Shown here: positions 1-64,000 of the stretch, in pieces
How the letters are laid out: every line of letters begins with the position of its first letter
Position numbering within the stretch: the stretch's first letter is position 1
Source of the DNA: Alphaproteobacteria bacterium
GTDB taxonomy: Bacteria; Pseudomonadota; Alphaproteobacteria; RF32; CAG-239
Reading direction: 5' to 3'
Assembly: GCA_017460085.1 (NCBI GenBank)
Contig: JAFUBQ010000013.1
Coordinates: 62,001-126,000 of the forward strand
DNA length: 64,000 nt
Notes under the pieces: model-generated
Told to the model about the DNA's origin: nothing
Databases searched by the model: none
The model's input: only the letters and a program-made list of their open reading frames with translations
Position numbers and translations under genes: made by a program

Positions 1-7
1 CAACAAA

Positions 8-124
8 TTTTACCTATCGGTAATATTTGAACACATTTGTTACAAAATGAAAAATATTTTCCTTTTCGGTAAAATTTACTTGATTTTAATTTTTAATATG
101 TTATAATTTTACCGAGAGGTAAAA
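8..124 (+). promoter_or_regulatory. hipBA promoter with three operator boxes
   Basis: Three 18-bp dyads share the geometry TTTTACC-N4-GGTAAAA. Box 1 is at 8-25, box 2 at 57-74 (imperfect left arm) and box 3 at 107-124 (perfect). Their centres are 49 and 50 bp apart. A promoter lies between boxes 2 and 3: TTGATT at 80-85, a 16-bp spacer, and TATAAT at 102-107. Box 3 touches the -10 and contains the GAGGT ribosome binding site of the next gene. HipB-type antitoxins are known to bind such dyads and repress their own operon, so autoregulation is inferred. Confidence 0.7.
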
Positions 125-125
125 A

Positions 126-332
126 ATGAAGATTAAGACAACAAAAGATATTGCCATTCTGATTAAAACCGAGCGGAAAAAGCAAAACTTAACACAAACC
201 GAACTTGCCGGATTGTGCAACGTCGGTTTACGTTTTATCGTGGATGTTGAAGCAGGTAAAGAAACTTGCCAAATCGGTAAAGTGCTAAAGGTTTTGGATG
301 TTTTGGGCATTAATTTAGAGATAAAGGAATAA
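126..332 (+). CDS. hipB: HipB-like antitoxin, XRE-family HTH
   Basis: This 68-aa protein is almost entirely one helix-turn-helix domain of the Cro/C1 type; the segment LTQTELAGLCNVGLRFI is the HTH. It is the short HipB form, which binds operator DNA and neutralises the HipA kinase next door. The start follows GAGGT by 5 nt. Its stop is 4 bp before the hipA start, so the two are one operon, and three palindromic boxes upstream suggest self-repression. The ORF on the opposite strand is a shadow. Confidence 0.85.
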   Translation: MKIKTTKDIAILIKTERKKQNLTQTELAGLCNVGLRFIVDVEAGKETCQIGKVLKVLDVLGINLEIKE

Positions 333-336
333 GGAA

Positions 337-1566
337 ATGCCGACATTGGATGTATATTTCTATGGTAAAAAAATAGGTAAACTGACCGAAAAGAACTCTC
401 GGCTATCTTTCAAATATAATGAAAATGCCGATACACCGTTGTCGGTCAATCTGCCGTTGCAAAAAGAAGCCTTCAACGACAAACTGACACGCAGTTTCTT
501 TAATAATCTGTTGCCGGAAGAAGGAATTCGTGAAGCCGTTGCTCGCTATAAGCAGGTTTCATCCAATAATCCGTTTGCCTTATTAAAGGAAATCGGCGGT
601 GAATGTGCCGGTGCGGTTGAACTGTATCCGGAAGGATACATCAGAGAAAATGAACCGTCGGTATTAAAGCCGATTAGTCAGGAGAAAATCGCCGAACTGT
701 TGAAAAATCAGGCACAAATACCATTGCTGACCGGTGAGGAAATCCGTTTATCATTGGCCGGAGCGCAGCAAAAGATTGCCTTGGCGATTATTCCGGAAGG
801 TTCGGATAACTACTATCTGCCGCAGGGAGACTACATTTCAACGCATATTATCAAGCCGCAAAATCCGTATTTTGAGGACATTATTTACAATGAGCATTTT
901 TGTATGTCGCTTGCAAAACTTATCGGATTGCCGACTGCAACTTCATTTATAAAGAATTTTGCCGGAGAATTCGGATATGTGGTGAAGCGCTTTGACCGTG
1001 AAACAGATAGCACAATGGCCTCGGGCTTAAAACGCATACATCAGGAAGATTTTTGCCAAGCGTTGTGTATGCCGGATAAAAAATACCAAAAGGAGGGCGG
1101 ACCGAGCATTAAACAATGCTATAAGTTTATTGCTGCGGCTGATTTTAATCGCAAGGCCGATGCTTTAATGAATTTTTTGAAAACCATAGTATTTAACTTC
1201 ATTATCGGTAATTCCGATGCTCACGGCAAGAATTTTTCTTTTCTGCATCGTGGCGGCAAATATGAACTTTCGCCATTGTATGATTTGGTATCAACGCAGG
1301 TTTATACAGTGCTTTCACCGAATTTGGCAATGTCTGTCGGAGGTGAATACAATCCGAATTTAATTCATCGCAGTCATTTTATTGCCATGGCAAAAGATTT
1401 GGAAATTAAGCCGACAATGGTGGAAAAGATTATTGATGAAATGAGCGCCAAAATAACAGCGGCATTACCGGAACTTGATAAGCAATTCGCCGAAAACGGT
1501 ATCAAAACAGAGATTATTGCTCAAATAAAGGCATTGATAGAAAACAGAATAAAACAAATTTCATAA
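337..1566 (+). CDS. hipA: HipA family serine/threonine kinase toxin
   Basis: This is a 409-aa HipA-type toxin of normal family length. The N-terminal region matches the HipA N1 (Couple_hipA) domain and the rest the HipA_C kinase fold. The catalytic segment NFIIGNSDAHGKNFSF carries the catalytic Asp and the metal-binding Asn; LSPLYDLVST supplies the second metal-binding Asp. Known HipA proteins phosphorylate glutamyl-tRNA synthetase or other targets and cause dormancy; the target here is unknown. The gene is translated from a GGAA-type site just after hipB and ends at a strong hairpin terminator. The frame is intact, so the module looks functional. Confidence 0.9.
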   Translation: MPTLDVYFYGKKIGKLTEKNSRLSFKYNENADTPLSVNLPLQKEAFNDKLTRSFFNNLLPEEGIREAVARYKQVSSNNPFALLKEIGGECAGAVELYPEGYIRENEPSVLKPISQEKIAELLKNQAQIPLLTGEEIRLSLAGAQQKIALAIIPEGSDNYYLPQGDYISTHIIKPQNPYFEDIIYNEHFCMSLAKLIGLPTATSFIKNFAGEFGYVVKRFDRETDSTMASGLKRIHQEDFCQALCMPDKKYQKEGGPSIKQCYKFIAAADFNRKADALMNFLKTIVFNFIIGNSDAHGKNFSFLHRGGKYELSPLYDLVSTQVYTVLSPNLAMSVGGEYNPNLIHRSHFIAMAKDLEIKPTMVEKIIDEMSAKITAALPELDKQFAENGIKTEIIAQIKALIENRIKQIS

Positions 1567-1604
1567 ACTTTGGGACCGAATGTCTACTTTTGCAAAAAAA
1601 AGTA

Positions 1605-1626
1605 AAGGAGGCCACAAGGCCTCCTT
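1605..1626. terminator. bidirectional terminator after hipA
   Basis: A perfect 9-bp stem AAGGAGGCC/GGCCTCCTT has a 4-nt loop (ACAA). It is followed by T-rich sequence on the plus strand and by an eight-T run on the minus strand. It therefore serves both hipA and the convergent gene at 1630. Two related hairpins recur at 3226-3247 and 5255-5276. Confidence 0.8.
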
Positions 1627-1629
1627 CTT

Positions 1630-2211
1630 TTAGCGGAAAAAGTTAGGAATAATCATTGCTATACAAAACCCAAAATATAACCCGTAAATCGTGCCGATGA
1701 TTATAGACAGCACTTTAAGAACTTTGGGCGGCAAGCTGTGTAATGCAAGCATAATAATCGCCATCGGTGCAATGATTTTGTAAGTATTACCGAGCGGGAA
1801 CCATAAAAAGGGTGCATTGTCTTGGCATAAAAAACATATAACCGCTCCAAAAGCAATTTCGCCCAAAACGCACAAGTATTGATATTGTTGCGGAATGATT
1901 TTGCGCCGAAAAACTTCATAAAAAACAAAAATCGGCAGCGACCAAATATAGAAAAACAATATCCATTTGGCATTTACGGCACATGTGCATATTTGCGGGT
2001 AGGTGCAAGCTCCTTGCAAATAACTTTGATAATCAAATGTTTTTGTAATGTATCCGTATTCGAACGCAAAGCAATCAATCAGCTCAAGTTTGTCTTGGTC
2101 TAATTCGGCAATAAGCCATATCATAGCCCACAATAAAATATTGCACACAAGAAAACACCCGAGATATTTAAATGTCGTATATATTCTATCTTTTGTTACC
2201 ATTTTGTTCAT
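1630..2211 (-). CDS. hypothetical polytopic membrane protein
   Basis: I do not recognise the family. The 193-aa protein has about five hydrophobic helices: one near the N-terminus, two around the middle (WILFFYIWSLPIFVF and a second ending in VICFL), and two in the C-terminal third. I chose the ATG at 2211 rather than an upstream GTG at 2235, because the ATG follows a purine-rich stretch and clears the upstream stop at 2217. It lies immediately downstream of the transglycosylase-like gene, probably in the same transcript. That position fits a membrane partner or immunity protein for the hydrolase, but nothing in the sequence proves it. It ends at the shared hairpin terminator. Confidence 0.6.
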   Translation of the reverse strand: MNKMVTKDRIYTTFKYLGCFLVCNILLWAMIWLIAELDQDKLELIDCFAFEYGYITKTFDYQSYLQGACTYPQICTCAVNAKWILFFYIWSLPIFVFYEVFRRKIIPQQYQYLCVLGEIAFGAVICFLCQDNAPFLWFPLGNTYKIIAPMAIIMLALHSLPPKVLKVLSIIIGTIYGLYFGFCIAMIIPNFFR

Positions 2212-2216
2212 TTTTA

Positions 2217-2990
2217 TTATCTTTTCTTTAACCACGGTTTTTGATTATATATCGTTCTGGTTCTCGCGCCATAATCGTTGACCTGCATCGCTCCGGTTCG
2301 GTTATAAAGTGTGGCGATTTTCTCTATTGTAGGATTATGAATGGAATTTTGCAACCTTTTTATGACTTGCACACCCAATTCTATATTTTGTTCGGGATTA
2401 TAAGTGTCGTAATGCTGTCCGTCAAAATTTCCCCAAGTCTGCCCCTGAATGTTCATCGGCATCTGACTGCCAGATGTTCCCAAAACATCCCCGACATAAT
2501 TAGCTCCGCCCCAATGCCCTGTAGCACCTTCATTATACATAATAGCTTTAACTAAATCCGGGTCAACATTATACTGACTTGCGTATTTTTCAATAACATC
2601 ACTGTATTTGTTTACATAATGAGCTCCTATAGGTGGTATAGTATACATTGGCATATCATGATTTGCATTTGGATTGTTCTCTATATCCAAGAATAAATTG
2701 TTGCCGTTACTCATTTGTTCAACTCTTTCATCTTTGTCCATATAATTATCATATGGACGTAACGATTGTTGATTTTGTTCTTGCCATAGATTTCTTGTAT
2801 AATCCGTATTACCTGCATTATTCAAAACAAAACCGTTTTTATCAACAAGGTGATAGCTGATACTGCCATCAGGTCGTGTAAAAGGAACTATTTTTGCTGT
2901 GTTTTTATCAAAATTTTGAAGATAGCGTTCATAATCTTCTTTGGTTGCATATGCACCAGTTCCGAATATTTTTCCGATTGATTTACTCAT
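2217..2990 (-). CDS. lytic-transglycosylase-like protein without signal peptide
   Basis: The C-terminal half of this 257-aa protein resembles the soluble lytic transglycosylase (SLT, goose-lysozyme-like) fold. After YASQYNVDPDLVKAIMYNEG the Glu at about residue 154 sits where the catalytic Glu of SLT enzymes lies. The N-terminal about 120 residues are Asn/Asp-rich and unassigned. There is no signal peptide or membrane helix, unusual for a housekeeping transglycosylase; the protein may be delivered by another route or act in lysis. The ATG at 2990 follows AAAGG by 7 nt and is preferred over the ATG at 3005, which has no ribosome site. Its upstream region (3038-3247) is nearly identical to the one in front of the hydrolase gene at 4310. 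Confidence 0.6.
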   Translation of the reverse strand: MSKSIGKIFGTGAYATKEDYERYLQNFDKNTAKIVPFTRPDGSISYHLVDKNGFVLNNAGNTDYTRNLWQEQNQQSLRPYDNYMDKDERVEQMSNGNNLFLDIENNPNANHDMPMYTIPPIGAHYVNKYSDVIEKYASQYNVDPDLVKAIMYNEGATGHWGGANYVGDVLGTSGSQMPMNIQGQTWGNFDGQHYDTYNPEQNIELGVQVIKRLQNSIHNPTIEKIATLYNRTGAMQVNDYGARTRTIYNQKPWLKKR

Positions 2991-3126
2991 TTCATTACCT
3001 TTCATGTTAAATTGTTAAAATCGCACCAAAATATATATTTCTTATTATATGATGACGCATAATTAAATTGCAGAAGTGTTAAAACCGTTGCAAATTGTTT
3101 AGAAATATGCTATTTTGGTAGTGTAT

Positions 3127-3155
3127 CTATTAACATAAAACAGGATAGCTGTCAA
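3127..3155 (-). promoter_or_regulatory. promoter in repeat A for the transglycosylase-like gene
   Basis: On the minus strand TTGACA (3150-3155) and TAATAG (3127-3132) are separated by 17 bp. This gives an untranslated leader of roughly 130 nt before the ATG at 2990. The identical arrangement is in repeat B. Confidence 0.65.
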
Positions 3156-3225
3156 GTTTAAAATAAGAAAAATATAAAAATAAACCTGTGTATAAAATGA
3201 AAAATCTTATTTTATTACAAGAGTA

Positions 3226-3247
3226 AAGGAGGCTAAAGAGCCTCCTT
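3226..3247. terminator. terminator hairpin in repeat A
   Basis: The stem AAGGAGGCT/AGCCTCCTT (9 bp, loop AAAG) lies immediately downstream of the small open frame at 3251. It uses the same CGCTAAAAGAAGGAGGC junction seen after the gene at 1630. Confidence 0.7.
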
Positions 3248-3250
3248 CTT

Positions 3251-3379
3251 TTAGCGGTGTGTATCCATAACATACGCAAGGTCATCATCATTCCACAGAC
3301 CTTCTTGTTTGGGATAATTTAAAGCAAAATTAAAATCGGTAATTTGATTAGAAAATAATATTGACAACAAATGACTCGC
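3251..3379 (-). pseudogene. possible C-terminal gene remnant
   Basis: An open minus-strand frame of about 43 codons ends in EGLWNDDDLAYVMDTHR and stops directly at the repeat-A terminator. It has no ATG and is closed upstream by an in-frame TAG at 3380-3382. Its position mirrors that of the intact gene 5298-5846 relative to repeat B. It may be the surviving tail of a gene lost during duplication of the cassette. The family is not recognised. Confidence 0.3.
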
Positions 3380-3536
3380 CTAAAATCCGAAGGTCAGATT
3401 AAAGGATAACAAAATCAAAGGAAAAACGGAAATTCGGTGAGGCGTGGTGCTTTTCGTGGGGCAGAGATAACAAAAAATGTGTTTCTTTAATATATTTTAA
3501 ATAGATATTACATAAAATACGTTCAGAGGTATAAAA

Positions 3537-4280
3537 ATGAAAAAGTGTATTTTGATTTTAGGGTTGTTTTTGAGTTTAGTCGCAAATGCTCAGGCTGATG
3601 TTTGTTATCATATAAATGAAACAGTAGCTAAAAAAGCGGTTGGTATAATTAAAATACAAAAAGAGATATACCAATATTGTTCTATTTGTGCCGATGCAGA
3701 GCCGCAAACACTTGAAGTTCATGATATAAAGGATAATAATCCAATTTATGTTAACGGTATTGCTTTGGATTTGGCTCATACATATTATAAGCAAAATAAC
3801 AAGTTCGTAAATCTTGGTATAGCATCCGGTTGTATTGAAGCCGGAGAATATAACATTGCTGCCGAATTAGATGATTTGCCGACAATTCATCGTACTAAAG
3901 AAAGAGATAAAGAACAAGCCCACGCAAAAACTCAGGAAATTTTTGAGAAATGTGTTAATAATGCAAAAATAAATGATAATGTAACCACGGCGGATATGAT
4001 ACGGCAAAATACAGAAATAAATGATTGTTTGGAAAATGCCATAAAAGCAGAAATAAAAAAAGGTTTTAACGCTGAACAACAAGAAAAAATGCTTGAATAT
4101 GTGAAACAAATTCGAGAGGTAGCTTTGAAATTTTATTTTGGAGTTTATACAGAAAACAAATATTGTTATGGTGTGTGTGGTTCAATGACCAATATTTTGC
4201 CATATTCTGATGAAGGTAAAATATTGGCGGATATTCTAGAAAGATTAATTTATTTAAACATTTCTAAAAATGGGTATTAG
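3537..4280 (+). CDS. exported Cys-rich protein, possible lysozyme-inhibitor-like
   Basis: The first 20 residues of this 247-aa protein (MKKCILILGLFLSLVANAQA) are a clear Sec signal peptide, so the product is periplasmic or secreted. The mature part has many Cys residues that could form disulfides. The region from about 130 on (EIFEKCVNN, NTEINDCLENAI, then a long helical stretch) weakly resembles the LprI/DUF1311 lysozyme-inhibitor layout; I am not certain. It lies between two peptidoglycan-hydrolase genes and converges on the second one with 29 bp between them. A role as periplasmic inhibitor or immunity protein is therefore an attractive inference. An AGAGGT ribosome site precedes the ATG. 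Confidence 0.6.
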   Translation: MKKCILILGLFLSLVANAQADVCYHINETVAKKAVGIIKIQKEIYQYCSICADAEPQTLEVHDIKDNNPIYVNGIALDLAHTYYKQNNKFVNLGIASGCIEAGEYNIAAELDDLPTIHRTKERDKEQAHAKTQEIFEKCVNNAKINDNVTTADMIRQNTEINDCLENAIKAEIKKGFNAEQQEKMLEYVKQIREVALKFYFGVYTENKYCYGVCGSMTNILPYSDEGKILADILERLIYLNISKNGY

Positions 4281-4309
4281 CAAAAAACTAATACCCATTC
4301 AAAATAAGT

Positions 4310-5020
4310 TTATTTTATCCTAAACCGATCGAATCTATCAGGTAATCCAACCGTATAGTTATTATAATTAGGATTTTGATTTATTAATTTTTGTTGCTCA
4401 TAATCTAGTTGTCTTTGGTCTAGTATTGCATTGTTTACATTGGCTATTTCCGAAGGTGATAAATTATTTAGAGCTCCGATTGTTTGAGAACCAAATATAC
4501 CATCCTCATCAACGTGCATATTTGTATTTTGGTTTATTGCTTTTTGTGCCCAATATGCAGGTGCTTGAGGGCTATGATTAAAAAATGAATCAAACATAGT
4601 TTCTTGTAGCGGTTGATGTTGTATTTCTCCAATACGATATTTATCGAAGTAATCTTTTCTTGCAATTTGTCGACCTTGGTCATAAGTCAAATCTTTAACA
4701 TTTTCCGGATATCCTTGAGCTAAATCAGGGTGTGCGGATTTGAAGTTATCTAATGTTGTTTGTTGAAATCCCATATTTGTTGGCGTATCAATACGATTTG
4801 CTCTATCTTCATATCCACCTTCTTCTCCTAATGTTCTATTAAATACTCTATCAAAAATAGCATCTTGATTATTGGCGAAATTTTGTTTTTCTCTTGCCAA
4901 GCGGTATGCTTCGGAACTGGGTATTCCACCTGTCGCTCGTCCATAAGCCTCATACGAAGGTAAACTTCCGTCTGAACGTGTTATACGCCTATATTTTTCA
5001 TTTTCATTATTAAAATCCAT
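4310..5020 (-). CDS. GH108/TtsA-like muramidase with peptidoglycan-binding domain
   Basis: The segment LGEEGGYEDRANRIDTPTNM (residues 65-83 region) is the signature of glycoside hydrolase family 108 N-acetylmuramidases; E66 or E67 is the likely catalytic Glu. A C-terminal region (MFDSFFNHSPQAPAYWAQKA, then DEDGIFGSQTIGALNN) matches the peptidoglycan-binding domain that usually follows in this family. Members include TtsA, which acts in holin-like release of typhoid toxin. No signal peptide is present in the 236 aa; the N-terminal 50 residues are polar and unassigned. GGAG precedes the ATG. The promoter lies in repeat B. The gene converges on the putative exported inhibitor. Confidence 0.75.
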   Translation of the reverse strand: MDFNNENEKYRRITRSDGSLPSYEAYGRATGGIPSSEAYRLAREKQNFANNQDAIFDRVFNRTLGEEGGYEDRANRIDTPTNMGFQQTTLDNFKSAHPDLAQGYPENVKDLTYDQGRQIARKDYFDKYRIGEIQHQPLQETMFDSFFNHSPQAPAYWAQKAINQNTNMHVDEDGIFGSQTIGALNNLSPSEIANVNNAILDQRQLDYEQQKLINQNPNYNNYTVGLPDRFDRFRIK

Positions 5021-5156
5021 TGCTTTTCTCCATTAAATTTATTATTAAATTCTTACAAAATAATCAATTTCTTATTATGTGCTGACATATAATCAAATTG
5101 CAGAAGTGTTAAAACTGTTGCAATTTGTTTAGAAATATGCTATTTTGGTAGTGTAT

Positions 5157-5185
5157 CTATTAACATAAAACAGGATAGTTGTCAA
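5157..5185 (-). promoter_or_regulatory. promoter in repeat B for the muramidase gene
   Basis: TTGACA (5180-5185) and TAATAG (5157-5162) on the minus strand are 17 bp apart, as in repeat A. The two hydrolases are thus likely to be co-expressed. Confidence 0.65.
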
Positions 5186-5254
5186 GTTTAAAATAAGAAA
5201 AATATAAAATAAACCTGTGTATGGAATGAGAAATCTTATTTTATTACAAGAGTA

Positions 5255-5276
5255 AAGGAGGCTAAAGAGCCTCCTT
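5255..5276. terminator. terminator hairpin in repeat B
   Basis: The stem AAGGAGGCT/AGCCTCCTT with loop AAAG lies 21 bp downstream of the stop of the minus-strand gene at 5298. Confidence 0.7.
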
Positions 5277-5297
5277 TGTGTTGTGTGAGCCGAAAGA

Positions 5298-5846
5298 CTA
5301 TACTTGCATATATCTCGGCGTTTCAGCAGTGGCTTGCGCCATCAGGACCTCGTGAACGACATCATCAACCATTCCTTTGGCCGCTTCATAAGTACGGATT
5401 TCCGCAGCTTTCTTTTCCGTTTTTTTCTTTTCACGCTCAAGGCGCTTCTTTTCACGGCGTTTTGCACTGTTGACCTTCTTACGGGCTTCGGCTTTTTCAA
5501 CTTCATTACCGAGAAACTCCGTGATTTCTTCATCAAATTCGCCATTGACCACTTCGGTATAGATATCCGACAAGAAGTTCAATTTCTCATTTGTATCTAA
5601 TAACGAAAGAGCATAACGGGCAATTCTTTTGCCACCGAGACGAAGCGTAAAGATGGATTGACTATCGGTATCAACAATCAACTTGTTCATACGATTTTGT
5701 TTATTCCAACTATCTTTCTTGAAGTTGCGCATATTGTCATCCAAAAGATTCAAAATGCGTTTTTTGCAAGTATCGTAGTTGAGTTTTCCTTCATCTTGAT
5801 ATGTTTCAATCTTGACTGCGTTAAATTTTGCTAATGCGTTTTTCAT
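5298..5846 (-). CDS. hypothetical protein, paralogue of 27257-27721
   Basis: I cannot name the family. The first two thirds of this 182-aa protein align by eye with the 154-aa protein at 27257: both have a basic helical start, then SQSIFTLRLGGK against THTVITLRCGAY, then a helical stretch, then NGEFDEEI against NGAFDKEI. The C-terminal third is a highly charged Lys/Glu/Arg helix, probably coiled coil. GAAAGGAAAC precedes the ATG. It lies 22 bp downstream of the gene at 5869 and likely shares its transcript. Two diverged copies on one island suggest an island-specific function, perhaps nucleic-acid binding given the charge. Confidence 0.65.
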   Translation of the reverse strand: MKNALAKFNAVKIETYQDEGKLNYDTCKKRILNLLDDNMRNFKKDSWNKQNRMNKLIVDTDSQSIFTLRLGGKRIARYALSLLDTNEKLNFLSDIYTEVVNGEFDEEITEFLGNEVEKAEARKKVNSAKRREKKRLEREKKKTEKKAAEIRTYEAAKGMVDDVVHEVLMAQATAETPRYMQV

Positions 5847-5868
5847 TTTAGTTTCCTTTCAAAGTATA

Positions 5869-6279
5869 TTAGTGGTTAATAAATGATTTTTCTGCGTCAA
5901 AGCCCTCATAGCCAGAAAATGCTTTTATTATTGCCTGTTTCTGACATTCGCAAGAGCATACGAATTGAATGGGATTGACATCACAAAATACTGCTAATTC
6001 CGCAAATATTGCTTTTTTTGATAATTCATCAAAAGCCATACTTATTCTGTTACTAAAGTCAAACCCTATTGGGACATCATAATTGTTTAACGTTCCATCA
6101 TATGCATGAAATTTATATTCACTTCTGATAATTTGTTCACCATCGGTAACTAATTCCATTATAGGAATGAATGTATATGCCTTTGATGGTTCGTGTCCGT
6201 TTCGCAGAATATTTTTATCTATCGCATTTCCGTTTATCGGATTGATTATATATACTTGACTGTACGTTTTACTTGTCAT
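5869..6279 (-). CDS. hypothetical protein
   Basis: No recognisable domain is seen in these 136 aa. The sequence looks like a compact mixed alpha/beta protein. A CSCEC cysteine cluster near residue 110 could bind metal. The ATG has a strong AGGAAAGGAAA site. The gene probably forms an operon with 5298-5846 downstream and perhaps with the 35-aa gene upstream. Confidence 0.6.
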   Translation of the reverse strand: MTSKTYSQVYIINPINGNAIDKNILRNGHEPSKAYTFIPIMELVTDGEQIIRSEYKFHAYDGTLNNYDVPIGFDFSNRISMAFDELSKKAIFAELAVFCDVNPIQFVCSCECQKQAIIKAFSGYEGFDAEKSFINH

Positions 6280-6414
6280 TTTGTTTCCTTTCCTAAATAA
6301 AATTGTTGTTAATGTTAAAAAGGCATAATAATTCTGTTATCGGAATTGCAGACGTCATCTGCCAAACCAATGGTTAAATCGGTTATTGTTAGGGGTTAAT
6401 TTGTCGGCTTAAAG

Positions 6415-6522
6415 CTAATATGCCATGCGAGCGATATTAACGAGATTTTCAAGCCTTTGGGCTTCTTTCTTCGTCAGATACGACTTCCGGAAAGAATTCC
6501 AAATGTAAAATAACTTTCTCAT
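6415..6522 (-). CDS. 35-aa hypothetical protein
   Basis: This small frame starts MRKLFYIWNSFRKSYLTKKE and ends in ARMAY. The ATG follows AAAGGA by 6 nt. It is basic and amphipathic at the N-terminus, with no recognised family. The good ribosome site and clean position between the genes at 5869 and 6842 argue for a real gene, but there is no homology evidence. Confidence 0.5.
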   Translation of the reverse strand: MRKLFYIWNSFRKSYLTKKEAQRLENLVNIARMAY

Positions 6523-6645
6523 GTTCAATCCTTTCATCTTGCTGTTTTGGGTATAAAATCCCTGTTATGGAAAATAGGCATCCCTTTTTACCATTGAGCT
6601 TTCATACTTAATGATTACGTTATTTTTTGTGGCGCTATTGTCGCC

Positions 6646-6683
6646 TTACAATCATAGTATCAAATTTAAAAATCTGATTGTAA
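6646..6683 (-). promoter_or_regulatory. dyad with candidate promoter
   Basis: The 9-bp perfect arms TTACAATCA (6646-6654) and TGATTGTAA (6675-6683) bracket a minus-strand promoter-like pair: TTTACA overlapping the distal arm, then 17 bp, then GATACT. A regulator binding the arms would cover both promoter boxes. It would drive the 35-aa gene and the operon at 5298-6279. Confidence 0.45.
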
Positions 6684-6730
6684 AGCATTATTTTGAGGTC
6701 AAAATTTTCAAAAACCGGTTTTGGATGGAT

Positions 6731-6760
6731 ATTGATGTAAATGGATGTAAAACGATGTAA
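6731..6760 (+). repeat. three 10-bp phased GATGTAA repeats
   Basis: Three consecutive 10-mers, each NNNGATGTAA, place the same 7-mer at 6734, 6744 and 6754. This is about one helical turn apart, so a protein would contact one DNA face. The rest of 6523-6841 shows no gene. Confidence 0.6.
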
Positions 6761-6841
6761 TTTTTCTGAAATCCGAAATGCCGGATTTTGTAATTTTTTA
6801 TCACTTTTTAGGGAAAAATGCCGGAGAATCGGAAAAATTAA

Positions 6842-8476
6842 CTATTCGGAATCAGCGGAATTTGACTCATTTTTGCTGTATTTTTCACGCAGTTTTTTCA
6901 ATGTATCCCAATCCTGCATTTTGAATGCGTGCAGGGCTTCCAACGGATATGTCATAGATTTCCCATCTCCGATGTAAGGTATAGTTTCTCTCGTAATTCG
7001 TTGCTTGTCTGCCATACGCTTCTTTGCCAGATTGTCCTTGGACATTCCGAGATAATATGCAGCATACTTCGGTCGCAAGAAACCGCTCTCACAAGCAATC
7101 TTATAAGCTTGGATGTCAAATTCTTCCGGTGCTTCATAGTTTGTTTTAATAATACCTGCTTGTTCTGCCGCCGCTTGTAATCCGCTTGCCATCAAAGAAT
7201 TGGCAAATTGATTTATGGAATCATCCAGTTCTTGTGATGGTTCGGCATTAAACGAAACGTTCTGGAACTTTGAATACTTGCTGAAATAGCATTTATCAAC
7301 CATAAAAGGCTTCATAAACGCTACGTTTTTAAGATTCAAATTCGTTTCCGATTTCTTGCTAATATTAGAAAACGTCAATGTTCCGTTTATTATAGTATTT
7401 TCTATGTGAACCATATTTTCGGCCATATCAGGTTCATCTTGAATATCGGCTATGATTGTTGTGCTGTTAATCCCGAAATAACAATTCAGAATATCCAATA
7501 CATACGGCATATGTTTGCTGTTTGTGCATGAGCCAAATTCCGATTGTCCTAAAAACTTACATTTTAGGAAGCATAAATGTCTGTTCGGAGCCACGTAAAG
7601 TACCCTAAATCTTTTTTTAAATACACAGTCATAAAAGAATATCGGAAGCTCTACAGAAGTTATAGTTCTCTCTATATCATGGTTAAATACGCAATTTTTA
7701 ATGCCGATTTCCTCAAATATTCCGTACTTATTATCCAGTAATTCTTCATAGATATTGATACTTTCGTAGGAATTAAAATTGATATTTTGCAGCAGCAAAG
7801 CGCTATTTTTGATAACAAAATACTCTGATATGGTCGGATTCACCTTCAATAATGCTGTTTTATCGTATTTAATGCGATAATTTGAAATAACTCCATTCAC
7901 AATATCCGGAGCAATAAATTTGGAAAATCCGGTCAGAATATATTTGATAAAATCCTCAATCAGAGGGAATAACTCTCCAGGAAGCGTCTTTTTGATTTTT
8001 ACTTCTTTAACATAATAATCAAAGTACCAAAGAGTTGTATAGTGCTGCTCAATATCGAGCACCAACTGTCCGTTTTCATCTTGTTGGGATACCAGATGTT
8101 TGCCGATGCCATTACAATCAGTCATATACCTTATGAATTTAGCAATATCCAATTCTTCGCCATCTGTGATAAATTTAGAAAATTCTTTCTCCAATTTTTT
8201 ATCCAGCTCTGCATCGGCTTCCAAACAACAGGATAGCATTCGGATGTATTTTTCTTCTATAATTTCTAAAAGCGAATTTATGTTTTCAGCTTCAGCGAAA
8301 GCATTGTTTACTGCAAGTTCGTGCTCGATATAGGTCTTTAGTAAGAACGGCTCTATGTCCTTTTCATATGAATAATTGATTTCATCACCGCCGGCCTTAT
8401 TTTTCAAAAATAATTCATTCATGTGTTCTTGAAAAGTATCAACTCTTTTTATTCCATAATTACCAGCTCTACTCAT
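6842..8476 (-). CDS. beta-helix-like protein with C-terminal HTH
   Basis: The first about 170 residues of this 544-aa protein are helical and acidic. Residues about 210-420 contain many short repeating strands (NINFNSYESI, KNCVFNHDI, DILNCYFGI, NGTLTFSNI, KNVAFMKPF), which suggest a right-handed beta-helix. Near residues 465-525, the stretch RPKYAAYYLGMSKDNLAKKR through IPYIGDGKSMTYPLEALHAF resembles the winged HTH of excisionase/MerR-like HTH_17 proteins. The combination is unusual. The ATG at 8476 follows AAGGCGAAAG and is preferred over a GTG at 8491. The function is unknown; DNA binding is inferred from the C-terminus only. Confidence 0.6.
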   Translation of the reverse strand: MSRAGNYGIKRVDTFQEHMNELFLKNKAGGDEINYSYEKDIEPFLLKTYIEHELAVNNAFAEAENINSLLEIIEEKYIRMLSCCLEADAELDKKLEKEFSKFITDGEELDIAKFIRYMTDCNGIGKHLVSQQDENGQLVLDIEQHYTTLWYFDYYVKEVKIKKTLPGELFPLIEDFIKYILTGFSKFIAPDIVNGVISNYRIKYDKTALLKVNPTISEYFVIKNSALLLQNINFNSYESINIYEELLDNKYGIFEEIGIKNCVFNHDIERTITSVELPIFFYDCVFKKRFRVLYVAPNRHLCFLKCKFLGQSEFGSCTNSKHMPYVLDILNCYFGINSTTIIADIQDEPDMAENMVHIENTIINGTLTFSNISKKSETNLNLKNVAFMKPFMVDKCYFSKYSKFQNVSFNAEPSQELDDSINQFANSLMASGLQAAAEQAGIIKTNYEAPEEFDIQAYKIACESGFLRPKYAAYYLGMSKDNLAKKRMADKQRITRETIPYIGDGKSMTYPLEALHAFKMQDWDTLKKLREKYSKNESNSADSE

Positions 8477-8586
8477 TTCTTTCGCCTTCACTGTTAATGA
8501 TATGGTGAAATGCTAATCCCAAATGTTAAAGATTTGGCTAACAAGTGTTACAAAGTGTTAAAAATGCAGGGTGGGTAGGGAAGATA

Positions 8587-9066
8587 TCAGCCCAAACCAG
8601 AGCGTTTTAGAAAACGATTGAGTGTCATACGCTGCACACCCAGAATGCGGGCAATTTGTGCCTTTTTTAGCCCTTTGGCCAGCAACTCCTCAATCTTCTT
8701 GGCATTCTTGGTCAATTTAAGTTTCTTGGCTTCTGCACCCATCGGACGACCGAGACGAACACCGGCAGCCCTCCGGTTATCCAAAGAAGATTTGGTGCGC
8801 TGCGAAATCAAGTTGCGCTCAATCTGCGCCGAAAGCCCGAACGCAAAGGCCAACACCTGCGATTGAATATCATTGCCGAGGTGGTAGTTTTCTTTAATCG
8901 TAATAACTTGGCAATTTTTAGCTAAACAGGTCTGTAAAATCCCCATTACTTCTAACAATGAGCGCCCAAGCCGTGAAATTTCGGTGGCAATTAAAACATC
9001 ATTTTCTTGTAATTCTTCTAATAATGCTCCGAGTTTGCGCTTTTTGAACCGAATTGTTTTGCCGTA
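8587..9066 (-). pseudogene. 5'-truncated serine recombinase
   Basis: The frame encodes the C-terminal two thirds of a recombinase of the same family as 13187-13780 and 19646-20254. Present are the ATEISRLGRSLLEVMGILQ segment, the long helix with SAQIERNLISQRT, and the terminal HTH (KAQIARILGVQRMTLNRFLK). The in-frame sequence can be followed upstream of the first internal ATG to KRKLGALL and then loses similarity. The N-terminal beta-strand with the catalytic Ser is missing. It is a dead copy, and the only one of the three local relatives without an adjacent inverted-repeat switch. Confidence 0.75.
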
Positions 9067-9164
9067 AATAAAGGTTATATTATTTAAGTAACATAGGAAA
9101 CATAAGGAGTTTCAACGGGTTTACAGACGTAAAATAATCGGACTTCATCGGTGTCAAAGCCAAA

Positions 9165-9190
9165 TGAACACAATCGTTCATTTGTGTTCA
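9165..9190. promoter_or_regulatory. inverted repeat upstream of nuclease gene
   Basis: TGAACACAA (9165-9173) and TTGTGTTCA (9182-9190) form a 9-bp dyad about 35 bp before the nuclease start. It could be an operator or an mRNA leader hairpin. Confidence 0.35.
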
Positions 9191-9223
9191 GATATTCCCA
9201 AGCATAAACAACGGAGAAAAAAG

Positions 9224-9649
9224 ATGCGCAAAACTTTGGGGACGATTGCTTTATTTTTGGAACTGATAACCGGCACGGCTAATGCCGAAATGTTGCCGAT
9301 TACGCTGCTGAAAGTTACGGACGGCGATACAATTAAGGCACTGGTGAACGGCGAAAAGGAGAGTATTCGCCTGCTGGACATAGACTGTTATGAAACAAGT
9401 AAGAACCCACGGGCAATTTGGCAGGGCGAATATTATCATTTATCGGTCGGGCAGGTAATGCAAAAAGGGGAATATTCCAAACAACGCCTGAAAGACCTGC
9501 TCGGCAAACGTAAGGATTTGAAACTGGAGTGGAACAAACGAGACCGTTATAGACGCATCCTCGGCAGGGTATATTTAGACGACCGCAACATCAACGACTA
9601 TATGCTTTCCTCCGGCGGCTGCGAAAAATACGTAGAGCGGAAGAAGTAA
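9224..9649 (+). CDS. exported staphylococcal-nuclease-like protein
   Basis: Residues 1-21 of this 141-aa protein (MRKTLGTIALFLELITGTANA) form a signal peptide. I therefore moved the start to the ATG at 9224, which follows GGAGAAAA; the earlier ATG at 9164 would add a basic non-signal extension. The mature part is an SNase (thermonuclease, OB-fold) domain: VTDGDTIKALV, then IRLLDIDCYET (catalytic Arg and Glu), then DRYRRILGRVYL (second catalytic Arg). Ca2+-dependent phosphodiesterase activity in the periplasm or outside the cell is expected. Small exported SNases are common on mobile islands. The stop is 22 bp before the next gene. Confidence 0.85.
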   Translation: MRKTLGTIALFLELITGTANAEMLPITLLKVTDGDTIKALVNGEKESIRLLDIDCYETSKNPRAIWQGEYYHLSVGQVMQKGEYSKQRLKDLLGKRKDLKLEWNKRDRYRRILGRVYLDDRNINDYMLSSGGCEKYVERKK

Positions 9650-9671
9650 TGGAACTTGGTGAAGTAATGAT

Positions 9672-9989
9672 ATGAGCAAATATAAAGATTTTTTAGTCGT
9701 AGAGAGTGATTGTGATATCGGAGAAATGTCGGCAGGTCAGATACTTGATTTTATCAAGGCGCCAGATATTAAAAACGCAGCTAAAATTGCTAAAAATAGG
9801 GGATATAACATTCATCAAAATGCCGCCATTATCGAGAATACATCGCTGAATATAAGCACACAGAAGCTTTCTGTGATTGCCGAAACAATCCGCAAAATGA
9901 TTGATGAAGGCCTGGATGATAAGCAGCTCTCCGCACACAAAAGAGAATTAAGACAAATAAAGAGATTGCTCCGACAAATAAATGCGTAA
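9672..9989 (+). CDS. hypothetical protein
   Basis: This 105-aa protein has no recognised family. It is mainly helical, with a basic C-terminal helix (KRELRQIKRLLRQINA). It has no signal peptide or membrane helix. It follows the nuclease gene closely in the same direction, so co-transcription is likely. The ribosome site (TGAAG) is weak. Confidence 0.5.
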   Translation: MSKYKDFLVVESDCDIGEMSAGQILDFIKAPDIKNAAKIAKNRGYNIHQNAAIIENTSLNISTQKLSVIAETIRKMIDEGLDDKQLSAHKRELRQIKRLLRQINA

Positions 9990-10040
9990 AAGTCATTGAA
10001 TTAACGAAAGGAGATTCAATAGGATAGATTATTAGGAAAA

Positions 10041-12239
10041 TTACAATATTTCTTTTTGGGTACGCTCTTTTTCGTAAGCTGATAGCTTTTGAGTTACAAA
10101 TTCGCTATTTTGTTTAATATATTTAATAAAGGTCGCAGAAGAAATACCTTGCGGTACACTGCTATCTATTTTTTTTATGGCTGTCGTAGGTATATCAAAT
10201 TCCAATAATAGGCTTGCCCTTTCAGATACATAATCATTTTCTATCATAGAAATAAAATAGGAATAGTCACCCGCAGGAACGCCTTTTTTACTACATATGA
10301 ATTTTTGTATTTCATTAAAAGCTCCAAACCATTTAGGAATTTTATAATCAAACCAATGTCGTTGGATTTGTAAAGCATGTATCATTGCCCAATTATAATC
10401 CTTGTTAAGTGTATCATGATAATAGGATACTTCATTTTTTATAATTGTGCTTAAACTCCTAACATTATTGCACTTTTGTATAATAGTGGCTAGTTTTCGG
10501 GGTGATACATTTTGGGTTTCAGATTTTTTTAATAAATGCTTGAAACATAAGTTAAGTATGAATTCTGCCTGGTCAAAATTTGGAAAATTATACCATTGCA
10601 ACAAAGGATAAGCTGTAATAAAATCTGAGTTGATATAATCGTAAATAGACTTTTGACCGTCTATACTGAGACCTGTAGATTTATACAATTCCAGCTCATC
10701 ATCAGGTAATTGCATAAGTTCTTTGTATTCTTTAGACCCTTTATCTTTTATATCTTCTTCAGGAGTTTGGGCTAATATTTCTTTGCATAGAGGATTTTCT
10801 TGGTCTACAAATGGTATATCAACGCTCATATCTTTTTCTTTAATGCTGGGGTAAAAGTTATATAATACTCCCGTATAGTGCTTGAACATTCGTCCAGAAC
10901 GTCCCTTGATGTTTTTATAATCAAAATAATCGATTTTATTATTAGTTTTTCCTCGCCAATCATTATATAATATAACGTTTTTTGCAGATGTGTTGACACC
11001 TTCTATAATAGTTGATGTACAAAATAAATATTTTAGTGTCACTCCATTATTAAAATAATCCATAATCGCTGCATTTATATGTTTTGGAAAAGCACCATTG
11101 TGTAACCCTATTTTGTGTTTTAAGCATAAAATAACATCCCATTTATAAGAGAAATTATCACAAATCCACGAAATTAATGGAACATTGTGTTCTGTGTTTT
11201 GAAATTTATAATTTGTATTTTCTAAGTATTTTGCAAAACTAATAGCTGTATCAGTTGCTTTTTCGGGAGAAGAACAATAAATGATAGTTTGCCCATCGAG
11301 GTTTTCTAATACATTAAATAGTTTCAATTCTTTAATGTCTTTTTTCCTATCAGAATAATATTTGTTTCCATTTTTTATTTCTTGCTCCTCATTTACCACA
11401 AGGCTATATTTATACCTTTTGAATATCACGTTATATTTTTCTATGAAGTCTTGTGATATTGTATCTATATTTGGACCCAAGAAATAAAAACGAGACTTAT
11501 GGAAATTTAATATCTTACTACATGCATTATTGAGAATTTCATACCGTTCATCAGCTCTTTTCTGACTTATTTTATAAAATTCATCTAAAATAAAAAAGTC
11601 TATTCTAGGTAAATCTTTATATTCCATAACTCTTTCAGCAGTCAACAGAAAGAGATTTCTCTTTTCATTAGTCGGTTTATCCGATACACGAACAATAATT
11701 TGATATATATCATCATATTTTCGTAAATTATTTCTTGTTTCGTTTAATAAAGCGAGGGTCGGCTGTATAATTAGAATATTGTTATACTTTGCACTTGCAA
11801 CAATTTCTTCAATTAATAAACTTTTCCCAAAACTGGTCGGAGCACTTACAACAATATTTCTTTCTGTGTTTAATAGTAATTCTTTTACTTCATTTTGAGC
11901 TTCATGAAAATAGATTTGAGTATCGGATTTAATAAATTCGGATTTATGTAATTCTTTTTGTATTTCCATTCTTAGATTATTAAAATCTAACTTATCTTTG
12001 TCTTTTTCTAAATAAGGATAAAAACCACATTGTGCTATTATATCAGTGTATAATTGTCTGTAATTGTTAGGGACATTATTCCAATACTCTAAAATATAAA
12101 CTACAATTTCTCTAGCTTTAATTTGGTTATCTTCATTATCAGATAGCATATAGTTAATATATTTTGCCAAAACAAAGTAATCGTCTCTTTCTAAACTATT
12201 ATTTTTTATTTTATTTACATATTCAAGGTATTGACTCAT
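10041..12239 (-). CDS. hamB: HamB, Hachiman defence helicase
   Basis: This 732-aa superfamily-2 helicase has the HamB layout. Motif I is SAPTSFGKS (residues about 132-140), motif II is ILDEFYK (DEFY rather than DEAD), and motif VI is IKGRSGRMF, with a long helical C-terminal region. In the known Hachiman system HamB senses DNA ends and releases the HamA nuclease when phage or damaged DNA is met. Its ATG overlaps the hamA stop by 4 bp, so the two are translationally coupled. No frameshifts or missing motifs are apparent. It lies between a dead recombinase plus nuclease region and a live recombinase gene. Confidence 0.87.
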   Translation of the reverse strand: MSQYLEYVNKIKNNSLERDDYFVLAKYINYMLSDNEDNQIKAREIVVYILEYWNNVPNNYRQLYTDIIAQCGFYPYLEKDKDKLDFNNLRMEIQKELHKSEFIKSDTQIYFHEAQNEVKELLLNTERNIVVSAPTSFGKSLLIEEIVASAKYNNILIIQPTLALLNETRNNLRKYDDIYQIIVRVSDKPTNEKRNLFLLTAERVMEYKDLPRIDFFILDEFYKISQKRADERYEILNNACSKILNFHKSRFYFLGPNIDTISQDFIEKYNVIFKRYKYSLVVNEEQEIKNGNKYYSDRKKDIKELKLFNVLENLDGQTIIYCSSPEKATDTAISFAKYLENTNYKFQNTEHNVPLISWICDNFSYKWDVILCLKHKIGLHNGAFPKHINAAIMDYFNNGVTLKYLFCTSTIIEGVNTSAKNVILYNDWRGKTNNKIDYFDYKNIKGRSGRMFKHYTGVLYNFYPSIKEKDMSVDIPFVDQENPLCKEILAQTPEEDIKDKGSKEYKELMQLPDDELELYKSTGLSIDGQKSIYDYINSDFITAYPLLQWYNFPNFDQAEFILNLCFKHLLKKSETQNVSPRKLATIIQKCNNVRSLSTIIKNEVSYYHDTLNKDYNWAMIHALQIQRHWFDYKIPKWFGAFNEIQKFICSKKGVPAGDYSYFISMIENDYVSERASLLLEFDIPTTAIKKIDSSVPQGISSATFIKYIKQNSEFVTQKLSAYEKERTQKEIL

Positions 12240-13105
12240 GATTTACCGCACCCTTTATCAATACGTTTATAATACTCCTCTATTAGTTTGTCTTTGTCAG
12301 GAATTGGAAATAGCATTAGTACTATTGATAAACAGCTAGGTTTATTAATATCTTTATTTCTAAAATAAGCATCCAATTCTCTCATTTCTTTTTCATACAT
12401 CTCAATAAATTCTTTTGAAACACGGGAATGCTTTGTATATTCATCATACGTATACGTGCATAGCAATGGTACATATAGTTCGTCAATAACTTCATCTAAT
12501 GTGTTCGCACTTCGTAATTTTAATTCCCAATCATCTATTTGCTGAATTGTAGGCATTACGATGCTTTTTTGAATTTTTTCATCAGATGAATGGGTTAATG
12601 CGGAAATCTTTACAAATTGCTTTCTAGCATAATCAGCGGTAAAATGTTTTTTTATATCATCAACAAGAGCATCAATACCTTTTTTACCCACTTTAAACAT
12701 TTTACTTTCACCTAGCACTAGGATTTTTTTATCTGGTTTAGGTAAAATATGAATTACATCAAAACTTTTAGCATTTGTATTTTTATCAACAGCGAAATAA
12801 AATCTCCCTGTTAGGGGAAAAGTGTTTAGGTATTTACGCAACAATGCATGGAGTATAATTTCTCCCAAATCGCCTTCTTTTTGAGGATTACGCTTTTCTT
12901 TATATAATTTCTCACAAGCATTGAAAAATTTTTGATGTGATTGAGGGTTGTTAATATTACAATAATCTATTCCAAATACAAATTCTAAAAGAGAATCCAT
13001 AAGTATATCTAAAAGTTCCTGAGATTTATCCCCGTTCTCATCAAAATTTAGATAGTATGTTTTTAATTCTTTTTCATTTATATATTGTATAGCTACATTT
13101 TCCAT
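12236..13105 (-). CDS. hamA: HamA, Hachiman effector nuclease (DUF1837)
   Basis: This 289-aa protein has the DUF1837 signature. EGDLGEIILHALLRKY lies near residues 78-92, SFDVIHI near 114-120, and LGESKMFKVGKKGIDALVDD from about 131 follows. The spaced Glu, Asp and ExK (E82, D116, E133/K135) fit a PD-(D/E)XK nuclease core. In Hachiman, HamA is held by HamB and degrades DNA non-specifically when released. I start at the ATG at 13105. An upstream TTG start at 13165 would place the -35 and -10 of a good promoter inside the coding sequence. Confidence 0.87.
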   Translation of the reverse strand: MENVAIQYINEKELKTYYLNFDENGDKSQELLDILMDSLLEFVFGIDYCNINNPQSHQKFFNACEKLYKEKRNPQKEGDLGEIILHALLRKYLNTFPLTGRFYFAVDKNTNAKSFDVIHILPKPDKKILVLGESKMFKVGKKGIDALVDDIKKHFTADYARKQFVKISALTHSSDEKIQKSIVMPTIQQIDDWELKLRSANTLDEVIDELYVPLLCTYTYDEYTKHSRVSKEFIEMYEKEMRELDAYFRNKDINKPSCLSIVLMLFPIPDKDKLIEEYYKRIDKGCGKS

Positions 13106-13111
13106 ATAACA

Positions 13112-13141
13112 ACTATATGAAAAATAATAAAACAATGTCAA
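13112..13141 (-). promoter_or_regulatory. hamA promoter, probably leaderless
   Basis: TTGACA (13136-13141), an 18-bp spacer and TATAGT (13112-13117) read toward hamA. Only 6 nt separate the -10 from the ATG at 13105, and no ribosome binding site is visible. Transcription starting the usual 6-7 nt after the -10 would begin at or next to the A of the start codon. Confidence 0.6.
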
Positions 13142-13186
13142 CTGTAATAATATATATCTACGCAAGAAACTGCATTTTATTATACA

Positions 13187-13780
13187 TTATAAAACCCAGC
13201 ATTCCTTAACATACCTATGTAAAGTGTTCCAATCGCAGCCGAGGAGACGGGCAATTTCGGCTTTAGATACGTGTTTATCAAGCAATTCCTTGATTTTGTT
13301 GTGCTTTTTCTTCAATTTGCGATAAGTGCTGCCACGAGGGCGACCAATGTGTTTTCCTTCGGCTTTTACACGTTTTAGGGATTCTCTGGTGCGGTCTGAT
13401 ATCAGTTGGCGTTCTATTTCACTGGCAAGAGAAAAAGCAAAGGCTAACACTTTGCTTTGAATGTCTGCGCCAAGCCTGTAATTCTCTTTTAAAGTCCAGA
13501 TTTGGCATTCTTTTTCAAGACATTGCTGCAAAATTCCCATAACTTCAAGCAAATTGCGTCCTAAACGACTTAATTCAGTTGCAATTAAAATATCATCTTT
13601 CTTAAGTTTTTTAAGCAAACTACCGAGTTTTCGTTCATTTAAAGGTTTTCGTGACGATATGGTCTCGCATACCCATTTATCAATCTGAATACCATTGCTC
13701 TCGGCAAAAGTCGTAATTTCGTGGGTTTGGTTTTCTAAATGCTGCTGCTCGGTGCTGACTCTGATATATCCGTAAATCAT
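13187..13780 (-). CDS. serine recombinase (resolvase/invertase)
   Basis: This complete 197-aa small serine recombinase has an N-terminal catalytic domain beginning MIYGYIRVS (catalytic S9), the ELSRLGRN active-site segment, the long E helix (SEIERQLISDRTRESLKRV), and a C-terminal HTH (KAEIARLLGCDWNTLHRYVK). It is closely similar to 19646-20254 and to the dead copy at 8587. Its 5' end faces a 128-bp segment bounded by 15-bp inverted repeats in front of the R-M operon. It is therefore the natural candidate for the enzyme that flips this segment. Resolvase activity on another site is the alternative. Confidence 0.88.
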   Translation of the reverse strand: MIYGYIRVSTEQQHLENQTHEITTFAESNGIQIDKWVCETISSRKPLNERKLGSLLKKLKKDDILIATELSRLGRNLLEVMGILQQCLEKECQIWTLKENYRLGADIQSKVLAFAFSLASEIERQLISDRTRESLKRVKAEGKHIGRPRGSTYRKLKKKHNKIKELLDKHVSKAEIARLLGCDWNTLHRYVKECWVL

Positions 13781-13850
13781 TGTAAATCCTTTTGTTTGTA
13801 ATTATTTATTCGGATTTCACAATAACTTATAACAAAACAAATACTGAAAT

Positions 13851-14008
13851 AAACCCACCGATTTTGATGATAAAAATTTGATTGCCTAAAAATTTAGTGG
13901 AGATAGATATTAAAAAACTTGAATTTCAGAGCCTTTCTGTTAATAATGATTTTATATTTTAATATTACAAACGGGTTAATTTTAATACTGAAAAAAATCG
14001 GTGGGTTT
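13851..14008. promoter_or_regulatory. candidate invertible promoter segment for the R-M operon
   Basis: Perfect 15-bp inverted repeats AAACCCACCGATTTT (13851-13865) and its complement (13994-14008) bound 128 bp. The right repeat ends 2 bp before the ATG of the R-M operon and contains its GGTGGG ribosome-site-like stretch. Promoter-like pairs exist in both directions inside: TTGAAT (13919-13924)-17 bp-AATAAT (13942-13947) rightward, and TTAACC-17 bp-TATAAA (TATAAA at 13951-13956) leftward. Outer and inner flanks are direct repeats: AATACTGAAA precedes both cores (13840, 13984) and GATGA follows both (13866, 14010). Confidence 0.7.
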
Positions 14009-14010
14009 TG

Positions 14011-14985
14011 ATGAGTGTGGCAGTTGAGCAAAATGAGGAGATTGATATCTTGGAGCAAGACATTCAGGATATCAGCCCATTTCTGCTTAAAATACTGTTA
14101 GAAGATAAGACTACAGGCAAATTTATACGTTTTGCTTGCGATGAATACCTTAAATATGGCGAAGCATATGCCGCAGACAAAGAGATTTATCCTGAACTGA
14201 TTATCGGAAACAATACCAAAATTATCCAACCACGCACAGCCAAAAGCAAAGATGAACAAATAAACCGCACACGTAAGGCAGCAGAAGTTTTTACGCCAAG
14301 TTGGATATGTAATGAAATGAATAATCATTGTGATGAACAGTGGTTTGGTCGTCCAAATGTTTTTAATACACCTAATGGGCACGACTGGACACCTAATCCT
14401 GAACCGATAACATTTCCTGAAGATGGCAAGAACAAACGTGCTGGTTGGATGAAATATGTTGATTCTAAACGTTTGGAAATAACTTGCGGTGAGGCTCCAT
14501 ATTTGGTTAGCCGCTATGATACAACAACGGGAGAGTTTTTGCCGATAGTTAAGCGTATCGGTATTTTAGACCGCAAACTCCGCATAGTTAATGAAAATAC
14601 GAACAATGAAACAGATTGGTATAAATGGGCAAAACGAGCCTTTGAAAGCACTTATGGCTATGAATATCAGGGCGATAATCTGCTTTTAGCCCGTGAAAAC
14701 CTGCTCTGGACGTTTATTGACTATTATCAGCAGCGATTTGGTATTGAGCCGACATTGGTTCAGAAAAAGCAGATTGCCAACGTAATTGCGTGGAATGTAT
14801 GGCAGATGGACGGATTGAATGACACTGTGCCGTTCGCAACTTCGGAAGAAAATGATAACCAATTAGAATTGTTTGATGATTTACCGAAGATTTATACCCC
14901 AATGCTCTGCAAGATGAAAGACTGGCGGAGTAAAGAGATTTTTTATTTCCAAGACCTAAAGAAAGGAACAAAAAATGAAATTTGA
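14011..14985 (+). CDS. R-M subunit, methyltransferase-like N-terminal component
   Basis: This 324-aa protein resembles 'restriction endonuclease subunit M' proteins. RKAAEVFTPSWICNEMNN is the motif-X-like start common in adenine methyltransferases. EITCGEAPYLVSRYDTTTGE lies where the S-adenosylmethionine site is expected, followed by YGYEYQGDNLLLARENLL. It lacks the NPPY catalytic motif, which opens the next gene. The start is the ATG at 14011, two bases after the inverted repeat of the switch; the preceding TTG is less likely. It overlaps the next gene by 11 bp. Together the three genes make one R-M module whose expression may be phase-variable. Confidence 0.7.
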   Translation: MSVAVEQNEEIDILEQDIQDISPFLLKILLEDKTTGKFIRFACDEYLKYGEAYAADKEIYPELIIGNNTKIIQPRTAKSKDEQINRTRKAAEVFTPSWICNEMNNHCDEQWFGRPNVFNTPNGHDWTPNPEPITFPEDGKNKRAGWMKYVDSKRLEITCGEAPYLVSRYDTTTGEFLPIVKRIGILDRKLRIVNENTNNETDWYKWAKRAFESTYGYEYQGDNLLLARENLLWTFIDYYQQRFGIEPTLVQKKQIANVIAWNVWQMDGLNDTVPFATSEENDNQLELFDDLPKIYTPMLCKMKDWRSKEIFYFQDLKKGTKNEI

Positions 14986-16018
14986 TGTTGTTATAGGAAA
15001 TCCACCGTATCAAGATAATATTGAAAATAGAGGAGAACAACCTCCGTTATATCATATGGTATATGATGCGGCTATTGATATTTGCGATTTTGTAACACTT
15101 ATAACTCCAGCAAGGTTCCTTTTTGATGCAGGAAAAACACCGCATATTTGGAATCAGAAAATGTTAAACAACGAACATTTCAAGGTTATCAAATATTATC
15201 CTAACTCAAAAAATGTTTTTAGTAGTGTAGATATTGAAGGTGGTGTTGCTATTACTTGTGTCAATAAGAAAATTAAATATGGTGCAATAAAGATGTTTAT
15301 TCACGATGACATCTTAAGAAATATTACCATTAAAGTAAATAAATCAAAACCAACATCTCTTAATACTATTTTATATTCCAATACCAGTTATAAGTATTCA
15401 AATAGTTTTTTTGCTGAAAACAAAGGATTTGCTGAAAGGGTATCAGGAGGTTCATCTCGTTATTTATCATCGTCAGTTTTTGATAAATTTCCCGAAGTTT
15501 TTCATGATAATATACCTGATACAAAAAATGAATATGCACAAATAATAGGTAGGCAAAATAATGAGCGAGCAACAAAGTATTTGAAAAAAAGTTACTTAAA
15601 CCCACCTGAAAATTTTGAAAATTACAAAATATTTATTCCAAGTTCCAACGGTTCTGGTGCAATAGGCGAAGTACTATCTACCCCAGTAATGGGATATCCA
15701 ATAATGGGATATCCAGCAATGGGGGCAACAGAAACTTTTATTAGTTTTGGAAACTTCAAAAAACAAAATGAAGCCAACAACTTATTAAAATATGTAAAAA
15801 CAAAGTTTGTAAGACTTATGCTTGGTACGAGAAAAGTTACTCAAGGAAATAAAAACCCTAAAGTATGGAGTAATGTTCCGCTCCAAGATTTTACTTCAAA
15901 CAGCGATATAGATTGGTCTAAATCCATACACGAGATAGATTTGCAGTTGTATAAGAAATATGGTCTTGATGACAACGAAATCAAATTTATTGAAACACAC
16001 GTAAAGGAGATGGCGTAA
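14975..16018 (+). CDS. Eco57I-type N6-adenine methyltransferase subunit
   Basis: This 347-aa protein opens with FDVVIGNPPYQDN, the NPPY catalytic motif of adenine-N6 methyltransferases. It continues with conserved Eco57I-type segments (DFVTLITPARFLFDAG, FPEVFHDNIP), then a probable target-recognition region and a C-terminal tail. It contains no SAM-binding motif I, so it must work with the neighbouring polypeptides. It overlaps the upstream gene by 11 bp, and its TAA overlaps the downstream ATG (TAATG). A short in-frame tandem repeat (MGYPIMGYPAMG, about residues 240-250) sits in the recognition region and could be a site of specificity change. Confidence 0.8.
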   Translation: MKFDVVIGNPPYQDNIENRGEQPPLYHMVYDAAIDICDFVTLITPARFLFDAGKTPHIWNQKMLNNEHFKVIKYYPNSKNVFSSVDIEGGVAITCVNKKIKYGAIKMFIHDDILRNITIKVNKSKPTSLNTILYSNTSYKYSNSFFAENKGFAERVSGGSSRYLSSSVFDKFPEVFHDNIPDTKNEYAQIIGRQNNERATKYLKKSYLNPPENFENYKIFIPSSNGSGAIGEVLSTPVMGYPIMGYPAMGATETFISFGNFKKQNEANNLLKYVKTKFVRLMLGTRKVTQGNKNPKVWSNVPLQDFTSNSDIDWSKSIHEIDLQLYKKYGLDDNEIKFIETHVKEMA

Positions 16019-19000
16019 TGGCAGCAATCAATATTAAGACCGCAAAGCAAATTGAACCAAAATGCTATGCTTATACAACTCCTGAAATTAAACGTCACGA
16101 TGGTTGGACTAAAATCGGCTATACCGAGCAAGATGATGTTAAAAAGCGCATTCAGCAACAAACCCAAACAGCAAATGTAGAATTTAACCTTGAATGGGAA
16201 AAGCGGGCGATTTATGAAGATGGTACTGGTGATGCGTTTAGGGATAAGGATTTTCACGCTTATTTAAGCAAAAAAGATTATGAAAAGATGCCAAATACAG
16301 AATGGTTTCATATTCTACCAAATAAATCGCTTGAAGAATTTTTGTATTTCCGTAGCCATCGTGGTATTTTGGAATCTTACGGTGCATTACCATATCAATT
16401 AAGACAAGAACAAAATCAAGCTGTTCAACAAACCAAAAATTACTTTACCTTGCATACTGGTGATGAGCCAGAGTTTTTGTGGAATGCCAAGCCTCGTTTT
16501 GGTAAAACTCTTTCAACTTATGAACTTTGCAAAACGCTTGATGCCCGAAAGATATTGATTGTAACCAATCGTCCGGCAATCGCAACATCTTGGTATGATG
16601 ACTATGTAAAGTTTTTAGGAACACAGTCCGGATATTATTTTATAAGCCAAGTGGATACATTAAAAGAGCGTAAATATGTGCTTTCTCGTGAGCAATATGT
16701 GAGTGTTCGTGATAAACTTAAGGGATTTATAGAGTTTGTATCTTTGCAGGATATGAAAGGTTCAATTTATTTCGGTGGAAATATTGATAAACTGAAAGAA
16801 GTTGCCGAGCTTGAGTGGGATATTTTGGTAATTGATGAAGCTCACGAAGGTGTTGATACCTATAAAACCGATGTGGCTTTTGACCATATTAAACGCAAAT
16901 ATACACTCCATTTATCCGGTACCCCGTTTAAGGCTTTAGCAAACAGTAAGTTCCGTGAAGAAGAAATCTATAACTGGACATACGCTGATGAGCAAAAGGC
17001 AAAGCGTGAGTGGGACAGCAGCAGCGAAGAAGAAAATCCATACGCAACATTACCGCAACTGAATTTATACACCTATCAAATGTCCGAGATTATCCGTGAT
17101 AAGTTAAAGAAAGGTGCGGACTTTGATAATGATGGTGAAGACGAAGAATATGCTTTTGATTTGAATGAATTTTTTGCCACTCAAGCCAATGGTAGTTTTA
17201 AGTATGATGCCGATGTAGATAAGTTTTTAGAAGCATTAACAACATTGCCGAAGTTTCCGTTTTCTACCGATGAATTGCGCCAAGAATTAAAGCATACATT
17301 TTGGCTGCTTAATCGTGTAGATAGTGCTAAAGCATTGGCAAGAAAACTAAAAGAGCATCCAGTATTTGCTGACTATGAGATTGTTTTGGTTGCTGGTGAC
17401 GGTAGATTGGACGATGATACCGAGAATAAAAAGGCTTTTGATAAGGTAATTAAAGCCATTAAGGAAAATGAGAAAACGATAACAATTTCGGTCGGACAAT
17501 TAACCACTGGCGTTACTGTTCCTGAATGGACAGCGGTTTTAATGTTAAGCAATGTTAAAAGTCCTGCACTTTATATGCAAGCGGCGTTTCGGGCGCAAAA
17601 TCCATGTCTATTCAACATAGATGGTAGCCTGTTCCGCAAAGAGAATGCGTATGTGTTTGACTTTGACCCTGCAAGAACTTTGGACATTTTTGAACAATTT
17701 GCAAACGATTTGAGTGCAGATACCACCAGCGGCAAAGGTGATATGGATACAAGAAAACGCCACGTTCGTGAATTGATTAACTTCTTCCCTGTATATGGTG
17801 AAGATGACGAAGGCGAAATGATAACGCTTGATGCGGAAAAAGTGCTTTCTATACCACGTAAGATTCACGCCGTAGAGGTGGTTAGACGTGGATTTATGAG
17901 CAACTTCTTGTTCCAAAACATAAGCAATATTTTTAGCGCACCGAAAGAAGTTGTTGATATCATCAAGCAATTTGAGCCAGTGAAAGAACCTGTTCCAGTA
18001 ACAAAGAACACAAAAGATGACTTATCCATCAATGATGATGGGGAAGTTGAGTTATCACAAAAGACCATTGATATCGGTGTAGATAACGTGTTTGGCGAGA
18101 AAATCTATGCAGTTGTTGATGATTTGCAGGACACAATAGAAGAAATTCAGAAAAAGCCGACAGATATCAAGAAAGATACAACTTTTGAAGCCCTAAAAGA
18201 GCAATTTAAGGCGACTGTTGCTGAACCTTTAATTTCTACAGCCAAAGAGCATTATGGTAAAGATATGTCTGCCAGCACGCAAAAAGCCGTAGAAAGGAAG
18301 ATAAATGCTGAAAGTGATACGGTTATTGCTAAACATTACGGCGATTTCAAAATTCAACACAATACCATTGAATTAGAACGCCAAAAGGAAATTGAACAGG
18401 CAAGAATTGAACACAAGCCAGAGAAAATTGCTCAAATCAACAAAGTATATGACAAGAAACAAGAAGAAAATAAAAAGAGCTTTGTTGAGAGTATGCAAGA
18501 AAAGGCAGAAGAATTGGTTAAAACCGCAGGACAAACGATTGTTGAAGCGGTTGAAACGGATAAGAAAACCAAAGAAAAGAATGCTATTGAAACATCCGTT
18601 CGTGACCATCTACGTGGATTTTCAAGAACAATTCCGTCATTTTTAATGGCATACGGTGATGATGATACAACTTTGGAAAACTTTGATGAGATTATACCGG
18701 ATGAGGTTTTCAAAGATGTTACCAGTATTAGCCTTGATGAATTTAGATTCCTGCGTGATGGTGGCGACTATACAGACGAAGAAACAGGAGAAACAAAGCA
18801 TTTTGACGGACATTTGTTTGACCCAGTAGTCTTTAATGACTCAGTTAAAGAGTTTTTACGTTTGAAAAGAAAGTTAGCTAACTACTTTGATGAAAATAGC
18901 ACGGAAGATATCTTTGACTATATTCCGCCACAAAAAACGAACCAAATCTATACGCCGAAAAAGGTTGTGATAGAAATGGTTGATAATCTGGAAAAAGAGT

Positions 19001-19338
19001 GTCCGGAATGCTTTGAAGACAGCGATAAGACTTTCATTGATTTGTATATGAAGTCTGGTCTTTATATTACAGAGATTGTCAAACGGTTATTCAGAAGCAA
19101 AGCATTGAAACGAGAGTTCCCTAATGAAAATGACAGATTAAAGCACATTTTTGCTAATCAAGTCTATGGCTTGGCACCAACGGAAATTATATATCGTATT
19201 GCAAAAGCCTATATTTTGGGCTTTGATGAGGATATTGAAATCAAAAAGCACCATTTGCGGCAGTTTGATACACTTCCATCAGTCCAAAGAGGAACTCTGG
19301 AACGTGATTTAGACAGGGTTTTTGATGATGTAGGTTAA
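16018..19338 (+). CDS. R-M helicase-nuclease with GIY-YIG-like and methylase parts
   Basis: This 1106-aa multidomain protein starts with a GIY-YIG-like nuclease domain of the T5orf172 type at residues about 15-100 (CYAYTT, then WTKIGYTEQDD and RDKDFHAYL). An SF2 translocase follows: Walker A NAKPRFGKTLS at 156-166, VIDEAHEG, LHLSGTPF, and SVGQLTTGVTVPEW. A long charged coiled-coil region lies around 720-870. The C-terminus carries IYTPKKVVIEMVDNLE and FIDLYMKSGLYITEIVKRLF, which look like methyltransferase motifs X and I. The protein thus appears to supply cleavage, translocation and part of the methyltransferase that the previous gene completes with NPPY. Overlapping starts indicate one operon with the two upstream genes. 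Confidence 0.75.
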   Translation: MAAINIKTAKQIEPKCYAYTTPEIKRHDGWTKIGYTEQDDVKKRIQQQTQTANVEFNLEWEKRAIYEDGTGDAFRDKDFHAYLSKKDYEKMPNTEWFHILPNKSLEEFLYFRSHRGILESYGALPYQLRQEQNQAVQQTKNYFTLHTGDEPEFLWNAKPRFGKTLSTYELCKTLDARKILIVTNRPAIATSWYDDYVKFLGTQSGYYFISQVDTLKERKYVLSREQYVSVRDKLKGFIEFVSLQDMKGSIYFGGNIDKLKEVAELEWDILVIDEAHEGVDTYKTDVAFDHIKRKYTLHLSGTPFKALANSKFREEEIYNWTYADEQKAKREWDSSSEEENPYATLPQLNLYTYQMSEIIRDKLKKGADFDNDGEDEEYAFDLNEFFATQANGSFKYDADVDKFLEALTTLPKFPFSTDELRQELKHTFWLLNRVDSAKALARKLKEHPVFADYEIVLVAGDGRLDDDTENKKAFDKVIKAIKENEKTITISVGQLTTGVTVPEWTAVLMLSNVKSPALYMQAAFRAQNPCLFNIDGSLFRKENAYVFDFDPARTLDIFEQFANDLSADTTSGKGDMDTRKRHVRELINFFPVYGEDDEGEMITLDAEKVLSIPRKIHAVEVVRRGFMSNFLFQNISNIFSAPKEVVDIIKQFEPVKEPVPVTKNTKDDLSINDDGEVELSQKTIDIGVDNVFGEKIYAVVDDLQDTIEEIQKKPTDIKKDTTFEALKEQFKATVAEPLISTAKEHYGKDMSASTQKAVERKINAESDTVIAKHYGDFKIQHNTIELERQKEIEQARIEHKPEKIAQINKVYDKKQEENKKSFVESMQEKAEELVKTAGQTIVEAVETDKKTKEKNAIETSVRDHLRGFSRTIPSFLMAYGDDDTTLENFDEIIPDEVFKDVTSISLDEFRFLRDGGDYTDEETGETKHFDGHLFDPVVFNDSVKEFLRLKRKLANYFDENSTEDIFDYIPPQKTNQIYTPKKVVIEMVDNLEKECPECFEDSDKTFIDLYMKSGLYITEIVKRLFRSKALKREFPNENDRLKHIFANQVYGLAPTEIIYRIAKAYILGFDEDIEIKKHHLRQFDTLPSVQRGTLERDLDRVFDDVG

Positions 19339-19339
19339 A

Positions 19340-19507
19340 ATGGGCGTAATTGTTTTAATTATAATAGGTGTTGTGATTTGGTTAATTATCGGTAATGATA
19401 ACAAAAAGCCGAAGAAAGCAACACATCATCGCCAAAGCAAGGCTGATAAAGAGTTTGAAGATATGTATTTCAACGGTGCTTCGGGCGATGATATTGATGA
19501 CTTTTAA
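19340..19507 (+). CDS. 55-aa single-pass membrane protein
   Basis: The ATG is one base after the stop of the R-M protein, so it is translationally coupled as the last gene of the operon. Residues about 3-18 (VIVLIIIGVVIWLIIG) form one transmembrane helix. The rest is basic, then acidic, ending in DDIDDF. No family is recognised. The tight coupling suggests a membrane-associated accessory to the R-M module. The region 19508-19645 downstream contains no convincing gene. Confidence 0.6.
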   Translation: MGVIVLIIIGVVIWLIIGNDNKKPKKATHHRQSKADKEFEDMYFNGASGDDIDDF

Positions 19508-19645
19508 GCCACTTGCATTGTCTGTGCCTGCTTAATCATCATATCAATTTGTTCTTTAATGCAACTTTGCAATGATAACTGCATTAAAGTGATGTTTTTA
19601 GAATGTGGTCATAAAAAGCATATAAAGCGATATTTATAAACCAAA

Positions 19646-20254
19646 TTATTCTGTATTATATTCCGGAACGGCAGATTTTATGTAGCGATGCAAAGTTGAC
19701 CAAGAACATCCGAGCATACGGGCAATTTCTGACTTTGATACTTTCTTAGAAAGCAATTCTACAATTTTGTGATGCTTGCGTTTTAATTTTTTGGAAGTTT
19801 TACCAACAGGTCGACCGATGTGTTTTCCTTCTGCCTTTACACGTTTTAGGGATTCTCTGGTGCGGTCAGAGATGAGTTGTCGTTCTATTTCGCTGGCAAG
19901 CGAAAAAGCAAAAGCCAACACTTTGCTTTGAATATCAGAGCCAAGACGATAATTTTCTTTCAAAGTCCAGATTTGACAATCTTTTTCAAGGCATTGCTGT
20001 AAAATCCCCATAACTTCCAGCATATTGCGTCCCACTCTCGAAAGTTCGGTCGTAATTAAGATATCCTGCGCTTTTAATTTTTTGAGCAATTTTCCGAGTT
20101 TGCGTTCATTTAATGGTTTTCGGGACGAAATAGTTTCTTCAACCCATTCATCAATCTTGATATTATGGGCAGAAGTATATTTTTCTATTTCAAAATGTTG
20201 GTTTTCTAATGTTTGCAAAGAACTTGATACACGACAGTAACAATAACAAGTCAT
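19646..20254 (-). CDS. serine recombinase (resolvase/invertase)
   Basis: A complete 202-aa protein starts MTCYCYCRVS with catalytic S10. It shares long identical stretches with 13187-13780 (ETISSRKPLNERKLG, EVMGILQQCLEK, SDRTRESLKRVKAEGKHIGR). The C-terminal HTH is KSEIARMLGCSWSTLHRYIK. Its 5' end faces a segment bounded by 16-bp inverted repeats upstream of the adhesin gene, the same arrangement as at the R-M operon. This parallel makes a DNA-invertase role more likely than a generic resolvase role. Confidence 0.88.
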   Translation of the reverse strand: MTCYCYCRVSSSLQTLENQHFEIEKYTSAHNIKIDEWVEETISSRKPLNERKLGKLLKKLKAQDILITTELSRVGRNMLEVMGILQQCLEKDCQIWTLKENYRLGSDIQSKVLAFAFSLASEIERQLISDRTRESLKRVKAEGKHIGRPVGKTSKKLKRKHHKIVELLSKKVSKSEIARMLGCSWSTLHRYIKSAVPEYNTE

Positions 20255-20310
20255 TTTAAATCCTTTAAATTTTGTTTATACAATTATTTATCAGATTTTA
20301 TTTCTATCAA

Positions 20311-20471
20311 AAAAAAGACCGGTTTTTTGCAATAAGATTTGCGAGTATATTACAGCAAATAAAATAAGAGTCAATACCCCAATCAATCCTTTACACAATA
20401 TGACTTTTCGGCATTTTTCTTAATATCATATAATAAATTCGAAAAATAACTCGCCAAAACCGGTCTTTTTT
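20311..20471. promoter_or_regulatory. candidate invertible promoter segment for the adhesin
   Basis: Perfect 16-bp inverted repeats AAAAAAGACCGGTTTT (20311-20326) and its complement (20456-20471) enclose 129 bp between the recombinase gene and the adhesin gene. Inside, the best promoter reads leftward, away from the adhesin (next entry). A TATAAT at 20429-20434 reads rightward but lacks a clear -35. A shorter imperfect repeat, GCGAGT, lies inside both ends. In the orientation seen the adhesin would be weakly expressed or off, and inversion would point the strong promoter at it. Inversion itself is inference. Confidence 0.68.
20347..20374 (-). promoter_or_regulatory. strong promoter inside the adhesin switch
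   Basis: TTGACT (20369-20374), a 16-bp spacer and TAATAT (20347-20352) read on the minus strand toward the recombinase gene in the present orientation. Confidence 0.6.
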
Positions 20472-20524
20472 GGAGAGGTTAATGTATCGCCCAAAGCCAT
20501 ATGAAAATTTGAAAGGAATTAAAT

Positions 20525-23500
20525 ATGCTTAATATCTTAAGAGAACCAGACAAAAAATTTATATTAAGAAACTGCTTGTTATTAAGCACAGTATGTGCTG
20601 GATTATTGTTTAGTGGAAATGCGAGAGCAGAAATACCTGTATATTATAATGGAGCTAAACATACTTTTGGTATAGATTCATCAGATGAAATAAAGTTAGG
20701 AATCAATCATACTGGTGAAAATCAATTTTACAAATTTACTATGCCTGAATCAGATAAAGAAAACATTTTTACAGCTAAACAAACTTTCAATAGTGTAACA
20801 TTTTCTTCTACAGGTTCAGCGACTGTTAATACTATAGCAACAAGTGTTTCATCTTCATCAACAAATAAACAATTAGTAACAGCAAAAGGAGTATATGATG
20901 CCCTTAAAAATGCAGGTGTAACTGATATGAGCATTTATGCTAAAACTGACGATGTGTATGGTAAAAGTGAAGTTTATACAAAAGATGAAGCAGACGGTAA
21001 GTTTTTAACATCGCACCAAGATATTAGCGGTAAGGCAAATGTAGGAGATTCATATACAAAAGCTGAATCAGATGGTAAATATGCTACAAAATCGGCATTA
21101 AATGAATACATTAAGTCATCAGAAATATATGACTATATAGATTATGTAGCACCTAAGGCCATTACACCTACTCGTGATGCGATGATAGCATATCAAAATG
21201 ATGCTAATCATGGGAAATATGTCACAACATCCGCACCAACAGGGGCTGATAAAGAGCAATTAATTCTATTGTCAAGTAGCAGATTTTATTTTGTTCCAAA
21301 TGAAGTTTCACACGATATGGAAAAAACATTAAATCAATTATTAACAAGTACGGATAAAAAATTTTCATATTCCGGTGACTATGTTTTCACAAGACCAAAT
21401 ATGAGCGGTTCTTGGACATTTGATACATCAGCACTTTCTGCTTCAAATATTATCACGACCGAAGCAACATTGGATGATTATACTTATACGAAAGCAGATG
21501 AAAATGGATTTCTTACTGCGTATAAAGTATCCGGTCTTAGAAACACAGACGAACGTAATACTAATCTGACAACAAATATAATCGGCGGATATTACGAGGG
21601 TCAAAAATCTACCAAAGAAAAGGAAGGTGGAGCATTAACCATAACCAATAATACCATTAACAAAATTGAAGCAGACTTTGTTGGTAACCAGCATACAAAC
21701 GGTCAGTCCGGCGGCGCTATCTACAACGGAGAAGGTGGTATTGTTAAAATGCTTATCGGTGATTTTGCCGGAAACAGTGCCAGATATGGTGGTGCCATTA
21801 CAAATGCGAACACTATTACCACAATATTAGGTGATTTTATTGGTAATACTGCTTCAGGTTCCGGTGGTGCTATTTCAAATTCTGGAACAATCACAACATT
21901 GATAGGTGATTATAATGGTAATACAGCTACTGTTATGGGAGGTGCTGTTTTTAATGGTAGTGGATCTACCATAACAACATTGTCGGGAAATTTTAATAAT
22001 AATACGGCAACAAACTCTTTTGGTGGCGCTATTCTTAATGGGGGTGTAATATCATCAATAATCGGAGATTTTAATTACAATAAATCAGGTAATTACGGCG
22101 GCGCTATTTATAATACTTCAGCAAATAGCGAAATTGGAACAATTACCGGTAATTTCAATAATAATAAAACAGTAAAATTCGGTGGTGCAATTTATAATGA
22201 ACAAGGAACAATTCATAAATTAATAGGTAACTTTAATAGCAATAAGTCAGAATGGGATGGTGGAGCTATTTATAATGCATCTAATGGAACAATAGAAACA
22301 ATTATTGGAAACTTTGAAGGTAACGAATCCTCAGATGGTGCAGGGATATATAATGCAGGAATAATTGAAAATTATACAGGTGATTTCAAAAATAATAAAG
22401 CGACAACATCGGGTGGTGCCATTAGTAATTCTGGAACAATTGGATTATTGGCAAAAAATCAGGATATCACGTTTTATAATAACATCGATAGCACCGGTTA
22501 TAATGACCTTTCTGGTGGAACATATAATTTGAATGCTCAATCGGGTTATAAAATCAATTTCGGAGGTTCAATCAGAAACGCACAGTTAAATATCAACAAT
22601 GATACATCTGAGGAAAACAGCGGAGGAGAATATATTTTCAACAACAAAATTACATCTAGTATGAAGCTTTATAATGGTGCTAATGTTAAATTAGGAAGTA
22701 TTAAACAAGAAGACGGAACAACTACCTATGGTTATATAACACCATATGCAAGTATTTCTTTGCAGGTTAATGGTGATGGTAATAATATTGATATGCGTAA
22801 TGACCATATTGATACCAATACTGTAAGCAATTTGAGCTTAGGTGGTAATTTAGGACTAAGTATTGATACAAGTTTGCGCCGGTATAGTGACAGTGCTTCT
22901 GATACACTTGTCAGCAAGGCAACGGCAACCGGTGACGGCAAAATGATTATCAATGCAATTAATCTTACCAACAGCACATACGGCGAAGGTGATAGCATAA
23001 AAATCAGCATTGCCGATGACAAAACTAAGGGAAAAATTGCAATCGCTGATGATATTTTGGATAATATAACCGGTGCAACTAACTATTACACAAAAGTTGA
23101 ATATGATGAAGATACCGGCGATTTGGTATTTACAGATAAGTTGGTTAATAAATCTACATTAGACCAAGCATTGCAAGATGCCGGTATCGGCGATATGAGT
23201 ATTTACGCCAAAACTGCTGATGTGTATGATAATGTATACACCAAATCGCAGACAGATGATAAGTTTGCTACAAAAGAGTCTCTCGGAAGTTATGTTACAT
23301 CAGAAAGTTTAGGCACTACACTCGGCGGATATGTAACAACCGACGGATTAAATACGGCATTAACGCCGTATGCCAAGTCATCTGATGTTGCGGAAACTTA
23401 TGCCACAAAAGATTCTATTACTGATATGCTAACGAAGACAGAAGCAGGTAGCACTTATGCAACAAAAACAAGCGTATATACGAAAGACGAAGCAAATGAA

Positions 23501-25768
23501 ACATTTGCTGTCAAAGGTTCATCATACACAAAAAGTGAAATAGATGAAACACTCAGCGGATATGTAACAACAGGCGGATTAAATACAGCATTGACACCGT
23601 ATGCCAAGTCATCTGATGTGGCAGATACCTATGCCACCAAAGAAGCACTTACTACTGGTTTAGGTAATAAAGTTGATACATCAGCTTTCAATGAATATAA
23701 GACAGAAGTTAATAATACATACGCAAAATCTGGTGATGTTTATTCTAAAAACGATATTGATACAAAATTTGGAGGTTATGTGAAATCTGATGATTTAAGC
23801 ACAACATTAAGCGATTATGCCAAATCAACAGATTTAAATGACTACGCAAAATCAAGCGATTTAGGTGCTTATGCTAAAACATCTGATATTGCCGAAACAT
23901 ACGCTACAAAACATGAATTAGGCAATTATGTAACATCCAATAGTTTAGATAATAAACTTGGTGATTATGCTAAAACTTCTGATTTGTCTGACTATGCAAA
24001 GACATCTGATTTAGGTAGTTATGTTAAATCTTCTGATTTAAATTCAACATTGAGCGGATATGCAAAAACTTCTGATATTAGCGATATGCTGACAAAGACT
24101 GAAGCAGGTAATACCTATGCTACAAAAGCATCACTTAATGACTATGCGACCAAAACATCGTTAAATGATTATGTTAAGTCTGATACATTAGACAGCACTT
24201 TATCTGGTTACGCAAAATCAAGTGATTTAGATGCTTATGCTAAAACATCTGATATTAGTGATATGCTGACAAAAACTGAAGCAGGTAATACATATGCTAC
24301 GAAAGATTCTTTAAACGGATACGCAAAATCTGATGATGTATATTCAAAAAATGATATGGATACAAAATTGAGCGGTTATGTCACTTCTGATAATTTAGAT
24401 GCAAAACTCGGAAGTTATGTTAAATCGGATGACCTTACAACTACCCTCGGTAGTTATGCTAAAACAGAAGATATAGCAAATACTTATGCTACAAAAGATG
24501 AATTAGACGGTAAAGTAGATACTTCTGCGTTTAATACCTATAAGACAGAAGTTGGAAATACTTACGCCACGAAAGATGAATTAGGCAATAAAGCCGATGT
24601 TTCTACTGTTACCGCACTTCAAACCACGGTATCTGATTTAAGTGATACTGTTGCCGGTAAAGCAAATCAGTCCGATTTGGAAACATTACAAACAACCGTT
24701 GCCGGAAAAGCAAATGCGGCGGATGTTTATACCAAAGATGAAGCAGATAATAAGTATGCTACACAAAATGCTATCAGTGATATGCTGACAAAGACTGAAG
24801 CAGGCAATACTTATGCGACGCAATCGGCATTAAATGATTATAAAACAAGCAATGATAATGCCGTATCTGCTTTAACAGGTAAAATGACACAAGTGGAAAC
24901 AGATATTTCGGGCATCAAAGGTTCAGCGGTTATGTCTTCCGGTATTACGGCAGAAAAAGTTGCCGCATACGAAGGATATGCCGCATTGATTGATGCCAAG
25001 CAAGATGCTTTATCAACAGAACAAATGGCAGTATTAAACAGCGGAATAACCGCTGCCGATATAGCAACCGTTCAAACAGCAAATGCTCGTTTAGATGCTA
25101 TGGACACAACAGTTGCTGATTTGAGTGCCGATTTTGGTGATGTTTCTGACTTTACTAATTCTAAAACAGGTAATTTGAAAAATGATGTTCCATCATCATC
25201 AAAACCAAATGCTACAACTGTTACGAAAGCAATCGCCAATATGGATGCGACAATCGGTCAAATTCACGGACTTGCCGCAAAAGTCGGTGTTGAAAACGGT
25301 GGAGCAAACCTTGGTCAAAACACAACTGTTGAAGAACATTTGACTTCTTTGGCAGGTTCTATTGGTAACAGAACACACTACACACAGCAGAATTATATTA
25401 AAAATAATCAAACGGTAGCACAATCGTTAGATAATTTGGATGTTGCTGTAGGTAGTATCCGTAGAGATTTCAATTCGGCACAAATTGCCAATGAGGCAAG
25501 ATTTAATGATATAGAACACAATATCAGCCACTTGGAAAATAAAATGGAAAAAGGTTTGGCAGCAAACAATGCTTTAGCAGGATTAAAACCATTAAGTTCT
25601 ACATCAAGAACACAATTAAGTGCGGCAATGGGTGGTTATGAAAATAATCAGGCATTTGCTATCGGTGGTTTCCATTATGTTACGGATAAGGTATTATTGA
25701 ATACTGGTGTTGCTTATGGCGGTAACAACAGTATGTCATATAATGTCGGTGTAACATTCGGGTTTTAA
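20525..25768 (+). CDS. giant YadA-type trimeric autotransporter adhesin
   Basis: A long signal peptide (through GLLFSGNARA, about residues 1-36) starts this 1747-aa protein. Residues about 360-650 hold a dozen or so units of the form GGAIYN-x-GTI-x-GDFNGN, a beta-helix passenger. Residues about 870-1500 are dominated by YAKSSDL, YATK and MLTKTEAGNTYAT repeats, likely a trimeric stalk. Near the C-terminus come a coiled coil (IEHNISHLENKMEKGL) and a YadA anchor (AMGGYENNQAFAIGGFHYV to VGVTFGF) ending in Phe, as for outer-membrane beta-barrels. It should form a surface fibre for attachment. It is expressed from beside the putative promoter switch and is followed by a chaperone gene. Repeat-driven length variation is likely. 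Confidence 0.88.
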   Translation: MLNILREPDKKFILRNCLLLSTVCAGLLFSGNARAEIPVYYNGAKHTFGIDSSDEIKLGINHTGENQFYKFTMPESDKENIFTAKQTFNSVTFSSTGSATVNTIATSVSSSSTNKQLVTAKGVYDALKNAGVTDMSIYAKTDDVYGKSEVYTKDEADGKFLTSHQDISGKANVGDSYTKAESDGKYATKSALNEYIKSSEIYDYIDYVAPKAITPTRDAMIAYQNDANHGKYVTTSAPTGADKEQLILLSSSRFYFVPNEVSHDMEKTLNQLLTSTDKKFSYSGDYVFTRPNMSGSWTFDTSALSASNIITTEATLDDYTYTKADENGFLTAYKVSGLRNTDERNTNLTTNIIGGYYEGQKSTKEKEGGALTITNNTINKIEADFVGNQHTNGQSGGAIYNGEGGIVKMLIGDFAGNSARYGGAITNANTITTILGDFIGNTASGSGGAISNSGTITTLIGDYNGNTATVMGGAVFNGSGSTITTLSGNFNNNTATNSFGGAILNGGVISSIIGDFNYNKSGNYGGAIYNTSANSEIGTITGNFNNNKTVKFGGAIYNEQGTIHKLIGNFNSNKSEWDGGAIYNASNGTIETIIGNFEGNESSDGAGIYNAGIIENYTGDFKNNKATTSGGAISNSGTIGLLAKNQDITFYNNIDSTGYNDLSGGTYNLNAQSGYKINFGGSIRNAQLNINNDTSEENSGGEYIFNNKITSSMKLYNGANVKLGSIKQEDGTTTYGYITPYASISLQVNGDGNNIDMRNDHIDTNTVSNLSLGGNLGLSIDTSLRRYSDSASDTLVSKATATGDGKMIINAINLTNSTYGEGDSIKISIADDKTKGKIAIADDILDNITGATNYYTKVEYDEDTGDLVFTDKLVNKSTLDQALQDAGIGDMSIYAKTADVYDNVYTKSQTDDKFATKESLGSYVTSESLGTTLGGYVTTDGLNTALTPYAKSSDVAETYATKDSITDMLTKTEAGSTYATKTSVYTKDEANETFAVKGSSYTKSEIDETLSGYVTTGGLNTALTPYAKSSDVADTYATKEALTTGLGNKVDTSAFNEYKTEVNNTYAKSGDVYSKNDIDTKFGGYVKSDDLSTTLSDYAKSTDLNDYAKSSDLGAYAKTSDIAETYATKHELGNYVTSNSLDNKLGDYAKTSDLSDYAKTSDLGSYVKSSDLNSTLSGYAKTSDISDMLTKTEAGNTYATKASLNDYATKTSLNDYVKSDTLDSTLSGYAKSSDLDAYAKTSDISDMLTKTEAGNTYATKDSLNGYAKSDDVYSKNDMDTKLSGYVTSDNLDAKLGSYVKSDDLTTTLGSYAKTEDIANTYATKDELDGKVDTSAFNTYKTEVGNTYATKDELGNKADVSTVTALQTTVSDLSDTVAGKANQSDLETLQTTVAGKANAADVYTKDEADNKYATQNAISDMLTKTEAGNTYATQSALNDYKTSNDNAVSALTGKMTQVETDISGIKGSAVMSSGITAEKVAAYEGYAALIDAKQDALSTEQMAVLNSGITAADIATVQTANARLDAMDTTVADLSADFGDVSDFTNSKTGNLKNDVPSSSKPNATTVTKAIANMDATIGQIHGLAAKVGVENGGANLGQNTTVEEHLTSLAGSIGNRTHYTQQNYIKNNQTVAQSLDNLDVAVGSIRRDFNSAQIANEARFNDIEHNISHLENKMEKGLAANNALAGLKPLSSTSRTQLSAAMGGYENNQAFAIGGFHYVTDKVLLNTGVAYGGNNSMSYNVGVTFGF

Positions 25769-25822
25769 TTACGGATAATCGGGGAGATGTCTAATCTCCC
25801 CATATTCTAAACAGAGAATAAG

Positions 25823-26284
25823 ATGATACAAATTAAATTAAAACACTTTTTTATTTTGGTCGCATTATTGGTAGCGTTTGCTTGCGGTGTTTATGTTAAA
25901 TCAATTTTTACCCCATCAATCGCTGTAGTTAATTTGGAGCAAGTTTTAGAGCAATCACCGAAACTGAATGCCATTCGCAAGGATAATGAAGCAAAATTAA
26001 ACGAACTTACGCAATGGATAGATGAGGTTAATAAAGAGATTGATGCCGAAACAGATGCGGTAAAACATCAAAAATTAGCAAATCAGTATCGTAAATTAAC
26101 CAGCGAAAAGGAAAAGGTTATTAAGCAGGAATATAATAATCGTCTTAAAGAAGTTGATGCCGAAATCACAGCACTTATTGACCGAGTAGCCAAACAGCAC
26201 GGATGTAATTTTGTATTTGCCAATACATCTATGGTAACAGGCGGAAAAGACATTACAAACGATGTAATTAAGGAATTAAAATAA
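25823..26284 (+). CDS. OmpH/Skp-like periplasmic chaperone
   Basis: The 153-aa protein has an N-terminal hydrophobic segment (FFILVALLVAFACGVYV), then SIAVVNLEQVLEQSPKLNAI, a long charged coiled coil, and DITNDVIKELK at the end. This is the Skp/OmpH plan: an N-terminal strand, two helical tentacles and a C-terminal strand. It is 54 bp after the adhesin and ends before a terminator, so the two form an operon. A dedicated chaperone for the autotransporter is inferred, as in other adhesin loci with accessory periplasmic proteins. The membrane anchor instead of a cleavable signal is a possibility. Confidence 0.75.
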   Translation: MIQIKLKHFFILVALLVAFACGVYVKSIFTPSIAVVNLEQVLEQSPKLNAIRKDNEAKLNELTQWIDEVNKEIDAETDAVKHQKLANQYRKLTSEKEKVIKQEYNNRLKEVDAEITALIDRVAKQHGCNFVFANTSMVTGGKDITNDVIKELK

Positions 26285-26365
26285 TATTAAGCAAGAATTG
26301 GAACAGGACATAGATATAAGTTTATTAACTCCATTTATGACGAATATAATGTCCTATTTCATTGG

Positions 26366-26397
26366 CACTACCTGTTAATTCAAGTAGTGTCTTTTTT
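26366..26397 (+). terminator. terminator of the adhesin-chaperone operon
   Basis: CACTACCTG/CAAGTAGTG pair around a TTAATT loop (26366-26389, one mismatch), followed by a T-run. An upstream pair AGGACAT/ATGTCCT (26305-26311, 26349-26355) may add structure. Confidence 0.65.
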
Positions 26398-26501
26398 TAT
26401 AAAAAATTAGTATCACGAAGTATACTTAAATGATTCTAAAAAATCTGTTGTTTCAAAAAATATAAACTATAGTAAAATAGGCATTTTTTATAAAAATTAT
26501 C

Positions 26502-26547
26502 TTGACAATAGTATAATAGTATCATAATATCAAGACAAGATGATACT
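26502..26547 (+). promoter_or_regulatory. promoter with overlapping operator for recombinase gene
   Basis: TTGACA (26502-26507), 17 bp and TAATAT (26525-26530) form a near-consensus promoter. An 8-bp perfect dyad AGTATCAT (26518-26525)/ATGATACT (26540-26547) straddles the -10. Binding there, perhaps by the recombinase itself, would block transcription. Confidence 0.65.
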
Positions 26548-26571
26548 GTTTAATATTGAAAGGATAGTAAT

Positions 26572-27135
26572 ATGAAAATAAAATATGTTCGGTGCAGTTC
26601 TATAACACAAAACTATGATAGACAGTTAGAGGATGCTGATAAGTATGATTTAATCTTTCAAGAAAAAATCAGCGGCAAAAGTAAAGATAATAGACCTGAA
26701 TTACAAAATATGCTTAAATCTATTAGAGCAGGTGATGAATGCTATACAGAAGACATATCAAGACTTGCCAGGAATACGCTTGACTTGCTCACTATTATCC
26801 AAGAAATAAAGGACAAGGGCGCATCCATCACCTTCATCAAAGAGGGATGGACATTCAGTAATATCGAAAATTTTGCAACAAAAACACAAGAAATGATGCT
26901 TACGATTATGGGAGCAATAGCTCAAGCAGAAAGAATTACAATAAAAGAACGACAGATGGCTGGCATAAGAGTTGCTCAATCTAAAGGAAAGTATACAAAA
27001 GCACATCCAACAAAATTAAATAAAGTTATCATACAACAAATAAAAGATGACCGTGCATCAGGTATGAAAGAAAGAGAGTTAATGAATAAGTATCATATAT
27101 CAAAACCAACATTATACAGATATTTGAGAAAGTAA
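26572..27135 (+). CDS. serine recombinase, second subfamily
   Basis: This is a complete 187-aa protein: MKIKYVRCSS (catalytic Ser 9 or 10), ISGKSKDNRPELQNMLKSI, ISRLARNTLDLL, the E helix with IAQAERITIKERQ, and a C-terminal HTH (ERELMNKYHISKPTLYRYLR). It is closer to 39726-40268 than to the two recombinases beside the promoter switches. It has its own regulated promoter and an AAGGA ribosome site. The substrate is unknown. Confidence 0.87.
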   Translation: MKIKYVRCSSITQNYDRQLEDADKYDLIFQEKISGKSKDNRPELQNMLKSIRAGDECYTEDISRLARNTLDLLTIIQEIKDKGASITFIKEGWTFSNIENFATKTQEMMLTIMGAIAQAERITIKERQMAGIRVAQSKGKYTKAHPTKLNKVIIQQIKDDRASGMKERELMNKYHISKPTLYRYLRK

Positions 27136-27207
27136 AACCATAACTGAAATATACCAATACTATAGTTGTATACATTTTTTTAATAATATACTGATAATGA
27201 TTATACA

Positions 27208-27226
27208 CTATTTGATTGTCAAATAG
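27208..27226. promoter_or_regulatory. inverted repeat upstream of 27257 gene
   Basis: CTATTTGA (27208-27215) and TCAAATAG (27219-27226) form a perfect 8-bp dyad with a 3-bp centre, 30 bp before the next start. It is likely an operator. Confidence 0.4.
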
Positions 27227-27256
27227 CGTTAATAACGTCATAAATGGAGAATTAGT

Positions 27257-27721
27257 ATGACAGAAAAGCAAAGTAATACTGCTTCATCTAATGTTGCAGA
27301 TATTAAACCTGTGAAATTAGAGTTTCGTGGGTATGATAAAAATATGGATAAAGCAAGCCAATTTAAGAGAAAGGTTGCTACCATTAAGAATAAAATTGCG
27401 GACAGCATTCAAAAGAATATGACTTTTGAAAAAGATGGTTCTCAATTACCTGCGTCAATGAGAATGCTTGAAGATACTGATACACATACAGTTATTACTT
27501 TAAGATGTGGCGCTTACAAAATCTTCCAAAACACAACAACATTGAATCAATATTCACACCTGCAAATTTTGGTGTCATTGGATGAAATGTTAAAGAATGG
27601 TGCATTTGATAAGGAAATTATCGCATACGCCAATAAGAAGATTAAAAAGAAATCTACTACAAGCACAACAACCAGCACAAGTTCAACAAAAGAAAATACA
27701 CCTGCTGCTGATGCTAAATAA
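27257..27721 (+). CDS. hypothetical protein, paralogue of 5298-5846
   Basis: The 154-aa protein shares its core with the 5298 product: a basic N-terminal helix, THTVITLRCGAYKIF, a helical stretch and NGAFDKEIIAYANKKIKKK. It ends in a low-complexity Ser/Thr tail where the paralogue has a charged coiled coil. No named family is recognised. GGAG precedes the ATG. It ends at a bidirectional terminator facing the integrase. Confidence 0.65.
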   Translation: MTEKQSNTASSNVADIKPVKLEFRGYDKNMDKASQFKRKVATIKNKIADSIQKNMTFEKDGSQLPASMRMLEDTDTHTVITLRCGAYKIFQNTTTLNQYSHLQILVSLDEMLKNGAFDKEIIAYANKKIKKKSTTSTTTSTSSTKENTPAADAK

Positions 27722-27742
27722 GTAATAGATAAACATTAAAAG

Positions 27743-27762
27743 GGGAGGTAGAAATACCTCCC
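27743..27762. terminator. bidirectional terminator
   Basis: A perfect 8-bp stem GGGAGGTA/TACCTCCC has a GAAA loop. It lies between the convergent 27257 gene and the integrase gene. Confidence 0.8.
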
Positions 27763-27766
27763 TTAT

Positions 27767-29530
27767 TCATTTATTACGTTTCTTGATGGCTTCAATGTTT
27801 CTGTTTAGAAATGGATACTTCAGTTTTTCCAGTTCATTGGATAATTTTTTGACGGATACGTGTCTGCCATAGACATCTTCACCGATATTACCGCCAACCC
27901 ATCCGCAGAGTTTGTGTTGATATTCTATTGAAATGCCTGAATCCCGAAGATGTTGTTTCACTGTATGACGGAACGAGTGAAAGGCATTTGTATTCTTTTT
28001 TATTCCGAGTTGTTTCAAATATCGGGCAAACCATCCGCTCATAGTGTTTGCGTAATGATTTTTTTCGCTATAGGAAAACTGGTAAAACAAACGGTCTTTT
28101 TTCAGTTCCTTAACTCGCTTTATGTAATCCAGCAAACCAAGTTCTATCAATGTTGGATGTATTGGCACATTGCGCTTGGATGCTTTATTTTTGATATGCT
28201 GGTCTTTTCGTTCATCAGTCAGCTTGAAATACCAAACTTTTCTTTCACACTTGATGTCATCAAGGTAAAGTTGGCAAATTTCATTCAGCCGCATACCTGA
28301 AAATAGGGCAATCAAGGGAATCCAAAAACGGTATGGATGCTGAATGTCTATCTTTCGTGGATATGTTTTAACATTGAATATGAGTTTCAATTCATCTTTA
28401 CTAAATTCCTCACGTTCAACAGCTTCTTTAACTTTAGAAATACGGATGTCATTGTATAAGTCTCCCACATTATATCCGTTGTTCTTACAGAAGGTCATAA
28501 ATTCACGAAATACTCGCAAATATTTCTTTATCGTTGTCAGGGAAATGTGGTCTTCGTTTTGCTGGGCTAAAATATCACTCAATTTCTTGCCTTTATAACG
28601 TTCCTTCCACTTCTTTGGCAGGTTATAGATTGCTCTGCTGACATTTCTACAATCCTGCGATGTTATGCTCTCAACTGTGGTTTTACCAATCATAGCAAAG
28701 ATTGTTTCCAGACATTTTTCATCCTTATTGATGCTATTTTCGCTTACACGGTCATTACGCTTGTCTGCTGCAAATTCGGCAAAGACCTTAAACCACGGTG
28801 AAGATGTTGTAGGAGTGTTGGAACGGTCATTTTTCTCATTTTCCAGAGCGGTCAAACAACGCTTTACACGGTCGTTAATACGCTTGTTGAACACTACATC
28901 CTGCTCGATGCTGTCAAACTTATCTTTGATGTATTTGTCCAGCCCTTTAATAGCTGCCAGTGTTTTCATAATAGGTTCTTCAGGAGCGGCTTTGTTGGTA
29001 ATTATAGGGATTTGCTCTTTTTCAATCCTGCCGATTTGCTTAACAACGCTTCGGTGGGTTGTTCCATACCTATTGTCCTTCAGGTCGTTGAAATACTCTT
29101 TAATGAACAACTCTACGCATTCAATCTCGTATTGGTTCTTCTGTGCATCAGGAAACTTTTTTATATTTTCAGGGTTGCTTAAGGTAGTGTAGTTTTCGGG
29201 GGTAAGTTTATGAGAAGCAATATCTTCTTCCCGATTCTCAAAAATATACTCAACTTCTTGCAACTTAAACTTGACCATCTTATCAATATCTTCATCGTCA
29301 AGTATGAGTTGTCCCTTCCTGATTCTCATATCAATCTCCCTCAACAGGTTAATCTTTACATTAACCTTATGACTCTCTTTTGGTAATTTTGCAAGTGCTT
29401 CGTAGTAGTCGTTGGTTTTGAGGGAATACCAAAATTGGGTGGAATTGGCAAGATATACCAGAGACGAGGGGATTCTTGCCCTGATATAGTAAGTGTGGTT
29501 TCTGCGAACGAGTCGGTTGTGTCCGTTCAT
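27767..29530 (-). CDS. tyrosine recombinase/integrase of element 1
   Basis: A 587-aa phage-type integrase. Its long N-terminal half has arm-binding and core-binding regions, and the catalytic domain lies at about residues 385-570: IALFSGMRLNEICQ (catalytic Arg), HSFRHT (HxxR), KLCGWVGG (His/Trp position) and VYGRH (Tyr nucleophile). It lies 103 bp from a tRNA-Gln 3' end, as expected for an integrase acting there. The ATG at 29530 has AGGAG 5 nt upstream; the TTG before it is too close to that site. Its architecture matches the integrase at 44611, so the two elements are related. Confidence 0.88.
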   Translation of the reverse strand: MNGHNRLVRRNHTYYIRARIPSSLVYLANSTQFWYSLKTNDYYEALAKLPKESHKVNVKINLLREIDMRIRKGQLILDDEDIDKMVKFKLQEVEYIFENREEDIASHKLTPENYTTLSNPENIKKFPDAQKNQYEIECVELFIKEYFNDLKDNRYGTTHRSVVKQIGRIEKEQIPIITNKAAPEEPIMKTLAAIKGLDKYIKDKFDSIEQDVVFNKRINDRVKRCLTALENEKNDRSNTPTTSSPWFKVFAEFAADKRNDRVSENSINKDEKCLETIFAMIGKTTVESITSQDCRNVSRAIYNLPKKWKERYKGKKLSDILAQQNEDHISLTTIKKYLRVFREFMTFCKNNGYNVGDLYNDIRISKVKEAVEREEFSKDELKLIFNVKTYPRKIDIQHPYRFWIPLIALFSGMRLNEICQLYLDDIKCERKVWYFKLTDERKDQHIKNKASKRNVPIHPTLIELGLLDYIKRVKELKKDRLFYQFSYSEKNHYANTMSGWFARYLKQLGIKKNTNAFHSFRHTVKQHLRDSGISIEYQHKLCGWVGGNIGEDVYGRHVSVKKLSNELEKLKYPFLNRNIEAIKKRNK

Positions 29531-29539
29531 CAATGCTCC

Positions 29540-29561
29540 TGTGATACAGTGTTGTGATACA
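29540..29561. repeat. direct repeats upstream of integrase 1
   Basis: TGTGATACA occurs at 29540-29548 and 29553-29561, 13 bp apart, between the integrase start and the tRNA. They are possible integrase arm-type sites or an operator. Confidence 0.4.
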
Positions 29562-29601
29562 CCTTTTGAAAGAGCAAAAAATCAAAAAAATGCAAAAAAA
29601 A

Positions 29602-29629
29602 TCATCGTAACTACAGATAGTTACGATGA
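29602..29629 (-). terminator. terminator downstream of left tRNA-Gln
   Basis: A perfect 12-bp stem TCATCGTAACTA/TAGTTACGATGA with a 4-nt loop is followed by eight T residues on the minus strand, just after the CCA end of the tRNA. Confidence 0.75.
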
Positions 29630-29632
29630 AAA

Positions 29633-29707
29633 TGGCTGGGGCGGCTGGATTCGAACCAACGAATGTCGGCACCAAAAGCCGATGCCTTACCACTTGGCGA
29701 CGCCCCA
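29633..29707 (-). tRNA. tRNA-Gln(UUG), left copy
   Basis: A 75-nt cloverleaf with acceptor TGGGGCG/CGCCCCA, T-loop TTCGAAT, anticodon stem TCGGC/GCCGA with loop TTTTGGT (anticodon TTG), and encoded CCA. It is identical to the copy at 46530-46604. This copy probably arose as an element end. Whether it keeps a promoter is unclear, because its upstream side is element 2 DNA. Confidence 0.92.
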
Positions 29708-29714
29708 ATATTTT
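29633..29714. repeat. 82-bp attachment-site repeat, left copy
   Basis: The identity with 46530-46611 covers the whole tRNA-Gln plus 7 bp on its 5' side and ends abruptly on both sides. It marks the junction between element 1 (left) and element 2 (right). Confidence 0.85.
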
Positions 29715-29770
29715 CCAATCGTTTATCAATATTAAGCGACCTTCTTGCTATATGCTGTTTGCTGTCAAAT

Positions 29771-29813
29771 ATTAGCAGTTAACATTAGCACTTTCCATCA
29801 CCATATATTAGCA
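29771..29813. repeat. ATTAGCA arm-type repeats, left end of element 2
   Basis: ATTAGCA occurs at 29771, 29784 and 29807. The middle copy sits in AACATTAGCA, which recurs near the other end of the element (46422-46431). Copies at both ends but outside the 82-bp core suit integrase arm-binding sites. Confidence 0.5.
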
Positions 29814-29934
29814 ACTAACTCCTTGTCAATAGGTTATTTTTAGGCTTTGTGGAATTTTATTTGCTAAAAATGGAAATTCTATTTTACAAAAACTTCATTT
29901 CCGTGGATTTTGTTAATTCAAATTTACAAAAATT

Positions 29935-30192
29935 AATGCGGTGGTCTGAATGTCGTCGGTGTGCGTTTTGTATTGAGTCGCATATATCGTTTCCCTGCGT
30001 TTTGAGTGCGGAAATTGATTTTTTACGGTAAATGATGCACAAAACAGCACCACCGCATTGTATGACGAAAAAACGCAAGGGAATTGATATTGATATATTT
30101 TAGCTTGCGGTGGTTCTAAAAATAATAGTTTCATTTTTTAGCGATAATAGTTTCATTTTTGCAACTATTATTTTGATTCTAAGAGATAATAG
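29935..30192. other. candidate replication or transfer origin
   Basis: Nested inverted repeats are AATGCGGTGGT (29935-29945)/ACCACCGCATT (30049-30059) and CCCTGCGTTTT (29993-30003)/AAAACGCAAGGG (30070-30081). Another GCGGTGGT lies near 30107. Next come two 17-bp direct repeats ATAATAGTTTCATTTTT (30122, 30144), an inverted AACTATTAT and a further GATAATAGT. No gene lies in 29715-30385. The layout resembles an iteron-type origin; the element also encodes a HUH initiator-like protein. Confidence 0.4.
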
Positions 30193-30385
30193 TATGCGGT
30201 TTGCCTTCGCTTTAATCGGTTTTGAGTGAAGAAATTGTAATTTATATGCAACTCGTCGTAAAATCTCTGCAACGACTTTGTGTGATTGGGAAAATATCGT
30301 TAAAATCATTTTTTTTGTATTGCTTATTATTTGGTTTTGGGTATAAGATGCTTCCATAAGAGTAAAACCATTGGGGGATTTAGGT

Positions 30386-31192
30386 ATGCCAGATAAAAAA
30401 GAGCTTATTGAAATATTTAGAAAGAACGTCAAAGGTAAAAGTCCTTGCGTTGATGGTATGAATGTTCGCCATGATGGTAGAAAAGGTCATTGGCTTGAAC
30501 AACAATTCGGTGTTCATCACAATGCTGATAATTCCGCAGATATATATGGTTATGAGTTGAAAAATGAGACGACTTCAAAAACAAGTTTTGGAGATTGGTC
30601 TGCAAATGAATACATTTACAATGATCCTAAATATATAGCAGTATTTAACTATCCAACATCAATTCAAAACAGGGATTTATTCTTGTCAATATTTGGAAAG
30701 CCAAATGCAGATAAAGGTGGTAGATGTTCTTGGTCGGGTGAACCTTGTCCAAAAATTCAAAGATATAACAAATTCGGGCAACGTTTGATTATCGCTGAGA
30801 ATCAGGACATTATAGCCGAATACAGTTATAGCCAAGACCAACGAACAGATAAAGCAACCATTGTACCAGCTATTTTACAACAAGAACATTTGCAACTGGC
30901 TAGATGGTATGGTAATTCCACTCCTGCAAATAAAAAAGGTAAATGTCTGAAATTAAAAGTGGAAGATAAATTTAATAATAAAGGCTGGTTTACTTGTAAA
31001 ACAGACGATTTTGGTCGTTATTGCAAAATATGCTTTGGAGAGCCAATGACATTTGATAACTGGATTAAATTAGTATCCAAAGGTATAGTGTTTTTTGATA
31101 GTGGAATGTATCAAGGAAATAAAAGACCTTATTCTCAATGGCGAGCAAACAACTCCTATTGGGATAGTTTAATAACAGAGGTTTTTGATTAG
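30386..31192 (+). CDS. MvaI/BcnI/ScrFI-family restriction endonuclease
   Basis: The segment KGHWLEQQFGVHHNADNSAD then IYGYELKNETTSKTSFGDWS is the signature of the MvaI/BcnI (LlaMI/ScrFI) family, which has a MutH-like fold. The catalytic Asp and ExK lie in NSADIYGYELKNE of this 268-aa protein. Family members cut CCNGG, CCWGG or CCSGG; the exact site cannot be read here. The ATG at 30386 has a GGGGGA site; the TTG at 30371 lacks one. It is followed after 11 bp by the glycosylase-like gene and then two cytosine methyltransferases, consistent with a ScrFI-like system with two m5C enzymes. Confidence 0.82.
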   Translation: MPDKKELIEIFRKNVKGKSPCVDGMNVRHDGRKGHWLEQQFGVHHNADNSADIYGYELKNETTSKTSFGDWSANEYIYNDPKYIAVFNYPTSIQNRDLFLSIFGKPNADKGGRCSWSGEPCPKIQRYNKFGQRLIIAENQDIIAEYSYSQDQRTDKATIVPAILQQEHLQLARWYGNSTPANKKGKCLKLKVEDKFNNKGWFTCKTDDFGRYCKICFGEPMTFDNWIKLVSKGIVFFDSGMYQGNKRPYSQWRANNSYWDSLITEVFD

Positions 31193-31203
31193 GGGAGTGA
31201 TAA

Positions 31204-32796
31204 ATGTTGGAAGCAATAAGTTATAGTTCAAAAATAAAAATTAATGATATCCCACCTCAATGGTTATCAAAAATAGAGCTATATTATCCTGAGTTACCGA
31301 ATTTTCCTGTTTTATATATTCACAAGTATGTGAAAGCACATCGAATTTATGGCTTTCCTGTTGCAATTTCTTCCACAGAAATGAATGATGAAGGGTTACT
31401 GAATATAACATTTGAAGTATTATCTAACTTTGATTTAAATGAAGATGATGAGATAAAAAACTCATTTGCTGATGATTTAAAGGAACGGATAGGAGCCTCT
31501 GATAAAATATCAAAAAATGATATTGATGTTATGTGTAAAGGAGACCAAGATTATATTAAGTTTTTTAAAAAATTATGGGAACCGATAGAAGAAGTATATG
31601 GTAAATATATTCCTTATGGAAAATTTTGTGAAGAATTATATTCAATAGTTCGCTTTGTTGCTGCATTTCAACCGAAAACAGGTAAGCAAAGTGAAATGCG
31701 TATGCTTTATAATTTTATGAGTATTTTTGGTGAAAGAATCGAAGTATCTGTGGAAGGGAAATGGGAATTTTGCGATTTTTATTTAATTCCTAGTTATACG
31801 GATTTATTAAATAAAAATTTTAGTGATTTTCCTAAATTTCAAAAATTATTTTATGCCATGGAAAAAGTGCATAATTTAAGTTTTATTTCCGTTATAAAAA
31901 TAGGAAAAAGTACTCCTATCTCTATCAAATGTCAAAAAAAAGCATTTGCACAAAATAAAGAAACTTTCACTAAAGAAAATTTGGAAAATTGGGTAGAAAA
32001 TGGTAGCATTACAGAAGATGATAAATTTTATATTGAAAGGCTCGTTGATGCATTTAATCGTCTTCCTCGTAGAGCGGCTTTCTTTATTTCAAGTATCTTT
32101 ATCACTTTTCAAAAGCCATATGAGACTTGGAATAAAGAATTTTTTATTGAATTTTATACTTCGGACAAAAAAGGTATATCTCCCAAAGTAGTAGCATGCT
32201 TTATACAACAAGGCTTCAAAAATACAGCTGTAATTCCTATTGATACTTGGGTTAAATCATTTTATGAAGGTGCTTTAAACATTAATGACAATATAACCTT
32301 TTTCAATGCTTTCAATGATATAGGAAAATTAGAAAGAATTATTTGGTTATCCTCTCAAGCCAATAAAACGAATATTAGACAATTCTTTAATACATTATGG
32401 TGTTGTCGCTATGGTACAAAGGGTAATAAACAGCTAAGAAAACAAAATCCTTTAGCCTGTTATGAATGCAATTTAAGAGAAGTATGTAAAGGTTATAAAA
32501 ATATAGAGAATAGAAAGATATACATTGCAGAAGGAGTTGTTAATCTATCCAATTTATTTAATACATTGTCAGATGATGTATTATTTATTTGTGAAAAAGA
32601 TAATAACATTCCTAAGAAAATATATAGACGCAGTAAAAAGGAATACTATTTAACTGATGAATTTTCTGGATATTTACTAGAAGATAACAAGACACTTCTA
32701 CATAACAAAGTAGTTTTGGTTGATGAATTATTGCAATCAATATCACCAGCATATGATACATCAAAATTTAATAGTTTTGAGTTTAGTGAATTATAA
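31204..32796 (+). CDS. HhH-GPD glycosylase-like protein with Fe-S cysteines
   Basis: Residues 326-350 of this 530-aa protein (SPKVVACFIQQGF, then VIPIDTWVKSF) match the HhH-GPD catalytic hairpin of EndoIII/OGG-type glycosylases, with D347 as the catalytic Asp. Downstream, C419-x2-C422-x5-C428 with C400/C401 resembles the Fe-S loop of EndoIII and MutY, though with a longer first gap. The N-terminal 250 residues are unassigned. A glycosylase next to m5C methyltransferases is known from Mig.MthI, which repairs T:G mismatches made by deamination of 5-methylcytosine. That role is inferred here. It shares an operon with the endonuclease; the next gene is convergent. Confidence 0.65.
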   Translation: MLEAISYSSKIKINDIPPQWLSKIELYYPELPNFPVLYIHKYVKAHRIYGFPVAISSTEMNDEGLLNITFEVLSNFDLNEDDEIKNSFADDLKERIGASDKISKNDIDVMCKGDQDYIKFFKKLWEPIEEVYGKYIPYGKFCEELYSIVRFVAAFQPKTGKQSEMRMLYNFMSIFGERIEVSVEGKWEFCDFYLIPSYTDLLNKNFSDFPKFQKLFYAMEKVHNLSFISVIKIGKSTPISIKCQKKAFAQNKETFTKENLENWVENGSITEDDKFYIERLVDAFNRLPRRAAFFISSIFITFQKPYETWNKEFFIEFYTSDKKGISPKVVACFIQQGFKNTAVIPIDTWVKSFYEGALNINDNITFFNAFNDIGKLERIIWLSSQANKTNIRQFFNTLWCCRYGTKGNKQLRKQNPLACYECNLREVCKGYKNIENRKIYIAEGVVNLSNLFNTLSDDVLFICEKDNNIPKKIYRRSKKEYYLTDEFSGYLLEDNKTLLHNKVVLVDELLQSISPAYDTSKFNSFEFSEL

Positions 32797-32805
32797 GATT
32801 AAGGA

Positions 32806-33945
32806 TTAAAATAGATTGAATTGGTAGTTTAGCTTTACATCATCGTTGGAAGTATTATCAGTCATAAACATATTTCTGAAAATGGCTTCAAGTACTGGAA
32901 CAACAATACTATTCCCAGCTTGCTTATATAAACTTGTATTACTCACCACTTGAGCTGCTTTAAGAAAATCGTTATCTTTGCACCCCATCAAGCGCCATGT
33001 TTCATTAGGCGTTAATCTTCTAACTTTATATTTGCCATTTTTAGCTGTTTTATCAGTAACAAGTTGACGACGATGCTTAACTAAAAAGTTTTCAAGAGTC
33101 GAACCTTTCCAATAATTTGAATCAATACAATAGCTTACTTCTTGTTTAATCGGTTCATTTAAATTAAATTCGTCTTTTAAATAAAAAGAAGGAGCAACTT
33201 TTTCATCAAGCATATCATACATAAAAGTTTTTAGTTTTGTTGGCTTTGGAAACTTATAATCAAAACTATTATCAAGCGAACTTATACAAAATACACGTTC
33301 TCTATTTTGTGGCATACCATAATCACGAGCATTAAGTACCGCCCAATTATTGTGATATCCTATACTTTCAAGGTAATGTAAAAATTTATTGAAATTATGA
33401 CGATGATTAGAACCGACAAGATTTTTTACATTTTCCATCATCAAATATTTTGGTTTTTTTGTTTCAATAATTTTACAGCATTCCCACAATAAAGATGATC
33501 TTGTACCTGAATTACTATTTAAACCGTGTTGATAGCCTGCAACAGATATGTCTTGACACGGAAAAGAGTAAGTAAATAAATCAAAATCTGGCAAATCTAA
33601 AGGATTTATACGAGTAATATCGCCATAGTTTTTAATAAGTCTGTTGGCGAGGTACATATCTTTTAATTTATCTGTTTTTAAGTTTTTTGCACGATTCTTG
33701 AAGGTCTTATAATCTAATGGAACATTGATTTGTTCAAGATATTGCACCATTTCTTTTTTATCAGCAGTAATAATATCATCAATATGGGAGCGTTCTTGCA
33801 AAAAATCAGTGTGGATAGCTGCATAAGACAGTAATGCATCTTCAACAATTTCTGAAATTCCAACAACTTCAAAAGGTATGCCTAAATTTCGTAAAGCCAT
33901 TCTTTGGCTTCCATACCCCGCAAATGCTTCAAAAACCTTTAACAT
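32806..33945 (-). CDS. DNA (cytosine-5) methyltransferase, first
   Basis: A 379-aa m5C methyltransferase with all main motifs: EAFAGYGSQRMAL (I), YSFPCQDISVAG (IV, catalytic Cys), MMENVKNLV (VI), GMPQNRERVFCI (VIII), RRLTPNETWRLMG (IX) and LYKQAGNSIVVPVLE (X). An insert between motifs I and IV (about residues 60-110) is typical of one branch of the family. Start ATG at 33945 with AAAGGT. It is divergent from the second methyltransferase across 118 bp and convergent with the glycosylase-like gene. It should protect host DNA from the endonuclease. Confidence 0.92.
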   Translation of the reverse strand: MLKVFEAFAGYGSQRMALRNLGIPFEVVGISEIVEDALLSYAAIHTDFLQERSHIDDIITADKKEMVQYLEQINVPLDYKTFKNRAKNLKTDKLKDMYLANRLIKNYGDITRINPLDLPDFDLFTYSFPCQDISVAGYQHGLNSNSGTRSSLLWECCKIIETKKPKYLMMENVKNLVGSNHRHNFNKFLHYLESIGYHNNWAVLNARDYGMPQNRERVFCISSLDNSFDYKFPKPTKLKTFMYDMLDEKVAPSFYLKDEFNLNEPIKQEVSYCIDSNYWKGSTLENFLVKHRRQLVTDKTAKNGKYKVRRLTPNETWRLMGCKDNDFLKAAQVVSNTSLYKQAGNSIVVPVLEAIFRNMFMTDNTSNDDVKLNYQFNLF

Positions 33946-34063
33946 ATTATACCTTTCACTTGGAAAGTATCATAATATTATAAAATGGAAATATCAATTA
34001 TATATTTGACTTATTCAACAGAATGTGTTAATTAGAGGACAAATATGTAAGAGATTAACACAA

Positions 34064-35209
34064 ATGGATTATTCTACAAATATCAAAAGTAAAAGAGAAA
34101 GTTTAGGCTTAACACAAAAAGACTTTGCCGATGCTTTAGGGCTTGGTAAATATGGCGACCGAACATTAAGACGATGGGAAAATAAAGAGAGTAAACCATC
34201 ACCGCTTGAATATAAAGCAATAATGTCTTTTGCATCAAATACACCATACATAGAGCATAAAAATAGTTATGATTTTACATTTATTGATTTATTTGCTGGC
34301 ATTGGAGGAATACGTATACCATTTCAAGAGCTTGGAGGAAAATGTGTATTTTCATCTGAATGGGATAATTTTGCTCAAAAAACATATAGGGTTAATTATG
34401 GCGAGATACCTTCTGGTGATATAACAAAAATAGAAGCAGCTACTATTCCTAATTTTGATATTTTATTGGCTGGTTTTCCTTGTCAACCATTTTCACAAGC
34501 TGGCTTAAAAAAAGGTTTTTCAGACACAAGGGGAACGCTATTCTTTGACATAGAACGCATTATTGCAGAAAAAAGGCCTAAGGCGTTTCTTCTTGAGAAT
34601 GTTAAACAATTACAGACACACGATAGAGGAAATACATTAAGAGTAATTATCGAACATCTAAAAAAGCTGAATTACACAGTTGATTATAAGGTATTAAGAG
34701 CTGCTGATTTTGGTGTTCCTCAAAACCGTGAGCGTCTTTATATTGTTGGTTTTAACAAAGATATGTTTCAAATCCCAAAAAACTTTTCGTTTGAATATCC
34801 AAGACCGACATATCAAAAAACAAAACTAGGTGATATTTTAGAGAAAAATGTCGATGAAAAATATACGATAAGTGATAAACTATACGAAGGGCATTTACGT
34901 CGTAAACAACAACATATTGCAAAAGGTAATGGTTTTGGGTTCTGTTTATTTAATGAAAACTCGCCTTATACAAACACAATAAGTGCTCGGTATTATAAGG
35001 ATGGGAGCGAAATACTTATTGAACAGAAAAATAAGAATCCACGAAAATTAACACCAAGAGAGTGCGCTAGACTTCAAGGATTTCCTGAGTGTTTCATAAT
35101 ACCTGTATCAGATACACAAGCATATAAACAATTTGGTAATTCGGTCGCAGTGCCAGTCGTTAGGGCTATTGCAAAACAAATCGTGAAAACATTAAATAAG
35201 ATTGCTTAA
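34064..35209 (+). CDS. DNA (cytosine-5) methyltransferase with N-terminal HTH
   Basis: Residues about 5-60 of this 381-aa protein (SKRESLGLTQKDFADALGLG) form a Cro-like HTH. The rest is a complete m5C methyltransferase: DLFAGIGGIRIPF (I), GFPCQPFSQAG (IV), LLENVKQLQTHD (VI), GVPQNRERLYIVG (VIII), RKLTPRECARLQGFPE (IX) and QFGNSVAVPVVRAI (X). Known CCNGG/CCWGG-type methyltransferases with such a domain also repress R-M transcription. The intergenic region upstream contains CTTTC-ACTTG-GAAAG (about 33955-33969), a possible operator. I use the ATG at 34064; an upstream GTG at 34025 has no ribosome site. The next gene, AIPR, is convergent. Confidence 0.92.
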   Translation: MDYSTNIKSKRESLGLTQKDFADALGLGKYGDRTLRRWENKESKPSPLEYKAIMSFASNTPYIEHKNSYDFTFIDLFAGIGGIRIPFQELGGKCVFSSEWDNFAQKTYRVNYGEIPSGDITKIEAATIPNFDILLAGFPCQPFSQAGLKKGFSDTRGTLFFDIERIIAEKRPKAFLLENVKQLQTHDRGNTLRVIIEHLKKLNYTVDYKVLRAADFGVPQNRERLYIVGFNKDMFQIPKNFSFEYPRPTYQKTKLGDILEKNVDEKYTISDKLYEGHLRRKQQHIAKGNGFGFCLFNENSPYTNTISARYYKDGSEILIEQKNKNPRKLTPRECARLQGFPECFIIPVSDTQAYKQFGNSVAVPVVRAIAKQIVKTLNKIA

Positions 35210-35241
35210 CATTGAAACATGAAATTTTTAATAGGAAAACA

Positions 35242-36924
35242 CTAATCAAATCCAAGCAATTTATAAACTTCCGTAATAAAACTTGGATTTTTTGCTACTC
35301 TACTATTATTTCCTAACTCTTCATATTTAAGATAAATTTTGTCCTTCACTTCATTCATAATATCGTAAGTAATCAAGTTGTCATCTAGGTTATGTAAATC
35401 ACTGAAAGTAATTTCTTTTTTATTTAAAATTTTTGCGATAGATGCATATAATACATAAAATATAATATCATTTCTAATAACAGAATCTATTGCCGAATCT
35501 ACCAAAAATGCTTGAATTTTTTTGCCTATTAATGCCGATTTATAATAGGCTTCAAGGTCTTGTGTGTTTTCATATAGTTTTGCATAAGTTTCATCGTCTG
35601 TAAGCAGAGTAGATGGTCTAGCTCTTGCAAAGTCAGGTTTTCTTAATATTAAACTAATTAAACACTGAGCAAGAAAAGAAACACTAACGATTTCAGATGC
35701 TTTTTTTCTCTGATTTTTATAGTAATTTTTTCTTCTATCATAATATAGACCTCTACTTTTAAAGTACAATTCTATTTGTAAATGAATTGGATCAGTTACT
35801 CTTAAAGAAGATTTTGATATTGATGTTTGATTGTTTGTAGAATAAATGATATTATCTCGAGATTGCTCATTTTCTGGTACTATAAAACGTATTAATAGAT
35901 TTCTATCATCTGAATTTATTAATTCTGGATTTGCTGCAAAATATTTGTAAATCTCTGTTGATGTTTGTAAGCCGTTTACAATCTCAGGATTTACAAGTAA
36001 TAATTCTCTATTATTAACATGGGTTATACTATCTGCTAAAATAGTTACACCATTATTCAACCACCAGAAATCTTCAGCTCCTTTATTAAGTAAAGAATTA
36101 GCAATGGCAGAATTAACAGAGTTATTTCCTTGATAATCTCGAACATTTGCCTCAAAAAAGCTTTTTCTGAGAATGCCATTATCATCTGTAATAAACTTAT
36201 AATAAGTTGGTAATTTTACTAAGGCAACGTAATCAACTTTATTCCCCAAACCTATTGGTTGATCTGCTAATGATATATTTATAGATACTTCACCATCGGT
36301 ATTATACAATTCCATGAGTCTATCAGCAGTTATAAATTGCACTTCAATATTGGCATTGGGATATATGTGTTTAATATTTTTAATCAACTCATCTGCCTGA
36401 GACATTACATTGGGATGGATTTCATCTGCACGAGTGACATAGTAATATGCAATTTGAACTTTTATCTGTGAACGAACTAATTTTGTCATAATATCACGGA
36501 ACATTCCAAAGGATTCTCGCACTTGTTCGTTGTATCTATCTGCATAATCTGTAATTGGATTATTCATATCAAATAGGTTATTAGATGTTACTTTCCATTT
36601 CATAATCGCATCTTCATTAAAAGATGTTGTGTTTTTTGCTTGAAAGATGAGAAATGAAAGAGTTGATCCTTTGGGTGCTGAAATTGTTGCAACTTGATCT
36701 TGTTTTATTAAATCTCCATTTAAAAACGTATAAATTGCATCACAACCTCCATCAAGTGTACCTCCTGTGAGTCCACTAACAATTTCTTCATCGCTTAAAT
36801 TATAATTTTTTAAGGTTTGTGCTGTTGCAAAAAATTCAAAAAATTCACTTTCCGAAGAAAAACTACTGTTGTCTTGGAATTCTTGATTAATGCACTCTTG
36901 AAGTAGAAGTTGGTTATTTGACAC
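35242..36924 (-). CDS. AIPR family abortive-infection protein
   Basis: The hallmark AIPR segments are present: FFEANVRDYQGNNSVNSAI, DFWWLNNGVTILAD, NPEIVNGLQTSTEIY, and TNNQTSISKSSLRVTDP with LYYDRRKNYY. AIPR proteins were first described in phage abortive infection and often sit beside R-M genes; their exact activity is not settled. I start at GTG 36924, which has AGGAG 7 nt upstream; the longer frame from 36993 adds 23 residues without a ribosome site. Length is then 560 aa, normal for the family. It converges on the methyltransferase gene. Confidence 0.85.
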   Translation of the reverse strand: MSNNQLLLQECINQEFQDNSSFSSESEFFEFFATAQTLKNYNLSDEEIVSGLTGGTLDGGCDAIYTFLNGDLIKQDQVATISAPKGSTLSFLIFQAKNTTSFNEDAIMKWKVTSNNLFDMNNPITDYADRYNEQVRESFGMFRDIMTKLVRSQIKVQIAYYYVTRADEIHPNVMSQADELIKNIKHIYPNANIEVQFITADRLMELYNTDGEVSINISLADQPIGLGNKVDYVALVKLPTYYKFITDDNGILRKSFFEANVRDYQGNNSVNSAIANSLLNKGAEDFWWLNNGVTILADSITHVNNRELLLVNPEIVNGLQTSTEIYKYFAANPELINSDDRNLLIRFIVPENEQSRDNIIYSTNNQTSISKSSLRVTDPIHLQIELYFKSRGLYYDRRKNYYKNQRKKASEIVSVSFLAQCLISLILRKPDFARARPSTLLTDDETYAKLYENTQDLEAYYKSALIGKKIQAFLVDSAIDSVIRNDIIFYVLYASIAKILNKKEITFSDLHNLDDNLITYDIMNEVKDKIYLKYEELGNNSRVAKNPSFITEVYKLLGFD

Positions 36925-37078
36925 AAAATTTCTCCTAATGCTAATAAAAATGTAACGATATCCTACAAAATATAAAAGAGTTTTGCAATACAAATTGATA
37001 ACATAATATCAATTATTCTCGATTTTTTATACATTACATAAAAATGTGTTGTAAAACAAATTATAGAAATAAAAGAAG

Positions 37079-37537
37079 TTATGATTTTTTTATTTCTTCC
37101 CAAGTATATGTATTGATTTTCTGTTTTTTTACTTTATGCAGTTTGCGAATACTATAGTTAGCATTTAGCAAGGCAACGTCTAAGTGTACTAAACACTTTC
37201 TATACAAAGGAATTACCTCATCAAATGAAGGGTTTTGTTCATATAATTTTTCTAAAAGTGCCTCAAAAACGTCAAGATGGTGTAAGTCTTTTTCATTTAA
37301 CAAATACATAAATTGAGATTTATTTTTATTAAACCAATCAACGATTTTTTTAACACTTTCTTTATCAAACTTATAAATGATACAAGCTTCATCCATTTGA
37401 TGAGCGAGGTCAAACCTTCTAAAGCGTAATTCTTGTTTGAATTGAGAATAACTAATCCAGCATTGTGCAGCAGTAAATATAACGATTGCAATAGCACACA
37501 TCCATTCAGCATTTTGTTGTAAAAATTGTAATATCAT
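37079..37537 (-). CDS. small membrane-anchored hypothetical protein
   Basis: The first 30 residues of this 152-aa protein contain one transmembrane helix (MCAIAIVIFTAAQCWI). The cytoplasmic remainder is helical and charged, with HQMDEACIIYKFDKESVKKI and a basic end. No family is recognised. AAGGA precedes the ATG. Small single-helix proteins of this kind are frequent beside defence genes, but a role with AIPR is only positional inference. Confidence 0.55.
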   Translation of the reverse strand: MILQFLQQNAEWMCAIAIVIFTAAQCWISYSQFKQELRFRRFDLAHQMDEACIIYKFDKESVKKIVDWFNKNKSQFMYLLNEKDLHHLDVFEALLEKLYEQNPSFDEVIPLYRKCLVHLDVALLNANYSIRKLHKVKKQKINTYTWEEIKKS

Positions 37538-37769
37538 TTTAGTCCTTACATAGTATTATTTATATTATATATGTAGAGAGAATTTTAACTTAACGCAAGT
37601 GGATATGCTGATTAAATCCAAGAGTTAAGTATTAAATAACTCTCTTTTCTTCCACGTTTGCCTTAATAAACTTATGGGTTTTGTTTTGGTATGGGAAAAG
37701 CGACAAATATCGCCGTGAAGGGCTAAGATTAGTAGCAATACGTTGTTTACCTAAAAAAGATAAATAAAA

Positions 37770-37797
37770 AGAGTGGTTGGTTTAATCCTTCCACTCT
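37770..37797 (-). terminator. minus-strand terminator for the 37844 gene
   Basis: AGAGTGG and CCACTCT (37770-37776, 37791-37797) pair around a 14-nt loop and are followed by TTTTT on the minus strand. The rest of 37538-37843 shows no gene. Confidence 0.55.
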
Positions 37798-37843
37798 ATG
37801 TCAGCTATGTCGATTTAACATAACGAAATCCTTTCAAGCAACC

Positions 37844-38017
37844 TTACCAGTAATAGTATTGGTTACGAACAATATTTTTGGCTTGTTGTAGCAAGCATTC
37901 TGTAATGAAGCATTGGGCTGTAATGTTTAAAACATCATTCCAGTTGCGGGCTTGGGTAAGACTATGTGCTGTATTAGCCCTTGATGCCCAAGTCAAAGCA
38001 TTCAACATTGTATACAA
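37844..38017 (-). CDS. short protein, possibly phasin-like
   Basis: A frame of about 57 aa with LNALTWASRANTAHSLTQAR and DVLNITAQCFITECLLQQAK, an amphipathic helix that faintly resembles phasin (polyhydroxyalkanoate granule) proteins. The start is uncertain. GAGGTG at 38024-38029 best suits the TTG at 38017, while an ATG at 38008 is 15 nt away. A strong promoter with two dyads upstream and a terminator downstream support a real regulated transcript. Confidence 0.45.
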   Translation of the reverse strand: MYTMLNALTWASRANTAHSLTQARNWNDVLNITAQCFITECLLQQAKNIVRNQYYYW

Positions 38018-38053
38018 AGTAATCACCTCGCTTTCAATATCTAAAAGTTAACT

Positions 38054-38117
38054 AATCGATATGACCTCTATATCGATTTTCTGTATAAATGATATACAGT
38101 GTAGATAATGCTGTCAA
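38054..38117 (-). promoter_or_regulatory. promoter with two operator dyads
   Basis: TTGACA (38112-38117), 17 bp and TATCAT (38089-38094) read toward the 37844 gene. CTGTATA/TATACAG (38081-38099) overlaps the -10. AATCGATAT/ATATCGATT (38054-38062, 38070-38078) lies just downstream of it. Tight repression is likely. Confidence 0.6.
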
Positions 38118-38174
38118 GATGTGATTTTGTAAGAGTTTTGGCTTTTTTTTGCATTTTTCGATTTAAGGCAGTGT

Positions 38175-38348
38175 TTACCTATGCACTGTAATGAAATCGT
38201 GGCGATGGTTGGGAGAGTGCTTACATTCTTTTGGGTGCGACTTTGGAATTGTCAAAACAAGCTTTCCACAGTATTTACAGCGAAATTTTTCCACGGACAG
38301 AAATCTAATAAGCCGTTGCAGAGCTTCCGTAAATGAATTTTTGGACAT
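38175..38348 (-). CDS. 57-aa zinc-ribbon-like protein
   Basis: The frame starts MSKNSFTEALQRLIRFLSVE and continues with FRCKYCGKLVLTI, then KECKHSPNHRHDF: a CxxC and a later Cys/His cluster that could bind zinc. The ATG follows a near-perfect AGGAGG by 6 nt, strong evidence for translation. No family is recognised. It resembles small DNA-binding or regulatory proteins of mobile elements. Confidence 0.65.
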   Translation of the reverse strand: MSKNSFTEALQRLIRFLSVEKFRCKYCGKLVLTIPKSHPKECKHSPNHRHDFITVHR

Positions 38349-38478
38349 TTGAACCTCCTTGTTGTTTCGTTTTTTATATATTCAAAATTATTAAAATTCG
38401 CATTTAAACATCTGAAATAGCATAATATTTTTCAAAACATCTGTTGACAACTAAAAAGATATGTGATATTATAAATAC

Positions 38479-38705
38479 ATAATGAAAGTTGAAAACTCGA
38501 AATAATCGACTTTCATTATAAATCACCGAAAACCTTAAATATCGGTTCTGCACGTAGCAATGCAGAAAAGGTAGTTTATGGTTTAACGGTGTGAAAGGGC
38601 AAGGTGTGTGATGATTTTATTTTATTGTCGAAGTAAAGTAAATTTGGGCATCATCATTGCACCTTGTCTGGAGCGTCAGTCGAAAGATTGGCGCTTCTTT
38701 TTTTG
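38479..38705 (+). ncRNA. candidate structured RNA with own promoter and terminator
   Basis: A strong promoter (TTGACA 38444-38449, 17 bp, TATTAT 38467-38472) points at a region with successive helices. ATAATGAAAGT pairs with ACTTTCATTAT (about 38479-38520), TTCTGC with GCAGAA (about 38545-38566), CAAGGTG (38600) with CACCTTG (38660), and GATGAT (38610) with ATCATC (38650). It ends in a Rho-independent terminator: AGCGTCAGTC/GATTGGCGCT with GAAA loop (38672-38695), then a T-run. No good ORF fills it. The next gene starts at 38731, so it is either a free RNA or a terminated leader. The family is not recognised. Confidence 0.55.
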
Positions 38706-38730
38706 TTTTAAATCTACGAAAGGAAAAAAT

Positions 38731-39069
38731 ATGGAAAATAATATTGATATTAAAAAAGTTGCAGAATTAAATGACCAGTTCCGCAAAACTTTTACTGGTG
38801 GTAGATTGCTGTTGACAATCGGTTTCCGCACGTTACCCGAAGATGAACAAGTCGAGGTATTGCAAAAAGTTCGTGCATTTAATGACTTTAGCCCCGATAA
38901 TGACCCTTTTGGTGAACACGATTTTGGCTCGATAACATCAAGCCGTGGAACTCAAGTGTTTTGGAAAATAGATCTTTACGATATAAATGACGAGTTCTAC
39001 TCACCGCAACCAGATGATCCTACGCAAACAAACCGTGTAATGACAATTCTGTTAGCCGAGGAGTATTAA
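38731..39069 (+). CDS. DUF3768 protein
   Basis: A 112-aa protein with the full DUF3768 pattern: AELNDQFRKTFTGGRLLLTI, VRAFNDFSPDNDPFGEHDFG, FWKIDLYD, and TNRVMTILLAEEY at the end. The function of the family is unknown; members I know occur mostly on alphaproteobacterial plasmids and islands. AGGAAAAAAT precedes the ATG at 38731; the longer frame from 38608 would run through the RNA terminator and is rejected. It overlaps no neighbour and is 1 bp from the next gene, so they form an operon. Confidence 0.85.
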   Translation: MENNIDIKKVAELNDQFRKTFTGGRLLLTIGFRTLPEDEQVEVLQKVRAFNDFSPDNDPFGEHDFGSITSSRGTQVFWKIDLYDINDEFYSPQPDDPTQTNRVMTILLAEEY

Positions 39070-39070
39070 A

Positions 39071-39682
39071 ATGCCACGTGATATAAAACCATACAAACAG
39101 GGCACATTAAGTAGATACTGTTCCGTATATGCTGTTATCAATGCTGTGCGTATGCTTGGGCTTGAATTATCAGTCAACAAAGCACAAGAAATGTATGATT
39201 ATATTCTCGAACAGCTTTATGGCTATGATGCTTTAAATGACGTTGTTCAATATGGTGCTGATGGTGCAAGGATAGAGCAAATTATTCAGTTCGCAAGAGA
39301 TTACCTAAAGACCGTGTATAAAAAAGAGCTAACATTTATAAGACCGTTTTACAATAATAGGATATTTTTTGATAAATTGCTCGACTATATGCAACAACAG
39401 CGAGAGCAAAACAAAGCTGTCATAATTCGTATCAGAAGTGCAGACCTCGACCATTACAGCGTTTTTGATGGTATGAAAGGTAATAAGCTAAAGTTATTTG
39501 ATAGCGACCATCTGCCATATATCAAAGTTAATGACATCTCACATATAAAGGACGATGCAAAATTTCAGTTATTAATCCGACAGCTTTACGTTTTGGAGCT
39601 GTGCAATCTGACTATACCGAGATTACACACCAAGAAATCTGTGCAAACTACATCGAAACCCCGATTAAATGCACATCTGTGA
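39071..39682 (+). CDS. C39/papain-like cysteine peptidase fold protein
   Basis: A 203-aa protein whose layout suits a papain-like enzyme. QGTLSRYCSVYAVINAVRML near residues 9-28 would place the catalytic Cys at the head of a helix. DLDHYSVFDG supplies a His, and KLKLFDSDH an Asp. No signal peptide or transport domain is present. It is coupled to the DUF3768 gene with 1 bp between them. The substrate is unknown; it may process a small protein of the element. Confidence 0.6.
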   Translation: MPRDIKPYKQGTLSRYCSVYAVINAVRMLGLELSVNKAQEMYDYILEQLYGYDALNDVVQYGADGARIEQIIQFARDYLKTVYKKELTFIRPFYNNRIFFDKLLDYMQQQREQNKAVIIRIRSADLDHYSVFDGMKGNKLKLFDSDHLPYIKVNDISHIKDDAKFQLLIRQLYVLELCNLTIPRLHTKKSVQTTSKPRLNAHL

Positions 39683-39725
39683 AGCCGAGTCATAAATTTA
39701 AATTGCACATATAGGAGTAAAAAAT

Positions 39726-40268
39726 ATGATATTTAATTACAAAAGAGTTTCCACTACCGACCAAAATACCGAGCGCCAACTATTAAATGTTGCTTGTGAT
39801 AGAGAATATGTCGAAAAAATCAGTGGTAAAAATACTAACCGCCCCGAACTTCAAGCGATGTTACTCAATATCCGAGCTGGTGACGTTGTTAATGTTCATT
39901 CTATGGACAGACTTGCTCGTAACACAAAGGACTTGCTGAATTTAGTCGAACATATAACCGATAAAGGTGCTAAAATCGTATTTCATAAAGAAAATTTGAT
40001 ATTTGCCCCTGATAAACAAGACCCATATCAAAAAATGATGATGACGATGCTTGGAGCTGTGGCAGAACTTGAACGCAACTTAATCTTAGAGCGTCAACGT
40101 GAGGGAATTGCTTTGGCTAAACTTCACGGTAAATACAAGGGTGGGCAACATAAATTAACTAACGAACAAGCCGAAGAAATAAAAACCTTAGTCAATAACC
40201 GCACCCCCATAACCACCATCGCCAAACAATTTAACATATCCCGTAGAACTGTGTATAATTATTTGTAA
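39726..40268 (+). CDS. serine recombinase of element 2
   Basis: A complete 180-aa small serine recombinase: MIFNYKRVS (S9), ISGKNTNRPELQAMLL, MDRLARNTKDLL, VAELERNLILERQREGI and a C-terminal HTH (TTIAKQFNISRRTVYNYL). It belongs to the same branch as 26572-27135. TAGGAG precedes the ATG. No inverted-repeat switch is visible beside it, so multimer resolution of the element is the simpler guess. Confidence 0.87.
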   Translation: MIFNYKRVSTTDQNTERQLLNVACDREYVEKISGKNTNRPELQAMLLNIRAGDVVNVHSMDRLARNTKDLLNLVEHITDKGAKIVFHKENLIFAPDKQDPYQKMMMTMLGAVAELERNLILERQREGIALAKLHGKYKGGQHKLTNEQAEEIKTLVNNRTPITTIAKQFNISRRTVYNYL

Positions 40269-40352
40269 AAAAAAATCGGTATGAACTCTTAGCCCATACC
40301 GAACATCAAATTATCTAATTTAGACATTTTACACACTTTCAAATTATCTAAT

Positions 40353-42494
40353 CTAGACAATACTATTTAATAAAAATTCACGACGTTTTTTATTGTTTGT
40401 CATCTGCATATAATCAATAGCCAGTTTTAACTTTTCTTTCGTTGTATCATTCTTGGCAAAATATTTCATTCTTTCAATATCTCTATCACAATAAAACAAT
40501 ACAGCCTTAGAACTTTCACCATCACGACCAGCCCGACCAGATTCTTGGTAATACATTTCAAGGTTATACGTACCTTCAAAGTGAATAACTAAGTGCACAT
40601 CTGGTTTATCAATCCCCATACCGAAAGCGCTTGTAGCAATGACAATACAGTTTTCTTTTTTAAATTTTTTAAGTATTTCTTTTTTATTTTCACTCTTACC
40701 ATTAAATACATAGCTATCAATACCACGTTCTTTTAATATATCTTGAAGCCCTAAAGTATAATCAATATGAGCACAATATATAATAATCGAAGTTGTTGGT
40801 TTATTATTTTTATCAAGGTATGGTTTGAGTGTATCTAATAACTGTTGCAATCCATCATCTTCTTTTTTAACCACGCTATATTTAATGTTAGGTCTATTTA
40901 AGTCACCTTTAAATACTTTGGCTTTTTTAGGCATATTGCACACTTTTTTAATAACGTTTTGTGTGATGTCGCCTGCAGTAGCCGTTAATGCCATAACTTT
41001 TGTATCTGGGTATCTCTTTATAAGTTTATTTAGTAGCTCTTGATAATCAGGTCTAAAATCTTCACCCCATACATCAATACAATGCGCTTCATCAATGGCT
41101 ATCATACAAATATCTAATTTAGACAACACATTTTCTAGCTCTATATTTTTTAACATTTCAGGGGCTATATATAAAAACTTATATCTACCTCTTTTTAACC
41201 TCTTTAATTTTTTATCTTTATGTTTAGTTTCACCAGTAAATGCAAGAGCTAATCTTTTATGTATCTTATTAAGTTTAGATACTTGGTCATAAATTAAAGA
41301 TACTAAAGGTTCTATAACTATACATAATCCTTTTAATTGTAAAGCAGATGCATAATAACATAAGCTCTTACCAAAATTAGTAGGATGAATAACAATACAA
41401 GATTTATGGTCTTTAATATAATTAATGATTTTTTCTTGTTTTGGTTTATAAGAATCATACTTTAAAAATTGTAACACAATCTTATTAGTTGATATAGGCT
41501 TGGCGTATGTGGCGTGGTTGAGGGCTTTTTTACCTAATTTTCCCGTTTTTAGGTCTCTTTTAGCCATTTTTAAGCATTTTTGAGCCATTTTATCGGCTTG
41601 GTTGCTGATGAAGTTCGTCAGTAAACCCTTATTGAAACAAAATACCTGTTCACCCAATGACAACTTATCCAAAAACAATAAATGGTAATTATGAATTTTA
41701 TCCTTTGGTCTTGTGTGGTAATCTTGGCGCTTTTCAGAATATGGTAAAGCTGTTAAATCTTGTTGCTGATAGTTTGTCATATATGTCTTGAATTTGCACA
41801 TATAACTGGCTACTTTTTCGGAATCTTTAACGGTCTCAATATCAACTACCTTTAGTTTTTGCGGTCTTTCATAAATAAGCGGATCATTCTTCTTTGACAC
41901 AATAAACGTATCTCGATTTAATTTAAATTGATATTCGAGAGGGTATAAATGAGCGAAATAGTCTTCTATGTTCTTTTTATTAATGCCACAAATTAAAATA
42001 TGAAAATGGGGCAAAAATGCTCCCATGCGTATATCATATTTCACTTCAAATGCCACATAACCGAAAGCTATTTCTAATCCACGTAGTTGTTTAATAATAG
42101 TATTTTTAGCAGTCTTGACGTTGAAGCTAGCTAAATCTTTAGGCGCAACAAAATAAGGCTTTTTATTAATATGACCTTCGCAGCAGTTAATAGTTACGAA
42201 ATAAACATCATCTGGATTGAGTTTTTTACTTTTAGCTAAGACTCTATAATTATCAATCAGATGCTTAATTTCAGCGTATTTTACTTCTTGTTGTTGCGAT
42301 GCGTAAACGATATTGGCAAACGTTTCTGATGAATGATGCTGCAATCGATTTCTTAATTCAATCAACTCTTTTTTGTGCGTATTATCTTTTGTGGTGCGAA
42401 TTTCATTATTTAAACTATCAAGGCGAGCATCACTTTCTTCGGCAATTTCTGCGCCAGACATAAATTTGGTGGATTTAATCGTGCGTAATGTCAT
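40353..42494 (-). CDS. HUH endonuclease fused to RecQ-like helicase
   Basis: The N-terminal 270 residues of this 713-aa protein look like a rolling-circle Rep. VYFVTINCC is motif 1, LPHFHILICG (residues 161-170) holds the H-hydrophobic-H metal motif, and VASYMCKFKTY (Y231) is the tyrosine motif. From about 345 on it is RecQ: PTNFGKSLCYY (371-381, Walker A), IDEAHCIDVWGEDFRPDY (467-484), ALTATA, ATSAFGMGIDKPDVHLVIH and YYQESGRAGRDGES. RQC and HRDC domains are absent. The protein could nick an origin on the element and unwind it. AAAGG precedes the ATG. It is encoded near the integrase. Confidence 0.8.
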   Translation of the reverse strand: MTLRTIKSTKFMSGAEIAEESDARLDSLNNEIRTTKDNTHKKELIELRNRLQHHSSETFANIVYASQQQEVKYAEIKHLIDNYRVLAKSKKLNPDDVYFVTINCCEGHINKKPYFVAPKDLASFNVKTAKNTIIKQLRGLEIAFGYVAFEVKYDIRMGAFLPHFHILICGINKKNIEDYFAHLYPLEYQFKLNRDTFIVSKKNDPLIYERPQKLKVVDIETVKDSEKVASYMCKFKTYMTNYQQQDLTALPYSEKRQDYHTRPKDKIHNYHLLFLDKLSLGEQVFCFNKGLLTNFISNQADKMAQKCLKMAKRDLKTGKLGKKALNHATYAKPISTNKIVLQFLKYDSYKPKQEKIINYIKDHKSCIVIHPTNFGKSLCYYASALQLKGLCIVIEPLVSLIYDQVSKLNKIHKRLALAFTGETKHKDKKLKRLKRGRYKFLYIAPEMLKNIELENVLSKLDICMIAIDEAHCIDVWGEDFRPDYQELLNKLIKRYPDTKVMALTATAGDITQNVIKKVCNMPKKAKVFKGDLNRPNIKYSVVKKEDDGLQQLLDTLKPYLDKNNKPTTSIIIYCAHIDYTLGLQDILKERGIDSYVFNGKSENKKEILKKFKKENCIVIATSAFGMGIDKPDVHLVIHFEGTYNLEMYYQESGRAGRDGESSKAVLFYCDRDIERMKYFAKNDTTKEKLKLAIDYMQMTNNKKRREFLLNSIV

Positions 42495-42559
42495 TTCTTT
42501 ATACCTTTCGTAGAAAATATGGCTACGATGCGTATTTCAGCACCGTAGCCATGTGAGAG

Positions 42560-43318
42560 TTATTTCTTTTTTGATGCAAGAGACTTCTTAAAGGAATTCC
42601 TTAATTTAACAAACTCTTCCATAAAATTAGAGCTTGTGGAATAATGAGGTTTCCCATTAATATTCCAAAAAATATAATCTCCAGCAATCTCTTTTTCTTT
42701 GGCAATACTTAAAGTTTTGCGAATAATGCCATCGACACCATTATCCTTAGCCAAGTCTTTAATAACATCACCAAAGTTCTTTACTGGACGAGCTTTCTTG
42801 GTGTTATTGTTTTCCTTGCCATTATAAATGGTTTGAAGACCGAATTTTTCAATCATCTTCATAACTTCATCAATCTTATCGCAAGGTGCACCTTTGTTCT
42901 TTAGAAACTTCATGGCGCGATTGTATTTATTGCGAATAGCTTGATTGCCATCTTTCTTTTTGCCATCTTTAATATCTGATGGGAAAAGACACAAAAGATA
43001 CTTTCTAGCACCTTTTTCAAAGTCGTCATTTCCGAAAGTTTCGTTAATATGACAATAAAGTGTCGCTAGATAAAGACGTGTTGTTTCTCTACTTTGAATT
43101 TCACATTGTGAAATCTTGTTGAGAAGATCTTGCACTTCTTTATACTTTGCAGACGATTTAATAACATCATTCATAATTGCATCAAGACGCTGACTATCGG
43201 TTACCTTTTTACGGGTAACAGAACATGTCTTAGCACCACGACCATGAATCTTACGAACAATATTTTTCCAAGTCTTTTTTAAGGTGGACTTCGACACCTT
43301 TTTATTATGTGTTACCAT
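42560..43318 (-). CDS. hypothetical basic protein
   Basis: A 252-aa protein rich in Lys and Arg, starting with a strongly basic segment and mostly helical. No recognised domain and no membrane segment is seen. It precedes the HUH-RecQ gene by 65 bp in the same direction, so a role in replication of the element (DNA binding) is plausible but unproven. An inverted repeat upstream may be its operator. Confidence 0.6.
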   Translation of the reverse strand: MVTHNKKVSKSTLKKTWKNIVRKIHGRGAKTCSVTRKKVTDSQRLDAIMNDVIKSSAKYKEVQDLLNKISQCEIQSRETTRLYLATLYCHINETFGNDDFEKGARKYLLCLFPSDIKDGKKKDGNQAIRNKYNRAMKFLKNKGAPCDKIDEVMKMIEKFGLQTIYNGKENNNTKKARPVKNFGDVIKDLAKDNGVDGIIRKTLSIAKEKEIAGDYIFWNINGKPHYSTSSNFMEEFVKLRNSFKKSLASKKK

Positions 43319-43335
43319 AATAGCATGTCCTAATC

Positions 43336-43381
43336 AGGTTCTGACTAAGTAATAAAAAGCTTATATTGGATTTCAGAACCT
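43336..43381 (-). promoter_or_regulatory. leader inverted repeat upstream of 42560 gene
   Basis: AGGTTCTG (43336-43343) and CAGAACCT (43374-43381) are perfect 8-bp arms 30 bp apart, just before the ATG at 43318. A second overlapping pair ATTGGA/TCCAAT gives an alternative hairpin. Either an operator or a switching leader is possible. The region 43382-43660 is AT-rich and holds no gene I can see. Confidence 0.4.
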
Positions 43382-43660
43382 CAATCCAATCTAAACAGCA
43401 AACCAACTTGTTTGATTTGATGCTTTTACTATAGCATAAAACGCTGAAAATGTCAAAAGAGGGAAATATTTAAACTGGCTTTTAACAAGTTAAAATCATT
43501 TTAAAAAAGTTGTAATAATATTTATTGAGATGTAAGTAAATTAAGGAAATTTTTGTATTTATATTTTGAATTTTTAATAAAAAATCATTCTAATAAAATT
43601 GTAATGATTTTAATTTTTTTAACCCCAAAAAAAAGATAATGAAAAAGAGGTGAAAAAAGG

Positions 43661-44614
43661 CTAATTTTCGATGATTTTTAGCTCAGAATCGGTAAATTTT
43701 GCTAGAATCGGGGTAGACTCCTTAAAATTAAAGGTTTTAAGGTCTGATTTCTCTAATACAGCCCAGTCTGTCTCTGTATCGGCGTATTTACGATTGATGT
43801 CAGTCAAAACTCTTTGTGCATATAAAGTGTAGCCTATAATATCGTGATATTTTTTGAAAATTTTAGTATTATCTAAGTTAGATATAGCACTTTCAAAGTT
43901 GCTTTGATTTAGAACTTTTTTCTCTTCCAAGTTACGAATTTGAATATAGTGATGCTTAATTAATGTGTAAACATAACCAAAAATAAGTGGAGCAACAGCA
44001 ATATATTCTTTGCGGGCTTTTTCTATTTTATCAAAACTTATATTTATTACCTTTTTTTCTTTCTTCTTCTTCTGATTATTATTATTATCTTTTTCTATGG
44101 CAAAATATAGCTGGTTAGTGAGTTTTCGTGCAGTCATCATAGCGTGCTTAGCTTCGGGGCGTTTTGCCAAACGTAATAAGTTATATGTTAAAAAATAAAC
44201 GGTCATTATAGCAGAAGCATTGTCAAGCAAGTGATTTTCAAGGTCTTTATAGTTCATACCATACGCAAGGTTATAATCTCCATCGTTTTGTTCATAGGAT
44301 TGATATTCTGCATTATATAAGTCGAAAAAATGATTTGAGAGCTTCTGGTGCTTGAGGGCATATATTTTAAATCTTCTTCTCATTAATGGAGCTGGGGTTT
44401 TATCTTCTTTTCTAATACGGTTACGCAAAATATCTTCCATCAACATAAAAGACACAGCGACCTTAAATTGTGCCAATTCTTCTTTATTTTTTGCAGCAAT
44501 ATAAGCGAGAAGATGATAAATAATGTTTTCTTTGGCAGTGATAATAGAGTTTCTGGTTATTTCACTATTAAAATAAGGCGTGGTTATTATCGGCATATTA
44601 TATAGCTCCATCAT
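43661..44614 (-). CDS. hypothetical helical protein
   Basis: I do not recognise these 317 aa. They are predominantly helical, with a central Asn/Lys homopolymer-like linker (about residues 178-192) separating two halves. The ATG overlaps the stop of the integrase gene by 4 bp (ATGA), so it is translationally coupled to the integrase and may modulate excision or integration. Confidence 0.6.
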   Translation of the reverse strand: MMELYNMPIITTPYFNSEITRNSIITAKENIIYHLLAYIAAKNKEELAQFKVAVSFMLMEDILRNRIRKEDKTPAPLMRRRFKIYALKHQKLSNHFFDLYNAEYQSYEQNDGDYNLAYGMNYKDLENHLLDNASAIMTVYFLTYNLLRLAKRPEAKHAMMTARKLTNQLYFAIEKDNNNNQKKKKEKKVINISFDKIEKARKEYIAVAPLIFGYVYTLIKHHYIQIRNLEEKKVLNQSNFESAISNLDNTKIFKKYHDIIGYTLYAQRVLTDINRKYADTETDWAVLEKSDLKTFNFKESTPILAKFTDSELKIIEN

Positions 44615-46383
44615 ACATAAAGATGACTTAAATCTAAACCATCAAAGGTTAAATTTTCGGAAACAGTTTTATAGAGTTCTTTTGCGGATATACTGCCATA
44701 ATGTGATGCCAAACTTGAACCTTGATCCCAACCACCTAAAATAACGACTCTTTCCTGCGGAACTTGATGGTTGCGTAGTTCACTGCGAAAAGTGTGTCTG
44801 AATGAGTGCGCTACGTGTTTAGGCAAAAATTTATCGTCGTTATTATCAATCGTTTCATTAAGTTTATCCAGCAGTCGATTAAAAAACTTTGATACGCTGG
44901 CTGATAATTCACCACGGCAATTCGGCACAAGTTCGGGGAATATGCGCTGGGTTTTGTTGGTAACGTCATTTTTCTGCTGTTCCACATATTGCAAAAAGCC
45001 ACATTTTATTAAAACAGGGTGTATCGGTATGATTCTGATAGCATTGGCGGTTTTGACTCTTTTCCCATTTTTATCGTTAATACTGAAACAAACAACTTCA
45101 TCTTTGGTAATAATATCTGCGGTGGTAAGTTGGCAAATTTCATTCAAGCGCATTCCCGAAAATAAGGCAATCAGCGGAATCCAATAAAATCCATCACGAT
45201 AAATCTTTTCACCAGCTTTGAAACGACCAAGCCGATTATTTAAACATCCACGGTAGACCGTCGAGTGAAATATAATATTGAGCTGGTTAATCGAAAACGG
45301 TAGGTATTTTTCTTGGTTTCTGTTGACGGTAATTGAAGGAATTTCCACTTCTTCCATCGGATTTTCTTCAATAAATTTCTTTTGTTTCGCCCATTTAAAT
45401 ATTGAGCTTAATGTATGGATATAGTCAGTTTGTGTTTTTTCAGAAAGAGTGGGGACTTTGTTATGTTTAGCCATATTGATTGCTTGGTTAATGGTTTTTC
45501 CTTTAGTTACACCTTCACCAAAACGTTTCGGTATATATGGAATGTTTTGTATCACATCGTTTAAATCGTCAGCGGTAATTTGTCGTATAGGTTTGTTTTT
45601 CCCGATTATTTCAGCAATCAATTCCATTTTAGATACCACACGTTCTTTAGTTGCGTCAGATGTTTTGTTGCGTGATACAGTATGATTATAATGTTTAACA
45701 ACTTGCATCAAAGACATATCGGGTTTGTGTTGTTTCTTTTGTTTGAGTTCGGCTGATATATCCAGTTGCTTAAAATACATACGGTCAATAAGGCTGGCAT
45801 CAATTTCACCACAATAGCCATTCAAAAACTCAATCAGATACCGTAAAAGCTGAATTTTTGCCCTCATAAAAGCATTAAATATCATCTCGGCGCAAGTTTT
45901 GGTAGGTGTCGCAAGTTGTTTTTCTTGGAAGTAATTATTGGTTTCTGCATATATGTCTTGGTAGTTGCGTTGGAGATATTTGTATTCATAAGCAGAAAGG
46001 AGATTTTGAAAATATTTGCGTTCTTCCATTCGATTTGCGCCATTTAATAACCTTCGGCTTTCAGTATGGGACTTTTGCATCAACCAATCATAAGCATGTA
46101 ATTCGGCTTCTTCCTCGGTATATTCAACTTCTCGGCAAATAATAGGTGGCTCTGGTTTAGGCGGTGTTTTGGGAGTAGCAGTTTTTTGGATATGTTTAAG
46201 GTTTTCCAAGTCATTTAATATTCGTTGTCGTATCGCCATTGTTTCAAGTTCAACCCGAAGTGAGGCAATTCGTCGGTCTTTGGTATGTAATGATTGCCAG
46301 ATTTGCTTGCGATGGTAGATAGGAACAAGTGATTTAGGAATATTTATAACAGCATAATAAATGGAGTTACGTTTAAAAAGCAT
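44611..46383 (-). CDS. tyrosine recombinase/integrase of element 2
   Basis: A 590-aa integrase built like the one at 27767. The catalytic residues lie in IALFSGMRLNEICQ (Arg), HSFRHT (HxxR), ILGGWDQG (His/Trp position) and HYGS (Tyr). The start is the ATG at 46383 with GAGGTG 7 nt upstream; an earlier start at 46419 lacks a site. It lies 146 bp from the right tRNA-Gln and should recombine the 82-bp sites at 29633 and 46530. Confidence 0.88.
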   Translation of the reverse strand: MLFKRNSIYYAVINIPKSLVPIYHRKQIWQSLHTKDRRIASLRVELETMAIRQRILNDLENLKHIQKTATPKTPPKPEPPIICREVEYTEEEAELHAYDWLMQKSHTESRRLLNGANRMEERKYFQNLLSAYEYKYLQRNYQDIYAETNNYFQEKQLATPTKTCAEMIFNAFMRAKIQLLRYLIEFLNGYCGEIDASLIDRMYFKQLDISAELKQKKQHKPDMSLMQVVKHYNHTVSRNKTSDATKERVVSKMELIAEIIGKNKPIRQITADDLNDVIQNIPYIPKRFGEGVTKGKTINQAINMAKHNKVPTLSEKTQTDYIHTLSSIFKWAKQKKFIEENPMEEVEIPSITVNRNQEKYLPFSINQLNIIFHSTVYRGCLNNRLGRFKAGEKIYRDGFYWIPLIALFSGMRLNEICQLTTADIITKDEVVCFSINDKNGKRVKTANAIRIIPIHPVLIKCGFLQYVEQQKNDVTNKTQRIFPELVPNCRGELSASVSKFFNRLLDKLNETIDNNDDKFLPKHVAHSFRHTFRSELRNHQVPQERVVILGGWDQGSSLASHYGSISAKELYKTVSENLTFDGLDLSHLYV

Positions 46384-46424
46384 CAAATTCACCTCATAAA
46401 ATAGGCTAAAATTTGACATTAAAC

Positions 46425-46467
46425 ATTAGCAACTTTAGGTTAAAAAAATTGACGTCTGCAATTAGCA
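46425..46467. repeat. ATTAGCA arm-type repeats, right end of element 2
   Basis: ATTAGCA occurs at 46425-46431 (within AACATTAGCA) and at 46461-46467. It matches the trio at 29771-29813 at the other end. Confidence 0.45.
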
Positions 46468-46474
46468 AGACGTC
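46451..46474 (-). terminator. terminator downstream of right tRNA-Gln
   Basis: GACGTCT/AGACGTC arms (46451-46457, 46468-46474) are followed by seven T residues on the minus strand, after the tRNA end. It differs from the hairpin behind the left copy, as expected if each element brought its own. Confidence 0.6.
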
Positions 46475-46529
46475 TAAATTTTGATAAATTTTTGTAAATA
46501 TTCTGTAAAATCAAATACTTACAAGGTGT

Positions 46530-46604
46530 TGGCTGGGGCGGCTGGATTCGAACCAACGAATGTCGGCACCAAAAGCCGATGCCTTACCACTTGGCGACGC
46601 CCCA
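46530..46604 (-). tRNA. tRNA-Gln(UUG), right copy
   Basis: Identical 75-nt cloverleaf to 29633-29707, with anticodon TTG and encoded CCA. Its upstream side (right) is chromosomal DNA. It is therefore probably the copy that keeps the native promoter and serves the cell. Confidence 0.92.
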
Positions 46605-46611
46605 ATATTTT
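46530..46611. repeat. 82-bp attachment-site repeat, right copy
   Basis: Perfect match to 29633-29714. Sequence identity ends on both sides, which marks the right border of element 2 against the chromosome. Confidence 0.85.
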
Positions 46612-47032
46612 TCTGCTCTTTAGCACAACTATTCATTGCATTTTAACCTTAAGAGCACAATTCGATGGTAGGCTCTAACCTTCAACGAGGATACTAATAA
46701 TATAAAAAAAATATAAATGCAAGAACTTTTTTAAAATTTTGCAATATTTGTAAAATAAAAACATAAAACGCGCAGTTTTTGATAAAAAATGTGAAATTCC
46801 AAGATTCTAACATTAAAAAGTGAAGTACATATGAAGAAATAATAAAATGAAAAATTTTAAGCTTAAACATATTTGTTTGGCGTAACAGATAAAAATAAGG
46901 GCAGATTTAGCAACAATATAAGGAAAATACAGCTGAATTATACCGTAGCATATTGGTTGTGATAAAGAAGGCTCATGCTAAGGTATATACAAAGCCTTAA
47001 TGCTTGATAAGTGAACCATTGCAAGAGAGTAG

Positions 47033-47212
47033 AATGTTGGTGAGATTGAAATTTTAAGTATAAATTTACAGCTCTGCAAAGATATATCAGATTGGAGAAA
47101 TGCAGATTTAACCAGAGCTTACGATTCTCCTCTTTACGGATATAATAAAAAATTGCTGGATAAAGCAAGAGAATACATACAAACAAAATGGAAACAGCAC
47201 AAAATGGTATAA
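47033..47212 (+). pseudogene. C-terminal remnant of a hypothetical gene
   Basis: An open frame, closed upstream by TAG at 47030, encodes SDWRNADLTRAYDSPLYGYN and ends in WKQHKMV. It has no start codon. It ends 1 bp before the next remnant, so the two were once an operon. The sequence 46612-47032 holds nothing else I can support. Confidence 0.4.
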
Positions 47213-47213
47213 A

Positions 47214-47462
47214 ATGCCTAAGTTAGGAAATAAGTTGATTGAAGCCATAAAATTTTAGATATACTGGATTATCGTTGTTACTTTAACGATAGGGTTATTT
47301 TTGGCTCTAATGGAAAATGCTCATTTTGAAGGTAAATATAGGGAATTTTACTTGGCAGATAAAGATAATTTAAGATAGAAAATTTTGCAAAACATGTGAA
47401 ACAGTGAAAACTTTTATTGAAAATTATATTGATAAATATTACCGGTAGAACTTAAACAAAAT
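47214..47462 (+). pseudogene. decayed copy of the membrane gene at 63453
   Basis: The frame reads MPKLGNKLIEAIKF, stop, IYWIIVVTLTIGLF, and so on. It parallels MPKFENKLINAIKFWIYWII of the protein at 63453. The first stop (TAG at 47256-47258) replaces a Trp codon (TGG). A second stop follows at 47376-47378, and a shifted remnant resembling NRFYKNK continues to about 47460. The region 47463-47802 contains no gene. Confidence 0.65.
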
Positions 47463-47802
47463 GAAACCGGATGAGCGCTGATGCCATTTGCTAACCGCCT
47501 CCTAATGAACTGCCCTCGGGACTTTTTTTACTGTCCAACTTTCAGGGTAAGTTTATTTGGGGTGTTTTTTTTGTTTTATATGAGTTGCAAGGAATTGAAG
47601 CGACGAGAAAGTCGGTTCACCACAAGCGAAAGGCAGACGTTAGTATGCCGGTGAGTCAGTGGCGAGCGAATGAGGAGAACGAAGCGCAGCGAAGTAATCT
47701 CACTCTATCCACCCGTTTGTTGTAAATTTAATAAATTTTTGTGATTTACATTATTATGATGATGTTATAACGTAGTGGTAATGTTATGCGCGGAGGAAAT
47801 AA

Positions 47803-49032
47803 ATGGCAACAATACATTTAATGGTCGGGTTTATGGGTTTTGGAAAAACCACACTGGCAAAACAGTTGGCTGAAAAAATTCCTGCTGTGAGATTAACACA
47901 TGATGAATTTATGGTCAAACTTTACAGGCGAAATATGCCATATGACGAATTTCATCCCAATTATGATAAAGTTGATAAAGTTTTATGGAATTTGGCTGAA
48001 AAAATTATTAAAACCGGCACAGATGTTATTATGGACTACGGCTTTTGGTCACATAGCGATAGGGAAAATGCATATCAAAAAGCAAAAAAAATTACCGACA
48101 ATGTTCTTTTTCATTATGTATATTGCGATATGTTTTTAGCAAAGGAAAGAATTTTAGCGCGCTCGGCACAAAATTCTGATGAATTGTATATCAGAGAAGA
48201 TGAATTTGATACTCTGGCACAAAAATATGAGCCGTGGAACTATCATGATGATTATCCGGTTATTGTTCATAATTTGCCGATATCACATTATATAGGTAAT
48301 CAAGTTTTGGTTAAAATTGATCGACAATTGGGGAGTAAACACCCGAAATATGGTTTTGAATATCCGCTTAATTATGGTTATGTACCATTTACAAAATCTG
48401 GTGATTGTGAAGAAATTGATGCCTATGTTTTGATGGAAAATAAACCGCTGGAAAAATACGTCGGACGGTGTATCGGAATTGTTCATCGCACTGATGACAA
48501 CGATGATAAGCTGATTGTTGTGCCGGAAGCGTATGATTTGGCTGATGAACTCATTGAAGAAGATATTGCTTTTCAAGAAAAATGGTTCAAACATATTTTG
48601 ATTAGAGATTCTAAAACCACCAAAACACATTTTGGTATTTACGGAAGCATTATAAAGAATGGGAAAATTTTGCTCATTAAAAAAGCACGCGGACCATATA
48701 CCGGACTTTATGATTTGCCGGGAGGAAGCCCCGAAAAAGGCGAAAGCTATCTTGAAACATTAAGGCGAGAAATTGTGGAAGAAACCGGTTGTGAAGTTAT
48801 AAAAGCTGAGAATGAGCGTTTCAAGTCTATTATTTTTTCAGATTTTACTGTTGAGAGCGGTGAAAAAGGTGTTTTGCAACATAATGCCGTTCTATATGAT
48901 GTTGAAATTAAAGGAACACCAAAAATAAGTGGGGACGGATTAGATTCAAATGGTGCTGTTTGGGTGGATATTAAAGATTTAACCGCCGAAAATGCAACCC
49001 CTTATGCGCTTATGGCTGCGGACAAGCTTTAA
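47803..49032 (+). CDS. P-loop kinase, pyrophosphatase-like and Nudix fusion
   Basis: Three modules in 409 aa. Residues 1-160 are a zeta/AAA-type P-loop kinase (GFMGFGKTT at 9-17). Residues about 165-265 resemble a soluble inorganic pyrophosphatase (KHPKYGFEYPLNYGYVPF, then EEIDAYVL and a DDNDDK acidic patch). Residues about 275-400 are a Nudix hydrolase with a complete box (GGSPEKGESYLETLRREIVE then ETG). The combination suggests phosphorylation or clean-up of a nucleotide-like substrate with removal of pyrophosphate. GGAGG precedes the ATG. A scrambled fragment of its end lies at 59551-59688. Confidence 0.78.
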   Translation: MATIHLMVGFMGFGKTTLAKQLAEKIPAVRLTHDEFMVKLYRRNMPYDEFHPNYDKVDKVLWNLAEKIIKTGTDVIMDYGFWSHSDRENAYQKAKKITDNVLFHYVYCDMFLAKERILARSAQNSDELYIREDEFDTLAQKYEPWNYHDDYPVIVHNLPISHYIGNQVLVKIDRQLGSKHPKYGFEYPLNYGYVPFTKSGDCEEIDAYVLMENKPLEKYVGRCIGIVHRTDDNDDKLIVVPEAYDLADELIEEDIAFQEKWFKHILIRDSKTTKTHFGIYGSIIKNGKILLIKKARGPYTGLYDLPGGSPEKGESYLETLRREIVEETGCEVIKAENERFKSIIFSDFTVESGEKGVLQHNAVLYDVEIKGTPKISGDGLDSNGAVWVDIKDLTAENATPYALMAADKL

Positions 49033-49169
49033 AAAATTTAGCAAATTCACTACTTTTTCATATACCAAGAGGGAGGTTTTTAAAACCGTCGCTGATAAGT
49101 AAATTGTTTTCTATGGTTAATTTCATTAGAAAATCGATACAATTATCACTTTGAGTTGATTGATATCTT

Positions 49170-50429
49170 TTATTTTACCATTTTTTCCATTTCATCATAA
49201 CTTGGATATTTTTGCAAATTACCGAGCAATGTATAAGTTAGTTTGCCGCTGAAAATTTGCTGCGCCATGGTGCGGATATTTTCTTTAGATACGCTTTCCA
49301 CACGTTCCACAATTTCCGCAATCGGCAAATTACGGTTGTGAATAAGTTGCTGGCGGGCAATAACCTCTGCGGTTGAAGATGAACTTTCTAAAGCCATTAA
49401 AATACTTGCTTTAAGCTGAACTTTTACGCGGTTAAGTTCTTTATCATTCACAAAATCATTGCTGATTTTTTTTATTTCATCAGCCACCACCGGTAAATAA
49501 TTTTGAATTTGCTCGGCATCTAAACCGGCATAAATACCAAACAAACCGCTTTCTATGTGAGCATTTGTAAAGCTATATACCGAATAAACCAAGCCGCGCT
49601 TTTCTCTAATTTCTTGGAATAAGCGCGATGACATACTGCCGCCTAAAATGGTTGATAAAATTGTGGCATGATAATATTGCTCGCTGTCATAGGCTATGCT
49701 AGGAAAACCAAGTAAAACCTGTGCTTGCTCAATATCACGTTTTTTAGCAAAAATGCCGCCGGTATATATTTGTTTATCCGGAGTAAATGATGTTTTAGCT
49801 TGCAATGCAGACATGCGTTCTTCAACCATTTGCACAAATTGTTGATGTTTTAAATTACCAACGGCGGCAACCACAATATTTTCGGCAGCATAATTGTGGC
49901 TCATATAATTATGCAAAGTTTCCGGTGTGAACGAACGGACCTTTTCGGCCGGACCTAAAATACTGCGCCCCAAAGCCTGATTGGCAAAAGCAGTTTCTTG
50001 AAAATAGTCAAACACAATATCACTCGGGTCATCGTTGGTTTGCTTAATTTCCTGCACTACAACCTCTTTTTCTTTAGCCATTTCTGTAACATTAAATGTC
50101 GGCGCCATCACCAAATCAGCCAAAACATCAATTGCTAATTCTATGTCATTTTTCAGCATTTTGGCGTAAAAAACCGTAAATTCGCGAGAAGTATAGGCAT
50201 TGGTTGAACCGCCGACATTTTCAATATCTTCCCAAATTTGCGTAGTGTTACGTTTTTTTGTACCTTTAAAAACCATATGTTCCACAAAATGCGAAACACC
50301 ATTAACCGACTCTTGTTCATAAGCTGAGCCGGTGTTCACCCATAGGCCTAGAGAAACGGTTTCGGTTTGCGGGCGTTCAACCGTTATAATCCGCAAGCCG
50401 TTCGCCAATGTTGATAAATTAACCTGCAT
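49170..50429 (-). CDS. M16 family zinc peptidase
   Basis: A 419-aa protein of the processing-peptidase type. GVSHFVEHMVFKGT gives the inverted zinc motif HxxEH (H47, E50, H51); a further Glu about 76 residues on (EKEVVVQEIKQ) completes the site. GLVYSVYSF and the glycine-rich GGSMSSRLFQEIREK are typical of the second half-domain. No signal peptide is seen. Bacterial members act as single-chain peptidases. It is divergent from elbB, 95 bp apart. Confidence 0.9.
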   Translation of the reverse strand: MQVNLSTLANGLRIITVERPQTETVSLGLWVNTGSAYEQESVNGVSHFVEHMVFKGTKKRNTTQIWEDIENVGGSTNAYTSREFTVFYAKMLKNDIELAIDVLADLVMAPTFNVTEMAKEKEVVVQEIKQTNDDPSDIVFDYFQETAFANQALGRSILGPAEKVRSFTPETLHNYMSHNYAAENIVVAAVGNLKHQQFVQMVEERMSALQAKTSFTPDKQIYTGGIFAKKRDIEQAQVLLGFPSIAYDSEQYYHATILSTILGGSMSSRLFQEIREKRGLVYSVYSFTNAHIESGLFGIYAGLDAEQIQNYLPVVADEIKKISNDFVNDKELNRVKVQLKASILMALESSSSTAEVIARQQLIHNRNLPIAEIVERVESVSKENIRTMAQQIFSGKLTYTLLGNLQKYPSYDEMEKMVK

Positions 50430-50524
50430 AAAATTTTTCCTTTATTCTAAAAAAATGTATTTGACAGTATTATATTGTCTGATTAGGATAAATCAATATA
50501 AATATTTATGTAAGGGGAGATAAA

Positions 50525-51199
50525 ATGCAAAAAAATCCACATTTTGCGGTTGTTCTATCCGGTTGCGGAAGGGCTGATGGTTCAGAAATTCATGAAGCAG
50601 TGTTTGCGCTTTTGTGTGTGCAAAATATGGGCTGCACTTTTCAGTGTTTTGCACCGAATATTAATCAAGCGGCGGTGATTAATCATTTAGATAATCAGCC
50701 GATGGTGGAAACGCGTAATGTTTTGGTGGAAGCAGCGCGAATTGCGCGGGGCAATATTTTGCCGTTAGAAGATTTTCATGCAGAAGATTTTGACGGCATA
50801 ATCTTTCCAGGTGGTTTAGGGGCTGTAACAAATTGGTGCGATTTTGCCTCTAAAGGGACGCAATGTTCGGTAGATACAAGTGTGCGTGAAGTTATCAGAG
50901 CTTGCTGGGAACATAAAGTTGTTATCGGGGCAATGTGCATTGCACCGGTTTTGGTGGCGCTTGTTTTGGCAGATAAAAAAGTGCACTTTACCTTGGGGGC
51001 AGGGGGTGCAACGGCAGAAAAGTTAGAAAAACTCGGAGCTGTGCATGAAGAAGTTGGTGTGACCGATGTTTGTATAGACCGCAAAAATTTGGTTTGTTCA
51101 ACGCCGGCATATATGCTTGCCACCAATATGCTTGATGTTTGCCAAGGAGCGCAAAATATGGTGGGGGCTATGTGTCAACTGATGAAAGATAGAGCATAA
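50525..51199 (+). CDS. elbB: ElbB, glyoxalase-like DJ-1 superfamily protein
   Basis: The 224-aa protein has the ElbB signature: VLSGCGRADGSEIHEAV, IIFPGGLGAVTNW, and GAMCIAPVLVA with the nucleophilic-elbow Cys. ElbB belongs to the DJ-1/PfpI class-I glutamine-amidotransferase-like fold and has been annotated as an isoprenoid-biosynthesis factor with glyoxalase activity. AGGGGAG precedes the ATG and a strong terminator follows. Confidence 0.92.
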   Translation: MQKNPHFAVVLSGCGRADGSEIHEAVFALLCVQNMGCTFQCFAPNINQAAVINHLDNQPMVETRNVLVEAARIARGNILPLEDFHAEDFDGIIFPGGLGAVTNWCDFASKGTQCSVDTSVREVIRACWEHKVVIGAMCIAPVLVALVLADKKVHFTLGAGGATAEKLEKLGAVHEEVGVTDVCIDRKNLVCSTPAYMLATNMLDVCQGAQNMVGAMCQLMKDRA

Positions 51200-51205
51200 A
51201 AAGAA

Positions 51206-51230
51206 AAATCCGTTCAAGTTGAACGGATTT
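51206..51230. terminator. terminator after elbB
   Basis: AAATCCGTTC/GAACGGATTT, a 10-bp perfect stem with a 5-nt loop, is followed by T residues. It can also serve the convergent gene at 51250. Confidence 0.85.
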
Positions 51231-51249
51231 TTTGCAGAAAACTTATATC

Positions 51250-51531
51250 TTATTTTGCCGAAGTTTTCTTATTTGTAGTAGAGCTTTTATTAGCCGTAGT
51301 TGCTTTAGAAGCAGATGTTTTAGAAGATGAAACGGATTTAGCCGAAGTCGTCTTTTTTGTTGTAGTTTTAGTGCAACCGCAAGAAGAACTTTTGCAAGTT
51401 CCGTATAGTTGATTGATTGCTTGATTCCAAAAATATTCATCTTGACCATTCGGGCAACCGGCATTTTGCCAATTATAATATGCAGCCAATCTGATATTCT
51501 CTTCATTATATTTTTTATTTGTTGTAGCCAT
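51250..51531 (-). CDS. DUF2934 protein with histone-like tail
   Basis: Residues about 8-45 of this 93-aa protein (EENIRLAAYYNWQNAGCPNG, then WNQAINQL) match DUF2934. The remaining half is a Lys/Ser/Thr/Ala-rich low-complexity tail resembling histone H1-like DNA-binding tails. SSCGC in between may form a metal site or disulfide. GGAG precedes the ATG. Confidence 0.75.
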   Translation of the reverse strand: MATTNKKYNEENIRLAAYYNWQNAGCPNGQDEYFWNQAINQLYGTCKSSSCGCTKTTTKKTTSAKSVSSSKTSASKATTANKSSTTNKKTSAK

Positions 51532-51752
51532 TATTTTTCTCCAAAAATATACTAATTATGATTTCAACAAGGCTAGTATATGCTTTTTTTTAAATACGTC
51601 AATACTTTAAACGATAAAAATATGCATTTTTTTGTATTTGCTTATATGTTAATTTTTCTTGCAATTCTAAAGAGGAAAATGTATAGATATAAAGAATAGT
51701 TTTAATTGTAGCAAACTGATATTATTTTGCGATTTGTATGAAGGAGTAAATT

Positions 51753-53948
51753 ATGGAAAATCTGTTAGCACAAGAAGAAGTAGATGCCATTATAAACGGC
51801 GAACACGGTAATGTTTTTGCGGTGTTGGGCATTCATCGCGATAAAGGCAGCAAGAAAGTTTTTATCAGAACTTTCAACCCGTTTGCAAAATCAATTGAAG
51901 TGATTGATGCTGAAGGCAGAAATTTAGGTCAAATGGCAAAGCTTGATAATAGGGGATTTTTCCAAATTAATTTTGATAAAACTTCAGATTTTTATTATAA
52001 ATTTCGCATTGTTAATGACCAAGGACATACCTATGAACAGGAAGATGTTTATCGTTTTGCTTCTACCATTGGTGACATTGATGAATATTTGTTTGCACAG
52101 GGAAATCATCGCGAGATATATAAAAAGCTTGGTGCGCACATTATGGAGATGGAGGGTATTAAGGGGGTAGGTTTTGCCGTGTGGGCGCCAAATGCCAAGC
52201 GAGTTTCAGTGGTTGGCAATTTTAATAATTGGGACGGCCGTACTCACGTGATGCGTAAACATATCAGTTGCGGAATATGGGACATTTTCATTCCGGATTT
52301 GGTTGAGGGTGAATATTATAAATTTGAAATTAAAACACAGGATAATCGCATTTTATCAAAATCAGACCCAATGGCTACTTATGCGGAGGTGCGGCCGAAA
52401 ACAGCTTCAATTGTTTATGACATTAATCACTATCAATGGAATGATGACGGTTGGATGAAATATCGTAAAACAAGCAATACTTATGATAAACCGATGTCAA
52501 TTTATGAAGTGCATTTGGGTTCATGGCGCCGTAAAGGTGACGGCAGCGAGTTTTTAACTTATCGCGAGCTTGCCGACAGATTAGTGTCGTATGTCAGCAA
52601 TATGGGCTTTACACATGTGGAATTTTTACCGCTTTGCGAACATCCGTTTGATGCCTCATGGGGATATCAAATTACCGGATTATTTGCTCCGACATCGCGT
52701 TTCGGAACACCGGACGATTTTCGGTATATGATTGATAAATTTCATCAGGCCGGTATTAGTGTGATTATGGATTGGGTGCCGGCTCATTTTCCAAAAGACG
52801 GACATGGTTTGGTGGAATTTGATGGTACATGCTTATATGAACATGCTGACCCGCGTAAAGGTGAACATAAAGACTGGGGAACGAAAATTTATAATTATGG
52901 CCGCACAGAAGTTTGCAATTTGTTGTGCGCCAGTGCTTTATATTGGTTGAAAGAATTTCATATTGACGGATTGCGGGTTGATGCGGTGGCTTCAATGCTA
53001 TATTTGGATTATTCACGCAAAAATGGCGAATGGATTCCGAATGTTTATGGCGGTAACGAAAATTTGGAAGCAATTGCTTTTATTCGTAAAATGAATGAGA
53101 TGGTATATTCTCAAGAACCGGGGGTAATTACTTGTGCCGAAGAATCAACAGCATGGCCAATGGTTTCGCGTCCGGTTTCTGCCGGCGGTTTAGGCTTTGG
53201 CTATAAGTGGAATATGGGGTGGATGAACGATACACTCAAGTATATTGCTCATGAACCTATACATCGCAAATATCATCACGGTCTTTTAACATTTGGGCTT
53301 TTGTATGCATTTAATGAAAACTTTATTTTACCGATTTCTCATGATGAAGTGGTGCATGGTAAAGGCTCAATGCTTTCTAAAATGCCGGGTGATGAGTGGC
53401 AAAAATTTGCTACATTGCGGGCATATTATGGTTTTATGTGGACTCACCCTGGTAAAAAATTGCTCTTTATGGGGTGTGAATTCGGACAAGATTGGGAGTG
53501 GAACAGTAATGAAAGTTTGCGCTGGCATCTGCTGGATTATCCAATGTATAAAGGAGTGCAAAATTGCGTGCGTGATTTGAATTTAATGTATAAAGGCAAT
53601 GCTCCGTTATATGAAGAAGATTTTGATTCGCGTGGTTTTGAGTGGATAGATTATGCGGCAGTTGATGATAGTGTTATTTCATATATTCGCCGCGGACATA
53701 ATCATGAAGATTATTTAATTGTTGTGTGTAACTTTACTCCGGTTGTGCGGCACAATTATCGAGTTGGTGTGCCGGAGGCTTGCGCATATCAGGAAATTTT
53801 TAACAGTGATGACCCTAATTATTGGGGAAGCGGTGTGCGCAATGAAGGACCGCAACAAGCACAAAATTATGGCATAAACGGCAGACCTTATTCGGTTGAA
53901 CTGGTTTTACCGCCATTGTCAACAATTGTGTTGAAACCATTGCGATAG
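51753..53948 (+). CDS. glgB: GlgB, 1,4-alpha-glucan branching enzyme
   Basis: A 731-aa GH13 enzyme with the standard order: N-terminal carbohydrate-binding modules ([40 protein letters not shown]), then the barrel. The nucleophile Asp is D410 in [10 protein letters not shown], the acid Glu is E463 in TCAEEST, and [13 protein letters not shown] follows. It transfers glucan segments to make alpha-1,6 branches in glycogen. GAAGGAG precedes the ATG. It heads an operon with glgX and malQ. Confidence 0.96.
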
Positions 53949-53960
53949 TCAGGAGAATTT

Positions 53961-56045
53961 ATGGTTAAGTATATTACAGCAAAGGGTAGAGCATATCCGT
54001 TAGGTTCAACTTATGACGGAGAGGGAGTAAATTTTGCACTATTTTCTGCTAATGCGGAAAAAGTAGAACTTTGTTTGTTTGATGAAACCGGAACAATAGA
54101 AAAAGAACGCCTGACCATTAGCGAAAGTGAAAATAATATATGGCATATTTATGTTAAAGATTTGCAACCTGGACAAATATACGGCTATCGTGTTTACGGG
54201 CCATATAATCCTATAGAGGGCAAACGTTTTAATCCGCATAAATTGCTATTAGACCCTTATGCTAAAAAACTGAGCGGACGTTTGATATGGCATAAGGCCT
54301 TGTTTGGTTATGATGTTGATAGTCCGGATAAAGATTTATCTTTTAGCACTCTTGACAGTGCGCCGTATATGCCTAAGGCGGTGGTGGTTGAAGATACTTT
54401 TGACTGGGAAAATGATGTGCATCCGCAAATTCCGCATACTGAAACAATAATATATGAAACGCATGTTCGCGGTTATACCATGCTGCACCCGAAAGTTGAA
54501 CATTGTCATCGCGGTAAATTTTTGGGTTTAGCCAATAAAAGTGTTACAGATTATTTGCATTGGCTGGGCATAACATCGGTTGAACTATTGCCTGTTTTTG
54601 CCTTTTACGGTGAAAAAGACGGAATGTATATTGATAATTATTGGGGGTATGAAACACTTTCGTTTTTTGCGCCGGAGCCTAAATATTTGGCGCACAATGA
54701 TATAGATGAATTTAAACAAATGGTGAAAACGCTGCACGCAAGCGGCAAAGAAGTTATCTTAGATGTGGTGTATAATCACACAATTGAAGGCAACCAATTA
54801 GGACCGACATTGTGCTATCGCGGTATTGATAACGAAAGTTATTACACATTGCAGGAAAACAAACGTTTTTATTTTGACACGACCGGTTGCGGGGCTTCGT
54901 TTAATTTGCAAAATCCATATGTTTTAACATTGGTAATGGATTCAATGCGCTATTGGGTGCAAACAATGCATGTAGATGGTTTCAGACTTGATTTAGCTAC
55001 ATCATTAAGCCGTTTTCGCGGTGAATTTACCCAAGACAGCGGCTTTTTATTGGCAGCCCGACAAGATGAAATTTTGCGCCAAGTTAAAATGATTGCCGAG
55101 CCGTGGGATGCCACTATGAATGGTTATCAAATCGGAGCATATCCTCAAGGTTGGTGCGAGTGGAATGACCGTTATCGCGATGTGGTGCGGCGTTTTTGGC
55201 GCGGCGATTATAAGCAGGTTGGTGAATTTGCCAGCCGTTTAGCCGGTTCAAGCGATATTTTCGGATATGGAAATCGCAGTATTTGGAGTAGTATCAATTT
55301 TTTAACTTCGCATGACGGATTTAATTTGCACGATTTAGTCAGCTATAATACAAAGCATAATCAGGTGAACGGCGAAGAAAACCGCGATGGCAATGATGCA
55401 AATTGGAGCTGGAATTCCGGTGTTGAGGGAATAACCGATGATGAAGCGATAAATATTAACCGCCGTCAAAGATTGAGAGCAATGCTGGCAACGTTGTTTA
55501 CATCTTTCGGAACACCGATGTTGGTTGCCGGTGATGAATTCGGTAACACTCAATTTGGTAATAATAATCCGTATTGTCAAGATAATGTAATGACATGGAT
55601 TGTGTGGGAGGCAATTAACAGCCAAGATAAAGAATTGGCAAAATATGTGCAAAAACTTATTGCGTTGCGTCGGAAGATGAATATTTTTCAGCGGACTGGA
55701 TTTTTTAACGGTCAAATCATAGAGAAATATGCCAAGCAAAAAATTAAAGACATTATGTGGTTAACAAATGAGGGCAGGGAGTTTACTAATCAAGATTGGT
55801 ATATTGAACGGCGGAAAAGTTTATCATGCTTTGTTTATGGCGAAGAAACCTCGTATATGCTTATTTATAATGCCAATGAACAAGAGATGTTATGGCAGCT
55901 GCCGGAGTTTTGCAAAAAAGCCGTTGCACAGATAATTTTAGATAGTTCGCAACAAGCTGAAAATACATCAATTTCAGCCAAACAAAAATTTATGGTTCCG
56001 GCATGGACAATGATGGTTATGGAAATTAATAAACCGAGGAAATAA
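53961..56045 (+). CDS. glgX: GlgX-type glycogen debranching enzyme
   Basis: A 694-aa GH13 isoamylase-type enzyme. The N-terminal module is YPLGSTYDGEGVNFALFSAN; the barrel has ILDVVYNHT, D344 in DGFRLDLATS, E380 in MIAEPWDA, and TSHDGFNLHDLV. GlgX hydrolyses alpha-1,6 links of limit dextrins. It starts 12 bp after glgB with an AGGAG site. Confidence 0.95.
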   Translation: MVKYITAKGRAYPLGSTYDGEGVNFALFSANAEKVELCLFDETGTIEKERLTISESENNIWHIYVKDLQPGQIYGYRVYGPYNPIEGKRFNPHKLLLDPYAKKLSGRLIWHKALFGYDVDSPDKDLSFSTLDSAPYMPKAVVVEDTFDWENDVHPQIPHTETIIYETHVRGYTMLHPKVEHCHRGKFLGLANKSVTDYLHWLGITSVELLPVFAFYGEKDGMYIDNYWGYETLSFFAPEPKYLAHNDIDEFKQMVKTLHASGKEVILDVVYNHTIEGNQLGPTLCYRGIDNESYYTLQENKRFYFDTTGCGASFNLQNPYVLTLVMDSMRYWVQTMHVDGFRLDLATSLSRFRGEFTQDSGFLLAARQDEILRQVKMIAEPWDATMNGYQIGAYPQGWCEWNDRYRDVVRRFWRGDYKQVGEFASRLAGSSDIFGYGNRSIWSSINFLTSHDGFNLHDLVSYNTKHNQVNGEENRDGNDANWSWNSGVEGITDDEAININRRQRLRAMLATLFTSFGTPMLVAGDEFGNTQFGNNNPYCQDNVMTWIVWEAINSQDKELAKYVQKLIALRRKMNIFQRTGFFNGQIIEKYAKQKIKDIMWLTNEGREFTNQDWYIERRKSLSCFVYGEETSYMLIYNANEQEMLWQLPEFCKKAVAQIILDSSQQAENTSISAKQKFMVPAWTMMVMEINKPRK

Positions 56046-56048
56046 AAA

Positions 56049-58172
56049 ATGGAAAATTCTTGGGATATGCTGCTTGAAAAGTTAGGTATTGCAAAATCTT
56101 TTACTGATGCGGCACATCAATATATGCCGCATATTGTGGCAGATGAGACATTGCTTAAAATGGTTAATTATTTAGGCTTTCCGCTTAAAAATATGTCAGA
56201 TAGCGAAAAACTATTGCAAAAAATAGCCGATAAACGTTGGCAATATGCACTTGAGCCAATTTATGTGGTGCGGCAAAATGCCGTGAGATTTGATGTTATT
56301 GTGCCGGCAAATAAGGTAGATTCATTGGAAATAAGCATATCTTGTGGAAATAAAGAAGTTGAGGCACAATATACTCAGAAGATTGTAACGGAAAAGCAAT
56401 GCGGACGAACCATCTATCAAAGGCTTGAAATTGAAATTGTGAATGAATTGGCACCGCAATATTATACTGTGCAAGTTGCCTGCGGTGAGCAAACTTATCA
56501 AACCACTTTGGCGGTATCACCCAATAAATGTTATATTCCGGAAATATTATCCGCAAAAAAGCTGTGGGGATTTGCCATTCAGCTTTATTCTTTGGCAAGT
56601 GTGCGCAATTGGGGTGTTGGTGATTTTACCGACTTATTGAATTTAGTGAAAATATGCGCCGATAAAGGGGCAGATGTTATCGGTATAAATCCACTAAATG
56701 TGCTGTTTCACGATTATCCGGAAAACGCCAGCCCATATTCCTCAATCAGCCGCTTATATTTGAATCCGATATATATAGATGTGGAAAAAGTTGCCGGTTT
56801 TAAGCCGGAAATGCTGCAGGGAAAAGAAGCTGTTTTACAAGCGGTGCGCCAAAGTGAAGATATTGACTATACAACGGTGTATCGGCTTAAAATAGATATA
56901 TTGCGGCGTATTTTTGATGAATTTTTACCAACGGCAAAATCGGAAAATTGTGAATTTAAGCGTTTTTGCGAAGAGCAGGGCGATGATTTACAGCAATTGG
57001 CCGTATATCAAGCCATTTATTCTTTTTATTGCGATAAAATATATGGCGGTTGGCGGGCATGGCCGAAAGAAATGCAAAATCCTCACTCTAAAGAGGTGAA
57101 AAAGTTTGCGGTTGAGCATAAGCAAGAAATATTATTTTTTAAATATTTGCAATATTTGGCAGATAAGCAACTGGATGAAGTTGGTCAAGAAATAAAAAAG
57201 CTTGGCTTGCAGATTGGTTTGTATCGCGATTTGCCGGTAGGGTTATGTAAAGACAGTGCCGAATTATGGGAAGGTCAGGATCTATTTATTAAAAACTGCG
57301 GTGCCGGTGCGCCGCCAGATGCTTTTTTTCCTAAAGGGCAAAAGTGGTGCTTAGGGGCATTTAATCCCTATACATTAAAAGCAAATGCCTACATTCCGTT
57401 CATCAAAATTTTGCGGGCAGCAATGCAAAATGCCGGAGCGCTGCGCATTGACCATGTGATGAGCTTGATGCGGCTGTATATTATTCCTGATTGCGGTGAT
57501 GACGGTACCTATGTATATTATAATTTTGATGATATGCTAGGTATAGTTGCCTTAGAGAGCGCATTGAATAAGTGTATGGTTGTAGGTGAAAGTATTGGCA
57601 ATGTTCCGGATGGATTTATTGAGAAAATTTATGAACGAGGAATATATTCTTTGAGCGTTTTGTGGGCCGAGCGTTGGAATGGCTGTGGTGATTTTAAGCA
57701 ACCGGAAAATTTTGCCCGTCAAGCCTTTTGTTCAGTAGGAACGCACGATATGGCACCGCTGAAAATGCGTTGGTTCGGTTATGATATTGAAACTATGTAT
57801 CAATTGCAGATGATAACGGCGCAAGAACGGCAAAATCAATATAAAGGGCGTGAAGATGAACGTTGCAAATTATTACAAGCGCTTGATTATTCCGGTGTTT
57901 GGCCGCAAAATAAACCGCGGCAAGGTGATTGCTTGTTTGGTGAAGGCTATCCGAATGGTATTATGGAAGCGGTGCAAAGCTATGTTTCTTCCAGTTGTTG
58001 CGAAGTGTATTTAATGCAGCCGGAAGATGTATTTGGTGTAGTAAAGCTGCAAAATTTACCAGGAACCGATAGAGATAAGCACCCGAATTGGCGCCGCAAG
58101 TTGCCGGTTAAAATTGAAGATTGGCCGCAAAATGAGGCTTTTTGCGGAGCGTTGCATGCACTTAAACGCTAG
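56049..58172 (+). CDS. malQ: MalQ, 4-alpha-glucanotransferase
   Basis: A 707-aa GH77 amylomaltase. The N-terminal about 180 residues are the beta-sandwich region found in longer MalQ proteins. The catalytic core has IGLYRDLPVG, GAPPDAFFPKGQKW, D468 in LRIDHVMSLMRLY, GESIGNVPDGF with the acid Glu, and GTHDMAPL. It disproportionates maltodextrins. Three base pairs separate it from glgX, so the three genes form a glycogen remodelling operon. glgC, glgA and glgP are not in the window. Confidence 0.95.
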   Translation: MENSWDMLLEKLGIAKSFTDAAHQYMPHIVADETLLKMVNYLGFPLKNMSDSEKLLQKIADKRWQYALEPIYVVRQNAVRFDVIVPANKVDSLEISISCGNKEVEAQYTQKIVTEKQCGRTIYQRLEIEIVNELAPQYYTVQVACGEQTYQTTLAVSPNKCYIPEILSAKKLWGFAIQLYSLASVRNWGVGDFTDLLNLVKICADKGADVIGINPLNVLFHDYPENASPYSSISRLYLNPIYIDVEKVAGFKPEMLQGKEAVLQAVRQSEDIDYTTVYRLKIDILRRIFDEFLPTAKSENCEFKRFCEEQGDDLQQLAVYQAIYSFYCDKIYGGWRAWPKEMQNPHSKEVKKFAVEHKQEILFFKYLQYLADKQLDEVGQEIKKLGLQIGLYRDLPVGLCKDSAELWEGQDLFIKNCGAGAPPDAFFPKGQKWCLGAFNPYTLKANAYIPFIKILRAAMQNAGALRIDHVMSLMRLYIIPDCGDDGTYVYYNFDDMLGIVALESALNKCMVVGESIGNVPDGFIEKIYERGIYSLSVLWAERWNGCGDFKQPENFARQAFCSVGTHDMAPLKMRWFGYDIETMYQLQMITAQERQNQYKGREDERCKLLQALDYSGVWPQNKPRQGDCLFGEGYPNGIMEAVQSYVSSSCCEVYLMQPEDVFGVVKLQNLPGTDRDKHPNWRRKLPVKIEDWPQNEAFCGALHALKR

Positions 58173-58282
58173 ATTTTGTGATACCCCAAAAAATACATGA
58201 AATTTATTATTCATTTCAAATCTTAAAGTTTTGTACCTGATTGGTTTGTAATTTTCTATGTTTAAAAGAAATTTTACTAAAA

Positions 58283-58359
58283 TGGTGCAAGCGGGCGGAT
58301 TCGAACCGCCTGCCTACTTCTTAGGAGGAAGTCGCTCTATCCTAATGAGCTACGCCTGC
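58283..58359 (-). tRNA. tRNA-Arg(CCU)
   Basis: A 77-nt cloverleaf with acceptor GCAGGCG/CGCTTGC (one G-T pair), D-arm GCTC/GAGC, anticodon stem ACTTC/GAAGT with loop CTCCTAA (anticodon CCT), T-arm GGCGG/CCGCC, and encoded CCA. Confidence 0.93.
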
Positions 58360-58425
58360 GCCAACTATTTCTATAATGCCATTTTTTTATCAAAGCAAGC
58401 AAAATTTAAGAATTTATATTACTGC

Positions 58426-59058
58426 CTAAATTTTTTGCGTTTGCAAATATTTTCTAATCGGCTTATAACTTTGCCGATGTTCTGGTGTTATGCCGTGTGC
58501 TCGAATGCCGGCAATATGCTCTTTTGTGCCGTAACCGGCATTCTTTTCAAACCCGTAATATGGATATTTTGTTGCCAATTTTTGCATCAAGTTATCACGA
58601 TAAACTTTGGCTAAAATACTGGCGGCGGCAATGGAATAAGAGCGCGCATCACCGCTAATATAACAACTGGTCGGACAAACAAATTCTGCCGGTAGCCTGT
58701 TGCCGTCTATTAGAGCCTGCTGCGGCTTAATTTCTAATTGAGTCACGGCTCGCGACATAGCTAAAAATGTGGCTTGCAAAATATTCAGTTCATCAATTTC
58801 TTGCGCCGAAGCCAAGCCGATACCGCAGCAAATATGCCCCAGTTGTTCTTCGTGCCGCAATAACTGATACAGTTTTTCACGTTTTGAAGCAGAAAGTTTT
58901 TTTGAATCATCTAAATTTTGTAACAATTCGGGCGAAACGTCACGCGTTAAAAAAATCACCGCACCGGCAGCCACCGGCCCAACCCACGGCCCGCGTCCGG
59001 CCTCATCAACACCGCATACAACACCTACAAATTTATCTTCAATTTCCCAACTTGGCAT
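58426..59058 (-). CDS. rnhB: RNase HII
   Basis: A 210-aa protein with the complete RNase HII active site: GVDEAGRGPWVGPV (D18, E19), ALIDGN (third Asp) and SIAAASILAKVYRD (fourth acidic residue). The C-terminal YGFEKNAGYGTKEH motif is typical. It removes ribonucleotides misincorporated in DNA and RNA primers. GGAGC precedes the ATG. Confidence 0.95.
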   Translation of the reverse strand: MPSWEIEDKFVGVVCGVDEAGRGPWVGPVAAGAVIFLTRDVSPELLQNLDDSKKLSASKREKLYQLLRHEEQLGHICCGIGLASAQEIDELNILQATFLAMSRAVTQLEIKPQQALIDGNRLPAEFVCPTSCYISGDARSYSIAAASILAKVYRDNLMQKLATKYPYYGFEKNAGYGTKEHIAGIRAHGITPEHRQSYKPIRKYLQTQKI

Positions 59059-59190
59059 TTTTGCTCCTTTTTTGAAACATAATGCGAACTATAGAACAAT
59101 CAGCTGAAAAAACAAGTTGTTTTATATACAAACTAACACAATATCATTTTATAAAAATTCAGGATAATAAATTACACTGTTGATTTTTTA

Positions 59191-59502
59191 TTAATGGCGG
59201 ATAATTTCCACGCCTTCATATTCGGCTTCTACCATTCCGCCGATAACCACCGCCACATTTGCAAAACCGGCACGCTCAAACATTTCAGCGGCTTGCGATG
59301 CTCTGGCACCGCTGGCGCATATAATGTTAACCGTTTCGTTCTTAGAAATGTTATTTTCTTTAATAAATTCCAATGGATTTAAATCTGGCAGATTTTTGTG
59401 CAAATGCGGCAGTTTCAGCTCTTCTGTCTCATGTTCTTCCGGTGAGCGCACATCTAATATAATAGAATTTGCGTGTAAACTAATCGGCTTAATAAATCGC
59501 AT
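59191..59502 (-). CDS. rhodanese-domain protein
   Basis: A single 103-aa rhodanese domain: SIILDVRSPEEHETEEL at the N-terminus and the active-site loop IICASGARASQAAEML-like (here AAEMF), with Cys as sulfur carrier. ERAGFANVAVVIGGM closes the domain. It likely acts as a sulfurtransferase. GGAG precedes the ATG. Confidence 0.88.
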   Translation of the reverse strand: MRFIKPISLHANSIILDVRSPEEHETEELKLPHLHKNLPDLNPLEFIKENNISKNETVNIICASGARASQAAEMFERAGFANVAVVIGGMVEAEYEGVEIIRH

Positions 59503-59550
59503 TTTTTTCTCCTTATCATATAAATAATAATCAGGCTTAAAAATTAAACC

Positions 59551-59688
59551 TCAGCGGCGGTTTTAAAAACCTCCCTCTTGGTATATGAAAAAGTATCGAA
59601 TTTGCTAAATTTTTTAAGGCTCGTCCGCAGCCATAAGCACGTAAGGGGTTCATTTTCGGCGCTTCAAATCCTTGCAACTCATATAAAA
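59551..59688 (-). repeat. inverted, internally deleted copy of the Nudix-fusion locus
   Basis: Read on the minus strand, 59551-59660 matches 48985-49094 (the last codons of the Nudix fusion plus downstream DNA, with small changes). The adjoining 59661-59688 matches 47574-47601 upstream of that gene. The whole coding body is missing between the two blocks. It is a dead remnant of a second copy in inverted orientation. Confidence 0.75.
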
Positions 59689-59689
59689 A

Positions 59690-59725
59690 CATCCCCTCAA
59701 AAGTTTTTTTCTTTCAAAGGGGATG
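59690..59725 (-). terminator. terminator of the carboxylesterase gene
   Basis: CATCCCCT/AGGGGATG pair across a loop and are followed by a T-run on the minus strand, downstream of the stop at 59767. Confidence 0.65.
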
Positions 59726-59766
59726 CTTTTAAGCTTATCACAGAAAACTGCGTTCACTTGACACAT

Positions 59767-61566
59767 TTAGTGAATATTCTTTTTGCTTTCAATCTCTTCT
59801 GCTGCCTTTTGTTTTGCAACTGATACACTGTCTATGTAGCGTTGATAAATTTCCGGATACTTCTTTGCGACGACAGGCATCTGTTCAGCAAATGCATTAA
59901 TATAGCGAAACCGATTGCCGCTTCTCATCATTTTTAAAGCCGCATCCACACGCTCTTTTTCAGGATTGGTTTCAACGCGCATATTATCACCAATCATCAT
60001 CTTTTGACGTGTTTCATTATTGTAAACCGGCCAAGCATGTTTTTCGGTGGACGGATTACCGGTTTTTGCAAAATTTGCAATCATTTTTTGAAATTCCAAT
60101 GCCAAGTCTACCTCTTCTTTGGTGCCCTTCACATCAACTCCGTCAAATGTCCCAAACATATAGTAACAGTCTATGGCGTGCGCTGCCCCCAAATATTCAG
60201 GATAGTCATATTTCTTTTCAAAGGTATAACTGTAGCTGATACCGCCGTTTTTAGCATGTTCTAAAGCTTGATAGGTGTTGCCGATGGAAAGTGCTTTATC
60301 GTCCATATAACGTCTGGTAATTTCTTTTCCGGAATAACCTAAATTCTCTAAAGCTTTTTTATATTGCGACAAATCCTTTTTGAATTCTTCGGTTTCCAGA
60401 CTTTCATCCATATCCATCCATACTTTACAAACAGCATCAAACATCTGTTCATCACCTAAGAAAACAGCTTGAAAATAACGGAATTCATCAGCCGTATGTC
60501 CTTGCATAATGATTAAATCCTTACTCATCCCGTCTTCCCAAAGTTTGAAAGGATCATTTGGTACAATTTTGCCGTCACGTACCATCAAATTGTATAAATT
60601 CAAGGCATTTTTATCCCAATAGTCATGAATTGTTTTGAAGTCAATTTGCTGTAAGTCTTTGACTGTTTTTACACCCAAGTCTTTTTTGAGAGCTTCCGGC
60701 AGAGCTAAAGTCTTTTCTATATCATTTCCCTGATTAACCGAACCGCTCATCGGAATCGCTTTTTGAAATAAACCTTTTGCCTCAGGCAAAGTGCAAAGTG
60801 TTGAAACAGCTCCGCCGCCGGCTGATTCACCGGCAATCGTAATATTATTCGGATCACCGCCGAAAGCAGCAATATTTTCCTTAATCCATTTCAGTGATTG
60901 GACTAAATCAAAAATACTATTATTGATAGATGTTTCATATTCTTTGCCGTCAGGAAATTCGGAAAGGTTAATCATTCCCATCATGCCCATACGATAGGTA
61001 ACCGTAACCAATATCACATCAGGGTTATGCTGAGCAAAAAACTGTCCGTTGTAAAGCGGGTCGGCAGTGCCGCCTTGCATCCAACCACCTCCGTGGATAA
61101 ACACCAAAACCGGTTTTTCTTTTTCCCCATTAACATTTTTCCAGATATTCAAATTCAAGCAAGCTTCGCTCTGCTCATAAAGTGAGGATCTTTCTCCAGT
61201 AGGATCAATCGGTTGCATGCATGATGGCCCGAAATAATAAGCCTCATAGACCTTATCCGATGGTTCAGGATCTGTTGCCTTTTTGAAACGTTTATCACCA
61301 ATCGGTTGCGTTGCAAAAGGAACTCCCTTCCATGCAATAACATCATCTTTTTTTGTGCCGACAAAAATGCCGTTTTTACAATCAGCCGCCAAACTTTTAT
61401 CATATTCGCCCGTTATTTGCTGATTGGGATGGTATTCTTCTATCTTGTTACTTTCCTGCCATTGTGTCGGCGTTTTGTATGGAGAAACATTATTATCCCC
61501 ATAACAAACATTGCTGATGCCGCTCAATACCAAAACGGTTGCACTTAAAATAGTTAATTTTGACAT
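59767..61566 (-). CDS. exported type-B carboxylesterase
   Basis: A signal peptide covers about residues 1-23 of this 599-aa protein. The alpha/beta-hydrolase shows the type-B signatures: SEACLNLNIW, the oxyanion-hole segment FIHGGGWMQGG, the nucleophile S248 in AGESAGGG, and a late His in GAAHAIDCYYMFG. The substrate is an ester or lactone in the periplasm; it is not readable from sequence. The gene is divergent from the choloylglycine hydrolase gene across 150 bp, so a shared control region is likely. Confidence 0.92.
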   Translation of the reverse strand: MSKLTILSATVLVLSGISNVCYGDNNVSPYKTPTQWQESNKIEEYHPNQQITGEYDKSLAADCKNGIFVGTKKDDVIAWKGVPFATQPIGDKRFKKATDPEPSDKVYEAYYFGPSCMQPIDPTGERSSLYEQSEACLNLNIWKNVNGEKEKPVLVFIHGGGWMQGGTADPLYNGQFFAQHNPDVILVTVTYRMGMMGMINLSEFPDGKEYETSINNSIFDLVQSLKWIKENIAAFGGDPNNITIAGESAGGGAVSTLCTLPEAKGLFQKAIPMSGSVNQGNDIEKTLALPEALKKDLGVKTVKDLQQIDFKTIHDYWDKNALNLYNLMVRDGKIVPNDPFKLWEDGMSKDLIIMQGHTADEFRYFQAVFLGDEQMFDAVCKVWMDMDESLETEEFKKDLSQYKKALENLGYSGKEITRRYMDDKALSIGNTYQALEHAKNGGISYSYTFEKKYDYPEYLGAAHAIDCYYMFGTFDGVDVKGTKEEVDLALEFQKMIANFAKTGNPSTEKHAWPVYNNETRQKMMIGDNMRVETNPEKERVDAALKMMRSGNRFRYINAFAEQMPVVAKKYPEIYQRYIDSVSVAKQKAAEEIESKKNIH

Positions 61567-61716
61567 ATAGTCCTCCCTCTATTGTTTACCACAGGGTAAT
61601 GCTATATTGTTTTATCAAAATATGCAATACTTTATATCACTTTATAAAAAAATTGACTATTAAAAGTATTTAATATAAAAAAATATTGGGCAAGACTACA
61701 AACAAAAGGAGGAAAA

Positions 61717-62757
61717 ATGAAATTTTTAGCTACAACTGTTTTAGCAGCAGGATTATGCTTTGGTATTATAACAAAAGCAGATGCTTGTTCGCGTGTAACG
61801 TACACCTCTGAAGATGGGAGCGTTGTTACCGGTCGTACAATGGACTGGTTTAAACCGGATGAGGTGCAATTTGTTCTCTCTCCAAAAGGAGTTGAATATT
61901 CCGGTTTAGGGGCTAATCCCTTTAACTGGACCTCGAAATATGCCAGTTTATCGGTTAACAGCTATGGTTTTGTAAATTCCGGTATTAACGAAGAACGTCT
62001 GGCTGTTGATGTGCTGTATTTGGAAACCTCAGATTACGGCGACTTACAACCTGGCGAAAAAACAATGACATCGGGAGTATTGACACGTTTCTTATTGGAT
62101 AATTTTGCCTCTGCTCAAGAAGTAGCAGATTACTTTAAAGACGAAAAATTTCGTGTTGTTTTAGATGAAGAAAAGGCTAAACTTTTGGGCGCCCCTTTCA
62201 ATGTTCATTACATTGTGACGGATAAAGCCGGTGATAACGTTATTATTGAATATATTGACGGCAAAGCCAAAATACACCATCAAAAGGGAAGAATTGTCTT
62301 CACCAACGATCCTGAATATGATAAAATGCTCGCCATACGAGATTATTTTAAAGAGGCAGGTATTGAAGGCGGTATGCCGGGCTCATCACTATCACAAGCT
62401 CGTTTTGTATATTTAACAGGCTGGCTGGATCAGATGGTAAACAACCCTTTTCCCGAAATAAAAACAGAAATTCCGGAATATACATTTGCTGATCAAACAT
62501 CAGCCATGGTGCTTTCCTTAATGCGCGGTGTTTCCACACCCTACGGATTGGTTTTTGACACAGGACACTTAAATAATACATCTACTTTGTGGCGAACGGT
62601 ATCCGATGTAAAAAATGGTGTGTTTTATTTTGATTCTGCTTTATTACCTTTAACATTTAAGGTGAATTTGAAAGATGTTGATTTTACTAAACCTAGGGTT
62701 GTAAGTCCTTATAAAGATCATATTCCACAAGGTGATATTACAGATTTGTTTAAATAA
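61717..62757 (+). CDS. exported choloylglycine hydrolase family enzyme
   Basis: A signal peptide of 23 residues ends ADA and the next residue is C24, the N-terminal nucleophile of Ntn hydrolases. CSRVTYTSEDGSVVTGRTMDW is followed by the family segments VNSYGFVNSGINE and FNVHYIVTDKAGD. The family includes bile salt hydrolases and penicillin V acylases; which one this is cannot be decided, but an exported form in a Gram-negative fits known gut homologues. AGGAGG precedes the ATG. A hairpin terminator follows. Confidence 0.9.
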   Translation: MKFLATTVLAAGLCFGIITKADACSRVTYTSEDGSVVTGRTMDWFKPDEVQFVLSPKGVEYSGLGANPFNWTSKYASLSVNSYGFVNSGINEERLAVDVLYLETSDYGDLQPGEKTMTSGVLTRFLLDNFASAQEVADYFKDEKFRVVLDEEKAKLLGAPFNVHYIVTDKAGDNVIIEYIDGKAKIHHQKGRIVFTNDPEYDKMLAIRDYFKEAGIEGGMPGSSLSQARFVYLTGWLDQMVNNPFPEIKTEIPEYTFADQTSAMVLSLMRGVSTPYGLVFDTGHLNNTSTLWRTVSDVKNGVFYFDSALLPLTFKVNLKDVDFTKPRVVSPYKDHIPQGDITDLFK

Positions 62758-62772
62758 CATGCCACCATAAAT

Positions 62773-62946
62773 CTAAAAGCAAACGCAACGGAAATTTATC
62801 AAGTGCTTCAAAACGCGATAAGCTGAAGCACTTTTTCTTCTACCATTTCGAGTTCCTTTCTGCACTAATTCCGAACTATTTTGCCCATCTATCAGCTTAA
62901 ATATTTCCGGTAGCAGAATTTTTATAATTTTCTTGGTGTTTGTCAT
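62773..62946 (-). CDS. 57-aa hypothetical protein
   Basis: The start MTNTKKIIKILLPEIFKLID follows a GGAGG site by 6 nt. The C-terminal third overlaps the terminator of the convergent hydrolase gene. This may mean the frame is only by chance this long, or that it is a short gene with a changed end. No family is recognised. Confidence 0.4.
   Translation of the reverse strand: MTNTKKIIKILLPEIFKLIDGQNSSELVQKGTRNGRRKSASAYRVLKHLINFRCVCF
62802..62832 (+). terminator. terminator of the choloylglycine hydrolase gene
   Basis: AGTGCTTCA (62802-62810) and TGAAGCACT (62824-62832) form a 9-bp stem followed by TTTTCTT. Confidence 0.75.
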
Positions 62947-63125
62947 TTTATACCTCCGACAGAACCACCCGTTTAAAAATAAAATCGGAGCCAATTTTTT
63001 ATTTTTTTTGATAACTAGTTGTTATTTCTATAAAAAATGGCAGTGCATTAACACCGCTTTAGGCAAAGCATAGAAAAAGTGGAAAAATTATATTTAAAAC
63101 CGCCAAACTCCAGTACTTATATGAA

Positions 63126-63228
63126 GGGCGTAGTTTTTGTGGGTACGCCCTCCAAAAAAGTATATATTTGGGCCATTTTTTAGGATTTCTTGTAAAAATA
63201 TACTAAAAAAAATATATATGGTACGCCC
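63126..63228. repeat. GTACGCCC repeats
   Basis: GGGCGTA (63126-63132) pairs with TACGCCC (63144-63150). GGTACGCCC followed by a CAAAAAA-like tail recurs at about 63220. No gene is convincing in 62995-63290. Confidence 0.4.
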
Positions 63229-63290
63229 ATCAAAAAAATTTCTAAAGTGTGCTATTTCTCGGGTATTGAGGGATATTAAAAACACAAAAA

Positions 63291-63314
63291 AAGCGGAAGT
63301 ATAAACTTCCGCTT
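63291..63314. terminator. bidirectional terminator
   Basis: AAGCGGAAGT/ACTTCCGCTT, a perfect 10-bp stem with ATAA loop, has A- and T-runs on either side. It lies downstream of the minus-strand gene at 63453. The sequence 63315-63452 holds no gene. Confidence 0.75.
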
Positions 63315-63452
63315 TTGATAATGGTTGTGCGCGGCTAACAAAAAAAGGAACTATATGCTTAATTAATGTATTGATTCATAACGATAATTTCGTGCATATA
63401 CGAAATCACAATATTTTGCCAACCTCAGACCATCAAAATTATTTTATGTATT

Positions 63453-63788
63453 TTATAAAACAAAAATTGCTGTTATTACTATCAATATCAAGAAATAAAT
63501 TAATGTTTGCCACAAAAGCCGTTTTCCAAAACTTAAAGTTTTATTTTTATAAAAACGATTTATCAGCGGATTAGCCAAGATATAGGTCAATACAAACGAT
63601 ATAACGGCAAATATCCGAAAGTTATATCTTAATGTTTCTTTGTTTTTTAAATAAAACTCCAAATCATCTCCTTCAAAAGGAGTATTTTCCAGAAAAGCAA
63701 AGAACAAACCTATCGTTAGTGTAACGATTATAATCCAGTATATCCAAAATTTTATAGCATTAATCAACTTATTTTCGAACTTAGGCAT
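63453..63788 (-). CDS. three-helix membrane protein
   Basis: A 111-aa protein with three hydrophobic segments: YWIIIVTLTIGLFFAF, FAVISFVLTYILANPL and TLIYFLILIVITAIFVL. No named family. AAGGAG precedes the ATG. A decayed paralogue lies at 47214. It follows a small frameshifted gene in a possible operon; small membrane proteins of this kind occur in lysis modules, but nothing specific supports that here. Confidence 0.65.
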   Translation of the reverse strand: MPKFENKLINAIKFWIYWIIIVTLTIGLFFAFLENTPFEGDDLEFYLKNKETLRYNFRIFAVISFVLTYILANPLINRFYKNKTLSFGKRLLWQTLIYFLILIVITAIFVL

Positions 63789-63814
63789 TATAACTCCTTT
63801 TGCATTATTTCCAC

Positions 63815-63948
63815 TTAATCTTCATTTTCGTTTAATGGTTTTATCCCTAAATCTATTCCGGTTGTTCCGGAAAAAGCTTTTTACCTCCGGTTTTTAATAA
63901 TTGTTTTCCTAAAAAATTTATTGCTGTTGGTAATAACTGTATTGGCAT
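63815..63948 (-). pseudogene. small gene with a -1 frameshift
   Basis: MPIQLLPTAINFLGKQLLKT starts after a strong AGGAGG site. In frame it ends soon at a TAG (63853-63855). A -1 shift at GGTAAAAAGCTTTTT would continue as SGTTGIDLGIKPLNENED to a TAA at 63815-63817, a more natural-looking end. It is either an indel in the A or T run, or a programmed slip. Confidence 0.4.
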
Positions 63949-64000
63949 TTTATCCTCCTAATTAAAAGTTTAAATTACTATTCAGATTAAAACTCTAGCA

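Follow-up and report, generated by a model that had tools for sequence, protein, structure and literature searches.

A restriction-modification operon of an alphaproteobacterium that DNA inversion very probably turns on and off

The window, by which we mean the whole 64,000-nucleotide stretch of alphaproteobacterial DNA that was analysed, very probably holds a phage-defence restriction-modification (R-M) system that is switched on and off by DNA inversion. Based on sequence comparison, the reading that we favour, with a probability of about 0.83, is a dedicated promoter switch (inverton) that serves the R-M operon and would stand in the ON state in the window. According to the proposed mechanism, a divergently transcribed invertase of the Mpi family would recombine two sites separated by ~144 bp, with the crossover at a 2-bp centre (AC), and in this way flip a promoter-bearing segment lying between the invertase gene and the operon. 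In the ON state the promoter would read into the operon, the first gene of which encodes a methyltransferase, and in the OFF state it would read toward the invertase. Upon switching to OFF, the half-sites (denoted X, X', Y and Y') would also regroup as palindromes, with X-X' on the invertase side and Y-Y' at the start of the R-M operon. The former would make a terminator-like hairpin on the leftward transcript, and the latter would enclose the start codon of the R-M operon in whatever RNA reads through.

The segment is located between the gene for the Mpi-family serine invertase (13187-13780, minus strand) and the three-gene R-M operon (14011-19338, plus strand). The left recombination site (13840-13870, X/Y' in the present state) contains the arm AAACCCACCGATTTT at 13851-13865, and the right one (13984-14014, X'/Y in the present state) contains the arm AAAATCGGTGGGTTT at 13994-14008. 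The arms are complementary at 15 of 15 positions, so that the perfect inverted repeats enclosing 128 bp, on which the original prediction was built, are indeed there. They have no other perfect copies anywhere in the 1.59-Mb genome assembly, and in dinucleotide shuffles of 13781-14014 a 15-bp inverted repeat arose in 0.035% of trials (~4 in 10,000). Inverted repeats with arms of at least 15 bp placed 60-400 bp apart number two in the 64-kb window, against 0.12 expected, the second one being a sister switch at 20311-20471. The direct flanks described earlier are likewise in place (AATACTGAAA at 13840-13849 and 13984-13993, GATGA at 13866-13870 and 14010-14014), and in silico flipping of the segment reproduced the dyad-symmetric sites predicted for the inverted form. 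The crossover would fall within the repeat, at the dinucleotide AC on the left (13857-13858) and GT on the right (14001-14002). Consequently, while the repeats and their 128-bp spacing stand as proposed, the inverting unit itself would be longer, with about 144 bp exchanged (13858-14001) rather than 128. The segment's own DNA gave no match in a search of a viral collection, which therefore supplied no strain-level copies.

The gene beside the segment encodes a protein of 197 aa (Pfam Resolvase, 1.7e-32) that scores 282.2 bits against NCBIfam NF009949, the 'master DNA invertase Mpi family', for which the cut-off is 272. When aligned to a solved DNA-invertase and to gamma-delta resolvase, it displays the catalytic motifs RVST and SRLGRN with their Ser and Arg. 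What had been noted as a serine recombinase gene is thus one that passes the Mpi family cut-off with its catalytic motifs present, and it is presumably this adjacent enzyme that catalyses flipping of the segment. On the other side, R-M gene 1 (14011-14985, plus strand) codes for a DNA methyltransferase subunit that matches PADLOC MTase_II (9.8e-105) over nearly its full length. It is followed on the same strand by gene 2 (14975-16018), an Eco57I-type methylase part with an NPPY motif (Pfam Eco57I, 3.7e-16; C-terminal part of PADLOC IIG), and by gene 3 (16018-19338), which by Pfam/PADLOC-type profile matches is a ResIII helicase with a weak N-terminal match to T5orf172. The methylase parts and the helicase are open and full length, and the nuclease part is represented by the weak T5orf172 match only. 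The translation start of gene 1 lies inside the right recombination site: the ATG occupies 14011-14013 and the ribosome-site-like GGTGGG (14000-14005) sits inside the right arm, just as the original prediction had it.

Evidence that the original prediction lacked comes from comparison with related genomes. The divergent layout of invertase and R-M operon recurs in gut and rumen alphaproteobacterial genomes, namely at the loci L055, L062 (=L049) and L061_2222 (position 2222 of L061). R-M gene 1 of the latter two is 85-87% identical to that of the window, and the invertase beside the R-M genes of L061_2222 was matched over its first 100 residues only. An R-M system of matching type is also present in L050, there with a more distant invertase outside the window's clade. 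The dyad-symmetric state predicted for the flipped window was found in two of these relatives, L049 and L061_2222, in which the right site reads TCATCAAAA...TTTTGATGA and the left site is a CTGAAA or CGGAAA palindrome, whereas the sites of the window are mixed, each of them holding one half of both dyads. The present arrangement had been explained as one inversion away from a symmetric ancestor. The symmetric state does exist, in the relatives, but the two arrangements are better read as alternating states, with palindromic/palindromic sites corresponding to OFF and mixed/mixed sites to ON.

The segments themselves point in the same direction, that of the window being inverted with respect to L061_2222 and other homologues. 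Its inner part aligns to that of L061_2222 with a score of 25 in the inverted and 9 in the direct orientation (the best of 200 shuffles for this comparison reached 8.5), and to that of L061_5994 with scores of 35 and -2, respectively. Among other loci of the invertase family, L109/L056 and L114 have a left flank that is 95% identical and collinear, whereas the inner segment matches inverted only (83/111 positions versus 37/111 direct). L107 and L108, both from goat forestomach assemblies, are near-identical over the ~290 bp compared and differ by one clean inversion of 128 bp, the breakpoints of which fall in CCAA, the site being AAATTAAACC-AA-GGTTTAATTT with a short common core only. This last inversion sits upstream of an invertase and makes the pair well suited for testing the recombination site. 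Both orientations are therefore observed at homologous loci of related species; since the compared loci are single consensus assemblies of different species, inversion is seen between genomes and not within a clone. Flipping may also be ongoing in the window's own strain, in which case its cells would form the mixed population originally proposed.

Which way the segment reads can be judged from its promoter-like sequences. The rightward pair TTGAAT (13919-13924) and AATAAT (13942-13947), separated by 17 bp on the plus strand and facing the R-M operon, matches the consensus at 9 of 12 positions in AT-rich DNA, and its -35 box is poorly conserved. A consensus scan of the segment returned 3 boxes where 2.1 are expected, which taken alone is not above chance. 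More informative is TTAATAAT, a conserved -10-like box of the inner segments, which in the window belongs to the TTGAAT-17-AATAAT pair and whose distance to the centre of the site that it faces is 53-54 bp. It is directed to the right, toward the R-M genes, in the window and in L055, and to the left in L049 (with one mismatch), in both copies of L061 and in L058. We take this box as the candidate promoter of the switch, and from its direction at each locus we assign ON to the window and L055 and OFF to the others; with the box facing the operon, the R-M genes of the window would be expressed. Promoter-like boxes had been proposed in both directions and they do occur in both, but conservation backs the rightward box and not the leftward one. 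Together, the opposite site states, the inverted segments in relatives and the box that changes direction support the proposed phase-variable promoter switch.

The switch does not appear to be confined to a single kind of target. For many homologous invertases, both in the genus and in named genomes, inverted repeats lie at a distance of 40-90 bp from the start codon and in most cases enclose 100-150 bp, and related loci keep repeats of like kind while the inner DNA diverges. Among the nearest invertases, the right-hand target is an R-M system of the window's type in the window, L055, L061_2222 and L062 (=L049), a type III methyltransferase in L056, L057 and L109 (followed by a 960-aa helicase-like ORF in L056), a different Eco57I-type R-M in L114 and an HKD-Snf2 protein, a PADLOC candidate, in L058. 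In L059 and L061_5994 the targets are sugar-transferase-like genes, recognised by sequence motifs only. A maximum-likelihood tree built from 83 invertases places the window's enzyme in a clade of ten rows (support 98/93), of which 7 are defence-linked and 2 glycan-linked, the labelled rows excluding L114 and the copy of L061_2222; the majority of the glycan-linked rows fall into the clade next to it. Mpi-type switches are also seen in L068, L069, L080, L084 and L100 before a recombinase-like protein of ~200 aa followed by polysaccharide-like genes, and this protein could be a conserved regulator of glycan loci. The R-M homologues of L051, L052 and L053 have no inverted-repeat switch upstream. 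In L051 and L052 a co-directional, distant serine recombinase (37% identical) precedes the R-M gene, with no repeat pair between them. No recognisable repeat was found for some Mpi homologues, such as that of L014; the repeat search may miss real switches, because L107 and L108 share only a short common core.

An additional lock at the RNA level, set by hairpins of the sites in the OFF state, is plausible. In the window flipped in silico, Y-Y' RNA is predicted to fold at -12.8 kcal/mol (z -4.0), and the corresponding z values are -5.2 in L049, -4.9 in L061_2222 and -6.1 in L057, in all three of which the start codon is within the Y stem. The fold is weak in L109 (z -1.1) and L114 (z -1.5), and the two inner ends in L055 both belong to type X, leaving no Y-Y' form, so that the start-codon hairpin is not universal. 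The right site of the window still folds moderately in its ON form (-8.7 kcal/mol, z -2.2), and translational relief would therefore be partial. On the leftward transcript, X-X' gives a hairpin with U-tracts after it in L049 and L061_2222, and less so in the window (UGUUUUGUU). Within a locus X and Y have different outer arms, yet X is matched to X' and Y to Y', the partners co-changing between loci: pairing amounts to 150 pairs within versus 120 between loci on the left and 128 versus 100 on the right, with 0 of 20000 shuffles as good in a permutation test whose statistic ignores the relatedness of the loci.

It is nearly an even bet that the palindromes are dyad-symmetric binding sites of the invertase and nothing else, control being exerted purely by promoter direction with no function for RNA. 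Sites of serine invertases are generally dyad-symmetric (hix sites, 26 bp), which speaks for this simpler explanation, as does the similarity between the inner parts of X and Y. The co-changing arms, the U-tracts after the X hairpin and the start codons inside the Y stem argue against it. Somewhat more tentatively, one might consider a modular, double-locked defence switch, in which a single inversion would turn the promoter and at the same time rebuild the sites into RNA elements. A cassette of 130-145 bp would then yield a terminator next to the invertase together with a hairpin that covers the defence gene's start codon, and the R-M system, potentially toxic when leaky, would be shut in OFF cells at both transcription and translation. 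Within a subclade of Mpi-type invertases, such a cassette would have been recruited repeatedly, to several unrelated defence systems.

A different role for the segment is suggested by its left-hand neighbours, the Hachiman defence genes HamA (12236-13105, minus strand, 3.4e-52) and HamB, a helicase (10041-12239, minus strand, 2.8e-203). Since they come right after the invertase on its strand and the promoter would face left in the flipped state, the segment might act as a two-way selector, driving either the R-M operon or invertase-HamA-HamB and letting cells choose between defences. We consider this unlikely, because HamA is immediately preceded by a strong promoter-like sequence of its own (TTGACA-18-TATAGT, 13141-13112, minus strand, 11/12 matches) and the leftward transcript would meet the terminator-like hairpin; moreover, the examined stretches of relatives with the R-M switch have no Hachiman genes. 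The Hachiman system is probably a neighbour with its own promoter and not under the switch. Still less credible is a relic, that is, a former inverton locked with the R-M operon ON and inherited along with its invertase, which would fit the single orientation in the assembly but not the identical arms, the intact invertase with its catalytic motifs or the like repeats that related loci keep despite diverged inner DNA.

Apart from the R-M inverton, the window contains sister switch B (20311-20326/20456-20471), which consists of 16-bp inverted repeats with 129 bp between them and is located before an autotransporter-like ORF of 1747 aa (20525-25768, plus strand). Its Mpi-like invertase (19646-20254, minus strand) scores 268 bits, just under the cut-off of 272, and the autotransporter-like protein is probably a phase-variable surface protein. 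Further recombinase genes are a truncated serine invertase lacking the N-terminal half (8587-8958), with no notable repeat pair adjoining, and a serine recombinase of another type (26572-27135), which adjoins a 14-bp AT-only inverted repeat (26394-26496) that may be due to chance. The region 27767-32796, possibly a defence-carrying island, has an integrase-like gene next to tRNA-Gln (29633-29707) and, on the other side, a type II restriction enzyme (30371-31192, PADLOC 2e-115) with a 530-aa neighbour.

What emerges is a promoter-flipping module with its own invertase that appears repeatedly ahead of genes for R-M and other defence systems in uncultured gut and rumen Alphaproteobacteria. If this is the case, defence itself would be a bet-hedged trait, and the orientation of the segment in metagenome reads would offer a simple readout for when phage pressure selects defence-ON cells.

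How does this compare with known systems? Known phase-variable R-M systems mostly rely on slippage of simple repeats in mod genes or on the shuffling of specificity genes, and promoter inversion has mainly been described for surface structures; the hsd inversions of Mycoplasma pulmonis likewise switch R-M on and off, and phase-variable R-M of Bacteroides fragilis was reportedly addressed by Ben-Assa in 2020. In the open-access literature we found no promoter inverton before an R-M operon, with key papers lying outside its scope and novelty thus unproven, and nothing on Hachiman. It has been documented that the activity of an R-M system can vary within a lineage (PMC11868660) and that inversions between hsdS genes change R-M specificity (PMC5903667). 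In varying its activity within a lineage, the R-M system of the window would be like the phasevarions, but here the whole operon would go on and off by promoter inversion. By sequence, the enzyme is of the Mpi family, and the element is expected to work like a classical inverton. It resembles Mpi of B. fragilis, a global promoter invertase, in the invertase family, the short invertible promoter segments and the inverted repeats. Unlike that enzyme, the window's invertase is local, with one enzyme per switch, and is encoded divergently to its target. This target is an R-M operon in an alphaproteobacterial host, and its start codon is overlapped by the recombination sites. Hin/fljBA and Gin-type switches similarly have a small serine recombinase, dyad sites and a 2-bp crossover (the centre is AA in L107/L108), and differ in target, in size (144 bp in the window) and in that no enhancer or Fis requirement was identified here. 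Finally, IVp-I of B. fragilis has inverted repeats between promoter and gene, the number of which is inversely correlated with transcription (PMC4747536), whereas the repeat of the window would mask the start codon or act as a terminator in the OFF state only.
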